A stretch of DNA of 64,000 bases from Eunapius fragilis (lineage: Eukaryota; Porifera; Demospongiae; Spongillida; Spongillidae). Within the stretch, counting starts at the first letter, position 1. Every line of letters starts with the position of its first letter. Under the pieces are notes generated by a model. The model made no database searches, was not told the DNA's origin, and saw only the letters and a list, made by a program, of their open reading frames with translations. Positions 1 to 64,000 of the stretch are shown here, piece after piece. The translations under genes and the position numbers were made by a program. The DNA is taken from positions 526,375 through 590,374 of the forward strand of contig OY811972.1 in assembly GCA_963681505.1 (NCBI GenBank). The letters are read 5' to 3'.

Positions 1-223
1 ATGAGACAAAACTCCGTTTTGAAAGGGATGGGTGCACGTTTTAAAATTTACATTCTATTTTTTCCTGTATGCTATTTAGGTTTAAGTGCTCTACTCCCAG
101 TCTTTGGTACTAAATTGTGCGCGATAGCCCATAGACGCCAAGTACAATAATTTATTACGCGAATTACGGATCGACGCAATTGCAGGCCATGTCTTGCCCA
201 ATACAAACAGTAGGGGAGGGCGG

Positions 224-256
<33 letters not shown>

Positions 257-690
257 GGGGGGGGGGGATAGACGATACCTAGCGGAAAAAAGGGAGAGGA
301 ATAAACCTCTTTCAATAACATTTGTGTATATTGGTAGACTCATGCCCCGTGAATAGGTACTTCAAGATTTTTTTGAAATCGTGTTTTGTGTTGCGATTTT
401 ATTATCTTCAAAAAGAGCAATACAAATGCTGCAGAATGACACCTTAAGCATGATATTTGGTTTAGTATATCAAAAGTTACAGCGTTCCAAACACCGCATT
501 TTGAGTGAACGGTACGGTATGCGCAATCATAAAAAAAATTGTGACGGTTAATGTTCTCTTTACTGCAGCTATTGTACCACTCAATATTATCTTGACAGAA
601 TATAACTACATGTAGGGTACACATGTATATGCATACAAATTAGATTAAATAGCATTTTCAGGTATTTGCAGGTCATCAGTAACATATATA
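1..690. other. Gene-free segment with poly-G tract
   Basis: I see no coding exon or RNA gene here. The notable feature is a run of about 31 G at 225-255, followed after one A by another 11 G. The rest is AT-rich unique-looking sequence. Confidence 0.6.
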
Positions 691-985
691 GTCAACTAAG
701 AACTCATAAACGGTCATAGTAACGTCGTGTCCTTCATCCTGATTTTCATCGTGCATGTTTCCAGTAGGTAGCAGTAACTTTTGGCATATTTGACCTTTTG
801 GAACACTTTACTGATAAGACATGACCTTGGTAAAGGACAATTTGGTTGTTGACAAACCACATATTTCAAAGTGAAATCCATTAATTATGGCTGGATTGGT
901 GAGTATTGCAGTAATGGTGCTTCTCTGATTATCCTGTAGTTCTGGGAACTCGTCATGCAGCTGGGCCTTTCCATCAGCCACATCC
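690..985 (-). pseudogene. C-terminal fragment of unrecognised FPEL/VDYI protein family
   Basis: Read on the minus strand this encodes the motifs EFPELQDNQRSTI and INGFHFE, then (after frame changes) KVTATYWK, DVTMT and EFLVDYI. The same motif series occurs at 36.3-36.6 kb and 52.2-52.5 kb, so this is the 3' part of a multi-copy family. I do not recognise the family and no function is assigned. The reading is broken by at least one frameshift in the CSK-K segment and lacks its 5' part, which is replaced by the satellite array starting at about 985. It is most simply a decayed, truncated copy. Confidence 0.55.
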
Positions 986-3900
986 TGCAGAGATGTATGG
1001 GCGGGAACCACTAATCTAATCGCTTCCTATAGCCACACTAAAGTAACTATAGATAAGGAGGCACTATCAAGACAAAGAGGACACCTTACTGGTATCTCAC
1101 ATCTATGAAGAATCCTACTCCACTTGGTTGCCATACCAACACCTTGGTAGTAAGATAGTCAATTTTTTCCCATCGAGATGTATGGGCGGGAACCACTAAT
1201 TATTCGCTTCGTACAGCCACACCAAAGAATCTATAGATAAGGAGGCACTTTTTATCGAAAGAGGACACCTTACTCGTACCTCTCATCCATAAAGATACCT
1301 ACTCCACTTGTTTGCCATATCACCACCTTGGGAGTAAGATAATCAATAGAGTTGTATGGGTGGGAACCACTAATCTATTCGCTTCGCATAGTCACACTAA
1401 AGGGTCTATTGATAAGGATGCACTCTTTAGAGAAAGAGGACACCTTACTCGTACCTCTCATCGATATAGATTCCTACTCCACTTGGTTGCCATATTAACA
1501 CCTTGGTAGTAAGATAGTCAATTTTTTCCCACAGAGATGTATGGGCGGGAACCACTAATCTATTCGCTTCGTATAGCCACACCAAAAAGTCTATAGATAA
1601 GGAGCACTATTTATCAAAACAGAACACCTTATTCATTCCTGTCATTGATATAGATTCCTACTCCACTTGGTTGCCATATCAACACATTGGTAGTAAGATT
1701 ATCAATTTTTTCCCATAGAGATGTAAGGGCGGGAACCACTAATCTATTCGCTTCGTAAAGCCACACTAAAGGAAAGATAGATACGGAGGCACTATTCATC
1801 GAAACAGGACACCTTACTCGTACCTCTCATTGATAAAGATTCCTACTCCACTAGCTTGGTTGCCATATCAACACCTTGGTAGTAGGATAGTCAATTTATT
1901 CCCATAGAGATGTATGGGCGGGAACCACTAATCTATTCGCTTCGTATAGTCACACTAAAGGGTCTATGGATAAGGAGGCACGATTTAGAGAAAGAGGTCA
2001 CCTTACTGGTACCTCTCATCGATATAGATTCCTACTCCACTTGGTTGCCATATCATCACCCTGGTAGTAAGATTATCAATTTTTTCCCATAGAGATGTAA
2101 GGGCGGGAACCACTAATCTATTCGCTTCGTAAAGCTACACTAAAGGAAAGATAGATACGGAGGCACTATTCATCGAAACAGGACACCTTACTCGTACCTC
2201 TCATTGATAAAGATTCCTACTCCACTAGCTTGGTTGCCATATCAACACCTTGGTAGTAGGATAGTCAATTTATTCCCATAGAGATGTATGGGCGGGAACC
2301 ACTAATCTATTCGCTTCGTATAGTCACACTAAAGGGTCTATGGATAAGGAGGCACGATTTAGAGAAAGAAGTCACCTTACTGGTACCTCTCATCGATATA
2401 GATTCCTACTCCACTTGGTTGCCATATCATCACCCTGGTAGTAAGATAGTCAATTTATTCCCATAGAGATGTATGGGCGGGAACCACTAATCAATTCGCT
2501 TCGTAAAGCTACACTAAATGGCCTATAGATACGGAGGCACTATTTATCGAAAGACGACACTTTACTCGTACCTCTCATCGATAAAGATACCTACTCCACT
2601 TGGTTGCCATATCAACACCTTGGTTGTAAGATACACACTTTTTTTCTCATAGAGATGTATGGGCTGGAACCACTAATCTATTGCCACACCAAAGGGTCTA
2701 TAGATAAGGAGGCACTATTTAGAGAAAGAGGACACCTTACTCGTACCTCTCATACATTAAGACTCCTACTCCACCTGGTTGCCATATCAACACCTTGGTA
2801 GTAAAATAGTCAATTTTAGGACACCTTACTCGTACCTGTCATCCATAAAGATACCTACTCCACTTGGTTGCCATATCAACATCTTGGTAGTAAGATAGTC
2901 AATTTTTTAACATAGAGATGTATGGGCGGGAACAACTAATCTATTCGCTTCGTAAAGCCACACTTAAGGATCTATAGATACGAAGGCACTATTAAGAGAA
3001 AGAGGACACCTTACTCGTACCTCTCATCAATAAAGATTCCTACTCATCTTGGTTGCCATATCAACTATTTGGTAGTAAGATAGTCAATTTTTTCCCATAG
3101 AGATGTGTGGGCGTGAACCACTAATCTATTCGCTTTTCATAGTCACACTAAAGGGTCTATAGATAAGGATGCACTATTTAGAGAAAGAGTACACTATACA
3201 GGTACCTCTCATCGATAAAGATTTCTACACCACTTGGTTGCCATATCAACACCTTGGTAGTAAGATAGTCAATTTTTTCCCATAGAGATGTATGGGCGGG
3301 AACCACTAATCTATTCGCTTCGTAAAGCTACACTAAAGGGCCTATAGATACGGAGGCACTATTGATCGAAAGAGGACACCTTGCTGGTACCTCTCATCGA
3401 TAAAGATTCCTACTCATTTTGGTTGCCATATCAACTGCTTGGTAGTAAGATAGTCAATTTTTTCCCATAGAGATGTAAGGGCGGGAACCACTAATCTATT
3501 CGCTTCGTAAAGCCACACTAAAGGTTGTATAGATAAGAATACACTATTTGTAGAAAGAGGACACCTTACTGTACCTCTCATCGATAAAGATTTCTACACC
3601 ACTTGGTTGCCATATCAACACCTTGGTAGTAAGATAGTCAATTTTTTCCCATAGAGATGTATGGGCGGGAACCACTAATCTATTCGCATTGTATAGTCAC
3701 ACTAAAGAGTCTAAAGATTAGGAGGCACTATTTAGAGAAAGAGGACACCTTGCTGGTACCTCTCATTGATATAGATTCCTACTCCAGTTGATTGCCATAT
3801 CAACACCTTTGTTGTAGGATACTCAATTTTTTCCCATAGAGACGTATGGGCGAGTACTATTAATCTATTCGCTTCGTATAGTCACACTAAAGGGTCTGTA

Positions 3901-4370
3901 GATAAAGATGCACTCTTTAGAGAAAGAGGACACCTTACTGGTACCTCTCATCGATAAAGATTCCTACACCACTTGGTTGCCATATCAACACCTTGGTAGT
4001 AAGATAGTCAATTTTTTCCCATAGAGATGTATGGGAGGGAACCACTAATCTATTTGCTTTGTATAGTCACACTAAAGGGTCTATAGATAAGGAGGCACTA
4101 TTTATCGAAACAGGACACCTTACTCGTTCCTGTCATTGATATAGATTCCTACTCATCTTGGTTGCCATATTAACACCTTGGTAGTAAGTTAGTCAATTTT
4201 TTCCCATAGAGATGTATGGGCGGGATCCACTAATCCATTCGCTTCGTATAGTCACACTAAAGAGTCTATTAATAAGGATGCACTGTTAAGAGAAAGAGGA
4301 CACCTTACTGGTACCTCTCATCGATAAAGATTTCTACACAACTTGGTTTCCATATCAATACCTTGGTAAG
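985..4370. repeat. Satellite array, ~185-bp unit, about 18 copies
   Basis: The phrase GATGTATGGGCGGGAACCAC recurs near 990, 1178, 1346, 1534, 1721, 1909, 2096, 2283, 2467, 2654, 2917, 3103, 3287, 3472, 3656, 3839, 4026 and 4210, usually 183-188 bp apart. One interval (2654-2917) is about 263 bp and holds a partial unit. Units carry point differences and short indels. Two neighbouring dimers, 1721-2095 and 2096-2466, are almost identical to each other, indicating a ~375-bp higher-order duplication. Short open frames in the array come from the repeat itself and are not taken as genes. The array ends directly before the transposase exon at 4373. Confidence 0.93.
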
Positions 4371-4372
4371 AA

Positions 4373-5190
4373 TGCCAGCACCATGCACAGTTATGATGAA
4401 GAGTACTTGCTTTTGAGGGACATGGAGGTTCATGATAACCAAGCAGGATCTTGTACTCAAGATGATGCTATTTTATCAGACCCTGACTTTAGTTATGATA
4501 GTCAAGCAGATGATACTATGAGTATTGCAAAATCTCCTCCTACTGGATTTGCTGTTCCGGAGGTGTGTGCGATTACATACAAGCAGTGCAAAGTACTAAA
4601 AGAAGACAATACTAAACCGTTAATAACAATTGACGTTTTGACTCTATCAGACGATGCATTTGCACAAGATGATGAAAAAGTCAAATTTTATACCGGTTTA
4701 CCCAATTATGGTACACTGAAAAACGTGTAGTTACATAAGATAGAAAAAAGATCCAAATTGAGTACGTTTCAACAAACTTTGCTCATACTGATGAAACTCA
4801 GACTTGAATTACCGCAACCGGATTTGGCCTATCGATTTGGCATTTCTCAATCTGGTGTATCAAGGCTATTCAATGCATGATATGCATAATAATGGCCAAG
4901 CGTCTTGAATGTTTTATTATTTGGCCCAATAAACTAGAATTGACAACATCTTTACCAATTGTCCTCAGAAAATTTTATGAAAAATGCACATGCATCATTG
5001 ATTGTACAGTTGAGATCTTAATAGAGAGACCTTCAAATCTGCTTACTAGAGCACAAACATGGAGCAATTGTAAGCAACACAAAACAATAAACGTGTTGAT
5101 TGCCATAACTCCACAAGGCACTGTTTCATTTATTTCACAAGCTTGGGGTTGTGGCGGACTGACTAATTATCACCTCCTTAGTGTGTGACT
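4373..5190 (+). pseudogene. ISL2EU/IS4EU-type transposase (HTH + DDE), decayed
   Basis: The first block (4383-4730) is acidic and ends in the conserved-looking stretch VKFYTGLPNYGTL. After a stop the next block reads KLRLELPQPDLAYRFGISQS, a helix-turn-helix typical of transposases of the DDE_Tnp_4 group. After a further frame change comes RLECFIIWPNK, then IIDCTVEILIERPSNL, TWSNCKQHK and ITPQGTVSFIS, the first-aspartate region of that catalytic domain. The later acidic residues are missing because the frame ends at 5188. A splice acceptor (TGCCAG) precedes the first block, so an upstream DNA-binding exon may have existed. Family assignment is from recalled motif similarity. Confidence 0.75.
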
Positions 5191-5524
5191 GTATGATTAC
5201 TTACGTAATAGGGAAATTCCCCTGTATGGGTCCTTTGTGCGCAGGCCTCTGAAGCCCTGCGCAGCAGCTGGCCTTTGCGCTGGGGAGGCGCTTTGTGTGC
5301 ATGACAATTACTGTTGTGTGTATGACAATGTCTTTGTGTGTGAGCATTTCACTATATATATGGTGAGGTGCTGTGTAATGATATAGTCAGAGTGATATGA
5401 ATCAAAGGGCCAAGAGTCCCCTAGTCGTGTCAGATGGATCGTTGCGCTAGCGTACGTTGGCGATAATCCTTCACAGGGTGGACGTGCATCTGACAAGTTT
5501 ATAACATGCAGCCAGCACAATTAC
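5190..5524. other. Spacer between two convergent transposon genes
   Basis: No coding match is evident. It is GC-richer than its flanks, with repeated phrases such as CCTTTGTGCG and TGTGTGTATGACAAT. It separates the 3' end of the transposase remnant from the 3' end of the minus-strand SWIM/YqaJ remnant. Confidence 0.4.
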
Positions 5525-6690
5525 CTTATCGCACTTAATGTGAACTTCATTATGTCAGGATAACATATGCTCCTTACCAGTGAAATAGAGGGATTTAGAG
5601 GGTCACATCTGGCAACTTGCTTAATCTTTGAAGCTGTAATTCTTAATTCCAGCCCGATATCTGTGCCCCAATTTTGACTTACTTTGCTCTCTTGTTTTTT
5701 CTTCTAAGCATTGTGCTTGTTCATTTGTAACAACAAGGGATTGAAAAAGTATTTGAGACTCTAAAATAAGATCATTTAATGCATGAGATATACATTCTGG
5801 TTTATAATAGCTAGACATTAAGGGTTGCAGCTGTGATGACTGGGAAGTAGGGTTAAAATATCCTGGTACAATAGACAGAATAACTGCTTTTGGATTAACT
5901 TCATGTAGATCCTTGAAGAACGCAGCTAATTCTGCATCATTGGGTGCAGTAACATTGACAGGTGAACAACTAACAGGATGAAGTGGAATCTTCATAGGGC
6001 TTTCAAACTGGATGTCACAGATTTTTGCAAAAGACATCTAAAAAAGTATATATGCATGGTAAGCATACAATTCTGCACTACAGGACATGCAACTTACATC
6101 ACGGTTGTGAGATGGAACAATCCAGCTGCATCTTTCTGAAGTACAAGATGTGTTCATTACCATATCTGCTTTAGCCATTGTGGAGTACAGCAATGCAGCG
6201 ATGTGTGAGCAAGCCTCTCCTGCACCTGCCATGCAATTGCAGTGCGCACAAACAACAGTACCTATAACGCACTCCAACCCAGGGTACAAGTGGTGGATCG
6301 CTCATTTTCTGGCTTTTCTTGACCTGTACAAGTGTGATGCAATAAATGCATGCAGATTTTAATTTCATGCTAATTGTACCTTGGCTGTAAGCAAACATAA
6401 GTCTGCACATATTTTCAGCAATTTAATTGATTCCGCTTACATACATACTTCCAAGCTTCGGTGCTCTTGTAAGCCTTCAGGTCATCTTTAGTGCAGGGAC
6501 TATAGGCGAGAAAAGCAGATATGTACAAATACTGACGTCCGGCCACGACTCAGGGCTTCCAATCCAAACATCCGGAGCGGTAAGATATGGATCCATATCT
6601 AAGTGTAGCATTCTCTCGTATCTCCGTTTGTCTACTGAGAATCTGTACAAGTTGTTGAGTCAGAAGCGAATATGTAACGCCCCTTTTCTG
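5525..6690 (-). pseudogene. SWIM zinc finger / YqaJ-like nuclease gene, truncated
   Basis: On the minus strand, an N-terminal exon (about 6690-6440) contains DPYLTAPDVWIGSPESWP and DDLKAYKSTEAWKYV. A second exon (about 6335-6085) contains the SWIM zinc finger CNCMAGAGEACSH (CxC...CxH) and the following CTSERCSW, ending at a GTAAGT donor after SHNRD. A third exon (6037-5525) runs from MSFAKICDIQFESP to the start of a YqaJ recombinase-like domain (after a small insertion: RITASKIKQVARCDPL, ISLVRSICYP) and reaches a possible donor near 5525. The catalytic part of YqaJ is absent. Frameshifts lie before the SWIM finger and at the YqaJ start. ISL2EU transposons are known to carry a YqaJ gene, which fits the convergent transposase next door. 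Confidence 0.7.
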
Positions 6691-6924
6691 CGGCGCTTTT
6701 ATAGTAATAACATCACATGACTAGCACATGATAATATATTCATTGTGCCGCAGGAATAAGGTCCATACCAACTTACCAAGCTCATATCAGCGGACCTATA
6801 ATAAGTGGGGCGGGTAACTTTAGTCGAGCAAGCGAGTTTATCCCAAACATTCTCCTTACCACGAGCTTCTATGCCTAGTATGACGGTCTTTCAGATAGTT
6901 CAGGGCGTGAAGTTCAGTACTCTA
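6691..6924. other. Short intergenic interval before element X
   Basis: This may be the promoter or terminal region of the ISL2EU-like element, but I could not identify its terminal repeats. Confidence 0.3.
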
Positions 6925-7400
6925 TCTGAGCCTGCGGCAGCAGGTTCAATATAGGATTGATTGAGGGTTGATGAATGTCATTAATAAAACTTCACTAGCG
7001 TCTGGAGGGACAACGGAGAAACGGATTGCTTATCACTTTATTGCGATGGAATGAGAGCACAACGATCTTCAGTTCTACGTTGGTTCCGTGTCATAAAACG
7101 GTGTGGTTATAGAGAAACAAACAATTTCCTGTTTCAGGTGCCCAGTCCTAAAATAATTCTCCATCGTCGTCGTCGTCGTTGTCGTCTTCTTAGGAAAGAT
7201 AACTCGAGCTAGGAACGGTTTTGAAGGACGGGAATAGTACCAATCGTTTTGAAATTTACCGGCACGTTATCCTTACATGTCATATAGACACATATCAAGT
7301 TCTATTTAATAATGTATACGATAGATTTTTATTAATAATTTTAGGTCTCTAACCTGCACTATGGTGTTCCCATCGCAATTGAGTTGTTACTTAGGCTATA

Positions 7401-7796
7401 GTGAAGTCGTTTTTTCTAAAAACGCCTTCGTGTAATCAAAAGAAGAGATCTAAGCAACGAGCGGAATACCTCCAGAAGCAAGACGAGAACAAAGCTAAAG
7501 CCCGAGCGCTCTACAAGGCCAATCCCGAAATTAAGGTCTCCGTACGCGACAGCTACAAGGCCGATCTCGAAAAGAAGAAGGCCTCGAGGAGAACCGTGCT
7601 GCTAAAAGGCGGCGATATGAAGAGGCCTCGAGGGAAACCGCGCTGCTAACAGGCAGAAATACGAGGACAATTCAGCTGCCATTAAAGCATCTAAAAGTAG
7701 TCAGTATTGGAATGACCCCGCTGTCCGATTGGCTAAATGTGCTTCCGAGAGGACGCGGTACCGCAGGGGTCACAGCACTACCACTACCACCCAAAG
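7401..7796 (+). pseudogene. Lys/Glu-rich repeat-protein exon of element X (copy A)
   Basis: The exon encodes KAKARALYKANPEIKVSVRD and SYKADLEKKKASRR, a ~15-residue repeat, then a frame change and NRAANRQKYEDNSAAIKAS, YWNDPAVRLAK and RTRYRRGHSTTTTT, ending at AAAG|GTATGT. Strongly basic with alternating E/K, likely helical. I recall similar proteins linked with PIF1-helicase/Helitron genes in a sponge, but a search is needed. No ATG is found at the start of the open frame (GTG at 7401), and repeats are fewer than in copy B. The frameshift near 7600-7650 suggests decay. Confidence 0.6.
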
Positions 7797-7855
7797 GTAT
7801 GTTATGGCATGTTGTATTAACATTAAAAAGCTGTGCATGCAACATTTGTACAGCA

Positions 7856-7943
7856 TAGTCGGGCGGCCCTACTACCGCGTTTGGTCGGGCTTGTCGCCCT
7901 GCATGCTACCTGACCATACGCGGTAGTAGGGCCCGCCCGACTA
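7856..7943. mobile_element. 88-bp MITE with TAGTCGGGCGG ends and 9-bp TSD
   Basis: The ends are inverted repeats of about 25 bp (TAGTCGGGCGG-CCCTACTACC, one indel between arms). They are flanked by a perfect 9-bp direct repeat TGTACAGCA (7847-7855 and 7944-7952). It lies in the intron of element X. The corresponding intron of copy B (about 18540-18580) lacks it, supporting a later insertion. Confidence 0.85.
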
Positions 7944-8440
7944 TGTACAGCACGGATCTGCACAAAACCATTCACTAAAGCTTACAAAGCATGCATGGTG
8001 ACTCAACTGTGTGTACAGTAGATTGTTTTAATCTGATCAGGCTTCCTTACTTATCGATCTACACTGAGCCATGTAGTTCACTTCTCGAGTTCCCACACTA
8101 TCCATCTATACACAAGTCGGCTACACCTCCATGTTTACTGAGATGGGAGCATTATTACTGGATCAAATTTGACCAATAGATTTTTAGCACAACTGCATGA
8201 CACACATAAACCCCTTCCCTCCCTATCATTTATATGATGGAATTGGACCAATAGAATTATAGCACAGTCTACACACGTATTAAGGCTTTGCAAGGCATAA
8301 AAGTCACTCACCCGCTAAATAGTGCACTTTGCAAACAGAGGTAAAAATTTAATAATACTCTGTGGATTCTAGGCTTTGCGCTTTGCTTGAAAAAAGAAAG
8401 AGGTAAAAATTTAATCATACTCTCTGTCACGTACATGTAG

Positions 8441-8731
8441 GTGGCAGCTGAATACCTCAGAGGTATTTTCACCAACACCAACGAGGGGTCAAAGGAAGAA
8501 GAGGATGACTACATTCATCCTCCGACTCCTCTCCCCATCACCCCGCCACCACCTGAAGCAGCGCTGCCCCCACCACCACCACCAGCGCTGCCCCCCTCAC
8601 CACCACCAGTGCTGCCCCCACCACCACCAGTGCTGCCCTCCTGGCTTGCATGGCTACTGCCACCCTGGCCCGCCTGGTCAGAACAAGCATGGCGAGGAGG
8701 CCGGGGAGGAGGACGTCCCCGAAGAAAATGA
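8441..8731 (+). CDS. Proline-rich exon of element X (copy A)
   Basis: The exon follows an acceptor-like TAG. In one frame it begins VAAEYLRGIFTN, has an acidic patch (SKEEEDDYIHPPTPLPITPP) and then long proline runs, ending GRPRRK. Copy B starts with ATG where this copy has GTG. A second frame is also open through the exon (TTFILRLLSPSPRHHLK...). The splice phase left by the upstream exon (phase 2, if the RRGHSTTTTTQR frame is right) would select that second frame, so the true frame is uncertain. No domain is recognised. Confidence 0.4.
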   Translation: MAAEYLRGIFTNTNEGSKEEEDDYIHPPTPLPITPPPPEAALPPPPPPALPPSPPPVLPPPPPVLPSWLAWLLPPWPAWSEQAWRGGRGGGRPRRK

Positions 8732-8859
8732 GGGCGCGGGCGTAGACACATCATCATACATTGACATTCAACTAATTCTTATTAAAATAATAATAATAAT
8801 TAAATATATTTGATTATTGACTGCGATACTGCTGACAGGGCGAAAAACAACTTATGAAA

Positions 8860-9154
8860 CAAGTAAATAAAAACATTCTCTAACGAGAGAGTTGTTGGTA
8901 TATATGATTGACCAATGGTGGTGTAAAAAGCACGGAAACAAGCGTGACAGAAATTTTAAATGGAAAATTGAAATAGGCCTATATTTAGCACACTCACAAA
9001 ATAACAGCGCATGCCTGAGTAATGGGCTAAATATAGGCCTATTTCAATTTTCCAGTAAAATTTCTGTCACGCTTGTTTCCGTGCTTTTTACACCACCATT
9101 GGTCAATCCTATATACCAACAACTCTCTCGTTAGAGAATGTTTTTATTTACTTG
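8860..9154. repeat. 3'-terminal palindrome P1 of element X
   Basis: Two ~130-bp arms in inverted orientation start and end with CAAGTAAATAAAAACATTC / its complement, with a short central spacer near 9000-9025. Shared inner landmarks are TTGACCAATGGTGGTG and AAATAGGCCTAT. The right end is the 3' terminus of element X. Confidence 0.92.
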
Positions 9155-10061
9155 TGGATATTATAGGGCGTAGGTCTTTTGATGGATGGCTAATTTTCAT
9201 CATGGCTCGGGTGAATGGAATCTCTTCTAAAATATACATGCTATAAGAGCGGATGTTGGGGTCCCCGGTCCCGGTGGCCGCGGGGAGCAAATTGAATGAT
9301 CAGATCGGCTGGTGCGGCGTATAGGGATTCTTCGGTCCCTAGAGCTAAAGTTTAACCGTACTGCGCATGCGTTAGGGGGCATCTGGACCAAAGTACATGT
9401 ATATTAACGCCATTGTGACGTTTCATTATTACCCCCCCCCCCCCTCCCCCATAACGTCATTGATATACAAGGTTGTGGGAGTCCGGACGCCATGTTTTTT
9501 TGTTCAGTACATCTGAAAACGTCACGAGCCTGACCCCCCCCCCCCCCCTCACCCCCCAAACGTCAAGATGACGTTATCTTTTCCAAAATAGTTTGGAGAC
9601 GCCCCCTTAGTAAACGGGTACTATATGTCGCGGTAGGATCTTGTCGGAAGGGGTTCGGCATGCTATATATTAGAATGTAGAGGAGTTTATTAACAGAGCG
9701 CAATAAGTCAAATTAAAATAACATTAATTTGAAGTTATTGAAGTGTTGAATTTGTATTTACCTGCGATGGTTACTTTTGCATAACATTGCTTTATTGTAG
9801 CGCAGTGAAAATACAACTCAAATTCAGACCAATACTTAGTATTTTCCGAGGTCATGCATTGAGAATTCATTTTGAAATACAATGCAAGATGACCGCCGAT
9901 GTATGCTCTTGATATGTTTATCCCATGCTTGTAATGCAGCTACGTCATATGAACGTACGGCATGCACACACCACGATTAAAAGTTCAGAAAGCCTTATAA
10001 TGCATGCATGGTGCAAATAGCTCAGCCGGTAACTTATATAGTTCCAATCATGCGCGCACAT
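9155..10061. other. Intergenic with two poly-C tracts
   Basis: Poly-C runs lie near 9433-9446 and 9533-9547, each beside ACGTCA phrases. From about 9957 onward the sequence is the edge of the inverted duplication that carries the lectin gene. No gene is seen. Confidence 0.5.
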
Positions 10062-10700
10062 TCAGCAATGGAACCCAATAGCATCTATCAGACTTCCAGA
10101 ACGACCGTAGATCCCGGATAGGTTGCAGTTGGTCACATGGAAAGGGCTGCCTCCACCTCCTCCGTACGGTCCGAATGCTCGCCCTCTGTTCGTCACGAAA
10201 GTGAGACTATCCACCCTCGATCCGCTTCGTCCAAAGATTACATTTATTGTTTCACCCACGTCTAGATCGATTTGGGCTGGGCTTCCGCCACCACCGCCGT
10301 AATACCCCGAGGTTTGGCCGTTGCGGTACACAAGTTGAATTGAGTCGATCAACCTGCCAGATCGAATGCGAATCGACCGCACTGCGCCACTTTGAGTGTT
10401 GAAGGGACTTCCTCCTCCTCCACCGTAAAGCGGGCTGTCGGACTGCACCTCCCTGAATGGTTTAAACGCGCGCATAAGATCACTTTAATTAATTAAATCA
10501 AGCGAGCACATTTCCATCATTCCGGCCTTAACTTACGTTACTTCTTCGATCCCCAGCTCCTCTGCAATAGCCACGAACGTTCCATTGGATTTAGTACTCT
10601 TTACAAGATCGGTCTCTTGAGCGACCGAGCTCCAACCAGCATCCCTTGCACTGCAGATCCCAAAGAGAAGAGCTACAACACCCGCGGCGTAGATGAGCAT
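10062..10700 (-). CDS. Secreted jacalin-like lectin, copy A (two exons)
   Basis: Exon 1 is 10700-10537 and exon 2 is 10452-10062, joined across an 84-bp GT-AG intron (donor GTAAGT, acceptor TTCAG); the product is 184 residues. It starts MLIYAAGVVALLFGICSARD, a clear signal peptide. After about residue 55 comes a jacalin-like beta-prism domain with three internal repeats, each with GGGGGSP and each ending in an SGxxxD segment (RSGRLIDSI, RSGSRVDSL, RSGSLIDAI). GxxxD is the sugar-binding motif of mannose-type jacalin lectins, so three sugar sites are possible. A TATA box lies upstream. It differs from copy B at about five residues, including GRLID/GKLID and DLDVG/DLAVG. Likely secreted; role (defence, symbiosis, adhesion) is not shown by the sequence. 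Confidence 0.88.
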
Positions 10701-10755
10701 TCTGTATATTCTGCTTTTTATATTGGAGTGTTCGGTTCTGGAGAACGATCCGCTG

Positions 10756-10763
10756 CTTATATA
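10756..10763 (-). promoter_or_regulatory. TATA box of lectin copy A
   Basis: TATATAAG on the minus strand, about 56 bp upstream of the ATG at 10700. It is conserved at the same distance in copy B. Confidence 0.65.
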
Positions 10764-11091
10764 CATTCGATGCGATGCATATATAGTGCTTGCTTCCGCC
10801 GCTTCTGCTTATCACAGCGCCCGCCGGCTAGCATTCCTCAGGGGCGCGTCAATGCTGCGGGATAAAAAACCATGCATCATGGACAACTTTAGGTATATAA
10901 TCCAATTATAGTCGTTAATGTATGGTATTGCGGTCGGTGTGTACACATGTACCTGGGTACCACATAGACCTTGGCAGCCCTGAGAGACCAGTATACAGAA
11001 GGCGCCACTAGATTAAACGTATGCACATATCATCGTCCCATTGCAGGTCGGTATACGCTGCATGCATGAACGTATTACAATAAACGCAATA

Positions 11092-11094
<3 letters not shown>

Positions 11095-11151
<57 letters not shown>

Positions 11152-11186
11152 CACACACACACACACACGCGCGCGCACACACACAC

Positions 11187-11254
<68 letters not shown>

Positions 11255-11296
11255 GCTCTTCGTATCGCGGTCTAAACCCCCCCCCCCCCCCCCCCC
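11095..11296. repeat. (CA)n microsatellite and 20-C run
   Basis: CA dinucleotides extend from 11095 to about 11253 with interruptions (GCGCGCG, TGCACA), followed at 11277-11296 by 20 C and a T-rich run. The corresponding site in arm B has no such expansion. Open frames made of HT or CV repeats here are artefacts. Confidence 0.95.
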
Positions 11297-12271
11297 TTCT
11301 TTTTTTTTTTGGAAAATCCTGTATCCGCTCCTCCACGCGCACGCAAAAGTAACCACAATTAGCCCCCCCACCCTTAAAAACTTGTCTACGCCTTGAGATG
11401 CATGTGTTTGCAGTTGGCGTCTTGCAAGGCTATACTTAAATTGCCTTGCAGGTGTATAGATGCATGCAGGCACTAATAATTGTTACGTGAGACCCCACCC
11501 CCCTTTGCTGGTGGAGGATATGACCTTTATTAATTAAATCAAATAGCCCGTATATGGGGGCTTACAATTAACCAACCGCAAGCTTCCGCGCGCACGTGGT
11601 AGTGGTCAAATAATGCCCTGGCAACAATGATGGTATTCACGCGTCAAATCGCCCCGGGGGGGGGGGGGGGGGGGGGGGGGGCTCGTGTGTACTGTTCACT
11701 TAGTGTGTTCCGGTTCGTGATTTAAAGTAAAAAGCCACCCGCCCGCATGGGGAATCAAAAAAGGTCCGGACGGGAAGCTATTTTCACTGGCTCACAGTGA
11801 ATTTCGCCATAGCTTCTGACAACAACTTGAGGGTGTTTTGGCCTAGTTGATTACTTTTTGAGCCCTTTTTTTAAGCAAGCGGGATAGTGGTCACGTTTAT
11901 GTTCAACTTGCACACTTGGTGACAGTTGTCCGTCACGTCATTATGTCCCTCGGCAGAGCGCCAAACCACAGTTCTCTAAGCCGGGCGATCTAGATTAGAT
12001 TGCGGTTCGAAGCGGTTTGAGGTCGTCCTCTGTGGGCGACCAATTAATTTAAAAGTTGGTGTTGCGGCTCGTATACATGCAGCTATCATGGGGTACCACC
12101 ATATAAGTGTTGACACCCCTGCGAGCCCATGTGAACGGAAAGCGCCACTATATTGTGTTAAGCATTACACATATATACAATCCCATGCCGCTATACGCTA
12201 CATCAACGAAAAATAAAGAACGCAACTGATAGCAGATAACCATTCATGCATGCAGATAACCACTCATGCAG

Positions 12272-12605
12272 TAGTTGGGCGTAGCCCGACCTTCGCCGCG
12301 TATTGGCGGAAGGTCGGGTACCAAACCCGCACAGTTTTTGTACAAGCTGCAACGGGGATTGCAGTCCAATCAGAATGAATGCAGCATTTCACTGCGGGCA
12401 ATTATCGCCCAATAAACATATTCTGCGCAGCTGGTAGTAAAGCCAATCTGATGTACACTTAATTTATACTATTTTCATTGATCCCGATTGTATAACACGT
12501 CAAAATTCATTGACAAATTGCATAATACGTCTGTACAAAAACTGTGCGGGTTTGGTACCCGACCTTCCGCCAATACGCGAAGGTCGGGCTATAGACGCCC
12601 AACTA
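12272..12605. mobile_element. 334-bp MITE, TAGTTGGGCG ends, 9-bp TSD
   Basis: The terminal inverted repeats are about 80 bp (TAGTTGGGCG... / ...CGCCCAACTA, including CGACCTTCCGCCAATACG). They are flanked by CTCATGCAG (12263-12271) and CTCGTGCAG (12606-12614), a 9-bp duplication with one mismatch. Arm B (about 46340-46390) reads straight through one copy of this site and is therefore the empty site. Confidence 0.9.
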
Positions 12606-12864
12606 CTCGTGCAGCTGTCTACAGTGTGGTGACGGATGCATGTATAGATTAGATTGCGGTTCGAGGGAACCAGAGGTGAGGGGGAGTGGGCGCCAATTAT
12701 AGGGAGGGGGGTGGGGGGGGGGGGGGGGGGCGGGTGGGGTGAGGCGCATGTAAGTATAAATACTGCATGAGACAGGGTTAAATACTTTAACAGGCATTTA
12801 TTACAAGGGGGTCGGGGGTGAGGCGCCATTGAGTCTCAAAGGGGGGGGGGGGGGGGGGAGGGGG

Positions 12865-12975
12865 CCATGATGGGGTACCATACAAGCGTTGACACCCTGC
12901 GAGCCCTGTGTACGGAGAGCGCCACTATTGTGTAAGTATTATACACAATCCCATGCCGTTACGCTGCCCTCGGCT
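12865..12975 (+). repeat. Third copy of a lectin-flank module
   Basis: The phrase order ATGGGGTACCA, TTGACACCC, TGCGAGCCC, GCGCCACTAT, CAATCCCATGCCG matches 12085-12200 in the same orientation and 46425-46545 in reverse. A poly-G run (12840-12858) precedes it. Weaker versions occur near 10955-11070 and 47230-47370. Confidence 0.6.
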
Positions 12976-13299
12976 AGGACAATGCAAGAACACATGAGCG
13001 GGATGGAAACTTTCTGCAGGAAGGAAACTCGTTCCGCAGAGGGACACACCTACCCACCAATGACACAGGGACACATGTACACCTGAGACACACCGAGATA
13101 CACCAGGGACACACTTATCTTATGGAGTGTACACGGCGTTGCGATATAAAAGCCACCCGACATAGGACGGGCAGCATGGAGTAGAATTGAATCTTAAATG
13201 TACTACCTTACATAGGCGGCGGAATGTAAATAAACCTGGGGGGTGGGGGGTGGGGGGGGGGGCGGAAAAGTACAACTGTGGGGGTGGGGGGTGCCCGGC

Positions 13300-13437
13300 C
13301 TTGCGATTGGCCAAATACGAACGGGCGGGGGTGGGGGTGGGGGGTGCTCTTGCGATTGGCCATATACGAACGGGCGGGGGGTGCCCTTGCGATTGGCCAA
13401 ATACGAACGGGCGGGGGGGGGGGGGGGGGGGGGGATG
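13300..13437 (+). repeat. Three GC-rich tandem units ending in poly-G
   Basis: CTTGCGATTGGCCAAATACG followed by AACGGGCGGGG occurs three times in about 135 bp, the last ending in a ~23-G run. Proline- or glycine-rich open frames across it are repeat artefacts. Confidence 0.8.
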
Positions 13438-13639
13438 CAGGGGTCCGCACATTCACTACTGGATGGCTCTTCTACACTAGTCTTGTCCCCAGACCCAGAT
13501 TCCCAACAGCTGCGGGTGGATTACATCACCGCTACGTGGGTCTGGGAAATAAGAACGACGCATTTGTTCCGAGCGTACCAAAACATTGAGACGCATGTGT
13601 ACATACGTAATGACGCTGACGTAACCTTAATAAGGCGTG

Positions 13640-13880
13640 CAAGTTGCCGATTACCTGATTTCAAGTGTAAGGTGTGCCTCAATTAGACATCGAAGTGGGA
13701 ATGTGCGAGCAAGATACGCATATTCAGGAGGTATTTTTGCGCGCAGTTCAAATGGTAGGATTTGCTAACCCACGTCCGCAACAAATGGAGAAAATTAAGA
13801 CCTTCATGCTAGGAAAAGATGTTCAGTTGCCAACTGGATACGGCAAATCAAAGGCGGATACGGAGGAGGGGGGGGGGGGG
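13640..13880 (+). pseudogene. RecQ-like helicase N-terminal fragment
   Basis: The frame reads ...FLRAVQMVGFANPRPQQMEK, IKTFMLGKDVQ, LPTGYGKS. The last is a Walker A (motif I) of a superfamily 2 helicase, preceded by the RPxQ-type Q motif seen in RecQ-like proteins. A few residues usual between GKDV and LPTG are missing. The reading is cut by a G-rich run right after the Walker A, and no further helicase motif follows. Confidence 0.6.
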
Positions 13881-14041
13881 GGTTGCAACCCCCCCTTTCA
13901 TATAAGGTACCTGCCCCTCTTCTGCTAAGCAGCCCCCCCCCCCCCCCCCCCAACCCGCTTTTCGTATCGCGGGTCTAAACCCCCTTTTGAAAAATCCTGT
14001 ATCCGCCCCTACAGTATATTCAGTGCTGCCATACGCGTATC

Positions 14042-14156
14042 CAGTGATGCCGCGATGTATATCGCGATATGTAGAAGTCTATGATATCGCGGTATATCGC
14101 GATAACCGCGATATCATAGACTTCTACATATCGCGATATATATCGCGACAACACTG
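14042..14156. mobile_element. 115-bp hAT-type MITE with perfect 8-bp TSD
   Basis: It begins CAGTGATGCCGCGAT and ends ATCGCGACAACACTG, with near-perfect inverted arms through GTAGAAGTCTATGATATCGC around a short centre. The flanks CGCGTATC (14034-14041 and 14157-14164) are identical. CAG...CTG ends with an 8-bp duplication are typical of hAT elements. Confidence 0.88.
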
Positions 14157-14597
14157 CGCGTATCAGGGGTAGAGCTAAGTGGTGCCGCAGGCGCCTCGTT
14201 CAACTGAGCCAAGCTGGTGTTTAAGAAGGAGAGGGGGAGTCGGTGAGTTTCAATGAAGAGTGTCGGGAGGGAGGGACGGGTGCAATTTGAGGTCGGATTC
14301 GGAGAGGGGGTGAAAAGCTGAAGGGCGTAGCTGGCCTTCGGCCCCCCCAAAACCCAAAGCCCAAAGCCCGAATAATATATATCCTAACCGTCGTATCTCT
14401 GCTCCTTTTATGCGGCAATGATAGCGCTTATTTCTTTCTAATTGTGCGAGATTAGTTCTAAATTTAGATTGCCGTACTATTTTTGGACATAAACATTGAG
14501 GACGCTCGGAACAAGTGCTTCGTTCTTATTTCCCAGACCCGTAGCGGTGATGTAATCCACCCGCAGCTGTTAGGATCTGGGTCTGGGGATGAGACTA

Positions 14598-15337
14598 CTT
14601 CTGTACTACGGCCCTCTCGTCTAGGGCACTCCCTCTTGCCAGCAAGAGGGTGTGGGGGAGCGCTGTAAGCTCCCCCATCCGCCCCAGAAGCTTTCACACT
14701 TTACGCTTCAAATCCCGCTAATACGGCTGACTTTCGAATACATGTACATGCGTAGAGTACCACGATATATCCCCCTCCTCCCCACCGAAAAAAAAAATGG
14801 CCCGTATTTAGACAAGCATATCTTCGTACTCGTTAACGCTTCCATGTACCTGTTAAAACATTTCAGGAAAGAACTGGTACTCCAACAGGATTTGCACGCA
14901 GCTGCGTTCACAATTACGTCGATACGCTCGTATATTTAAAAAAAAAAAAACACGGGCCATTTTTTTCGGCGGAGGGGGGGGTGGGGGGGGGGGGGGTATT
15001 CGCGGTGAACAATATAAGTATAATTGTTCACGCATGTATTTTTAAAAGAAGCAATAGCTAGCGACATACAAGAAAGTTCATTGCGACAACGAAGCCCGAT
15101 GTAGTGAAGCGGTTTATGATCGCTTCAATGTCAACAGGTTGAATATGCGTGCGTACATTTACGTATATTGTATTACATATTACATTTACGTCACTCACAT
15201 GAGATATTATGCCCTACAGTGACTTGTACATGTATAAGGCCGCCCCCGCCCCGCCGCCCCCACACACACACACAAAAGGTATTCTGCGCGTGCGTTACTT
15301 ATAACGCACACGCATCTGTATACCATTAATTAGAATA
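14598..15337. other. Gene-free interval with poly-G tracts
   Basis: It contains G-rich runs near 14975-14997 and a C-rich stretch at 15240-15270. Short open frames have no recognisable content. Confidence 0.45.
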
Positions 15338-15636
15338 CAAGTAAATAAAAACATTCTCTAACGAGAGAGTTGTTGGGATATAGGATTGACCAATGGTGGT
15401 GTAAAAAGCACAGAAACAAGAGTGACAGAAAATTTACTGGAAAATCGAAATAGGCCTATATATTTAGCCCATTACTCAGTCATGCGCTGTTATATTTTAA
15501 GTGTGCTAAATATAGGCCTATTTCAATTTTCCAGTAAAATTTCTGTCACTCTTTTTGTTTCTGTGCTTTTTATACCACCATTGGTCAATCCTATACCCCA
15601 ACAACTCTCTCGTTAGAGAATGCTTCTATTTACTTG
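15338..15636. repeat. 3'-terminal palindrome P2 of element X copy B
   Basis: Same structure and subfamily as P1: CAAGTAAATAAAAACATTC arms, with inner TTGACCAATGGTGGTG and ATAGGCCTAT. The arms are about 130 bp each. Confidence 0.92.
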
Positions 15637-15690
15637 TTTCATAAGTTTTTTTTCACCCTGTCATAGCAGTATATATATCATAGTCAATAA

Positions 15691-16014
15691 TCAAATGTAG
15701 GAAGAGTGTGAACGATTCCCTTTATCTCTTAATGAACAAATAACTTTAATAGCACTGCTGGTGTTGGTGGGGGCAGCGCTGGTGGTGCCGGCGGGGGTGG
15801 TGGTGGGGGCAGGAGCGCCGGCGGGAGCAGCGCTGGTGGTGCTGGCGGGGGTTGGGCTGGTGGTGCCGCTGGTGGTAGTGGTGGCTGGTAGTGGTGGTGG
15901 CAGGAGCGGGGCTTCTGGAGGTGGCGGGGTGATGGGGAGAGGAGTCGGAGGATGAATGTACTCTTCCTCCTCCGACCCCTCGTTGGTGAATAACCCACGA
16001 AGGTCGTCAGCCAT
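15691..16014 (-). CDS. Acidic, proline/threonine-rich protein of element X (copy B)
   Basis: ATG at 16014 directly follows an acceptor-like TTTAG. The product is 107 residues: MADDLRGLFTN, an acidic patch (EGSEEEEYIHPPTPLP), proline runs, a long T/P/A-rich section and KVICSLRDKGNRSHSSYI. No domain is recognised; the composition suggests a disordered protein. A second frame is open from 15998 to 15729 (STFILRLLSPSPRH...) and would be the one used if the upstream basic exon is spliced on in phase. It is therefore uncertain whether this is a separate ORF or the second exon of the basic repeat protein. Confidence 0.45.
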   Translation of the reverse strand: MADDLRGLFTNEGSEEEEYIHPPTPLPITPPPPEAPLLPPPLPATTTTSGTTSPTPASTTSAAPAGAPAPTTTPAGTTSAAPTNTSSAIKVICSLRDKGNRSHSSYI

Positions 16015-16096
16015 CTAAATGTACGTAACAGAGAGTATGATTAACTTTCTTTTTAAAGTAAAGAGCAAAGCCTTAACACATCCACATAGAGTATTA

Positions 16097-16395
16097 CAAG
16101 TGATAAAAACATTCTCTATGCGAGAAGGTTGGTGGTATATAGGAATCAAAGGTGATGGTGGAGTAAAAAGCAAGAGAACAATAAGGCTTCTGATTGAAGA
16201 GGAAAAATGAAATAGACCTATATTAGCAGCATGTCGTCATATTTAAATGTGCGTGCTAATATAGGTCTACTGCATTTTTCCTTTTCAATCAGAAGCCTTA
16301 TTGTTCTCTTGCTTTTTATACCGGCCACCATATGCATCGCCTTTGATTCCTATATACCACCAACCTTCTCACATAGAGAATGTTTTTATCACTTG
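16097..16395. repeat. 3'-terminal palindrome P3 of X'
   Basis: Inverted arms of about 140 bp begin CAAGTGATAAAAACATTCTC. Inner phrases GGTGGTATATAGGAATCAAA and ATAGACCTATATTAGCA differ from P1/P2 and define a second palindrome subfamily, shared with 49316-49528. Confidence 0.92.
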
Positions 16396-16599
16396 TTTCC
16401 TACATTTTTTTGGTGGATTTAGTATTGTATTTATAGTTCTTGAAACTTATGTACCCATGTAGCAGGAATGTCAAATGACAGTTTTATTTTAGAATCTCGT
16501 GGCCATGCAATTTTATGAGGTGTGGGTGTACCATTAAAACACACAGTATTACTATTTAAACAATAAGTACAAGTATTTTATTTATAGCTAATAAAACCC

Positions 16600-16778
16600 A
16601 GGAGTGTGTCATCTTGCATATCCTGGATCAGAATATACTGCTGTATATTCTGGACCAGGATACACAGCAGGTAGAGCAGGTGGAGCCAATCCTGCAGCTG
16701 GCCATGGAACGACTCCTGGACCTGGACGTGGAGCTGGACCTGGATGTGGAACAGGTGGAGCGTCTCCTAGACCTGGAC
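16600..16778 (-). CDS. Low-complexity second exon of X' (Gly-Pro or Arg-Ser frame)
   Basis: Follows a TTCCAG acceptor on the minus strand. Several frames stay open. One is VPGPGLGDAPPVPHPGPAPR-like (Gly/Pro-rich) and ends GPEYTAVYSDPGYAR before a stop and an AATAAA downstream. Another, in phase with the first exon, is RSRSRRRSTCSTSRS-like (Arg/Ser-rich). No domain is recognised. By position it corresponds to the proline-rich exon of X. Confidence 0.35.
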
Positions 16779-17158
16779 CTGGAACAAGTGATTTAAACAA
16801 CCGTTAGTTAAAACATAAAATTCATATCCTCCACTGGCAAGCGAAGGCCATATAATACATCAGACAAAGATTCGATTCCCACTGATCTCACGCGATTATC
16901 AGATAAACCATGCCACAATACGTTGTCGTCAGCAACTTTGACACTATTATCAGATATAAACTATGCAATACAATACACATTATTACTTGTTGTCAGCGAA
17001 CAGCGTGCACACATTTCAAACAGCACTAAAAGTGGAGAGAGACACAATATCTACCGCTGTAACTGTTGCATAAAATATTAATTAATTCCTTCCATTTTAG
17101 CGATACACTATACATGCTATAATTTATGTCCAGATCCAACATTCATGGTGTAACGTAC

Positions 17159-17343
17159 CTTCGGGTGGTCGCTTTGTTGGTACTTTCAGTAGCGCGTTTG
17201 ACACCTTGTCGTGTCTTGTATTGCACTCGCGGATCGTTTGGCATATCGGTATAGGTGTACGAGTGGCTAGTTGTTGCCGGGTTTTTTTTTGTAAGGGCGG
17301 TGGTGTGGGGGAGACACATTGTAATTGGAGCCTCTTGCTTCAC
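17159..17343 (-). CDS. First exon of X' (Thr/Lys-rich, unknown)
   Basis: MKQEAPITMCLPHTTALTKK begins at 17343 and the exon ends TNKATTRR at a GTACGT donor. Its composition is basic and polar. The exon end and position match the basic repeat exon of X, but the repeat motifs are absent. Function unknown. Confidence 0.45.
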
Positions 17344-17839
17344 GTAGACTGTATACCGTAGTATCTGATCGCGTATGTAGTTCCACCAACAGAATTCGAA
17401 AGTTCTGCTATAAGAGGCTATAGCATAGGAATCAATTCGTCAAAACAATCATTATATATGCGATAGTGTCGGGTACTTATGTGTATGGTAGTTTATGGCT
17501 TTCATTTCAAGCTGCATAACGAATGATAGAGTTGAGAGTAACGCACAGGCGTCATGCAGAAAATGATACCTTGAATATTCGTCAGGAGGCCCGCTTCCTA
17601 TAACGTCTTGTCTTCCGCAGCGTACAGGAATATTAAGAATTTGAATCACGCCCATGACACGTGGCTATTATTAAATTATTGCATTTAAAAATAGCTACCT
17701 GATGTAATTGGGTATTTTTAACCGAATACCAAATGAGGTACTATTCGCTTTAGTTAATCGCCCGAACAGTTAGGCGTCTAACTGACACCCGAAGATAACC
17801 TGCGGACGCATCCTGAAGTGATTGGTACACTTGGCGTGC

Positions 17840-18090
17840 TTTACAAACGTTCCTGTCGTGAGTTATATTATCCCGAAGGAAGAAGAAGAATAAGACGACG
17901 GAGGAGAAATTTTAGGTGGGACTGGGTACGGACGATGGGGACGAGTATTTTTGTTCACTAAAAGTACACCGTCTTATGACACAGATACAGTGCAGAAAGG
18001 TTCTCCTTTTTGATATCGCTCGATTGCCACTAAGAGCGAAGTGACCCGACTCTTAAATGTCCCGCTAGACGTGAGTGACGTTTTTATAAT
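17840..18090 (-). promoter_or_regulatory. Promoter-like 5' region shared by X and X'
   Basis: Resembles 19420-19690 and, inverted, 6960-7250: a purine-rich AAGAAGAAGAATAAGACGAC stretch, AGGAGAAATTTTAGG, an ACTGGG-ACG segment and TTATGACAC(A/G)GA boxes in the same order. It lies between the terminal hairpin and the first exon, so it probably holds the element promoter. Inference from conservation only. Confidence 0.4.
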
Positions 18091-18601
18091 GACATTCATG
18101 ATACTGCAGGATTCCTATATGGAACGGCAACCTACTCGCGTAGGTTCCGATTACATTTCTTTTTGCAAAGTGCACTATTCAGCGGGTGAGTGGCTTTTAC
18201 ACCTGGAAAGCCTTAACACGTGCATGTGCAGACTGTGCTATAATTGTATTGGTCCAATTCCATCATATTAATGACAGGGACGGAAGGGGTGTATATGTGT
18301 GTCAGTTGTGCTAAAATTCTATTGGACAAATTTGATCCAGTAAAAATGCTCCCATCTAAACATGGAGGTATAGCCTACATGCAGTTGAATTGTATAGATA
18401 GATAGTGAGGGAGCTAAGGAAATGAACTACATGGCAGCATGTAGATTGATAAGGATATGTTCTCAGGTAAGATGATATCTGTGGACAGGGTATGCAGCTT
18501 TGTGAGTGTGGGCAGAAAATCTGTTTTTTTTTTTCACTACATAAATGTGTGTGCACAGCTTTTTAATGTTAATACAACATGCCATAACATACCTTTGGGT
18601 G

Positions 18602-19270
18602 GTAGTGGTAATTCTGTGACCCCTGCGGTACCGCGTCCTCTCGGCAGCACATTAAGCCAATCGGGACAGCGGGGTCTTTCCAATACCAACTCCTTTCAGA
18701 TGCTTTAATGGCAACTGAATTGTCCTCGTATTTCTGCCTTTTAGCAGCGCGATTTCCCTCAAGGTCCTCTTCATATCACCGCCTTTTAGCTGCAAGGTTC
18801 TCCTCAAGGTCCTCTTCATATCGCCGTCTTTTAGCAGCACGGTTCTCCTCGAGGTTCTCTTCATATCGCCGCCTTTGAGCAGCACGGTTCTCCTCGAGGT
18901 CCTCTTCATATCGCCGCCTTTGAGCAGCACGGTTCTCCTCGAGGTCCTCTTCGAATCGCCACTTTTTAGCAGATCGCTTAGATTCATTATCGGCTTGTAG
19001 CTGTCGCGTGCAGAGGCCTTTCAGTTTCTTTTCGGGAAGCTGTCACGTACAGAGGCCTTCTTTTCGGGATCGGCCTTGTAGCTGTCGCGAAAAGAGGCCT
19101 TCTTCTTTTCGGGATCGGCCTTGTAGCTGTCGCGTACAGAGGCCTTCTTCTTTTCGGGATCGTCCTTGTAGAGCGCTCGGGCTTTAGCTTTGTTCTCGTC
19201 TTGCTTTTGGAAGTAGGCCTATTCCGCTCGTTGCGTAGATCTCTACTTTTGCATTTTTAGAAAACTTCAC
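18602..19270 (-). pseudogene. Lys/Glu-rich repeat-protein exon of X (copy B)
   Basis: On the minus strand it has DENKAKARALYK, two to three SYKADPEKKKAS-type units with RD spacers, then four to five units of RRYEEDLEENRAAQR-type repeats (45-48 bp each), then QKYEDNS and the exon end at CAAAG|GTATGT (18602). It carries more repeats than copy A. Frame changes occur between the two repeat blocks and in the C-terminal part (VPIGLMCCREDA against VRLAKCASERT in copy A). Probably inactive. Confidence 0.6.
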
Positions 19271-19710
19271 TAGCGAAGTTGCACCAAATAGATTTAGTGC
19301 AGGTTAGAGTATTTATACTGCCTAAAATTATAATAAAAATCTATTATATATCATTATTACAATGAACATGACGTGTAAGGATAACGTGCCGGTAAATTTC
19401 GAAGCGATTGGTACTATTGCCGTTCTTCAAAACCGTTCGTAGCTCGAGTTATACCTTCCTACGAAGAAGAAGAAGACGACGACGATGGAGAATTATTTTA
19501 GGACTGGGCACGAGAAACAGGAAATTGTTTCTCTATAACCACACCGTTTTATGACACGGAACCAACGTAGAACTGTAGATCGTTGTGCTATCATTCCATC
19601 GCGATAAAGAGATAAGCGATCCGTTTCTCCATTGTCCCTCCAGACGCTAGTGAAGTTTTATTAATGACTTCATCAACCCTCAATATTGAACCTGCTACCG
19701 CAGGTTCAGA

Positions 19711-20239
19711 TAGCTCGCTGAAGTCATGCATGCTCACAAAATTTAATATAATAAAATAGTTGTACTACCAATAATCTGGGAGCTGAATGATACTTCCGCC
19801 CCCCGTATGGCAAAAGTGGGGGGGGGGGGGGGGGCAAAAGCCCCCTTGCCCCCGTCTCCGCCGCCTATGCCTTCAGTAACTTGTAACTTTCAAAGCTATC
19901 GCTAACGTTGTTGGTCCTCAAGGTTCAATTGCGAGCGCATTAGTGACGTTGTCATAGCGGATTGTGTCCCCCCCCCCCCAAAGACACAATCCGCCAGCGG
20001 ATTCTGTCCAGGGGGGCATGTTCTGCTAGCGGATTCTGTCCCTCCTCCGCAGAATGTGTCCCCCCCCCCTCCTCCAACAATAAATCCATTGCGTTTGATT
20101 AGCGAGCGTGTAGGCATGCAGCTTCGTATGGTGAAATGGTCGTCATACAAACGCTCGGATACATATTAATTATATACAAGAAAAGCTGGAAATGGTTCAA
20201 TCAAACAATAAATCAGTATCTCAGTCACACACACAGGAA
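19711..20239. other. Intergenic with poly-G and TCTGTCC repeats
   Basis: A 17-G run lies near 19818-19834 and C-runs near 19969-19979 and 20050-20060. The phrase GCGGATT(C/G)TGTCC occurs repeatedly. The segment 20085-20205 (TTGCGTTTGATTAGCGAGCG...) is repeated at 33618-33735 beside another minisatellite. Confidence 0.5.
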
Positions 20240-20400
20240 GAGTAGTGAGGCCAGGGGCAACAGAGCCATAGTGAGGCCAAGGGTAACAGAGCCATAGTGA
20301 GGCCATGCAGGGGTAACAGAGCCATGCATAGTGAGGCCATGCAGGGGGTAACAGAGCCATGCATAGTGAGGCCATGCAGGGGTAACAGAGCCATCCCAGC
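20240..20400 (+). repeat. TAGTGAGGCC minisatellite, first locus
   Basis: Units of about 27-35 bp, of the form ATAGTGAGGCC(ATGCA)GGGG followed by TAACAGAGCC, repeat about six times. The same unit makes the larger array around 29-33.6 kb. Confidence 0.9.
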
Positions 20401-21055
20401 AAAAAATCCGTACAACGAACCGTTGCAACGATACACGCCGATCGTAAAAGTAGCACGATTTTCAGCAATAACGATTTCATTTGATTTTATTTGATTGGAC
20501 AGGTATCGTGCAAATGCAGCAATTATAAACGTTTCATTATATAGATTTCGATCATTCGCGATCAACAAAGAACGGCTTTATCAACGTTCGTCCACGGCCG
20601 TGTCTGAGCGATACATGATGAAACTTATCACGATCGTTTTACTTCACTAAAAGAAAGTGGCATATCAGGCTGCACCTGTGGATTCGTCATCTGCAGTTAG
20701 TTACAGTCATGTTATAGTACGATCGTAGATAGTCTTAAATGAGTAAATTGCTATCACGTTATAGCACGATCTTGAATAGTCTTGTTGTAGTCACGTTCAA
20801 GTACGATCGTATACGATAGTATAAATTCTTGATGCTACCATGCACTGTATTCTATAATTAGTTCTAAATAAATTCGTATCTGTTCCAGTGTAATCGTAAG
20901 TTATTCTGATCATAGTTCGTACATTATTTTTAATGCATCCACCACGATGTAGTATTGCCTGCAAAGAATTAAACAGTATAGAACAAGAGAGGTCACAGGG
21001 GGAAAAAATTAATAACTAACATGTACACACTCCTACAACACAATGATAACACAGT
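20401..21055. other. Gene-free, AT-rich interval
   Basis: Phrases such as ATCACGTTATAGCACGATC occur twice near 20750-20810. No coding signal is seen before the BEN gene stop at 21056. Confidence 0.45.
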
Positions 21056-24000
21056 TTATGGTTTCTTTCTTAACACTTTTGTTCCTATATCAGAGCACTT
21101 TTGGTTGGCCTGTCTTCGGACCTGTGCAGCTGTTCTGTTAAATTCTTCCAAGCCATATCGTTGAATAATGGCATCTGAAAAATATATATACATGTTTTAA
21201 TCAACCAATTTTGTACTATTACATTTACCATCAATTAACTTCACTTTAGATTGGTCTAAAGTAGGCAGCGGTTCTCGGTCACCCCTTTTACGGGTGACCT
21301 TGAACCGCTTAGTGCCCAACTCCTCTTTTGTGAATAAAAGATCCATAGCCTGGAGGCAAAATTTGACTGGATCTTTAGCGGGTAGATTTAAAAGGTCCCT
21401 CCCATTGACCTACAAAAAAAAATGTTATAAATGCAACACATTGACATATGTTCTATTAGAATATGAGCCTAGTGGATTGTTATTCAAGTTCAAGTTTTGA
21501 GTTACACGTGTACACCCTCGACAAAAAAGCAAATAAATTTGGACAATCCGTTATGAATAAAAAAGCACTGAATGGTCCCTTGGCTTTACAAGGGTCCTTT
21601 ATTCATACAACGTTCCATATATTATATTTTTATACCATATGATATAACTGCGAAAACGGACCTAACACACCTATGGCCTTAAATTTTCTGTTTTCTGTTA
21701 TATGCACTTGAAATTGCACATGTCAACTTCAATGCTCTTTTCCACGTTTAATCATGCTAGCAATGAGTACCCCTTAGAACATATCATCATTATCTAGTGA
21801 TTAATTAATTTAATACATGCTTTATATTAATGATATGGATGGAGTATGACTTTTAGTTGAGCCTTCGATTTGAACTTATTTTTATTATGGTAATTTTGAC
21901 AATACAATAGATCTTGAATAACCTATTGTAACCATGGGCTCATAGATGTAGAGTTACCTATTAAATCTTTACATGGAATAAAGGTATGAGTTGATAAACT
22001 TGGTTTACACAAATGATGTATCTTCTAACTGTACAATCAACAATCTGTCACATATGAGCACCATGATATTGCTCTAATCAGATTTTTTCTACATATATGA
22101 ATACATATGCAACTTGTGCCATGAAAACTTAGCCGTAAGGAAGAATATACACCAAACTTAAATTTTTACATACAACAATGCGCATAACACATACCGTAAA
22201 TCTTTTACTTTCCTCTTTTTTTTCTTTCACAAGTTTCTTTAGCAGCTTGTGGGTATCTCGAATGATGTCCTTATAAATACAGTAATGTTTATCAAATTAT
22301 CACAAACACCATATCCATACCGCATTGTTAAAGCAATAAAGATAAAAGATTTTCATCATGGCTATAATCTTAAGCCATTAATGGTATAAACACATGATGT
22401 AAGCAAGCTTCAAATCAATGGTTTCATGGTTGTAAATTTTTTTTCCAAAGTATCAATTGAGGTCATCGAACTTGGTTGAATCTTATGGAGCTTAGTAAAA
22501 TAAGTTAGACAGTAATGCATCTCTTTAACTATTGCTTACCTCAATCTCCAAGTGTGAATACCCCTACGTGTAAAAAGGAAATTATTAATAAAAGTACATC
22601 AAATTAAATTATCTATAAAAAGGTTGTACTCTGAAAAAAGGGTTGCTTAAATTTTCAGAACAAGCTAAAAAAGATGACTGTTGCAATTGAAATTTATGTA
22701 ATATTAAAAAATTAGTGCTTTATTTCTTCATGATGGAATGTCCAACTTTGAATGTTTTATAGTTGTTTTGTAGATTATAACAGTATCTTGTAAATTTTGA
22801 AAATACCATACAGTGTGATTTTGTCAAATAAAATGTTATAAACAATTAAAAACTGCTGCACCACATTACAATGGCTATGAGACCTCACAGTTTTTGACTC
22901 TTCCTCTACTGATATTTTTTACTTTGGGGTATGGTTATTGTCATTGCATACATTTATTTCAGTATTCTTCTTTAAGATGCTGGAGTTTATGTGATATGCT
23001 TACATCCACTTCATTTTCTTCTTTATCTCCTTCTTCATTTTGTTCTTTTTCTTCTTCATTTTCTATTTCTTCTTCACTTTCTTCTCTTTCTTTTTGTATT
23101 TTTTTCCCTTCTTGTTCTACTTCTTGTTCTTCTTCATCATCACTCTCATCTTCAAATAGGTTCTTTGTACATAAAATGAACATCAATAAATAACTTAAAA
23201 AAATTATTACCACATCACAATTACATATACATAAGTATTCATAAACGTTTCTATTTTATATACTACCTCATTTGAAATTATACAATTACCGAGAAAAAAA
23301 TACTGTATGACTTGCAATTACATACATATTGCATGGAATGTTTAACTTACACAAGAAAGGTTATCTGTTTCAAAGCCAGTTCTTAAATAAGGTTGCTTAC
23401 AAATGTTAAATTTGCACTTTTTACTAATACATATAAAATCCTGATGTATATGGTGAGCAATAACTGTTATTTAAAGGAAAAAAAATACATTATTACCAAA
23501 CAGTTAAATACCTACTGCATCACAATTTAGTAAATTAACTTTATGGTATTTGCTCAGCTAACAAATTTTAAGTTGCAGCTAACAAATATTTGATTTGCTA
23601 ATCTTAAGAATAAAAAAATAAAGTACTACACATATTTTAACAGTGCAGAATATTGATGTAGACATGAACTAGCTGTGCAGACAGTAGGAGCCTGCTGTTA
23701 AATAAAATGTTCAATAACATGTTATAGTAATCGACAATTGCAATTATTTGCACACAACACTTGCTATATATCTCACTGCGGTTGATTAATATTATTCTTT
23801 TTGGTGAAATGAACACAAAAAAGCATCAATAATTATTCACAGTAGTATTTGGGAACGAAATAAGAGTTTAGGTTCACATGATTCAAATTAGCTCTAAATG
23901 TGTATATGGAAAATGCAGATACCACTGAGTGCTAGGGCAGAACGTTTCAGTGTGCAAATATTAATTTTACTAATTAATTTAGAACTTTAACATTGAAAAT

Positions 24001-27000
24001 TATATCTGTTTTAGCTGTGAAGAATGTTTAACTTTCATAGAAAGGAGTTTCACTGACCACTTGAGCCTGTTGATAAATAAAATAATACTTTCTAAAGTAC
24101 CAGTGTACAAATATTAAATTTGCACATCTTAGCTATTATAGAAGCGAAGAATGTTTTACTTATGCGGGAAGTAGTTCCGCTGACCATTCGAGCCTGTTGA
24201 TAAATAAAATTATAGTTTCTAATGTAGTAGTGTACAAATATTAAATTTGCACATTTATATAATAGCTGTTTTAGCAGTGAATAATGTTTAATTTACACGG
24301 GCAGGCATTTTGCTGACCATTCCAGCCTGTTGTTAAAAAAATCTTAATTAGTTTTTTCTAAAGTAGCATGTACAAATCATAAATTTGCACAATTTAGTTT
24401 TTTTAGCAGTGTAGACTGTTCAACTCACATGGGAAGTAGATTCGCTGACCATTGGAGTCTGTAGATAAATAAAATTGTTTCATAGCACTTTCGAATGCAA
24501 CATTAACCCTTAGTGTGTAATGTATATGTGTAGCTGTTTGATAAAAAAGTAAAATAAAATTATGAATTACACATAACACACAGAATGAATTAACGTATCA
24601 ATAGTCCATTGTGTCGACCTGTATGTCTGCCCATAATAATAATAATAAAATTTTGGTGAAATGGAAATATCTGATACATAAAAGAATCTAATACTATAAT
24701 TTCCATCGTACGTACGTACGTACGTACGTACGTCCGCGTAACTCATTTATATACTCGGCCTAGCGCCTATTGGTTGCTAGGTATGTACGCGTACCTAGCT
24801 ACCAATAGAAACGACCACCTCCCACACAAAAGGCGGTCGCAATGACAGCTGGTTTCCACTTCACATTTAATATCTAAATTTTTTCAATATTTAAAGTGGG
24901 GGGAGGGGAGAACTGCATAAGTGCCGAAAGAATAAATGCAACGCTATTGTGGTTCACTCTCAAGTCTCATCGTACAGGCCGAGAACATGTAGTTATTATC
25001 TGCAATTGCGCGGGTATGTTATAGAGGTTGCGTAGTAACCGTATGTTAGAACTATATATGAAACATTCACAGGGAAAAAATGCGTGGAATCATTTAGAAA
25101 TCACTGTGTGATCTACCACATAAATCATACGAAATCATACGCTTCGTGTGATTTTTGTGTGATTTTCGGAAAATCACACAAAAATCACACGCGAGCGTAT
25201 GATTTATGTGGTAGATCACACAGTGATTTTTAAATGATTCCACGTATTTTTTCCTTGTGATTTGTTAAAACAGCTCGTAAAAAAAGAGGAGCTAGGAGGT
25301 AGACCAACTGTTATCTGGAAAATGAATAGAACAGCGAGACGGATAATCAGCCCGTGATTTTTCACGGGGACACGCTAGTATAATATAATGCTTCAAGCTA
25401 CATGTCTGTGCTATATAAAATCCATGGCTTTAATACATGCATTGTACTCTATAGAGGGCACATGAAAACAGTCATAGCAGCAAAAAATGTTTAACTCACA
25501 CAGAAAGGAGTTTCACTGACCACTCGAGCCAGTTGATAAATAAAATAATACTTTCTAAAGTACCATATTAAATTTGCACATCTTAGCTATTTAAGCAGTG
25601 AAGAATGTTTTACTTACACGGGAAGGAGTTGCACTGACAATTCCAGCCTGTTGATAAAAACATTATAACTTCTAACGTAGCAATGTACAAATATTAAAAT
25701 TGCACATTTTACTAATATTATAGCTGTTTTAGCAGTGAATAATGTTTAATTTACACGGGAAGGCATTTTGCTGACCATTCCAGCCTGTTGTTAAATTAAA
25801 TGTTATATGTATTTTTCTAAAGTAGCATGTAAAAATCATCGATTTGTACAATTTAGTTTTTTTAGCAGTGTAGAATGTTCAGCTCACGTGGGAAGTAGTT
25901 TTGCTGACCATTGGAGCCTGTAGATAAATAAAATTGTTTCATAGCACTTTTGAATGCAACATTAGCCCTTAGTGTGTAATGTATATGTGTAACTGTTTGA
26001 TAACAAAGTAAAATAAAATTATGAATTACACATAACACACAGAAAGAATTAACGAATCAATACTCCTTTGTGTCGACCTGTACGCCTGCCCATAATAATT
26101 ATATTTGGTGATATGGAAATATCTGATACATAAAAGTAAAAGTATATAATATAATGCTTCAAGCTACATGTCTGTGCTATATAAAATCCATGGCTTTAAT
26201 ACATGCATTGTACTATTTAGAGGGCACATGAGGAAAAAAATCATGGATGCATTGTATCATAATCATCAGTTTACTCCAATTCCATAATTATTGTGCAGGG
26301 GCTATTTGTCACCTTACCAACTATAACTCATTTCTCAATGACATATCTATAGCACTTCAAAGCAATATTGTGTTATGGACTAGAGACAGATTTATTTTCT
26401 TGTCTACTACACTCTATTGTAAATAAGATGACATGTTTAAAAACCAAATGCACAATGTGCACACTTGTCAGTGCTATCATATTGTTATGCAACCATTCAA
26501 ATCAATTGTATTTGAATGAACATGTCATTTGTAATCACATGCAATTGTAACTTCAGCACCTTGTCGTAGTATATAAAATAAAATTCATACTATCTTAAAT
26601 TGAATGTGCAATAGGCTTGACAGATATGCTACAGAAAATATTAAATAGCCTTGCGACGTACCTTCAATATCGTTTCAAAATGTCCTGTAGACTGCACCTA
26701 ATCAGCCAAAGCCATAAACATAATCTCCTTAACAACATTATATGTAAATGTCTATTTTGTGCAATACAAAACCTTTTCTATACAACACATCATTTTATAT
26801 GCTTACAAATGCTATAGTATCATTACTTGATGAATTACTTAAGAACAGGTTCTAATGTCCAGTATATATAAATTTGGCCACACATCATTCTTAATGGCAA
26901 TGTTGCCCTTTAAGAATTATGCTAAAATTGCTAGGGCAGAGAGTTGCAGTGTACAAATATTAATTTAGAACTTTAACATTGAACATTATAGCTGTTTATA

Positions 27001-27412
27001 TCATAAATACATTATTATATATATTTATTTCTTATTGGTTTCTTATTAACAATAATAATTATAACATTTAAGAACCAATAGTAAAATATATACACCAACA
27101 TGATCAGGTTACATGTTGTATGAGAAAATGACAGTTGGTAAGGTTTGATAACATTTCAGGACAAGCAAACCATTGAAATTGAGATGTATGTCCAATGAAA
27201 GTTCAGTGCTTTATTACTTCATGATGAATAATCCAACTTTAAGTGCATAAGAGCTGTTTTTGTACAGGGTGTTAGTACAGTGTACCTAATACAATTTTTT
27301 AAAAAACTTTGTAAGGATCATTTTCTCATAGAACACTTCAAACTCTTGGTTACATAGTGGGTGAGTATATACTTACTTCTATATCTTCATTCCCATCAGT
27401 TTCAACTTGGTT
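21056..27412 (-). CDS. BEN-domain protein, multi-exon, 5' end not found
   Basis: Exons read on the minus strand, all GT-AG: 27412-27377 (NQVETDGNEDIE), 23162-23004 (acidic, NLFEDESDDEEEQE...), 22563-22540 (GYSHLEIE), 22269-22195 (DIIRDTHKLLKKLVKEKK), 21409-21229 and 21174-21056 (ends LRKKP). All but the last junction are phase 0. The last two exons form a BEN domain: LLNLPAKDPVKFCLQAMDLL, FTKEELGTKRFK, then YGLEEFNRTAAQVRRQ. BEN domains bind DNA or mediate chromatin protein contacts, so a nuclear role is likely. Between 23.6 and 26 kb lie 30-nt microexon candidates described separately. The first exon with a start codon was not identified. Exon 27412-27377 looks like a duplicate of the acidic exon, so it may be an alternative. 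Confidence 0.72.
24687..25378 (+). mobile_element. 692-bp non-autonomous Helitron
   Basis: The 5' end is A|TCTAATACTATAAT. The 3' end has a hairpin CCCGTG-ATTTTTT-CACGGG (25351-25368), ten bases, then CTAG|T. There is no target duplication. The tandem paralogue at 26135-26165 (AAAAGTA|TATAATATAATGC) is the uninterrupted site. These are textbook Helitron ends. No protein is encoded. It contains a (TACG)n run at 24707-24733 and a nested palindrome. Confidence 0.88.
25073..25254. mobile_element. 182-bp palindromic MITE inside the Helitron
   Basis: Arms of about 85 bp: GGAAAAAATGCGTGGAATCA on the left and its near-complement on the right, through TGTGATCTACCACATAAATC. The centre is around 25162. 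No clear target duplication was found. The superfamily is unknown. Confidence 0.8.
26231..27376. other. AT-rich intronic-looking interval
   Basis: No convincing exon is seen. 27120-27330 resembles 22660-22800 (GTGCTTTATT(A/T)CTTCATGATG), so it is part of the broader internal duplication of the BEN locus. Confidence 0.4.
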
Positions 27413-27861
27413 CTACCATAGAAAAATCATCATAAATTGATTCAATTAAATACAAAGAACTACATCACATTTACAAATACATTTGTATGTATAATTATTT
27501 ATAGGATTTATGTATCATGCCTTGTGTTGTACAATGAATTTATAAACTTTTAAATTCTGCTCTGTATAAAATACTAGGTGTACAATAAACTAATTCAAAT
27601 TACCATGCAAATAAACACGGATGCACTGGAACTTTATTTAATTTTTCAAGGTTACATATTGCTTTCTTTTCAGCGTGACTTATTAGCATTCTAAATACAC
27701 TTTACACATGTAAATATGTACTGATGGCTATCCTGTTTCTAAAAGGGAGACTATTACAGTATGATGCATTGTTCACTATAAATACCACAACACAAAACTT
27801 ATTAACATTAGTAATAATAAATATATAATTAAATATAATAATAAACCCTTTAACCCTTTTG

Positions 27862-28120
27862 GAAGCGGGAGTCTTGGCCAAGTCTGCTGCTCAGGCCACA
27901 GAGGCGAGGAAACATCAATCTAATGATCCCAAAATGTTCAGAACTTGGTGGTAGAATCGTATGGAGCTTGGGGCGATGAGGTCTTTTCTATCATTTCATC
28001 AATTGCCTACAGACTCGCCACCTCTACATGCAAGTCCAAGGCAGTTGGTTGTGCTGAATGACATTTTAATGTCCATCTAGTTTGTGCCAATGCTACAGCC
28101 ATCCTCTCTAGAATTATCCC
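27862..28120 (+). pseudogene. Retroelement C-terminal fragment, plus strand
   Basis: Broken frames read LAKSAAQATEARKHQSNDPK and, after shifts, a gapped match to the end of the minus-strand unit beside it (SAQVAEVRKH...NDEKCKELGW). It is a decayed copy of the same domain as 28286-28897. Confidence 0.55.
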
Positions 28121-28285
28121 ACTTTCATAGAGCTAGATCCGTTTGTGTGTGTAATGTGTTATGTAATAATAATGGATTTGTTTCAATAAAAATAATGATA
28201 ATAATAATTAATACATATGCTGGTCTGAATAAATGCACCTTAATTATTGGAAAGTCACCTATAGCTACAAATCCACACTCCCACC

Positions 28286-28897
28286 TCAATCCCCCTCCTC
28301 CAAATGAACCCTTGCACGGGAGAGCAATGCCCTTGCATTAGCCCTCACGAGCGAAAGGCTCAGCCTCTGGTACACTGTGGTGGTAGCCTGCGACCTGCCG
28401 CATCCCATTTGAATCGCTAGACGAGCCGCCAGACGTTTAATAGTTTCCTGGGCTTCCATGCCCCAGCATCCATATGCCTCCACAGCTAGTGGAATACATA
28501 CCCAACCCAGCTCCTTACACTTCTCATCATTAGTAACATGCTTCCTAACCTCGGCAACCTGAGCGGATGACCCACACATCACTCCTGCTTCCGTCAAAGT
28601 GGTTGGATTAAGCGGAGAAGTGATGGTGAGGTCAAATGCAGCAGGTTTGCCAAGGTGCCAGTTTTTAACCAAGACATCTGCAGGACGAGAGTTAAGCCTG
28701 TCATGACCTTGACCACTTCCCACTTCTACCTGACCACCTAGACAGGCCCTGTGGCAAAACTCCACAAAAACATCCCGGAAGCTGTTATGACGTAAGACTA
28801 CATCCCCCCCATGTTTGCACGTCAGTGCATGGTGACCAAGCGGGTCCAGCCTGTGGTCAGGGCAGTGAGGACAGCAAGAACCAAACGAAACATCCAT
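28286..28897 (-). CDS. Retroelement C-terminal domain (zinc motif + restriction-like nuclease)
   Basis: Open for 203 residues. A zinc-binding CxxC...HxxxC motif (CPHCPDHRLDPLGHHALTC) is followed by KHGGDVVLRHNSFRD, then RPADVLVKNWHLGKPAAFDL and ITSPLNP, an arrangement like the PD-D/E nuclease of early-branching non-LTR retrotransposons. The tail (VRANARALLSRARVHL) is helical. I recall this as the C-terminus of reverse-transcriptase proteins in sponges and corals, but no polymerase motif lies upstream, so this is a truncated insertion. Family assignment is tentative. At least three more decayed copies lie in the window. Confidence 0.6.
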   Translation of the reverse strand: MDVSFGSCCPHCPDHRLDPLGHHALTCKHGGDVVLRHNSFRDVFVEFCHRACLGGQVEVGSGQGHDRLNSRPADVLVKNWHLGKPAAFDLTITSPLNPTTLTEAGVMCGSSAQVAEVRKHVTNDEKCKELGWVCIPLAVEAYGCWGMEAQETIKRLAARLAIQMGCGRSQATTTVYQRLSLSLVRANARALLSRARVHLEEGD

Positions 28898-29089
28898 TTC
28901 CTAACCACCACTTCACAGCAATCTGAAATTCATTGGGCTCTGGGTGCAAGTTAAGGCCTGGGGAGGGGACAATAGTGAGCCACGAAGCAGCATGACGAGA
29001 TGAAATTGATAGCAAGCGAGCTCTATAAGCAGGAGAAGAGATGTGAAACAGCTGCCGAAGCTGCTGGTCTTCAATTTTTCCGGACAGGG
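28898..29089. other. Flank between retroelement tail and minisatellite
   Basis: No coding match. The minisatellite starts gradually at about 29090. Confidence 0.4.
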
Positions 29090-29429
29090 GTAACAGTCAG
29101 AGCCATAGTGAGGCGGGCCAAGGGTAACAGAGCCATAGTGAGGCCATGCAGGGGTAACAGAGCCATGCATAGTGAGGCCATGCAGGGGTAACAGAGCCAT
29201 GCATAGTGAGGCCATGCAGGGGTAACAGAGCCATGCATAGTGAGGCCATGCAGGGGTAACAGAGCTATGCATGGTGTCATGGGATAATTGGCACCCCCGT
29301 TCCAAATATCCTAGGATTCTTGGCACCCCCATTCCAAAATTCCTACGGGATTTTTGGCATCCTTTAGGATTTTCGGTCCCCTCGTGTTTGAGGTGATTAT
29401 TAGTGTGATTGTAGCGAGACGATAGAAAA

Positions 29430-31375
29430 GAGGGCAGATGACGAAAAGGATGCATACGATGTACTACTAAACTACATCGCACGTGGAAGCTACCCTCAGG
29501 ATGCAACTAAGCAAGATAAGTGTTCCATTCGCAAAAGAGCAAAGCAGTATCGAGTGCACGATGGGCAGCTGTATAGAGTAATCTGTTCAGATTCAAAGAA
29601 TGGGGATGCGCTTTCTCTTTATATAAAAGACGCAAAGACAAGGAAGCAGATAATTAATGGTTGCCATATCGGACTAGCGGGAAACCATGAAGGACGCGAC
29701 AGAACGCTTGCAATGATTGCGCAAAAGTATTTCTGGCCAGGATTATCAAAGGATGTGAGAATTTGGGTAAGTTATTTAACTTGTCATTTCTACTACTGTC
29801 AGAATCTCGAGTTTTTTCTGTTTAAGAATCATTTTTGTGTATGCCAGGTGCAGCATTGTGATCAATGTCAGAAGACGAAAAGAAAGTTTGATCATCCAGC
29901 TGAAGAGCTGCACCCTGTACCAGTTCCCAACAGTAGCTGGAAGCAGATAGGAATAGACCTCATTGTGCCTCTGCCAACAACCACAAATGGTAACAAGTAT
30001 GTGATGGTTGTGACAGATTATTTTTCGAAGTGGCCAGAAGCACGTGCATCTCCAACAAAAGAAGCCATTAATGTTGCTGAGTTTCTTCATGACCTCATTC
30101 TTCGTCATGGGTGCCCTGATGTAGCAATATCTGATCAAGGACTGAGTTTTGCAATCAGGTATGCCTTATCAAATAAATGTAACACTTCAAATAAATGTAA
30201 CGCGTTGTCATCATCCTTACATGGTGAGAGGGGGAAGGGTTGTCTGGTTGCATGGGTCAAGGGATTACATGTGAGGGGGAGGGTTATCCACTCCATCAGG
30301 GGTTGTTGGGCTTGTCAAGTTATACATGCATTATTATGTATTTGTAGGCTTTATGCTGTATTCTTTCAATTGTAAGGTTGTTGATCATCTTCTGAAGTTA
30401 ACAGGCACTGAGCACAGAGTTGCTAGTGCATATCATCCGCAGACAAATGGATTGACGGAGAGGTTTAACCAAACACTAAAAGGTTCCCTGATTCAAGTTG
30501 TAAATGAAAAACAAAACGACTGGGATGAGAAAATCATATTTAGCTACAGGTATGAAGCATTCTGTATTTGCATAATAATATTAAATAGGATTATTTACAG
30601 GACATCCATTCATGCTTCTACTGGCTATACCCCTTTTTTTCTAATGCATTTTCGGGAGGCTAAGCTTCCAGTTTATGTGCAGGTGGAAAGTGTTGTGGGT
30701 GGTAGCTCATTGCCACAAATTCTTACAGAACCTGAGCATCCAAAACATATTGATGCTCTTATCAATCTTCAGGAACAATATTGTGCCAAGACTACACAGA
30801 ATATTCTCTGTGCACAAACCAGACAGAAGCTACACTATGATAAAAAACACAACACAAATTCTATATTTAAGGTGGGGAACAAGGTGTTGAAGTCCAATGC
30901 AAGGAATAGGCACAGAATGGGAGGCAAACTAGAGAAACCATGGCTTGGTGTTTATATCATTCAAAAAGACCTGGGCAAGGGTAGATAATGTCTGAAAACA
31001 TTGGAGGGAAAACCATTAAAGCAAACCATCCACTGTGCTCGCCTTAAGCGTTTTCTTGATCCAGTAGTTGACGACAACATTGTGGATGAAGTTGAAGAAA
31101 TAGACAATAGTGAAGGTGAACAAGAGGCAGCTAATGGAAAAGGTATGGGTGACAATTTTCACCATGACGAAAATGATAAGGACAAGGAGCAAGGATGTCA
31201 GAATGAAGAACAGCAAAGTCACAGTCCAGAGCAGCGGGAAATAATGGAACCTTTATCTGTACTCGAGGAGCAGTTGTATTCTCCGAACATTTTATGTCTA
31301 TGGAGATCAGGAGCATGTACATCATATTATGAAGTCAAAGAAGATGATGAAGAGTTTGATGTAAATTCTAGCTGA
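29430..31375 (+). pseudogene. Ginger integrase (H2C2 + rve + GPY-like), frameshifted
   Basis: Exons about 29430-29766, 29848-30158, 30377-30548, 30602-31375. Upstream YIARGSYPQD matches the YP motif region. The zinc domain has HIGLAGNH and, after an 81-bp intron, CDQCQ. The catalytic core has IGIDLIV, ISDQG and HPQTNGLTERFN, giving the D, D, E set. The GPY/F-like module reads GGKLEKPWLGVYII. An acidic tail (DNIVDEVEEIDNSEGEQE) follows. One base is missing just after ISDQG, and a stop occurs after KDLGKGR, so it cannot make a full transposase as is. Integrases of this type cut and join element ends to DNA. Confidence 0.85.
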
Positions 31376-31415
31376 TTATTGTAATGTTGTGATGCACTCT
31401 TTTATTTTCTACAGA

Positions 31416-32467
31416 ACGCAGAACTGGATCTGCAGCAAGAGGAATATGCATTGAGTAAAGACATAGATGTCTCTCTATGGATAGGCTTCCATGAGTTTTA
31501 TGGTAATTTTCCATTGCAAGAAGGCCTGGGCGGAAATTTTGTTGTTGTCAATGAAAACCTGCATGCTGAGTTTGCTGAATTCAAAGGGAAAGTTAGGAAC
31601 TACACATTGCTTGGTTAAAGGAATTGAGCTGCTTAAAGTGTGGAGCAGATCCACCAAAGCCCAGTTGAAGCCTGTTCATGTACTTGGGAACATTTATTTT
31701 CTGAAGAGTCCTTATGAATTGTGTGAGTGGGTCAGAAATAAAAGAAGTTTTTTATTGATAAGGATTTCACCATTGATGGGTTACTAGAATATGAAGAACA
31801 GTGTAGCAGCAGCAGCATATCATCTCGGGTTTTAGAGATTACCAACGAAGAGCAGAATGATCACATCAACTACCAGCCAGTTTGCAGTGAGTGGCAAAAG
31901 GAGAGGTGTGCTCTTCTAGGGTTGACATTCATCCGTGTGAATCACCCTCATTTGACACAGCCATCAATGATTGCTGTGTCACACTGCCCATTAGCAACAG
32001 CTAGGATTGCTGCAGATGGAAATTGTTTCTTTCAGTCTGTTTCTCTAGCTGTAACAGGATCACAGGAGTTTCATGAAGAACTGCATCTGCTGATTACAAC
32101 ATACATGATCCACAAATCAACAGACCCAGTGTTATCCTCCCTTGGATCCCCTGATGGCTCTATGGAAAGCTATATGAAGCGATCAAGGATGCAGACTCTG
32201 GGCACATGGGCTACAGAATTGGAGGTGATTGCAGCAGCATCATTGCTTAATACAACAATTTATATATATGCCAAATGTGGAGAAACATTCAAATGGCTCA
32301 AGCATTCACCACAGGAAACTAAGCTTGGCTTGCGTCAAGATGAAGGCATATATATAACTAACTTCAACAAACATTTTGAAACAGTTAAAAAGATTAACAT
32401 CCATATGTGTTGTGTGTCACTATCTCATTCAATGCAGCTGCTCATTCTAAATACATCAGTTTATTGA
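31416..32467 (+). CDS. OTU-family cysteine protease part of Ginger
   Basis: After an acceptor (TTCTACAG) the frame reads NAELDLQQEEYALSKDID and breaks with stops near 31617. From 31922 an uninterrupted frame carries an OTU domain: ARIAADGNCFFQSVSLAV (catalytic Asp and Cys in DGNC), GTWATELEVIAAASLLNTTI and YITNFNKHFETV (catalytic His). OTU domains are deubiquitinase-type cysteine proteases, known in some Ginger transposons. The core triad is intact, but the connection to the integrase is broken, so the whole protein is probably not made. Confidence 0.8.
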
Positions 32468-33600
32468 TTCAAACATTTCATGGCATACATTACATAACAC
32501 CATTAAAGCCTTCAAATTGTCCTCCGCTTTCTTACATGCCAGAAGGCCAGTGAATAGTACTCTAGAATTTCATTATTATATTTAGGAATGTGAGGGGGTT
32601 CCAAAATTCGGCCTAGGAGAAATGGCTATGCTAAGGGATGCCTATTTTCCTTAGGGATGCTGAGTTTCCTAGGAAAATTGGTGTGGGGGTGCCAAAATTC
32701 CTAGGAAAAATGGCTATGCCAATTTTCCTAAAGGGATGCTGAGTTTCCTAGGAAAATTGGAGTGGGGGTGCCAAAATTCATAGGAAAAATGGTACGGGGG
32801 TGCAAATTTTTCAGGGATTCCATTTTTCCTGTGACAATAGTGAGGCCATGCAGGGGTAAAGAGCCATAGCGAGGCCTGGGGTATAACAGAGCCATAGTGA
32901 GACCTGGGGTAACAGAGCCATAGTGAGGCCAGGGGTAACAGAGACATAGTGAGGCCAGAGGTAACAGAGCCATATAGTGAGGCCAGGGGTAACAGAGCCG
33001 TAGTGAGACCTGGGGTAACAGAGCCATAGTGAGGCCAGGGGTAACAGAGACATAGTGAGGCCAGAGGTAACAGAGCCATAGTGAAGCCATGCAGGGATAA
33101 CAGAGCCATAGTGAGGCCAGGGGTAACAGAGACATAGTGAGGCCAGGGGTAACAGACATAGTGAGGCCTGGGGTAACAGAGCCATAGTGAGGCCAGGGGT
33201 AACAGAGACATAGTGAGGCTAGAGGTAACAGAGCCATATAGTGAGGCCAGGGGTAACAGAGCCATAGTGAAGCCATGCAGGGGTAACAGAGTCATAGTGA
33301 GGCTAGGGGTAACAGAGCCGTAGTGAGACCTAGGATAACAGAGCCATAGTGAGGCCAGGGGTAACAGAGACATAGTGAGGCCAGGGGTAACAGACATAGT
33401 GAGGCCTGGGGTAACAGAGTCATAGTGAGGCCAGGGGTAACAGAGCCATATAGTGAGGCCAGGGATAACAGAGCCATAGTGAGGCCTGGGGTAATAGAGT
33501 CATAGTGAGGCCAGGGGTAACAGAGCCATAGTGAGGCTAGGGGTAAAAGAGCCATAGTGAGGCCTGGGGTAATAGAGTCATAGTGAGGCCAGGGGTAACC

Positions 33601-33735
33601 CCCCCTTCCCCAACATTGCGTTTGATTAGCGAGCTGAGCGTGTAGGCATGCAGCTTCGTATATGGTGAAATGGTCGCCAAACGCTCAGATACATATTAAT
33701 TTTAAAAGAAAAGCTGGAAATGGATCAATCCAACA
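33601..33735. repeat. Minisatellite-linked flank, copy of 20085-20205
   Basis: TTGCGTTTGATTAGCGAGC, TGTAGGCATGCAGCTTCGTA and AAAGCTGGAAATGG match the 20-kb locus in the same orientation, but here the flank follows the array whereas there it precedes it. Confidence 0.8.
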
Positions 33736-34505
33736 CATTTGATAAGGAACCATTTGTGACAGGTGTCACATTGCACCAAGTCTCCGTAAGCGGTGTCAGG
33801 CATCAGACACGCACAATAATCATAAATATCCTTAGGAATCGTTGCAGTGTTTGAATATACCAAACCATTAGTTTGTGGATGGTATATGCTGTAGATTATC
33901 CTGTGTTCGGTTCCCGTTAATTGAAACAGTACTGCATTGACTCTGTTCACAAATTCACGCATATAGGCATATCATAACATGTAACTTCTTTACAGGCATG
34001 GTTGCACCAATGTCACCATATCAGATCAAGGACGTGAATTTGTGAACAGAGTCAATGCAGTACTGTTTCAATTAACGGGAACTGAACACAGGATAATCTA
34101 CAGCATATACCAAATGTATATGAATTACTAATTCAGTTTACATATATGCAAACTGAATTATTAATTCATATACATTTGCCTGCATATAATCTTATACAGA
34201 AACTCAGCAACTGTTCTTGCAGTCTTGTCAGCTATAGGCTCAGCCTCAGTACTTAGAAAAGTAATCAACTAAGGTGATGATGTAACAATTGCCTCGTTCA
34301 GTTTTTGGGAGAGGACCAATCAGGTCTATTCCAACCTAAATTGATACATGCATGCATTAACTTAAGGTAGTCTTGATAACTTGATGCCAAACACTAGGTT
34401 TTTTAGGTATATGGGATGCAGTGGGGCTACGGTCTTCATAAACTTGGCACCATTGGTGCTTTGGCAAACATCGCACGTCTTAACGAACTCATGCACCTAC
34501 ATGTA
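33702..34505 (-). pseudogene. Integrase-PHD fragment with internal inversion
   Basis: On the minus strand: zinc-domain cysteines TCDVCQSTNGAKF (about 34490), core start VGIDLIGPLPKTERGNC and LVDYFSKY (about 34345-34230, one frameshift), then AEPIADKTARTVAEFLY. The next core piece (REFVNRVNAVLFQLTGTEHR, HPQTNGLVY) occurs twice head to head: 33881-33959 on the minus strand and 34033-34111 on the plus strand. It is followed on the minus strand by a PHD-finger-like YDYCACLMPD, GDLVQCDTCHKWF. A third Ginger-type unit, decayed and rearranged. Confidence 0.7.
34111..34178. repeat. 68-bp hairpin in integrase fragment
   Basis: CAAATGTATATGAATTA...TAATTCATATACATTTG with ~29-bp arms and an AT-rich loop. 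It sits at the breakpoint of the inverted integrase segment. Confidence 0.85.
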
Positions 34506-34599
34506 TACATCTTTCAACCTCGATGAAACCTTAATTTTCTCTTGTTTTATCCCTTCCCAGGTGTCCACCTATATATAAAAAGCGCTATTATGATTATTG

Positions 34600-36650
34600 G
34601 ATCGATCCTAGCTTGAGTCAGTGTTAATCCTCGGACACTTTTCGGGCGCTTGGTTTTCGACGTTGGTGATGCATGCATAAGCTGTAAATAGTTGGTTTCG
34701 ATCATGAAGTTAGGTAGTTGACAAAATCACGCACGCGGGTCCGTAAATAGTTGATCCAAAAGTACGTCAAAATTGGACTGGAATTTGTGAAATTTTGAGA
34801 AGTATACAAAGAAGCGTAGAAACTTGCTCCGTTACTTGAGTGGCTTACCCGACTTCATTGCTCGATCGTGGAAGGTAATTGGTTGTAGAATGCCGTGCGA
34901 TTGCTTAAATTCAAGCTACTTCGCGACCCAACAATATCAGGCGCATTCAATTTATGCGAATGAATCTTGACTTTGTCTTTTAATGCACAATCACAGAATA
35001 GTAATTTTTATTTACTATAGGTTCAAGTTAATTACACTATAGAATTTCAGGACATTTGGATGGTGCCCAAAGGGTGCTTTAATGGTCTAGGCGTTTTGTA
35101 TATTGGCCTGCTTGAAAACATAGATCATTTTATTTAAAGTACTATTTTTCTGCTTCAGCATAATAGATTTGCTTATATGTCATATCTACAAAGCTTAACC
35201 AAGTAGCTATTTTTTGTAACACAATTTTTTGTTATTAAGTTGTGACAACTCTATTTATTACGCACCCTATTCTTTGCAGCACATAGTTGTAAACCAAATC
35301 CACTTCAAGTGATAACAGAGCAGTCTATGTTTATTTTTTTAGAATTTTAATAAGATGGTGCCCACACGGAGATATTATCAAGCCTTTTATTCATATGTAT
35401 ACGCATGCATGCAAAAAATAACGTTCCAATCTGCTTTGTTGCTATTCAGAATGAAGACTGTTCTTGATCTAGAGTGCCTCATTGAAGAATATAAAAATGA
35501 AGTGAGCATGGTGCCTTTACAGCTCCTGTATTAAGGAATGGGTTAGTTCTGTATAATTAACCAATGACAACCCAAATGAAACAGCCAAGATAGTTGAAAA
35601 ACTAGCAACAGAGCATATCAACCTAAAGGCATTGTGCACTTCCATTCGTCGCTTGCTTCAAATTGTCAAGGATATGAAGAAGCACCTTTCTAGAGCTTGG
35701 GATGATATTGTTTTGTATCTAAATCTGCCACTTGGACTTCCATTTGATAATCCCCAAAGTACATACACATATCCAACCTTTTCACTTTCAGTTCATTCTG
35801 TACACAGCAGTCAACCAAGCACTTCCTGTCCCATGCCAACTAAGCTTAGATCAGACTGCAGTAAATGTGGAAAAAGAAGAAGTGCAGTACGGCAATTGCT
35901 CACTTCAAATGAAGCTCTCAAGGCTAAGCTCCGAGTACTTGCTGCTGTTAAAATGCAGAACTGCTATCTATAAAAAAAGTTAGCAGGAAGTCAACAACTA
36001 CGTTCTAAATTGCGAAGTGTGAAAAAAGAAATGATGGCAATGGTTAAGAAGTTGACAGAGGAAAATGTGTTTTTAAGAAATGAAAGCAGTCCGGCTGAAG
36101 TGAGGTATTTAAAAAAATCACTGGTTGAATTAAGATATTCTTATCACAGATTCAAAATAACTTAGAACATAATTTGAAACAAGAAAATTATGAATTAAAG
36201 AAACAAGTATGCAAAACATAAAACAAGCTAGGAAATGAGTCAGGCATGCGTGTGAAATGCATGAGCAAAACATTGCAAAAATACAGGATCAACGACAAAA
36301 ACGCATGAATCAAAAGAAGGAGGACAGTTTTAGAAGAGGTGTTGAAACGAAATTACGTTCTGTTGCAGAAAATTTAGAAAATTTGGAGAAAGAGTTTCCA
36401 GAACTGTCTGAGGCTCAGAGAAGTACAATACTAACTGTTATGTCAGATAGTTCATCCCTTAATGGCCTTTACTTTGAACATGTTTGGTATGTAAATGAAC
36501 ATAATGTACTCTATAATGGACACATCATTTTTGTGAAACCTTTAACAAAATCTAAAATTCCAAACTCATGTCACATAATGTTACAATTACAACATATGGG
36601 CTCTAGCAGATTATATTGCTGGTGACCTGAACTTAAGTGGTGGACTTAAT
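34600..36650 (+). pseudogene. Unrecognised FPEL/VDYI family gene, longest copy
   Basis: A 5' region (34620-34960) is repeated at 56790-57010. Exon 1 (about 35452-35502) encodes MKTVLDLECLIEEYKNE and ends at GTGAGC. Exon 2 (about 35590-36100) has a DCSKCGKRR zinc-ribbon-like pair and a coiled-coil region (LTSNEALKAKLR, MMAMVKKLTEENVFLRNE) with stops. A third block (36257-36530) has KEFPELSEAQRSTIL, NGLYFEH, VLYNGHIIFV, and further on (frame changed) ADYIAGDLNLSGG. Relatives lie at 690-985 and 51509-52505. Multi-copy and broken, so likely part of a mobile element or a repeated retrocopy; no function can be given. Confidence 0.55.
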
Positions 36651-39600
36651 CCGTGAACTTTTGGCATCAATTTATTGTCATTGCTAATGAGTTATTTAAT
36701 AGTGACTTAATCTGTCTAGATTTTGCTTCATGTTTAACAGGTTTGAATCTTAATTTTAACTGTGCGGATACGGATCATAATGACCTTCTTTGTTATTTTG
36801 ACTTATATAATACATGAAAATCACATAATCAAGCAGTGTTAAGTGCATCTCTATGTATAATACTAGACAGACTATGTGTGCTAAGGTTTTAGTTAAGGTT
36901 GCGCACTTATAAATATCTCTATATTGAATAGAATCACAACCGGGACAGTTTTTGTTTTACGCATCCCATTCATTCGCGTACACTACCGATCGTTTTTATT
37001 TTGATCTTCAAAATTACGTGGTATTCGCATGGAGATACATATTCGAACAAGTAAGATATCGTTGAAATGCAGAAATTTTGCTCTTTCCAGTGGTATACAA
37101 TTATTTGCGAAAAAATAAATTTGAAAAATATTTGTCAACTACCTCATGTAGTACTACTAATTCGATAACCGAGCCCCGATGCGTACGTATATACGTGCAC
37201 TGCAGTCATACTCACTTTTTTTGGACGAATGGCATGAATGAAGGATTCGTTCTATTTCTTCTACGCATCTAGGAACTTGAAGATATTCAATTTTCCCTCT
37301 TTCTTTATCCTTTTTGCGGTACAGTATATACGCCGCTATCGACCGCATAGTCCACACACTTGAGCTCGCTTTAGGTCCTTGTGATGCCATGCAGAGGGGT
37401 AACTAAGTACCATACTCCAGAAAGCTGAAAATGGCATCGTACTCTTCTTCATCCATAATGCTGCAGCTGACTACTGAAAGCTAATAGCTACTAGCAGCTG
37501 CATGCAAAGCGCACCACGTGCAACTTAGAAGACGGAGGGGACAATATTCAGGGCCGCAGCCAGGTCGTCTGGCGGGAAGGTTGATTGATAGCACTGCGGG
37601 ACTGAAGGGGGGAAGGGGGAGGGGGAGGGTGTGTGTGTGCTAAACTGGCTCGATGCAAAACGCGGGCGGGGCTTATAGGACCTGACACCAACAAAAAAAA
37701 ACCGTGACGGCCAAGCATCGGTTGGAGGCCGGCCGGGGGGGGGGGGGGGGGGACAATATCTGCGGAAGGGGGACAATATCTGCTAGCAGATTATGTCCGG
37801 GGGGACAAAATCTGCGGGGGACAGAATCTGCTCCGACAACGTACAAAGGGCCTGGAGCCGAGAGATTGGACTAAGCTATAGGGTTACATCATGTACCGTA
37901 TAATGAAACATGTGTCATGTCATGTTCATTAATAACGTGTGAAAGCTCGCTCTTATCTATGCGTGCATGGGCATTGCTTGGTTTAAGTCCTAAACGATAT
38001 CATAGTTTAGAACCTCAGTTTAGGACCTATACACGGGCTATTCTAGTGGTAAAAGCATATTCCATTTTAACACGAGATACATGCATGCCCAAACCGCTGT
38101 TCTCTAAAGCACTAGCAACCGCAAACCGGATCGATCCCGATTGGGGGTGCGTCCACACTAGGTAATTAGCATTCATTGCCCAAACTGGATCAATGCAGTA
38201 TGGGGGCGTACCCATGACAAAAATGGCCGTCTCACACAAGAGTTTGGGGCCGTTCATAAATTACGTCACGCTGAGGGGAGGGGGTAGGGGGGGGGGGGGG
38301 GGTATCAGCCAGTGTGACGATGTATACCACGGTTGTTTGCGGCTGGACATTTAGTTTGATAATTAGAGCGTTGTGTAGAAATCATGGCGGTTAGCTCATT
38401 ATCGACACCATATATGTTCAACGATGTGCCTTGCAAGATGCTTACATCTGGTGTTATTATATACATATGCCGTAGTACCAGCAATCATCTGGCTTCAAGA
38501 AACCCACCTGAAACGATAAACTACGCTTTCCAATTAATACACGCGCAACGTTTTCATAGGCATATGAGGTACGGCAAGATCGAATAGGTATGAAAGATGC
38601 GCGAATTGCATGTAGCTGCCAATTTTCACGTACAATGGTGTACCATTGCCAACACGTTCAGCTGCATTGCAGAGCGTGAAAAACGCATGTCTTATAAGAG
38701 AGCAAGCAATTGCAAAAAGGACACCATATACAAGTATTCAGGCCTTGCGTGGTGTGGCATTTCACTCTGAGAGGAGGATGCATGGCCATGTGTCCCCAAA
38801 GCCAAAGTCCAGCTAATAGTGTAGCTCCTGCAAACAATGGCTTCAAATGCTAGTATCAAATGGTTGTCTTAATTCAATAATAGCTAAAACACAAGAGTAA
38901 GATGTTAATGCATATTAATTGTCATTGTGACCGGTATATATAATGATGTTATGCTTATCTCTTTGAACGCCATGCAAGTTCGTTGATGCATGCAAGCGTT
39001 ACACCATTCGTGCATGATTTAGATCTTGCTTGCAGGAATCTGTTGATCAGCCACAACTGGATGATGCGTGCGTATGCTTGCTGCACTTGTAACCATATTA
39101 GTACATCTACGAAGTCTTCTCGCACTGCCTAAAGAACCGGCCCATTATTCGGATGACCTCACTTCACTTCACTAATGCACCACTTTATGTACTCTGAATG
39201 TGTATCCCAAATCAGTGTAGTGTGTCACTCCTCCTTTTGCTAATGGGTTATCGTTGCAACAAAAGGTACCAGCAAGTTACAATTTGGACACAGGCTTACA
39301 CTGGGCCCAAATATGTTCAAATAATACTATGACTATAAGGTTACTTACAATGGTCATGCAGATTGCACTTGGATCATCTACAATCGTAATCATAGTGATT
39401 TTGATCCACACCACATGCATAAATGGTGAGGCAGTTTATTGTCATTTAGTGAGCATGTATGCATACATGCACTTGGCGTTCAAAGAGTTATACAAGGGTT
39501 TTTTAACACACAACTGAAGCACGCCAGTGGAAAGGAGTGGTTCACCAGGCCAGCTAATTAATTAAGGGTGTGCTATTAAGTCTTAAAGGTACATTATAGC

Positions 39601-39658
39601 ACTATTTCACACCCCCACCATTTAATGCTCTTGTCAATCTGCACGATGCACTCACATA
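36651..39658. other. Gene-poor interval with poly-G tracts
   Basis: A poly-G run at 37735-37752 is followed by repeated GGACA(A)TATCTGC phrases, which resemble the 19960-20080 block in reverse. At 38249-38305 a GGGGCCGTTCATAAATTACG motif precedes another G-run; I recall similar motifs beside G-runs in other invertebrate genomes. Short open frames show no recognisable content. Confidence 0.45.
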
Positions 39659-39831
39659 CAGTCTACCCTCGATATAGTCCGGACTACGGGAACCCCCAAA
39701 ATAGCGGACTGTAGGACAAACGAATAGTAGCGATGCGAAGTTTAGCTTACGAAGGGTTGGTTGGCAAGAGAAAAATAGCGGACATTATCGCGGATGGACG
39801 TATCGGAGCGGACACTATCGAGGGTAGACTG
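39659..39831. mobile_element. 173-bp pogo/Tigger-like MITE
   Basis: The ends CAGTCTACCCTCGATATAG and (inverted) CAGTCTACCCTCGATAGTG are flanked by TA on both sides (39657-39658, 39832-39833). CAGT ends and a TA duplication are typical of pogo-type Tc1/mariner elements. An outer inverted repeat (TGCACGATG / CATCGTGCA) brackets it. Confidence 0.8.
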
Positions 39832-40499
39832 TACATCGTGCAGGTGACAAACTTTCATGTCAATTCTACAGTATTATAACGTTTAGTTTCGATAATTGTA
39901 GATGAAATCTTTTGGTATATATAATAACAGTAAACGGAATTTGTAAACTTAGCTTCACTGATGTTCCTCCTATACGAACACGTACCAGATCGATATACAT
40001 GTATAAATGTTCAGCACTATCAGGGCCGTAGCCAGAGGGGATCGTAACCAAGGAAACCCGTAAAATAGCTCAGTAGTAAAATCTACGGCCGTGACTATAT
40101 ACCGTCGTTTCTACACTTAAAACGGTGGTGGGGGACATAGTAAACCACGATACACCCCAAAATAGAAAATTAGCTAGGAGTGTTTCACAACCTCGTACAA
40201 GGGCGGTACAGTTTTCGCAACCAACATTGTACCGCTGGGCGTGGTACAATTATTGCGACTTAATATGTACAATATTCGCCCGGTACAATTATTGCGTGAC
40301 ACCATTACTTCATCCCTCTCCAATTCATTCGTTCTAATTTCGTTGACATTGCACACTTTTCTGGCTCACCAGACATAATGTAGCTTCACCCGATTCATTA
40401 TGCGCTATTGTCAAAATTATTACGCAGTTGAGTCGTGCTCTATATAGTGTGGTACTTGCAAACCGCAATAGCGGTCTGCATTCACAGTACATGTATATA

Positions 40500-40650
40500 T
40501 GTTATGCGCGAAGCATGGATTTGCGCAATCCCGGGATTGTCCTGCGCAAACCCTGGATCCATGGTTTGTACCACAAACTATGGATTGACCGCGCAATCCT
40601 CGGATTGCGCGTGCGCAAACCATGGATCGGGACAATCCTGGGATTGTTCT
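40500..40650. promoter_or_regulatory. Terminal/subterminal palindrome cluster of the Ginger element, left end
   Basis: Several imperfect palindromes of form GCGCAATCC-GGATTGCGC (GCGCAATCCCGGGATTG, CGCGCAATCCTCGGATTGCG, GACAATCCTGGGATTGTTC) lie within 130 bp of the terminus, interleaved with GCGCAAACC(A/C)TGGATC. The right end (45885-45979) has CAATCTCGAGATTGCGC and GGCAATCCCTGGATTGCGC. They may be transposase binding sites (inference). Confidence 0.5.
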
Positions 40651-40791
40651 TGCGCAAAGTATAGATAAGTACATGTACATGTTTAAGCGATGGTTTAAAC
40701 GGAGAATGATTTTATTACATCAAATGTGAAACGATGCATTGACTGGTATCATGTATGCGCGTGTACAAATAAAAGGCTATATTGTACAGTA

Positions 40792-41420
40792 CTATACACG
40801 AGACACCGAGCACAGTGAACAGCGCCATGGTTTAGAACTCTTAAAAATGTGGTAAGGCAAAGACAAGCAGCTTGGGTGATACCATTCCATACACGTCCCA
40901 CACTGTATCATATCTTCCTTGTGCCATGGAAGGCAACAAATGCAGTAGACTTCTGGTACCTTTAGGGTATTTAGGATTGTGGTGGTACATTGTGCACGAC
41001 TTTCATCCTCTGCAGCTGAAGCTGGAAAGACTGACATAGAGGTACTTTCAAAACACTGAAGGAGATGAAGGCGCTGCTTTTTCTCATCCCAACACTGGTC
41101 TGATGGCTCATCTCCATTGCACAAAGATGCTGCACATGCATTGCATACACCCCACAGTCACTTCCATTAGACTGTTGTTGCAATTGACAGTCACGTCACT
41201 TTTACTGCAGTGAAGAAGACCTTAAGTGTTGCTGGAGAGAGAGTGGTAAGTCGGCCATCATACATTTAATTCCCCAAAAGTACATCCAATTGTTGACACA
41301 CAGATCCAATGGGATTTATCTACATGTAACATTTGAACACCCTCTCCTCTCAGGAGAGGAAATGAAAAGTTTTCCCCCAAAATTGGATTGTCTTATCCCT
41401 TACACTGTGGAAATCCCTTT
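40792..41420 (-). pseudogene. Ulp1-like (C48) protease and PHD finger of Ginger
   Basis: On the minus strand the protease core has HVDKSHWICVSTIGC (His), YDG after a one-base loss (Asp), and QQQSNGSDCGVYAM (Gln and catalytic Cys), matching the H-D-Q-C arrangement of SUMO-protease-like enzymes. After another frameshift comes LCNGDEPSDQCWDEKKQR, then a PHD finger: VYCICCLPWHKEDMIQCGTC and EWYHPSCLSL ending PWRCSLCSVSRV and a stop at 40792. The PHD could bind histone tails. The catalytic residues are present but the frame is broken at two or more places. Confidence 0.8.
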
Positions 41421-41704
41421 TAAGTAGTTGGTTAGCAGCAGAGATGTGTTTGTCTGTCAACCAATCACCTAAAAGGATAGCATTCTTGTCATCTAAATTT
41501 AAACTTAGTTCAGACACCCAAATAGGATTAATACATTCTGCTTCATTTTTGCATGATTTCCCTCCATTCAGTGCAAAGACTGCTGCATTTTTTTACCTTT
41601 CAGGACACAACCACAATGACTGGGTGAGCAGTCCTTTTTTCATGAGCAATATTCTCGATTTGTACTGTGAGCCTCCAAAGTACATGTAATAAGTTCTGCT
41701 TCAT

Positions 41705-42260
41705 CTATTTTTGTGTTGTTGCTCGGTGCGCTTCCAGGAGAAATAAGCTTTGCTTCATCTTTTCCTTCAATTGTGCTGTTGCTGGATGAGCGTCCAGGAG
41801 TAATATGCCCCACTTCATTTTGGCATGGCCTCCCTCCATGGCATGGCTAGTGCATAGTTTATTTACCTTTAACGACACAACCACATCACCGCGATGAGCA
41901 GCTTTCTGACATAGCAATTGTCTCCATAGAATTTATTACAAGGGTTCTGCCTCTTTGAAGCCTCATGCAAGCAAATGAGTTTCTCATCCGTCCATTCTTT
42001 CACCTTTAATGCATCATTTGATGAGCTACTACCAGGATACAACTCTAAATCACTTTCCTGATAGCAGGATTTAAGTACTCCTTGTGCACACCTGAGGCGA
42101 TGAAACATGCTTTTTTCCAGTCTTCTCCACAACAATGCATGGTAATCGTCTAGTGTCTGTACGGGCCCGATCAATTCTAGGGATTCTAACAGACACTAGG
42201 TCTCCAACATTAAATTTTCTCAAATTCTTGCAGACCAGATACGAATTTTTCATTCTTTCA
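41705..42260 (-). pseudogene. GPY-like module and tail of Ginger integrase
   Basis: On the minus strand NLRKFNVGDLVSVRIPRIDR and RRLPCIVVEKTGKK, then a frameshift and RLRCAQGVLKSCYQESDLEL, a pattern I recall from KRBA2-like integrase proteins. Farther down, two ~70-bp degenerate repeats (KMKWGILLLDAHPATAQ / KMKQSLFLLEAHRATTQ) occur at 41705-41830. Confidence 0.65.
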
Positions 42261-42599
42261 GCATTGGAGCGGTAATGCTTGTCTGCGTCAATACATGCTT
42301 TGAGGTGCTTGAAGGAGCTTCCAAATCTGCCACTATATTGCCCTATACAAGTAAGAAATTACACAATAAAAATATATTATTTTGCCAAAATGAGCTTTAA
42401 ATACAACATACATAGCAAAAAACAAGCTACTACATGTATAAACTGAGACAAAATAAATCATTGCTACATGTACTCAGGGCTATCATAATTATGAATGAAC
42501 CTTACATTTTACAAGAAGTGATAAATACATGAAATTAAGACATATATCTTAATTACCCCTCATCATAATTGCATTGTGATACCTTCATTATCATCACTA

Positions 42600-42660
42600 T
42601 CAGCATCAACATCATCATCTACTCCATCATCATCATCAGCCTTTGCTAGCTCAGTACTTT
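42600..42660 (-). other. Acidic low-complexity segment in Ginger
   Basis: The minus strand encodes a run of Asp/Glu/Ser (KADDDDGVDDDVDADSDDNE). Likely part of the linker between integrase core and C-terminal modules. Confidence 0.4.
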
Positions 42661-43534
42661 CTGAACAAGTCAGTAGAGATCACAAATTTATGCTTTTTAT
42701 CCATCCGAGTGTAAAACTGTAGGTCAAAGCAAAAACAAGTTACATGTACATGTGTATCTAGGTGGAAAATTTGATAAATATTTGAACCCACCTCGGGAAT
42801 CAAAACTTCATAAACATATGATATGCCATATCCACGCATCATATATGCATTTGTAACAGTACCCAGATAAGTACATAATCTTCCTTGCTATATAAGGAGC
42901 ATGCTTATAACCATGTAAGTGTACGTAATTACAACTTCATTAATGACTAACCAAATGATCAGGCAGCACTTTGGATGGTCCAAAGTTGTCATGAAGGTGA
43001 ATGTTACTTTTCTCACTCTTGCTTCCATGCCAGTATATGTTGTGAAAATTAGAGTTTGTTTCCCCCTGAATTATTCCAATAAGGTCTGGCTGAATGTGTT
43101 GATGGATAAAATGAATAAATTTTTAAATAAATGCATCTGGTATGACCTTCAATCGATCCATTTCTGCTTTGATATAGTTGAACAGGTGCATATCTGCAGG
43201 ACTGTAACAAATTTGCACACAGAAAAGTTTGCAAATGCAACATTGCTTTACACATTAATACCTTAATTACCTTGCATAGAAATCATCTTGATCTTTTGCA
43301 GCAGACGCTAGTATAAATAATATGATTACCTGTAATGCTAGTTATTCAAATCTTTAACCTTAACTATACCGATCACCTAATATTATATAAAAATAATACC
43401 ATTATTATAGTTCATGTATGTGGGTTTCTTCTCACTTATGCATTGTGTTACATTTGTTTCACTTTGCTTTGCATCTGAATCTGGAGTGATGTAATAGTAT
43501 ACATGTACACATACAAATTGCATATCATTTACTG

Positions 43535-44200
43535 ACCTGATTCACGACTTCCTTCTCTATCAACAATAAAATAATCTGAATCAAATTGAGAGTGACTGAA
43601 TAATGTTAGCGGGGAAGTACAATTCACCTGATACATGTATATCAGTCACTTCTTTCTCAACACCACATGTATCTGCAGCAATTTATGGAGTAACAAAGTG
43701 CATTAAGATACCTTGGCCTTGTGTTATTATTCAACGTATATTATACTGCATAAAATCTGCTGACCTGATTCATCACTTCCTTCTTTATCTACAATACCAG
43801 TGGCTGTAAATGAAATAATCTGAATCAAATTGAGAGTGACTGAATAGTGTTAGCGGGAAAGTACAATTCACCTGATACATGTATATCAGTCACTTCTTTC
43901 TCTACATCACAAGTATCTACAGCAATGTATGGAGTTAACAGGTGCATTAAGGTACCTTGGCCTTGTGTATTACTACATATTATCATATAATTTACTGACC
44001 TGATTCATCACTTTCTTCTTTATCAAAATTACCAGTGACTGTAAAAATCAGAATCAATGAATAATATTGCTAGCATAAATTAAAAACAATTCACCTGATA
44101 CACCCTGTACATCTGCAGACCCTTCTTTCACAACATCACAAGTATCTGCAGTAATATACGAAGTAACAAGTACAAGTACATCAAGGTATCTTAGCCATAC
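43535..44200 (-). repeat. Triplicated micro-exon pair in Ginger linker
   Basis: Three direct repeats of about 220 bp at 43535-43740, 43763-43980 and 43998-44200. On the minus strand each has a short exon like DTCDVEKEVTDIHVSG between AG and GTGAAT, and another like GIVDKEGSDESG between AG and GTCAGC/A. Both are acidic. The repeats keep splice sites, so the linker length can vary by exon copy number. Confidence 0.6.
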
Positions 44201-44354
44201 ATAAAATACAGAATAGTTACAATTTTACAATTCTTTAGTCACAAGAATCTATCTCAGCCTCACAAAAAATACATCTATATGTACAAAATATTAGAGACCA
44301 CAAAAACAAAATGTGCCTTGTAAAAGTCTACAAGTATTTTTGTATAAATACAAG

Positions 44355-44960
44355 CTACACATGTGTACTGCACCCTAAGATATCAGACACTACTTCTTCC
44401 ATAACAATGCCCTTGGTTGTACCAGGAAATGGTGATGAATGAGGAGGTTGACCAAACACCAGCTGGTAAGGAGTTGTCTTTGTTGTTGCATGCACGCAAG
44501 TGTTCAATTTATCTGCAACTATACTGATGTAGTAGATAATTATACTTACATTGAATTTCATGTAGCCAGTCTGTCCAGGACTTAGTTCCCTTGCTTTCAT
44601 GAAAATGACAGTTCCCTTGCTTTCATGAAAATGACAAGCTATCATTTCTTCCACTTTCGCATTGCCTCTTTCTACCAGTCCTTGGCTTTGAGGATGGCAT
44701 GGTCTGCCATTGACAATGGAAATTTCACCAGGCCAGTTCTTTACTAATTCGGCCACCAAAGTGCTTGCAAATTCTCGCCCATTGTCAGATTGCAATATTT
44801 TGGGTAAACCAAGATATGCAAAACTTTTGTTGCAAGGTTCCAGGCCACCTCTTTGCTACTCTTCCTCTGAAGGGCAAATAGTACATGGAATTTAGACCAA
44901 TGGTCGATGTAGTGTCCTATCCAATTATACGGTCCATCAGGTCGGTGGCGCATGTCTATT
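44355..44960 (-). pseudogene. Ginger integrase catalytic core (D, D, E present, frameshifted)
   Basis: On the minus strand YNWIGHYIDHWSKFHVLFAL carries the first Asp, then one base is missing in GTTTTGC, then ILQSDNGREFAS carries the second Asp, and HPQSQGLVERGNAKVEE the Glu, 38 residues after the Asp. A 25-bp tandem duplication (44584-44633, CTTGCTTTCATGAAAATGAC unit) causes a second frameshift; outside it the frame reads SKGTKSWTDWLHEIQ up to a GTAAGT donor. The next exon has TTKTTPYQLVFGQPP. Confidence 0.82.
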
Positions 44961-45059
44961 AGTTCTACCTAGCTTGTTAAACACCACTGTCAACTTTGTT
45001 TTGCTGTGCATAAAGTGTAACTCACCTGACCTCTACTCATAAATCCTGATGCAATGATG

Positions 45060-45672
45060 GGTTTCAGGGGTGCTTGATTGTGCTGTACTTTTTGAGTACT
45101 GCAAAGGGGGCACAGGCTCACAAACTTCTGTACAGCTGACCGTGGAAGACACTCATAGCATGCCGAAATCTGTAATAGTAAAAACTATACTCTATTATAC
45201 TGTATAATATTCATGAAACAAATTCTACCAGAATACCTCTGCAAGAGTTTTTTTGTAGCCCACATGACCTCGCTCTTGGCAATGCACCCTGTGAAGTATC
45301 TCAAAGAAGTCTTCAACATAAGCCACTCTTCTAACGTGGCTAAGCATGGTGGTGTCACTACAATCCTGTATGGTTAAAACAGAAAAAACAAGTACAAGTA
45401 AAAAATACTTCTCACATTTTTCTAATGCTCACCTTTTTTCTGGCAGGCAAGCAAAGCACATCCGACAGACCAAGCGCAGGATAGGACATTAGGGAAAATT
45501 TGCGTGATTTTACCCAAAATTTCAAATGATGATCACTATCGTTACAAGTCCCTTTCAAAAGCGCAAAGATCTTGTTGCCCTTTGCTCTTGTTATTACTTT
45601 ACTGCCAGGTTTCTTCCCTGACAAGAATGAATCCACCAAAAACGTCTGGAAGGTGTCCTTTTGAGCATCCAT
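45060..45672 (-). CDS. Ginger N-terminal and zinc-binding exons
   Basis: MDAQKDTFQTFLVDSFLSGK starts at 45672; this exon ends near 45412-45425. The next exon (about 45364-45236) reads DCSDTTMLSHVRRVAYVEDF, then HRVHCQERGHVGYKKTLAEV with the two His. The third (about 45175-45060) reads ISACYECLPRSAVQKFVSLC and PLCSTQKVQHNQAPLKPI with the CxxC. Together they give the HHCC zinc-binding domain usual before a retroviral-type integrase core. No frameshift is seen in these exons. Confidence 0.7.
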
Positions 45673-47529
45673 ATCGCATATAACCGATCCGCTCTAAATA
45701 ACGCCTAGCAACTCACAGTTGGTTGATGAAGTAGCTGTACACAGCGTGTGGTGTTTAAATAGCCCAAACAGCTTGGAGACCAAGAGACTGTTATCAATGT
45801 GTATTCTGAACGGTACGATACAAGTTGTAACTTCGTAATAGCTTCAGTCCTTTAATTCGAAATGCAACTGATTACGTCAATACGTTGGTGCAATCTCGAG
45901 ATTGCGCAAACAAACCATGGATCCAGGGTTTGCGCAGGGCAATCCCTGGATTGCGCAAATCCATGCTTCGCGCATAACATATACACCGAACGGAAGTAAC
46001 TACTCAATACATGTACATAGCTTATTTTAGGTAACCAGACCATTACCCATATACGTATATATACCTGCATGGGTACGCACGTACATGTATATATGTATGA
46101 TAGCAAATCGTATAAAGTTATTGGCGATGGTTTATATGCATGCATGCTCGCAATGAAATTTAACGAGGGGTTTAAAATTCGTAGGCTAACCGAACATCAA
46201 CCGATTCGAACCTCCAACGTTCGATATACCGAACCGGAACACCCTGTAGTGAACAGTACACATTTATCAGTGCATGCTGCATGGCAAATAAATATATAGC
46301 TGAACAATAAACCAACTGCAAAAACATGCATCCGCATGTCACCAAACTGTAGACAGCTGCATGAATGGTTATCTGCATGAATGGTTATCCGTTATCAGTT
46401 GCGTTCTTTATTTTTCGTTGATGTAGCGTATAGCGGCATGGGATTGTATGTGTGTAATTAACAAAACATAGTGGCGCATTCCGTACGCATGGGCTCGCAG
46501 GGGTGTCAACACTTATATGGTACCCCATCGAGCCGCAAAATTTTAATCAATTGGTCGCCAAGATGACCTCAAACCGCTTCGAACCGCAATCTAATCTAGA
46601 TCGTCCGATTTAGAGAACCCATGCAGTGCGCGTTCTGCCCAGTGTACGTATAGGGACATAATGACGTGACGGACAACTGTCACCAAGTGTGCAAGTTGAA
46701 TATAAACGTGACCACTATCCCTCTTGCTTAAAAAAAGGGCTCACAAAGAATCAACTAGGCCTAAATACCCGTTGTCAGAAGCTATGGCGAAATTCACTGT
46801 GAGCCAGTGAAAATATAGTTTCCCGTCCGGACCTTTTTTATTCCCCATGCGGGCGGGCGGCTATTTGCTTTAAATCACGAACCGGAATACTGGGGCGAAG
46901 TTGCGTGGGATTTGACGCGTGAAACCATTAACGCTCGCGCCATTTATACATCCATTATTTGACCCGCGCGGAAGTTTGCGGTTGGTTTTATAAGCCCCCA
47001 TATACAGGCTATTTGATAAAGGTCAAATCCTCCTAACGCAAGGGGGGGGGGGGGCCCTCACGTAACAATGATAGCAGCATTATTAGTGCCTGCATGCATC
47101 TATACACCTGCATGGCAAATTACGCATAGCTTGCAAGAGGCCAACTGCAAGTACAATCTAGCATTACATCACACAATGCAGTTGCATGCTTATCTGTTAA
47201 TACTGATGGTTAAGTTATTGCGTTATTGTACGTTCATGCATGCATGCAGCGTATACCGCGACCTGCAATATGGGACGATGGTATATATGCATACGTTTAC
47301 GCCTTCACTGCATGGGCGCTCATGCATGGCTGGCAAGGTCTACATGTGTACACACCGACCGCAATACCATATACATTAACGAGTATAATTGGATTACATA
47401 CCTAAAGTTGTCCATAATGCATGGTTTATTATCCCGCAGCATTGACGCGCCCCTGAGGAATGCTAGCCGGCGGGCGCTGTGATAAGCAGAAGCGGCGGAA
47501 GCAAGCACTATACATGCATCGCATCGAAT

Positions 47530-47537
47530 GTATATAA
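47530..47537 (+). promoter_or_regulatory. TATA box of lectin copy B
   Basis: TATATAAG, 57 bp upstream of the ATG at 47594, conserved with copy A. The region between it and the ATG (CTCCAGAACCGAACACTCC) is almost identical in both copies. Confidence 0.65.
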
Positions 47538-47593
47538 GCAGCAGATCGTTCTCCAGAACCGAACACTCCAATATAAAAAGCAGTATACACAGA

Positions 47594-48228
47594 ATGCTCA
47601 TCTACGCCGCGGGTGTTGTAGCTCTTCTCTTTGGGATCTGCAGTGCAAGGGATGCTGGTTGGAGCTCGGTCGCTCAAGAGACCGATCTTGTAATGAGTAC
47701 TCAATCCAATGGAACGTTCGTGGCTATTGCAGAGGAGTTGGGGATCGAAGAAGCAACGTAAGTTAAGGAATGATGGAAATGTGCTCGCTTGATTTATTTA
47801 ATTAAACTGATTTTATGCGCGCGTTTAAACCATTCAGGGAGGTGCAGTCCGACAGCCCGCTTTACGGTGGAGGAGGAGGTAGTCCCTTCAACACTCAAAG
47901 TGGCGCAGTGCGGTCGATTCGCATTCGATCTGGCAAGTTGATTGACTCAATTCAACTTGTGTACCGCAACGGCCAAACCTCGGGGTATTACGGCGGTGGT
48001 GGCGGAAGCCCAGCCCAAATCGATCTAGCCGTGGGTGAAACAATAAATGTAATCTTTGGACGAAGCGGATCGAGGGTGGATAGTCTCACTTTCGTGACGA
48101 ACAGAGGGCGAGCATTCGGACCATACGGAGGAGGTGGAGGCAGCCCTTTCCATGTGACCAACTGCAACCTATCCGGGATCTACGGTCGTTCTGGAAGTCT
48201 GATAGATGCCATTGGGTTCCATTGCTGA
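47594..48228 (+). CDS. Secreted jacalin-like lectin, copy B (two exons)
   Basis: Exons 47594-47757 and 47838-48228, with an 80-bp GT-AG intron at the same site and phase as copy A; 184 residues. The signal peptide (MLIYAAGVVALLFGICSARD) and the three GGGGGSP / SGxxxD repeats are intact. Substitutions relative to copy A include LVMSTQSNG, IEEAT, GKLID and DLAVG. No stop or frameshift is present, so both copies look usable. The same fold appears in jacalin and ZG16-type lectins; ligand unknown. Confidence 0.88.
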
Positions 48229-48345
48229 ATGTGCGCGCATGATTGGAACTATAAGTTACCGGCTGAGCTATTTGCACCATGCATATTTTTTTCATTATAT
48301 ATAAGGCTTTCTGAACTTTTAATCGCGGTGTGTGCATGCATGCAT

Positions 48346-48861
48346 GCCGTATAAGTTAAGCTGCATGCATTATAATATAGATGTGGCATGGGATTCATAT
48401 GGATCTAGAAGCTGGATTTAGTCGGTTGTACAATTGGTCGAGCAGCTGATCAACAGGCCAGCCAAACGGGTCAACCGCGGATATCTGCATGAAGTTCTGA
48501 ACCCAGACTGTGCATGCGTTAGCAAGGCTCCATGTAGGATTCCTCCTGACACTTTCTCGTGCCCTTTCCGGTTTGCATAACTCGAGCTATAGGCACCGAA
48601 TGGAAGCTAGCCTCAGCCCCACATTCCTTGCGGTTAAACACTTGCTACTGAACACCGGCGCGCGCGGTCTAAGCTAAATAGCTAGGCCTATATGTACGTA
48701 CTGTAGCAAACAAGGGAGATTCAAACATGGCGTCGGTACCTACTGCCAGCGATTTGAGTGCAAAGTAGGTTACGTTTGTACAGCTGATTACTTGATTAGG
48801 GCTACGTCCCTTCAAAGAAAACGCTATAAACGAGGAATCGACGCGGCACCGATGTGGCGCG
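48346..48861. other. Intergenic, no gene recognised
   Basis: A minus-strand open frame at 48669-48896 has no recognisable content. Confidence 0.4.
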
Positions 48862-49170
48862 TCAATACCAGTGACTCGCAGAGATAGTGTAGGCACACCA
48901 GAGTACTGCTAGTGTACATGTTATCTGCCTACAGGCATATACATGAGAGCCTACATTTAATGGAGCCAATGCAACATCTTCATCCAGGAAGGGGTGTGGT
49001 CAAACCCAGCGATCCTCAGAGATCTAGATAGTGTGAGAGCACTCCAGAGTACTGCTGGTGTATAGCCTCACATTGCTATGCATGTTGTTTGCCAATACAG
49101 GCATATACTTGTGTGCCTACATTTAATGGAGTCAAGATGGCCATCCAGGAAGGGGTGTGGTCAAACCCAA
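48862..49170 (+). repeat. Two tandem ~150-bp units
   Basis: CAGAGTACTGCT, AGGCATATAC, GCCTACATTTAATGGAG and AGGAAGGGGTGTGGTCAAAC occur in this order twice. Confidence 0.8.
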
Positions 49171-49182
49171 CCCACATTCCAC

Positions 49183-49239
49183 TAGTCTGGGGACCAGACT
49201 GATGGTTGTACTATCACCATCAGTCTGGTCCCCAGACTA
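49183..49239. mobile_element. 57-bp hairpin element, TAGTCTGGGG ends
   Basis: A near-perfect palindrome TAGTCTGGGGACCAGACTG ... with a TTGTACTA centre, flanked by CATTCCAC on both sides (49175-49182, 49240-49247); depending on how the A is assigned the duplication is 8 or 9 bp. Its ends resemble those of the 13478-14597 element. Confidence 0.7.
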
Positions 49240-49315
49240 CATTCCACAGCTATGCTTTAACCCTAGAAACTCTCAAATAGAATTAAAAATAGAATTAAAA
49301 CATTTTAACTTAGAA

Positions 49316-49528
49316 CAAGTAATAAAAACATTCTCTACACGAGAAGGTTGGTGGTATATAGGAATCAAAGGTGATGGTGGTGTAAAAAGCAAGGGAACAA
49401 GGCTTCTGATTGAAAAATGAAATAGACCTATATTAGCAGCATGTTGTCATATTTAAATGTGCGTGCTACTATAGGTCTATTTCATTTTTCCTTTTCAATC
49501 AAAAGCCTTGTTCCCTTGCTTTTTATTG
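49316..49528 (-). repeat. Palindrome P4, right arm truncated
   Basis: Same subfamily as P3 (GGTGGTATATAGGAATCAAA, AATAGACCTATATTAGCA). The left end is CAAGTAATAAAAAC preceded by A, as at the 3' terminus of X'. The opposite arm stops after TTGCTTTTTAT, so this is a detached or truncated 3' end. Confidence 0.8.
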
Positions 49529-51508
49529 TGTGATGTGATGCAAAATGTTCGTAAGTAGTACATGTAGTAGTGGCATGCAGCCTCCAGTTGTTGACAGCAC
49601 AGCAAGGGTGAATGATGCCCACTTAACTTCACGGATTCGATCTGTGCATGGTGCAATTTAGGAGCACTATGGAAGAATATATGTTGGTGGTTCTAACTGA
49701 GAAAGAGGATATGTGTTAGTTATGCAATGCATCTCTAAATATTACATATCACCTTGAAAGCAAATGTGAAACTAAAAAAGGGAGGAGAACCATCAGGCAA
49801 ATTAAACCAAATACTTTAATATATATAGCACCCCTTTTTTTCTACTTACTTGTTGACTGTCCTGCACCCACAGTGTCAGATAATAACAATCCATCCATCC
49901 TGAAGCATGAATTTTAGCCAGTCGGCCAAAGAAATTGCCCTGGCATGTATATAAGTGCCCAACTGCTGTAGCATAGCCATATTATTTGACGATTTCTTCA
50001 TACGTAGTGGTAAGTTGAGGGCTGGGCCTTATTCATGAGGAGGGGCCATAGAGGGAGGCACCAATGGCAAGTGGAGAGATTTATTTTTTCAAGCAAGCTG
50101 ATAGCATAAAATGAACCGCATAGGTAAGAGGGTGTGGCCACAGTTCTAACGTGAGCCACGTCAAACAGAGCCATAAATAAATACAAGCACACACTTGCAT
50201 ACACATACAGTGACACACACACATACACACACACACACACACACATACACACACACACACACACAGCAGCTGTAAGCGTATGCCTCCACCTACAAAAAAA
50301 AACTACCATTGATCATGGGCAATAGTTGGTCTTGTAACACTACATACTTACATGTAGGCCTAGTCAACTCTTGGTTCATTCTATATACGCTTCTAGCTGA
50401 TACGTGTAACGTACATCTATAAGGCTAATACTATAGTACGATCGAAAGTCTAACATACTATCAACAGAACCGAGCTTCTATCGCTGTGCCAACTAGGCAA
50501 CTGCCGGTCGATACATCCACAACTGAAATTCGGTACATCTAAACCTGGTCTATCGCCTAACAAACGAAAAAGGGGGAGTCTGCCTCACCGTCGCCGTCAT
50601 ATAATTTCAGACACATAAGATGGCATCGTCTTGTCCCTTTGTATGAGGTGGCATTTTCAGGTACAGACTTGCATTCAAGAGGTTAAGGTGCGTTGCTAAC
50701 AGGGTCGATAATTCAATATTTCACAATTCACTTCTATGGTAGGTACTTGAACATTTAACGTACGCGTACCAAAAAATGATGATCTAATAAAGCGATGAAA
50801 ATTGTGACTGGATTTGTCTATTGAAAGTGCGCACCGTGCGAAAAAGGAAGCTCGTTTGTGTTGGTTCAACTGCAATTTTGAACTCTGCTTGTGTTCCTAT
50901 AGTAGCTGAGTAAGTGTACTATGAATTGATGCTATTGGAACGGATCGTAATTTACTCATCTAGTTACCTTCGCACATTGAAAAATAGGTACTTTTTATAA
51001 GTTGAACATTTTCTTCATATGTTAAGGGGCAGGGAAAAATACGTTTTCACCATTTAGGAAGGGTCATTATCTAGCTGTCTTTAAAATAGTATCAACTTCG
51101 GTTGATGCGCAAGGGGTCATACGATGGGGTGTGTCTATTCGTTTGATACTGGCGTTGGGTGCACCCATATTATCTGAAAACACCAATATGCCTTAAGAAG
51201 TGTTTTCTGCATTTGAATTTATGTTTTAACAAAACACAGCATCGTTCTTTCAACCGCCAAGGTTCTGTGTCGAGCGATTCTAATTAAAAAGCACCTAATC
51301 CTTTGAGAGGCAGGAATTTAGAGTTCAGTTACATGTAGCTTGAGCACTAGAAGTCAAGTCCTTAAATTTTCGTAACTCTTGGATTATGCGCAAGGCTTGT
51401 TTTATGGGTGGTCTGGTCCCCAGACCCACATAGTGCACCTGAGAAATCAATGGAATAGTTTTAAGATTTGGTTACCAAATTGCATTTTTAATTGTATTTC
51501 ATGTTAGG

Positions 51509-52505
51509 ATGAAGACTGCTGCTGATTTGGAGAAGTGTATTGATGATTTCAAGAGTGACATCAGTGAAAACCTTGACCTTGTTTCTGCATATGCAATCTT
51601 CTATTTTAACCATTCATGACACATGAGGGAACGTCAAGGGGGTATGTACATGGGGTTTTGATGGGTGAAAAAATCAATGAAACACATTCAGTGTGACCCA
51701 GTACATATTTTCAGAGTGGTAGAAAAAGGAAATTGAAAAAAAGCTGAATAGTGATACTTTATTGTTCAAACGTTATAGTTGCATCTAACGTAGTTGCAAG
51801 TCTCTTCAGGATCTCTAATTCTAGGTAAACATGGGGTAACTTTAGATTCCCACAAGGAGGCAGCAAAAAGGTCAAAGTTCATAATGCAGTTCCAGGTCAG
51901 AGGAGGGATTAGATGTTGGTGTGCCCCCTTCCCTCTTCCCTCTGCCCCCAGGACAGGATCATGCAGCAGCTACATAAGGGTCTGCAACTCCTTCTGTGGG
52001 GGCTCCCAGCACAGCCACACCTCCCACATCAGGCACCCCCTCTCCAACAACGAGACAGCCTCTGGTCCGAGAGCTCTCTCACCTCAAACGAGGGTAGCGA
52101 CCCCAGTTTTATTGAAAAAATCAGAAAAAAGATAGCAGATTCCGAGAAACCCTACAAACGAAATTAATTAGTGTTGCAGAGGGCAAATCCGAGTTGTCTG
52201 TAGAGTTTTCAGACCCAACTGATGACCATATGAATACAATTCGGAAGTACTAGCCAATCCTTGCATGGTAAATAGACTCTACTGTGAACACTTGTGGTTT
52301 GTTAACCAGCAGAATGTAATGTATAAAGGTCATATTATCAATGTAAAGTGCTCAAAAAAAGTCAGCAACACCTAAAGTTACAGTTGCCTATTGGAAATAC
52401 GACGAAACGGACGAAGAAGGAGAAGGCGTTACAATGACATTGATTGAATTTGTAGTGGACTATATTACAGTTGATCTACAGATCAATGAACCTGCTACAT
52501 CTTAG
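51509..52505 (+). pseudogene. FPEL/VDYI family, third copy
   Basis: MKTAADLEKCIDDFKSD at 51509 parallels MKTVLDLECLIEEYKNE at 35452. The rest is interrupted (51600-52150) and resumes with ISVAEGKSELSVEFSDP, MYKGHIINVKCSKK and, after a shift, KVTVAYWKYDETDEEGEG, VTMTLIEFVVDYITVDLQ ending INEPATS and a stop near 52505. This is the best-preserved 3' end of the family. Function unknown. Confidence 0.55.
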
Positions 52506-52794
52506 TAATTAGAAATGTATATCCAATATGGTAGTAATGTTTGGCGTATTAACTATTTGTTTTCTAACAACTGTGGCACAAAAATATCAAACCGTCACAA
52601 TTTTTTCTTCCCTCTCGCACCATACCGCGTACATCCAAAAATGAGTGTTTGAAATGCCACAACTTCTGAAATACTGCACCAATAAATACAAAAAAGGCAT
52701 TATTGTAATGCGCATTTTTTCTTCTTTCATTTGATATAAAAAATCGCCGCATTTGATGCGATTTGAAAAAAATGTTCAAGTACCTATCTATGGC

Positions 52795-52930
52795 ATCGAC
52801 CGACGTGATCGACTATCGATCGATCGACTGACGTGATCGACTATCGACTGCCGTGATCGACTATCGACTGACGTGATCGACCGACGTGATCGACTGGCGT
52901 GATCGACCGACCGACGTGATCGACCATCCA
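52795..52930 (+). repeat. GATCGAC minisatellite
   Basis: Short irregular units of ACGTGATCGACTATCGACTG / CGACCGACGTGATCGACTG type, about ten in 135 bp, with echoes to 53050. Confidence 0.85.
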
Positions 52931-54054
52931 GTCAATGTTTTGACCAGTCGGCTAGTTGTATTTTTTAATCGGCATGAAATGATGAAAGCTGCCGACTGTT
53001 GCGTGATCGATTGCAAAAAGCAGCCGACTGATGTGTGATCGATTGAAAAAAGCAGCGATCGAATTATGACATGATTGGCGTTCCATATGGCTGAAACCAG
53101 GGTGCACTTGCCACATTTGGAGACGTCGACGTCGATGGCTGCTATGCTGCAATATATGGTCTGAATAATGAAAATGAAACAGCTGGTTGGTCAACAATTT
53201 ACATCACTCAAAGCCTTTATGGTTCAACAGCCCGTACACCACTTTTTTTCTTCTTCAGAAATGGTGGTGGTATGCATATAGAGTGTCAGTATGTAGGGGC
53301 CAACCTTTTTATGTTAATTAATTCATTTGCATAGCCATTACAGCAATCGTATAGCGACAGGATTTCTAAAAGCATCGACGGATCTCGTTTATCGAATTGA
53401 AGGTACTTTGCATGTCTGATCTGTACGCATACGTATGTGTCGTTGGAGAAATTATTATGTGCATTGTGGCTTGAGAAGTATGTAGTATATTTATGTAGAT
53501 CCGAGTCTAGATGTATAGAAAATTGGCAATTAGCGTGTAAACAAATAAGCACTGCAATAAGTAAATAATAGTGATATAATTGCTAAACATCTATGTGGAA
53601 GATGGTCAATTCAGTAGCAACCCTCTTGTCAGGACGCCATGCATGCATGGTCTAGCAGCCAACTGACTGCTGGAGAGGGGTGTGCTGGACTTGGATATAC
53701 AGAGTCCTCACACCATATCAATGAATCCATTGGGAAGGACGCCATGTTAGTCTATTGAGGGTTGTGAACCAATTTTGCATGGTCATAAACTGTATTGAGT
53801 CAAGGTGTGACAAATTACATGTGCGCAGTGTGTTCTCTGATATTGCAGATGCATTACTGATACTTTGTTCCAGTTACAAGGCCAGCTATTGCCCATGATC
53901 AATGGCAGCATTTATTTTGTAGGTGGAGGCACACACTAATAACTGCTATGCATATTTACACACAGTGTCACAGTTTTCCACCATAAACAGACAAGGAATG
54001 AGTGGTTGTGTGTATCTGTATGTACAGATTTGCATTATTATGGAGGGGTGGTAT

Positions 54055-54096
<42 letters not shown>

Positions 54097-54551
54097 TGTA
54101 TGTGTGTGTGACTATGTTTATGCATGTGTGTTCTGGAGTATTTGATATGGCTCACCTTTGGACTGTGGCCACACCCCCTTAACTATGCTGTTCATATTAT
54201 GCTGTCAGCGTGCTTGAAAAAAAAATGGTATGAAAAAATAGTCCGACTATGATAAGCAGTTGGGCACATACCTCTCAATGCTTTGCAAGGCAATTTTATT
54301 GGCTGGCTGACTTAAACTCAAGCCGGCACATGGAATGCTTCAGCTCATCCAAGATAGGTTGTTATAATCTGACGCTATGGGTGCCAGACAGTGACGTAAT
54401 TAGAAAAAAGGGGTACTGTATTCAGTACAAATGTTCTATTGTGAAGGATTCATATTTACTAACATATGGTATTGTGGAAAAAGGTCGAACCACAGCTGAC
54501 GTGTAGCTATCATAATTGTGCATTAATTTAATCATAATTTTATACCTTTAG

Positions 54552-54695
54552 TGCCACTATGATAGGTCACTGGATGCCTTCTTTGAAGGGATCGAACCTA
54601 CTCCAATCCCAGTGAAGCTAGCTGTCATTGGATGTGGATGCTCTGTGGTTACAGAACCTATAGCAGCCATCAGCCATCACTGTAGCATTCCTCAG
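54552..54695 (+). CDS. Lone exon of a class C (GABA-B-like) receptor
   Basis: A 144-nt phase-0 exon between TTTAG and GTACGC encodes 48 residues with VKLAVIGCGCSVVTEPIAAI and SHHCSIPQ, preceded by CHYDRSLDAFFEGIEP. The GCGCSxxTEPxAxISxxxxIPQ pattern belongs to the ligand-binding (ANF receptor) domain of metabotropic GABA-B-like receptors. I could not find neighbouring exons within 2 kb on either side, so this is either one exon of a gene with long introns or an isolated remnant. The frame and splice sites are intact. Confidence 0.65.
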
Positions 54696-54699
54696 GTAC

Positions 54700-56689
54700 G
54701 CAAGCCTATAAAGTAAATATTATTATAAATATGTCTTTCTCTGATACCTGACTTTATTAAGCTGTTGTTAATATAAATTTCATACTACTCTGCAAGAACT
54801 TCATTGAGTGACTGAAGCAAATACAGGAGATACTTTATAACAAACCAATCTGTTCTTATAGAGCCTCCAGCATTTCTTTCCATACTAAACCATTTTGGAT
54901 AGAAACGCATAGGTTTCTTAACACAAAAAGAAAATGTCTTCACAACGGTTGGTATATTTCCATAAAGTGCTTTTCACCTTGCTTATCCGCGCTTTGTATT
55001 TTCATTAAGGCAGCGATGAACTACCAAAATCATTTAGCAAAAGTGAATTATACTTCTAAAAATCGGCTTTTTGAAAGCACATCAGCCAATCCTGCCATGG
55101 ATGTTGATGATTTCTTTGTGAGTAAGTAACTAGCTGAAATATCATTATTCCTATAAACATTATTGTATTTGAAAAGGTATTGCAGTCCTCCATTGCTAAT
55201 TTTTTTATCCTATCTGCTAATCACGCATTGCCCTAATCTCTCCATAGTATGCATCGCAAGCATTTATGAATTTGGCATATAGGTAAATGAATATTTAATA
55301 ATTATATCCCCAACTTCTAGTATTTTAAAATTGAACGTCTTGGTCATGAAAAAGAAAAGATAATAATAAGGAATTATTAATAATGCATCCATGACCACAT
55401 ATATTTTATACATGCTGCAATCTTGATGCTCTGGTGGCAAAAAATTTACGTGTCTCGAAATAAAAATAAACTACATCTCCTGAAAATAGCGTGGTTAAGG
55501 CTAATTAAAAGGTAGAGATAAATGATAGATGAAGAGGTGTTTCATGTTAGTCTGTAATATTGTAAATATATGCAGTTCTGAAGATGCAATTTAAAAATTC
55601 ACCACATTTCAGAGTAATCATATATGTGATCTTCTTGCTAAATTTTAACGCCTCTGTTGTATCGCTTCATTTGCAAGATGCATCCGCAATAGCTCAGCAC
55701 AATAGATGGTCTATTGCCTATTGTTTATGCAAGTGTTAAAAATACATTCATCATTTTACTTCACACCTTTGTGCTCTATGGATCCAAGTTTTAAATAAGA
55801 ATGAAGCAGAAACTGTACATTTTTTGAAGAGTCTTTTCGTTTTAAGGTGAATTTGGTTATTTGTACAATTTTGAAGTTGCCTGGCAGAGTGGTGGGCAAT
55901 CAGTTCAATATGTCCATTCTGAATTAGAATCCTGGCCACAACCATCGAGCCTATAGAAATTTCCAACTGCCAGCTCCCTCCTTATATCCTTGTTTGACAT
56001 TGAATGTGCCGTGGACCTCTATTTAGCGCAAGGGTAGAATATTCACAATCGATCTATCTTGAAATGGGTGATCTGTTTATTTGCTTCCTATACTGTCCAG
56101 TGGTCATGATGGCTATCATGTCCTATAGTGTGAACAACTTGTACTGCAGCAATAGTTCACTTGTGTTTTTCCATAAAGTCCAATCCCAGTGTCGCAGCCA
56201 TAGTCAGTGCATTGCATTGACTACCACATGCTCAGAATCCTTCCAAGACTACAAGCTAATGTTAGTTTCCTAAGTACCCAGTTTGAAAGCATATAATTAT
56301 ATGTACAATATTTACTTCTAGTATTACAAATAGAAGACAACTATCTCAGTTACAAAATAAACCTCAGCATCAGGAGAGGGTTGTACTGTGGACTCTACTG
56401 GGGGAGATGGAAGCCCTGATGCAGAGGAACGAGTGGCTAACACACTGATGGCCCTGTAGTGGGGTGGACGTTCCGGTGGAGCTAATAGGTGTGTCCGCTG
56501 GTGGAAGTCGAATGGTCACTCGTACAGTACATCTTGCTGAGCTTTTTTATTGTAGTTGGTACATGCATGTATAAGGTTTATCAACTGACAGTAATGAATG
56601 TTGCGTATTTTATAGCTCCATGAGCGAGGCGCGAGTCGCCCCTGAACCATTTTCCGGTATACGTAAAATATTGTACCTCCTTGTAGCTT
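54700..56689. other. Gene-poor interval
   Basis: A weak integrase-like stretch (RASSISFHTKPFW near 54862-54900) and an open frame at 56004-56273 were seen but not supported further. Confidence 0.4.
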
Positions 56690-56792
56690 ACGCACTTATA
56701 GGTCTTCTTCTTATCTGGATCAGCCTTGTAGCTACAGAGGCCTTCTTGTGTTCATGGGATTCGCTATATAGCGTGCTCGCGGGTCTTAGTCT
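56640..56792 (-). pseudogene. Fragment of the YKADP repeat protein
   Basis: On the minus strand SYKADPDKKKTYK is preceded by stops; it matches the basic repeat of element X. It abuts, at 56790-57010, a copy of the 34620-34960 sequence. Confidence 0.5.
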
Positions 56793-57010
56793 AAATAGGT
56801 AGTTGACAAAAAAAACATTCACAGGTCCATAAATAGACGATCAATAGAAGTACGTCGAAAAGTGGACTGGAACCACGACGAAGTGTAGAAACTTGCTGCG
56901 TAATTTGTTTGACTTACCCGGCTTCATTGCTAAGATTCGATTGGTTGCAGAATGCCGTGCAATAGCCTAAATTCAAGCAATACTTCACGATACACCCATA
57001 TCAGGCGCAT
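56790..57010. repeat. Copy of the 34620-34960 sequence
   Basis: Shared phrases in order: TAGGTAGTTGACAAAA, GTACGTC, TGGACTGGAA, GTAGAAACTTGCT, TTACCCG(A/G)CTTCATTGCT, TTGGTTG(C/T)AGAATGCCGTGC, ATATCAGGCGCATTCAATTT. Confidence 0.85.
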
Positions 57011-57029
57011 TCAATTTATAGTAAAATTT

Positions 57030-57560
57030 TGATCCCCTGGGTCACCATACTGCTACATGTAAGAAGGGTGGAGATGTGGTCACACGACATAATTGACGCC
57101 GAGATGCCTTTGTTGATTCTGTCACCAGGCGGATGTTGGTGTTCAGGTTGAGTTGGTAGCACCCTGACACCCTCACTGGTCTCGATCCCGCCCAGCTGAT
57201 GTTTTGGTTTGTGATTGGATTACTGGCAGATTTGCGGCTTTTGATTTCACTGTGTCATCCCCCCCCCCCCCCCCCCCCTCCCCCCCCCTCGCTCTGTCGC
57301 TTCTCTGAATCAAGCATGCACCACATCAGGCTCCATAGCTCTATCAGCAGAAGCCTGCAAGCACAAGGCTAATGATCCCAAATACAGTGAGCTAGGGTGT
57401 GCATGTGTGTGTCCCTCTGGCAGTCGAGACCTATGGGAATTGGGAGGAGGAGGCTAGGGGCACATTTTCCCGTCTAGCTAACTGGTTTTCCGTTGGGTCT
57501 CCAAAGTGAAAGAGCAGCTGTGTGTATGAAGTATACAGCAGGCTCAACCTCACCTTTACC
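57030..57560 (+). pseudogene. Retroelement C-terminal fragment with poly-C insertion
   Basis: Plus-strand fragments HTATCKKGGDVVTRHN, RRDAFVD and, after shifts, pieces corresponding to the RPADV and ANDPK regions of 28286-28897. A ~19-C run (57258-57276) splits it. Badly decayed. Confidence 0.5.
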
Positions 57561-58164
57561 AGATCTGTTATGAGAGCAATTATGGCCCGGACTCTCGTAG
57601 CTTAAACTATTTTAACTGTAGGTGTATAATCCCATGCACATATATTCATGTATTCTCTGCCGCCTTACTATCAATAATACTGCTATGTAGTTATCCATAA
57701 ATACATGAAGCCCAAAGATACGTTCGATACTACATATATGCCGATTGAGTTACCTATACCAGTCTCTTCTTATACTAATTTATTTGTCTCTATGCCATCT
57801 ACCGCTATGATTGCATTAGTTTGTTCAGCATAGGGACAAGCTGCCCAGGATGTGAATACTGGCCTCTACACGTCTCTGCTGTTGGACGATGACGGAACTC
57901 TAGATTTAAATATAAAGAGCACCAAAGAAGACTCTTTTACCTGATTATACTATCTGTAAAATAACCCTTCTGGCATCTCCTAGCCACATTCAAAATGAAT
58001 CCCTATCCTTCTCAGATGAGGTCATTTGTAGCGTGACTGGGCACTAAATTACTCCTTATGCACGTGAACATGAAATAGTACAAATAACTCGTAAGAGCCA
58101 TTAAAATGGTTCAAATTCCAATGTCCCTGTGCATAGGAGCACACCATACATGTTCTATCATAAA

Positions 58165-58215
58165 CAAGTACCTAAAAACATTCTCTAGCGAAAAGTTATC
58201 CGCCCGGAAAAATTT
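58165..58215 (-). repeat. Fragment of an X-type terminal palindrome (P5)
   Basis: CAAGTACCTAAAAACATTCT followed by CTAGCGA matches the outer 30 bp of P1-P4, preceded by A as in the others. Only one arm is seen. Confidence 0.45.
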
Positions 58216-58586
58216 TAGTGTGACTGTTCCAGGCTTGATAAAGCATCCCAATTCTGTAATCATTTGCATGAATTGAGCGGATAACCTTGTGAAGCACCGG
58301 TGTGAACTACTAAGTGCCATGTGGATCGCCCTGTTGAGCACCTGACTGTGAGGTCAAGTGACATAGGATATAGTGGGTTTATACTTTACCCCTGGGACTC
58401 ATTCCATTTCTGCTTTTTCTGTAATAATTATAATGTATATTTTCCAACAAATATCAATGATCATTCATTCGTTTATTAGTCGGCATGAGCATTGTAAGTG
58501 CATAACGTAATGAACCAATCATAATGAACTGACCAATTTACTTATGCATAAAGGTAAACTGGTCAGTTTTTTTTTAAATTAAATAT

Positions 58587-58590
<4 letters not shown>

Positions 58591-58677
<87 letters not shown>
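58591..58677. repeat. (AG)n microsatellite
   Basis: About 43 AG repeats with one AA interruption, ending 24 bp beyond the stop codon of the IL-17-like gene, in its 3' flank. Confidence 0.97.
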
Positions 58678-58701
58678 ACTCAAGTACAATCCATGCTATA
58701 G

Positions 58702-59417
58702 CTAACTGAAACTATTTTCATTACTACATGCACATGACACCGCCACCTTTATCTGTCTCCACTTCCAGGCGCCATCAGTATGGTAGGGTGAACAGTTCGA
58801 GGTATACAAAATAGGAATGGGATAAAATACCGGCACGCACGATTTTTTGACTGGAATGCAATTGTTACAAGGGCCCGAGTCGTCGGTACAAGAGCATTGC
58901 CATGCATTGTACTTACTGCAATCCGCCTGCCAAATTACCTGAGGTATACGGCGTGGATCGTAGTCGCATTTGTATTCCCAGAGGCAGTTATAGCTACTTA
59001 TGAACGCACTGTCCGGAGTAAGTTTTCCGATCATCTCTTTACATACATCATTTGATGCACTTTCGTCCTGTTCATGGTTAAAATTCATGTCCTTTCCTCG
59101 CGGTAGACTATTAAATAACTCTTTTGCTTTGTTTAGTACGCTACTTTCTAAGAACTGGTTCGATGTGAAATTTATATGAACTTCTGGAAACGGAACAGTG
59201 TTTGCATTTAATTTATTGTACAAGGTGATGTTGGTCTCTGGAATGCAGGCACCGGCAGTATCATTTGCGTTATGGAGTACTGGCGCAGCTGAGCACAGTG
59301 CAATTGTAAACCCAACGATCGCTATGCATCGCTCAACTAAAGTCTGTAGGTATAGAAAAGATTAATTAAAACGCTGCATAGTTATTATGCGTGCGATCTT
59401 ACAAGCCTGTTGGACAT
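58702..59417 (-). CDS. Secreted IL-17-like cytokine (two exons)
   Basis: Exon 1 is 59417-59403 (MSNRL) and exon 2 is 59343-58702, joined in phase 0 across a 59-bp GTAAGA...TACAG intron; 218 residues. The signal peptide is MSNRLTLVERCIAIVGFTIA (cut probably near LCSAAP). The mature C-terminal half has the IL-17 hallmark: LWEYKCDYDPRRIPQVIWQA followed by DCSKYNAWQC, then VFYPIPILYTSNC and WKWRQIKVAVSCACS, with the cysteine spacing of the cystine-knot fold. In animals IL-17 proteins are secreted immune signals acting through SEFIR-domain receptors. Length and order fit the family; the insert CTDDSGPCNNCIPVKKSC between strands is cysteine-rich and unusual. No break is seen. Confidence 0.85.
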
Positions 59418-59494
59418 GCTATAAATATGCTCGTCGAATTACTTTTCTCCCGTGTGCTGTGATTGTTAGTGTCTATTATAGAGTGCTTCGCAGC

Positions 59495-59504
59495 ATTATA
59501 TACT
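59495..59504 (-). promoter_or_regulatory. Possible TATA element of the IL-17-like gene
   Basis: TATATAATGC on the minus strand about 80 bp upstream of the ATG. AT-rich surroundings make this only a candidate. Confidence 0.35.
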
Positions 59505-59941
59505 TATCAATATATGCATTGTTTTGAATATAAAGTATTGTTGTGGAACTACTTGGTGGGGCTTTGTTGTCGTTTCACTGCTCGTAATTCCTTAATATAG
59601 CAGTATACTTTTCAAATATACAACATTTCCGCTATAAAACAAAGTTTATCATAGCACAGATAAACAATCCTCAACATTATATCAAATTGTTGTGATTAAT
59701 TTCGGTTATATCTGCACATTGAAGTTATTGCGTAATTAGAAAAGGTCCACATCACCTGCAAGTATTTCAAAACATGACAATAAACTAAGCCGCGAGCCTT
59801 CCAGTGGCAATACAATATCACACATGCTTATTCAACTTCTTATGTCATCCTGAAATAGCTTTTTAAAAAGATTACATTATCAAATTTAATTTTAAAAATA
59901 AATGAAGTAATAGTAAAAAAAATTAAACTTCGGAAAGGTTG

Positions 59942-60230
59942 GCCTCGTTGTCAGCAAATCAATTTAAAAATATGCTGTGGACTGCAGTATCCCAAAGGCA
60001 CATGATAGCTAATCTTAGGATGGAGAAGCTCAATTTGCAACGGAGTCAGAATAATGTTTTGTTGTATGGCTGCTCCTGCTTGGACACCAGCCTCTTGAAT
60101 ACATACGTTGCAGTAGATCCCAATCCGCCTGTGGTTGAGAAGACTAATGGGCAAAAAGAGTCAAACTCGATTTCCCGAATGCGTTCCCTAAACTTAGCTG
60201 AAGAACTTTTGTACATATAATAACTCAATA
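59942..60230 (-). pseudogene. Retroelement tail fragment (STTGG family)
   Basis: On the minus strand KFRERIREIEFDSFCPLVFS, TTGGLGSTATYVFKRL, KQEQPYNKTLF, an in-frame TGA where Trp is expected, then LRCKLSFSILRLAIMCLWD. I recall this as the C-terminus of reverse-transcriptase proteins in cnidarians and sponges. The plus-strand frame over it is a shadow. Confidence 0.55.
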
Positions 60231-60323
60231 CGTAAATTGCATTTTTGATTTATTCTACCTGTAATTATAATCATCCAAGCTAAAAAAAAAAAACCTACAC
60301 TTATATCAGAATAAAGGTGAGCC

Positions 60324-60565
60324 ATGTCATCCTTGATACACCAAATGGAAGTGGATGAAAGGCCTAAAGAGTCTGTCCCATATGATTCTGCAATCAAAAG
60401 GTGTGTTTCCTTGCTATAATTAGAACTAGTTAATCATATGACTATTGGATTTATGCCCCACTTCCCTCTTCATGTTACAGGAGTGATGCAAACATTCATC
60501 TGCAACATGCAGCTATAAAATGTAATGAATGGGCTGCTACAAATGACTCGGCAGATTTTAATTGA
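60324..60565 (+). CDS. Possible small two-exon gene, unknown
   Basis: MSSLIHQMEVDERPKESVPY begins at 60324; exon 1 ends ATCAAAAG|GTGTGT (60400), and exon 2 starts after TGTTACAG at 60481 and runs to TGA at 60565, about 53 residues (ends AATNDSADFN). Splice sites and phase agree, but the product is short and unrecognised, and the region is rich in retroelement debris. Confidence 0.3.
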
Positions 60566-60789
60566 CGCAGTCATGGCTTCTTTACTAATATCCTAGAAGG
60601 CTTTATTGATGAGGTTGGATGGGGCTTCCTCCTCCAGCAAACAGAACTAGAATTCAATCTACCTCGGAACTACATGAGCTATGGTTCTCTGTTGTTCCAT
60701 TCCCTATCCTGCACCTTAGTCCTGCTGAATGTCAGGTGGTAATCAGGTGGGGGCTATGTCTAAGCACTCCAGGAGGTTAGCCCTAGACG

Positions 60790-60900
60790 ACCTTTTTGCC
60801 ACATTGTTGCTTTGTCATAATGCTGCCACCCACCCTTAAATATGGCGGGGATGTGGTTGCTAGGCCCAATCATCTATGGGGCATTTTGTCAACATGCGCA
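60790..60900 (+). pseudogene. Retroelement C-terminal fragment
   Basis: LKYGGDVVARPNHLWGIL corresponds to the KHGGDVVLRHNSFRD segment of 28286-28897. Only about 30 residues are recognisable. Confidence 0.45.
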
Positions 60901-63900
60901 AATGAAAAGGTTGCAAAGGATTATGGCCATCTCAACTTACTTTTTGTGTCCAGAGTTATATTAGAAGGGATTTACATAATGCATAGTAGAATTTTAGGTT
61001 AGATCTTATATTAATATTACATTACATCGAAGTGATGATAATTTTCTGATGTGCATAAAAACGTATTATTACTGAGCTGCATTATAACCATGAATTTAAT
61101 TAATATTGTGTGTATGTAGAAATTAATAATGCAGCAATGTGGTCATTTTGGAGATGGCATTGCAAGAGTGTTTATCATTTTTTTGGTCTTTTTGACAGCC
61201 AAAACGGTAATTCATTTAAAAATCTGGTCAACCCATGAGGTATATTTCAAAAACTGTATTATATTTTCTTTCATCATATATGGCAAGTTATACGAGTACT
61301 TTGATAGGTTTTTGTCTGTTTTATTAGTACTCTGTAATTAGTAATGTGATGCTCAGTAGCCTCAAGCTCCCTGATGGTAAATAGATTGCGCTACTAGAAC
61401 TGGTAATAGTACTTACATTTGCAAGCATAGTATAGAAAGTGTTCAAACTCTGTGTACTTCCTTGACATACTTTCCTTAAAAGCATTTCATTTGCATACCT
61501 TCAAATGCAGGCACTGATTGATGCATGTTGCAGAATTTGAGATTACATGTACTTTTGTATGAAAAATGTTGCATTCAAACATACAAGCATGGAAAGATGT
61601 TGCATTCACTTATGAGGGATAATACCATAGTATCAAGGAGTGTTTAAGCTATGTATTGTTGTGAATTGTTAGGGGAAAGGGCTTGATTATTTTTTTGTGT
61701 TAAGAGTGCAAATTGTCCCATGCTGCTTTTGACATGTTTAATAATGGAATATTTTAAGGCTAGCAACTATATACCCAGCTTTTGCTTAGCCTCTCACTGA
61801 ATTTAGACATCATAAATTAAAGCCTCCAGTAATGACACAATACAGTTGATTCTTTGCTGAAACACACTTCCACAATCTTTTTTATGTGCATCACCAGATA
61901 TCACATACTGCTTGAGAAAGCTGTAGCGTATGAAAAACACTTGTAACAGCAGCATACATGGTTAGGCTCACTTATATCATGTGCAGAAATCTAACAGTTT
62001 TGAAATTGAAATTCATTTTCTAATTTGTATAAACTGGAAAGATCTGGAGTACTATAATGCTTTATGAGGGGACTAACCCCACCCCCCAAAACGCTAGTTG
62101 GAATGCTATTTACTCTTCATTTTTACAGTGCATGCATGCTTTTTACAGTTGTAATGGGGCTATTTTTGGCATTTTTCATATATAATTATATATTTAATTT
62201 CAGATGCCTATCAAATGGTATTTTTCATATCCAGAATACAGGTGCAGTGCCTATGAACATCCTTTAAAAGTCAAGCATACACAAGTTGTCCAATTACAAT
62301 TTGCCATGCATCTAATCATCCACATCTGCTAACATTAAGTGTTGATACTATGAACTCTACACTTCCTGCGTTATAATTTACTCAAACTAGCTGGGATCCA
62401 CCTTTATCGTTGTGTTTTAGGCGTTGCATCCAAAGCTTCACTTGTATAACCATCAACTGTTATTGAGTTGATTTCCACAGATGGCTTTCAGGTTTATCAG
62501 TTTATCTGTGCTCCCCCCCATGTAATATGTACTATAAACTATAGTAGTAACTGCTAGTGTGAGCACATAAAGTCATTGCTCCAAAGATACTATATGTAAT
62601 GTGCAATAAGAATATTTCGTCGTGCATTTACGATGCAAGAAACATGAAATTCACTAGGGTGGTTACAATTTTGTACAATAGCAGATAGCAAATACACTAA
62701 AATAACATAAGGTTGCACTAAACTAATGTCTACTTTGCATGATGTGCGTCTTGATAGCACAGCTTTAGCATTCTGATGCATTAGTGTAACACTCAAGTGG
62801 CAATATATTGAGGCTAGCACCTCAGGCCCTCGTCTTGATGGCTATAAAACTTGTTGTGCCTCATTTCACCCATCACTCTGCACAGGGAACGTCGTTCTAT
62901 GAGTGTTTGTCCTGCTTTCCCAGCTCATGCAGCAGTATAACGTGAGGTCATGCTTGGTCGAATGCTGCTGAACATGAAGAGACCATTAAAGATGTAATAT
63001 GCACCATTTCAATAGGTTGCATAAAAGACCCAACAAAATAAGAAGCACAACAGTCTAAAATTGTGCCTTGTCAACTCAAACACAAGAGCATTCATTGCAT
63101 GTGCAGGTCACAGTGCCAGCAGTTCAGTGTTCCGTTTATAGCTTGTTTATCTGTTTCTTTTCTTTTCTTTTTTCACTTCCCATGTATGCATGTATATTTC
63201 CTCAAATGTTTTGGTCTAGCACACATCATGAGTGAACTTCAACTGCTTGTAGAAGAATAGATTAGATATAATGGTGTTTATAGAAATGAATAGCAAGCAC
63301 CACATTATATAATGCGAAATTGTTACAGCAAATACTATGCCAATGTATTTAGCTATTGTAATTAATATCTGAGTGCAAAGAATATGCCAAACAACAGGAC
63401 AAACGATGCAAGAATAGGTGTGCATAAATTGTGGCCATGCAGAAGTAGCAAATCACCGTGCGGTCTTGTGGTGAACATAATTTTCAGCATCTCATTAGTC
63501 ATAGTATGACGATGTTCCACTATCCAGGAAAAGATAAATTCACGCCATCGGTAGGTTGATAAAGTTTGTAACCTTAACTTTTGTGATTTGTTGCCTTCTT
63601 TTCATGCAAAACGTAGTTTGTGACTCCCAGAAGGTGAGAAAAGTATACATCTGGATGTGTTAAGTATTTCAGTGTGAATTTGTCTAATTGTCTCACGAAA
63701 CGTCAATTACTTCAGCTGGTAAGCGCATAGAACACGTAAGTGATAGAACGTTTAATACTATGTGGAATTGGCCACACCAACTTCAGCCACAATTATTTCT
63801 TCTCAAAACACATTGCTCTGCGCATCTACAAGAGCAATGCAAGATTGGAGAGAGGACGGTTAAGCGAAACAATGAAGTAAGCATTGAGGCACCGAACTGT

Positions 63901-63940
63901 GTGCTACTATCTATCGATTGTCATATATCGTCCCGCGAAT
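60901..63940. other. No gene recognised
   Basis: AT-rich, with short open frames lacking known motifs. No repeat array or RNA gene was seen. Confidence 0.45.
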
Positions 63941-63980
<40 letters not shown>

Positions 63981-63995
63981 TAATAATAATAGTTC
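63941..63995. repeat. (AAT)n microsatellite
   Basis: About 15 AAT units with one interruption, near the window end. Confidence 0.95.
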
Positions 63996-64000
63996 GGGAT

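Follow-up and report, generated by a model that had tools for sequence, protein, structure and literature searches.

Sponge Helitrons ending in a palindrome of about 300 bp, a candidate enlarged terminator

Recognition of the 3′ end is a central gap in Helitron biology, and it matters because missed ends cause gene capture. The 3′ hairpins of Helitrons are usually described as 16-20 bp long. The window (the whole 64,000-nucleotide stretch of DNA analysed here) holds three elements, E1, E2 and E3, in which a candidate terminator several times longer lies exactly at the end. This locus raises the question of whether these elements are Helitrons, and what such a palindrome would do at their 3′ end.

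Three elements and their insertion sites

E1 is a non-autonomous family I element of 2230 bp on the plus strand (6925-9154), which aligns to the autonomous copy A1 described below. It reads A/TC...CTTG/T (slashes mark junctions) within the flanks CAGTACTCTA/TCTGAGCC...ACTTG/TGGATATTAT. Folding places a 5′-terminal hairpin with a 9-bp stem and a 4-nt loop at 6927-6948 and a 3′-terminal palindrome of 295 bp at 8860-9154. Between them lie a frame-shifted remnant of a basic-repeat exon, homologous to A1 exon 1 (approximately 7395-7796) and followed by a putative donor site, AAAG/GTATGTT, and a proline-rich block (8441-8731) whose counterpart in A1 is the region 3′ of the RepHel frame. E2 is also a non-autonomous family I element, on the minus strand (15338-19710), of 4373 bp including the inserted E3 and 2319 bp without it. 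Its flanks, read on the minus strand, are CAGCGAGCTA/TCTGAACC...CTTG/TATTCTAATT (19710-15338). It has a folded 5′-terminal hairpin (19687-19708), a basic-repeat exon with YEEDLEENRAAQRRR repeats (approximately 18590-19260) and a 299-bp terminal palindrome (15338-15636), all on the same strand. E3, a non-autonomous family II element of 2054 bp, is nested in E2 at GTAA/TAATACTC on the minus strand (16097-18150), with the flanks AGAAATGTAA/TCGGAACC...CTTG/TAATACTCTA (18150-16097), a folded 5′-terminal hairpin (18125-18149) and a 299-bp terminal palindrome (16097-16395).

Aligning E1 to E2, we find 74-91% identity over the five main blocks that they have in common. E3 is a diverged relative, with 66-69% identity over about 280 bp of the 5′ side and 68% over the palindrome. 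The two proline-rich frames tested gave no Pfam match. Rfam listed 50 matches between 6000 and 20500, all under the gathering scores of their families and mostly microRNA-like, as expected from long hairpins.

Both ends also carry a short asymmetric inverted repeat, 12-13 bp in family I and 11 bp in family II. The 5′ copy begins just after the hairpin, at element position 25 (31 in E3), and the 3′ copy lies within the palindrome, 41-42 nt from the 3′ end. In E1 these are the 12-bp ATATAGGATTGA at position 25 (6949-6960, plus strand) and its inverted copy TCAATCCTATAT, 41 nt from the end (9103-9114, plus strand). The repeat is absent from E2, whose 5′ end is without that stretch.

The 219-Mb genome was searched with both ends. 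A 26-nt 5′-end pattern with up to 2 mismatches gave 901 sites (480 + 421), and the 26-nt end of the palindrome arm gave 3482 (1736 + 1746); the reversed controls gave 0 in each case. Distinct 5′ flanks had A in 32/32 cases, and distinct 3′ flanks had T in 30/32, with one A and one C. The 3′ terminus was CTTG at 28 of 30 loci, with one CTAG and one CGTG. All six family II 5′ loci begin with TCGGAACC, five of them preceded by A and one (L080) by C. A palindrome or arm lay within 16 kb downstream of 31/35 exact 5′ ends (random mean 2.0, maximum 10), and upstream of 6/35. Of the 66 palindromes or arms listed for the searched stretch, 36 were unpartnered in the sense that no exact 5′ end had them as its nearest palindrome. 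Three of the unpartnered palindromes were read out and proved to belong to complete elements, 768-777 bp long, whose 5′ end has diverged.

Empty sites were sought by scoring the 40 best candidates, and these represent two independent insertions. The joined flanks of A1 matched across the junction at 37 of the 40 scored loci with 98-100% identity, 36 of them without a length difference. The other three were empty sites of a second copy (L073), with 99% identity and again no length difference. No full empty site of E1, E2, L072, C3 or C19 was among the 40 candidates scored, and four weaker matches for L074 (87-88%) span the junction. E3 is present also in the neighbouring duplicate, and its site was therefore compared with E1-like copies; this comparison showed no target duplication, while the copy pair L056/L057 would shift the site by five bases, against the common start of the six family II 5′ loci. 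The elements thus insert between A and T, neither duplicating nor losing target bases. The original prediction of three elements with A/TC, a 5′ hairpin, a terminal palindrome and CTTG/T is correct almost to the base in flanks and folds. Its further expectations, that boundaries are constant across copies, that the target is not duplicated and that the palindrome accompanies the 5′ hairpin, are borne out by the flanks, the two sets of empty sites and the downstream palindromes of the 5′ ends.

Autonomous relatives and classification

E1-E3 do not code for a replicase themselves, but autonomous partners exist in family I and, for E3, in a second family. A1 (C2:13898179-13910107; 11,929 bp) has the ends and the basic-repeat exon of family I and codes for a 1995-aa frame with Rep, PIF1 helicase and OTU parts. 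RepHel matches flanked by a matching 5′ end and palindrome occur at six places in all. The Pfam domains of the RepHel protein are Helitron_like_N, PIF1, Pif1_2B and OTU, and its helicase part matches Helraiser 7lcc and PIF1 structures; an AP-endonuclease domain is absent among the 12 Pfam matches of the sponge protein P0001. H827, H829, Y968 and Y972 are invariant in 8/8 aligned relatives, and we take the two histidines to be the HUH residues and the two tyrosines to be the Y2 residues. Judged by alignment to this one autonomous copy, E1 and E2 derive from family I by internal deletion, which has removed the RepHel exon from both; E1 is missing the A1 interval 2262-9297. A1 itself may be inactive, since its exon 1 contains an in-frame stop.

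The proteins of the elements had been described as not being replication enzymes. This is misleading, because the basic exon with YKADPEKKKAS repeats seems to belong with the replicase: it is similar to an N-terminal extension carried by a related Helitron replicase. The closest protein (P0002) has no basic N terminus in its annotation, so the link rests on another protein (P0009) and on splice-like sites. The remaining suggestions, that the ends recall Helitrons and that a longer Rep/helicase-coding relative with the same ends serves a non-autonomous lineage, agree with the A/TC ends, the lack of duplication and the partners having both ends; mobilisation in trans would follow from these shared ends.

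The elements belong to the Helitron superfamily, as judged by insertion without target-site duplication and by the apparent HUH-Y2 and PIF1 RepHel of the autonomous relatives, but no subgroup fits cleanly. Like Helitron1 they begin with TC and insert at A/T. Unlike Helitron1 they do not end in CTRR, have no hairpin of 16-20 bp lying 10-12 nt inside the 3′ end and possess a 5′-terminal hairpin, which is a feature of Helitron2. An AP-endonuclease fused to RepHel, as in Helentrons, was not found, nor the Foldback/MITE arrangement in which both repeat ends are element ends and the target is duplicated. The Helitron1/Helitron2 divide is blurred, since elements that insert at A/T and begin with TC here also have displaced inverted repeats and a hairpin at the 5′ end. 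A 300-bp terminal palindrome and a CTTG end had been called unusual, and they do fall outside the descriptions of both subgroups.

Bat Helraiser shares with the sponge elements an HUH-Y2/PIF1-type RepHel, 5′ TC, A/T insertion without duplication and a 3′ hairpin (PMC4778049). It differs in its CTAG/CTRR end, against CTTG here, and in its 3′ hairpin of 19 bp lying 11 nt from the end, which works as a terminator, against a palindrome of about 295 bp at 0 nt (PMC4778049); the 5′-terminal hairpin is a further sponge feature. Helitron2/FoHeli elements (Chlamydomonas, Fusarium and others) likewise have a 5′-terminal hairpin, no endonuclease domain and a short asymmetric inverted repeat at both ends that co-varies between relatives (PMC3627910, PMC5148889). 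Their 5′ repeat lies 0-2 bp from the end rather than after the hairpin, and the internal 3′ repeat, A/T target and giant palindrome set the sponge elements apart. Helentrons and HINEs (DINE-1) also include deletion derivatives with the ends of RepHel-coding elements, subterminal inverted repeats and an OTU cysteine protease, there reported as an additional ORF (PMC4067079). They are described with 3′ palindromes of 5-10 bp and a TT target (PMC4067079), and P0001 differs in having no endonuclease match in Pfam.

The palindrome and its possible role

With RNA parameters, the palindromes of E1, E2 and E3 form 132-135 pairs. Folded as DNA, the 294-nt palindrome of A1 reaches -158.3 kcal/mol against a mean of -24.75 in 200 shuffles (z = -36); A1 also carries the E1-type 5′ hairpin (z -5.0 and -6.3 at two lengths). 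The stem is about 129 bp, and its final base pair is the terminal nucleotide of the element. Of the two ends of the palindrome, the right one alone coincides with an end of the element.

Arm-to-arm identity averages 98.9% within 31 family I copies and is 97-100% in five family II copies, whereas one arm compared between the families is 85.3% identical (gaps ignored). The arms have changed together between the families: 34/127 pairs are altered on both sides, and the share of paired cells is 98.3%, compared with 91.6% after shuffling and 40-45% after sliding. In 28 main-subfamily copies we find 20 left-only changes, 20 right-only changes and two one-arm deletions against nine two-sided changes, which means that the arms are no longer kept complementary once inserted. 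The loop inverts as well. In family II, the 47-nt loop of one copy is the exact reverse complement of that of another, and the inverted palindrome matches the other copy's on the opposite strand with 100% identity over 285 nt. When the query itself was flipped, family II gave 30 flipped and 10 unflipped among 40 candidates, and family I gave 2 flipped, 38 unflipped and 1 indeterminate among 41 palindromes; these counts are query-biased, since scoring was limited to the 40 best candidates.

We consider it quite probable that E1-E3 are non-autonomous Helitrons moved in trans, with the palindrome most likely an enlarged terminator. Their ends would have been kept for mobilisation by a family I or II RepHel coded elsewhere in the genome. 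By analogy with established Helitron biochemistry, RepHel would nick at A/TC and the helicase would then peel one strand off. The 295-bp palindrome would replace the usual short subterminal hairpin: the displaced strand would form the hairpin of about 129 bp, last pair at the terminal nucleotide, replication would halt there, and the second tyrosine would cut after CTTG. During passage through a hairpin or cruciform, arm mismatches may be corrected from the opposite arm and the loop occasionally inverted, which would explain why the arms are about 99% complementary despite the divergence of the families. The co-change of the arms can equally be explained by selection for pairing or by chromosomal gene conversion unrelated to transposition, and such a length is not required of a terminator. 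With two many-copy families, RepHel-coding relatives and loop-inverted isomers, this candidate makes termination, arm correction and any hairpin intermediate directly testable.

Parvovirus terminal hairpins are likewise terminal palindromes with the loop in both orientations and arms kept alike. A self-priming, rolling-hairpin-like route is conceivable, in which the displaced strand folds back at its 3′ palindrome and the 3′-OH, already paired, primes the second strand as in parvoviruses; when the closed end is resolved, one arm would be copied from the other and the loop would be inverted. The terminal base pair and the flip isomers of family II speak for it. We nevertheless think it unlikely: obligate hairpin transfer in the parvovirus style would yield an even mix of loop orientations, from which the strong bias in family I is far removed, and loop inversion between long perfect arms is possible also by ordinary recombination. 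The sponge palindrome moreover stands at one end only, with a Helitron-type RepHel and no virus genes seen. No tail-to-tail dimer with one common palindrome was seen among the palindromes scored; a candidate at C6:6611499 was discarded, its flank being unrelated and similar by chance. Short context on both sides of the palindrome occurs also at C16:1764674 and C8:1672798.

It is also improbable that these are ordinary Helitrons whose 3′ hairpin expanded by accident, the functionless palindrome being kept by hitch-hiking or neutral arm conversion. The independent decay of the arms after insertion and the loop inversions, which point to sequence exchange between arms, are consistent with this explanation. 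Against it, two families with arms about 15% apart even when gaps are ignored have preserved the length and position of the palindrome, and the 768-777-bp derivatives, which keep little beyond about 370 bp of 5′ end plus palindrome, have retained it. Rather doubtful, too, is a Helitron lineage with an evolved terminal-hairpin step, by self-priming or hairpin processing, in which arms are re-copied and the loop flips; if true, it would form an evolutionary bridge from rolling-circle transposition to rolling-hairpin replication as in parvoviruses.

Finally, a separate foldback or MITE element that some Helitrons acquired by insertion at their 3′ end is highly improbable and was rejected: palindromes are about twice as numerous as close 5′ ends, many are unpartnered and a truncated family II palindrome stands alone at 49315-49525 with no recognisable 5′ part, but the empty sites put the outer end of the palindrome at that of the element, the three unpartnered palindromes read out were complete short elements, each of the two families has its own diverged palindrome at the equivalent place, and upstream of the palindrome all 30 loci show element interior in sense orientation, two of them, with one flank in common, over only about 100 bp.

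Element boundaries and insertion sites

The E1-E3 group consists of genuine, well-bounded Helitrons with relatives that code for a Rep/PIF1 helicase (RepHel). Searching the host genome (219 Mb, 24 contigs; the window is G000:C2:526375-590374), we located E1 at window positions 6925-9154 (plus strand, family I), E2 at 15338-19710 (minus strand), and E3 within E2 at 16097-18150 (minus strand), where the original prediction had placed them. All three begin with A|TC and a hairpin (9-10-bp stem) and end with a 295-299-bp palindrome closing in CTTG|T. Common to E1 and E2 are a block at the 5′ side, an exon of basic repeats, a proline-rich stretch, and the palindrome; sequence comparison makes E3 their distant relative (family II). 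The same contig carries a second E1/E2/E3 arrangement 46-48 kb further upstream (G000:C2:486806-499763). It is 96.9% alike to window 16096-19757 and is a segmental duplication, not a set of independent insertions.

A 26-nt 5′-end pattern, with up to two mismatches allowed, matched 901 genome sites, and a 26-nt palindrome-arm end matched 3482; the reversed-sequence control of each gave 0 genome matches. Among the matches listed for the initial 16.1 Mb of C1, a palindrome or arm occurred within 16 kb downstream of 31 of the 35 exact 5′ ends (random placement: mean 2.0, maximum 10 in 1000) and upstream of 6. Palindromes thus tend to accompany the 5′ hairpin. For 36 of the 66 palindromes or arms in this region, no exact 5′ end had them as its closest partner. 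Three of these 36 were read out (L072-L074): they are elements of 768-777 bp whose 5′ end has diverged, they are about 98% alike, and their flanks are largely unrelated.

Reading 30 palindrome loci, which include four flank-sharing pairs and three loci (L055, L058, L067) where the end belongs to a second arm or palindrome, we found element interior upstream and T following in 30/30, and the CTTG end in 28/30. When near-duplicate loci, 28 inner-side readings, and arms too diverged for the filters were left out, the distinct flanks had A as the 5′ neighbour in 32/32 and T as the 3′ neighbour in 30/32. The boundaries are therefore constant.

Empty sites were scored at 40 loci. In 37 of them, sequence running through the junction matched the joined flanks of A1, an autonomous family I copy, at 98-100%, with no length difference in 36 and one base in 1; in the other 3, the joined flanks of L073 matched at 99% with no length difference. 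Insertion therefore occurs between A and T with neither duplication nor loss; the lack of target duplication had been noted in the original prediction. The insertion site of E3 matches E1-like copies without this element (TTTAA|TAATACTC versus GTAA|TAATACTC).

L055, L058, and L067 carry a second family I palindrome, full or partial, near the first; at G000:C1:5633214-5633876, two family I palindromes are arranged tail to tail with about 50 bp between them. The family I copy L042 ends in CTAG, the Helitron1-type tetranucleotide, rather than CTTG. At L080, the family II 5′ end is preceded by a repeat of most of its opening bases, as if inserted or tandemly duplicated.

RepHel-coding relatives

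The longer Rep/helicase-coding relative with the same ends, which the original prediction proposed to look for, exists as A1 (C2:13898179-13910107; 11,929 bp), whose two ends are those of E1/E2, and as family II RepHel copies. Between its basic-repeat exon and 3′ region, A1 has a 1995-aa open frame, P0001, with the Pfam domains DUF6570, Helitron_like_N, PIF1, Pif1_2B, and OTU. Residues H827, H829, Y968, Y972, and K1286, which we take to be the HUH (H827/H829), two-tyrosine (Y968/Y972), and Walker (K1286) residues, are invariant in 8 aligned relatives. P0001 has its nearest relatives in P0002, at 91% over the region searched, and P0004 from Ephydatia muelleri, at 89%, which makes a freshwater sponge the probable host.

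E1 and E2 are internal-deletion derivatives, since each is without an internal A1 interval (2262-9297 in E1, 2058-9204 in E2; positions in joined L069+L070). Their basic-repeat protein had not been counted among replication enzymes, which seems misleading: the related replicase P0009 carries basic repeats (YEANPDAKKASS) N-terminally, as part of a single chain that includes RepHel. The most plausible interpretation of the basic protein is as the N-terminal exon of the replicase, putatively joined by splicing. P0002 as annotated is without these repeats, and exon 1 of A1 has an in-frame stop. A 92-bp hairpin-like small inverted repeat occupies the intron-like region of E1 (window 7854-7945) and recurs, altered, in A1 (about L069 2063-2145).

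We compared 66 of 91 RepHel matches with 72 of 100 listed family I 5′ ends, 12/40 family I palindromes, and 38/40 each of the family II 5′ ends and palindromes. A 5′ end upstream and a palindrome downstream, both of family II, flanked the matches at C1:1777642, C1:1405918, C1:11855656, and C3:7870947; those at C2:13901780 and C1:5626604 had both of family I. Eight more had just one of the two ends. The proposal of a non-autonomous Helitron with a PIF1/Rep partner stands as regards shared ends and internal deletions; E1-E3 would have been moved in trans by family I/II RepHels. Five matches belong to at least one additional, distinct RepHel group, with Helitron_like_N E of ~1e-62 to 1e-63 and open frames 634-1277 aa long.

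The terminal palindrome and its loop

For the 294-nt A1 palindrome, the folding energy is -158 kcal/mol, against -24.8 for shuffled sequences (z -36). In family I, the majority sequence forms a perfect 129-bp outer stem whose outermost base pair is the terminal nucleotide, whereas the Helraiser palindrome is 19 bp and lies 11 nt from the end (PMC4778049), and mite HINEs have 5-10 bp (PMC4067079). The typical Helitron 3′ hairpin is 16-20 bp (PMC6544945). Among the titles and abstract openings listed, those on sponges included, we found no Helitron with a palindrome this large; Repbase and most subscription papers were outside this scope, so a catalogued sponge consensus may well exist.

Directly after the 5′ hairpin (position 25; 31 in E3) lies a short repeat, ATATAGGATTGA in family I and ATATAGGAATC in family II, whose inverted copy sits within the palindrome, 41-42 nt from the 3′ end. 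In 6/7 cases (one a composite of two loci), the 11-13-nt match was longer than the longest obtained from shuffling the 5′ part 300 times (10-11); E2 was the exception, with a best match of 7 nt. The arrangement resembles the asymmetric repeats of Helitron2, which lie at different distances (PMC3627910).

Ignoring gaps, and leaving out four duplicate loci and L039 (= E1), identity between the left and right arms averaged 98.9% across 31 copies of family I and was 97-100% among 5 of family II; the same arm was 85.3% alike between families. Across 15 sequences (14 distinct), 34/127 pairs carried changes in both members, and pairing was seen in 98.3% of cells versus 91.6% when shuffled and 40-45% when slid. 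Within the main subfamily (28 copies), 20 changes were left-only, 20 right-only, and 9 two-sided, and 2 deletions affected one arm. The arms of a copy thus decay singly after insertion, and change jointly between lineages.

Loop inversion is real in both families. At C22:1323840-1324165, a family II palindrome adjoining a RepHel match has a 47-nt loop that is precisely the reverse complement of that in L086. Further flipped copies adjoin RepHel matches at C13:5069470, C9:9032662, C9:6525114, and C9:6359804, and unflipped ones at C1:1784382, C1:1412664, C1:11862397, and C3:7877642. All orientation counts are biased by query choice: the flipped C22 query gave 30/40 flipped candidates and 10/40 not, the unflipped E3 palindrome 2/40 flipped, the flipped family I query 2 flipped, 38 unflipped, and 1 ambiguous of 41, and the unflipped family I query 0 flipped among 41 copies. 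Inversion is rare in family I.

Known Helitron steps are a 5′-end nick, strand displacement, a stop at the 3′ hairpin, and circle intermediates (PMC4778049, PMC5876387). The palindrome would be an enlarged terminator. Selection and arm-to-arm correction both explain the joint arm change equally; its simplest reading is that the arms may be corrected from each other in a hairpin or cruciform, the loop flipping at times. A self-priming hairpin at the palindrome is a bolder, less likely alternative; obligatory hairpin transfer is disfavoured because loop inversion is rare in family I (2/41 with the flipped query).

Other features of the window

A truncated family II palindrome, whose loop may be flipped, stands alone at window 49315-49525. 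Two jacalin-like lectin genes (Pfam Jacalin; 10037-10923 and 47371-48253), 97-98% alike and 36-37 kb apart, are inverted to each other. Positions 893-4425 hold a tandem array with a ~185-bp unit, and a 26-34-bp minisatellite (CATAGTGAGGCC..GGGGTAACAGAGC) recurs at 20243-20395, 29070-29303, and 32810-33637.
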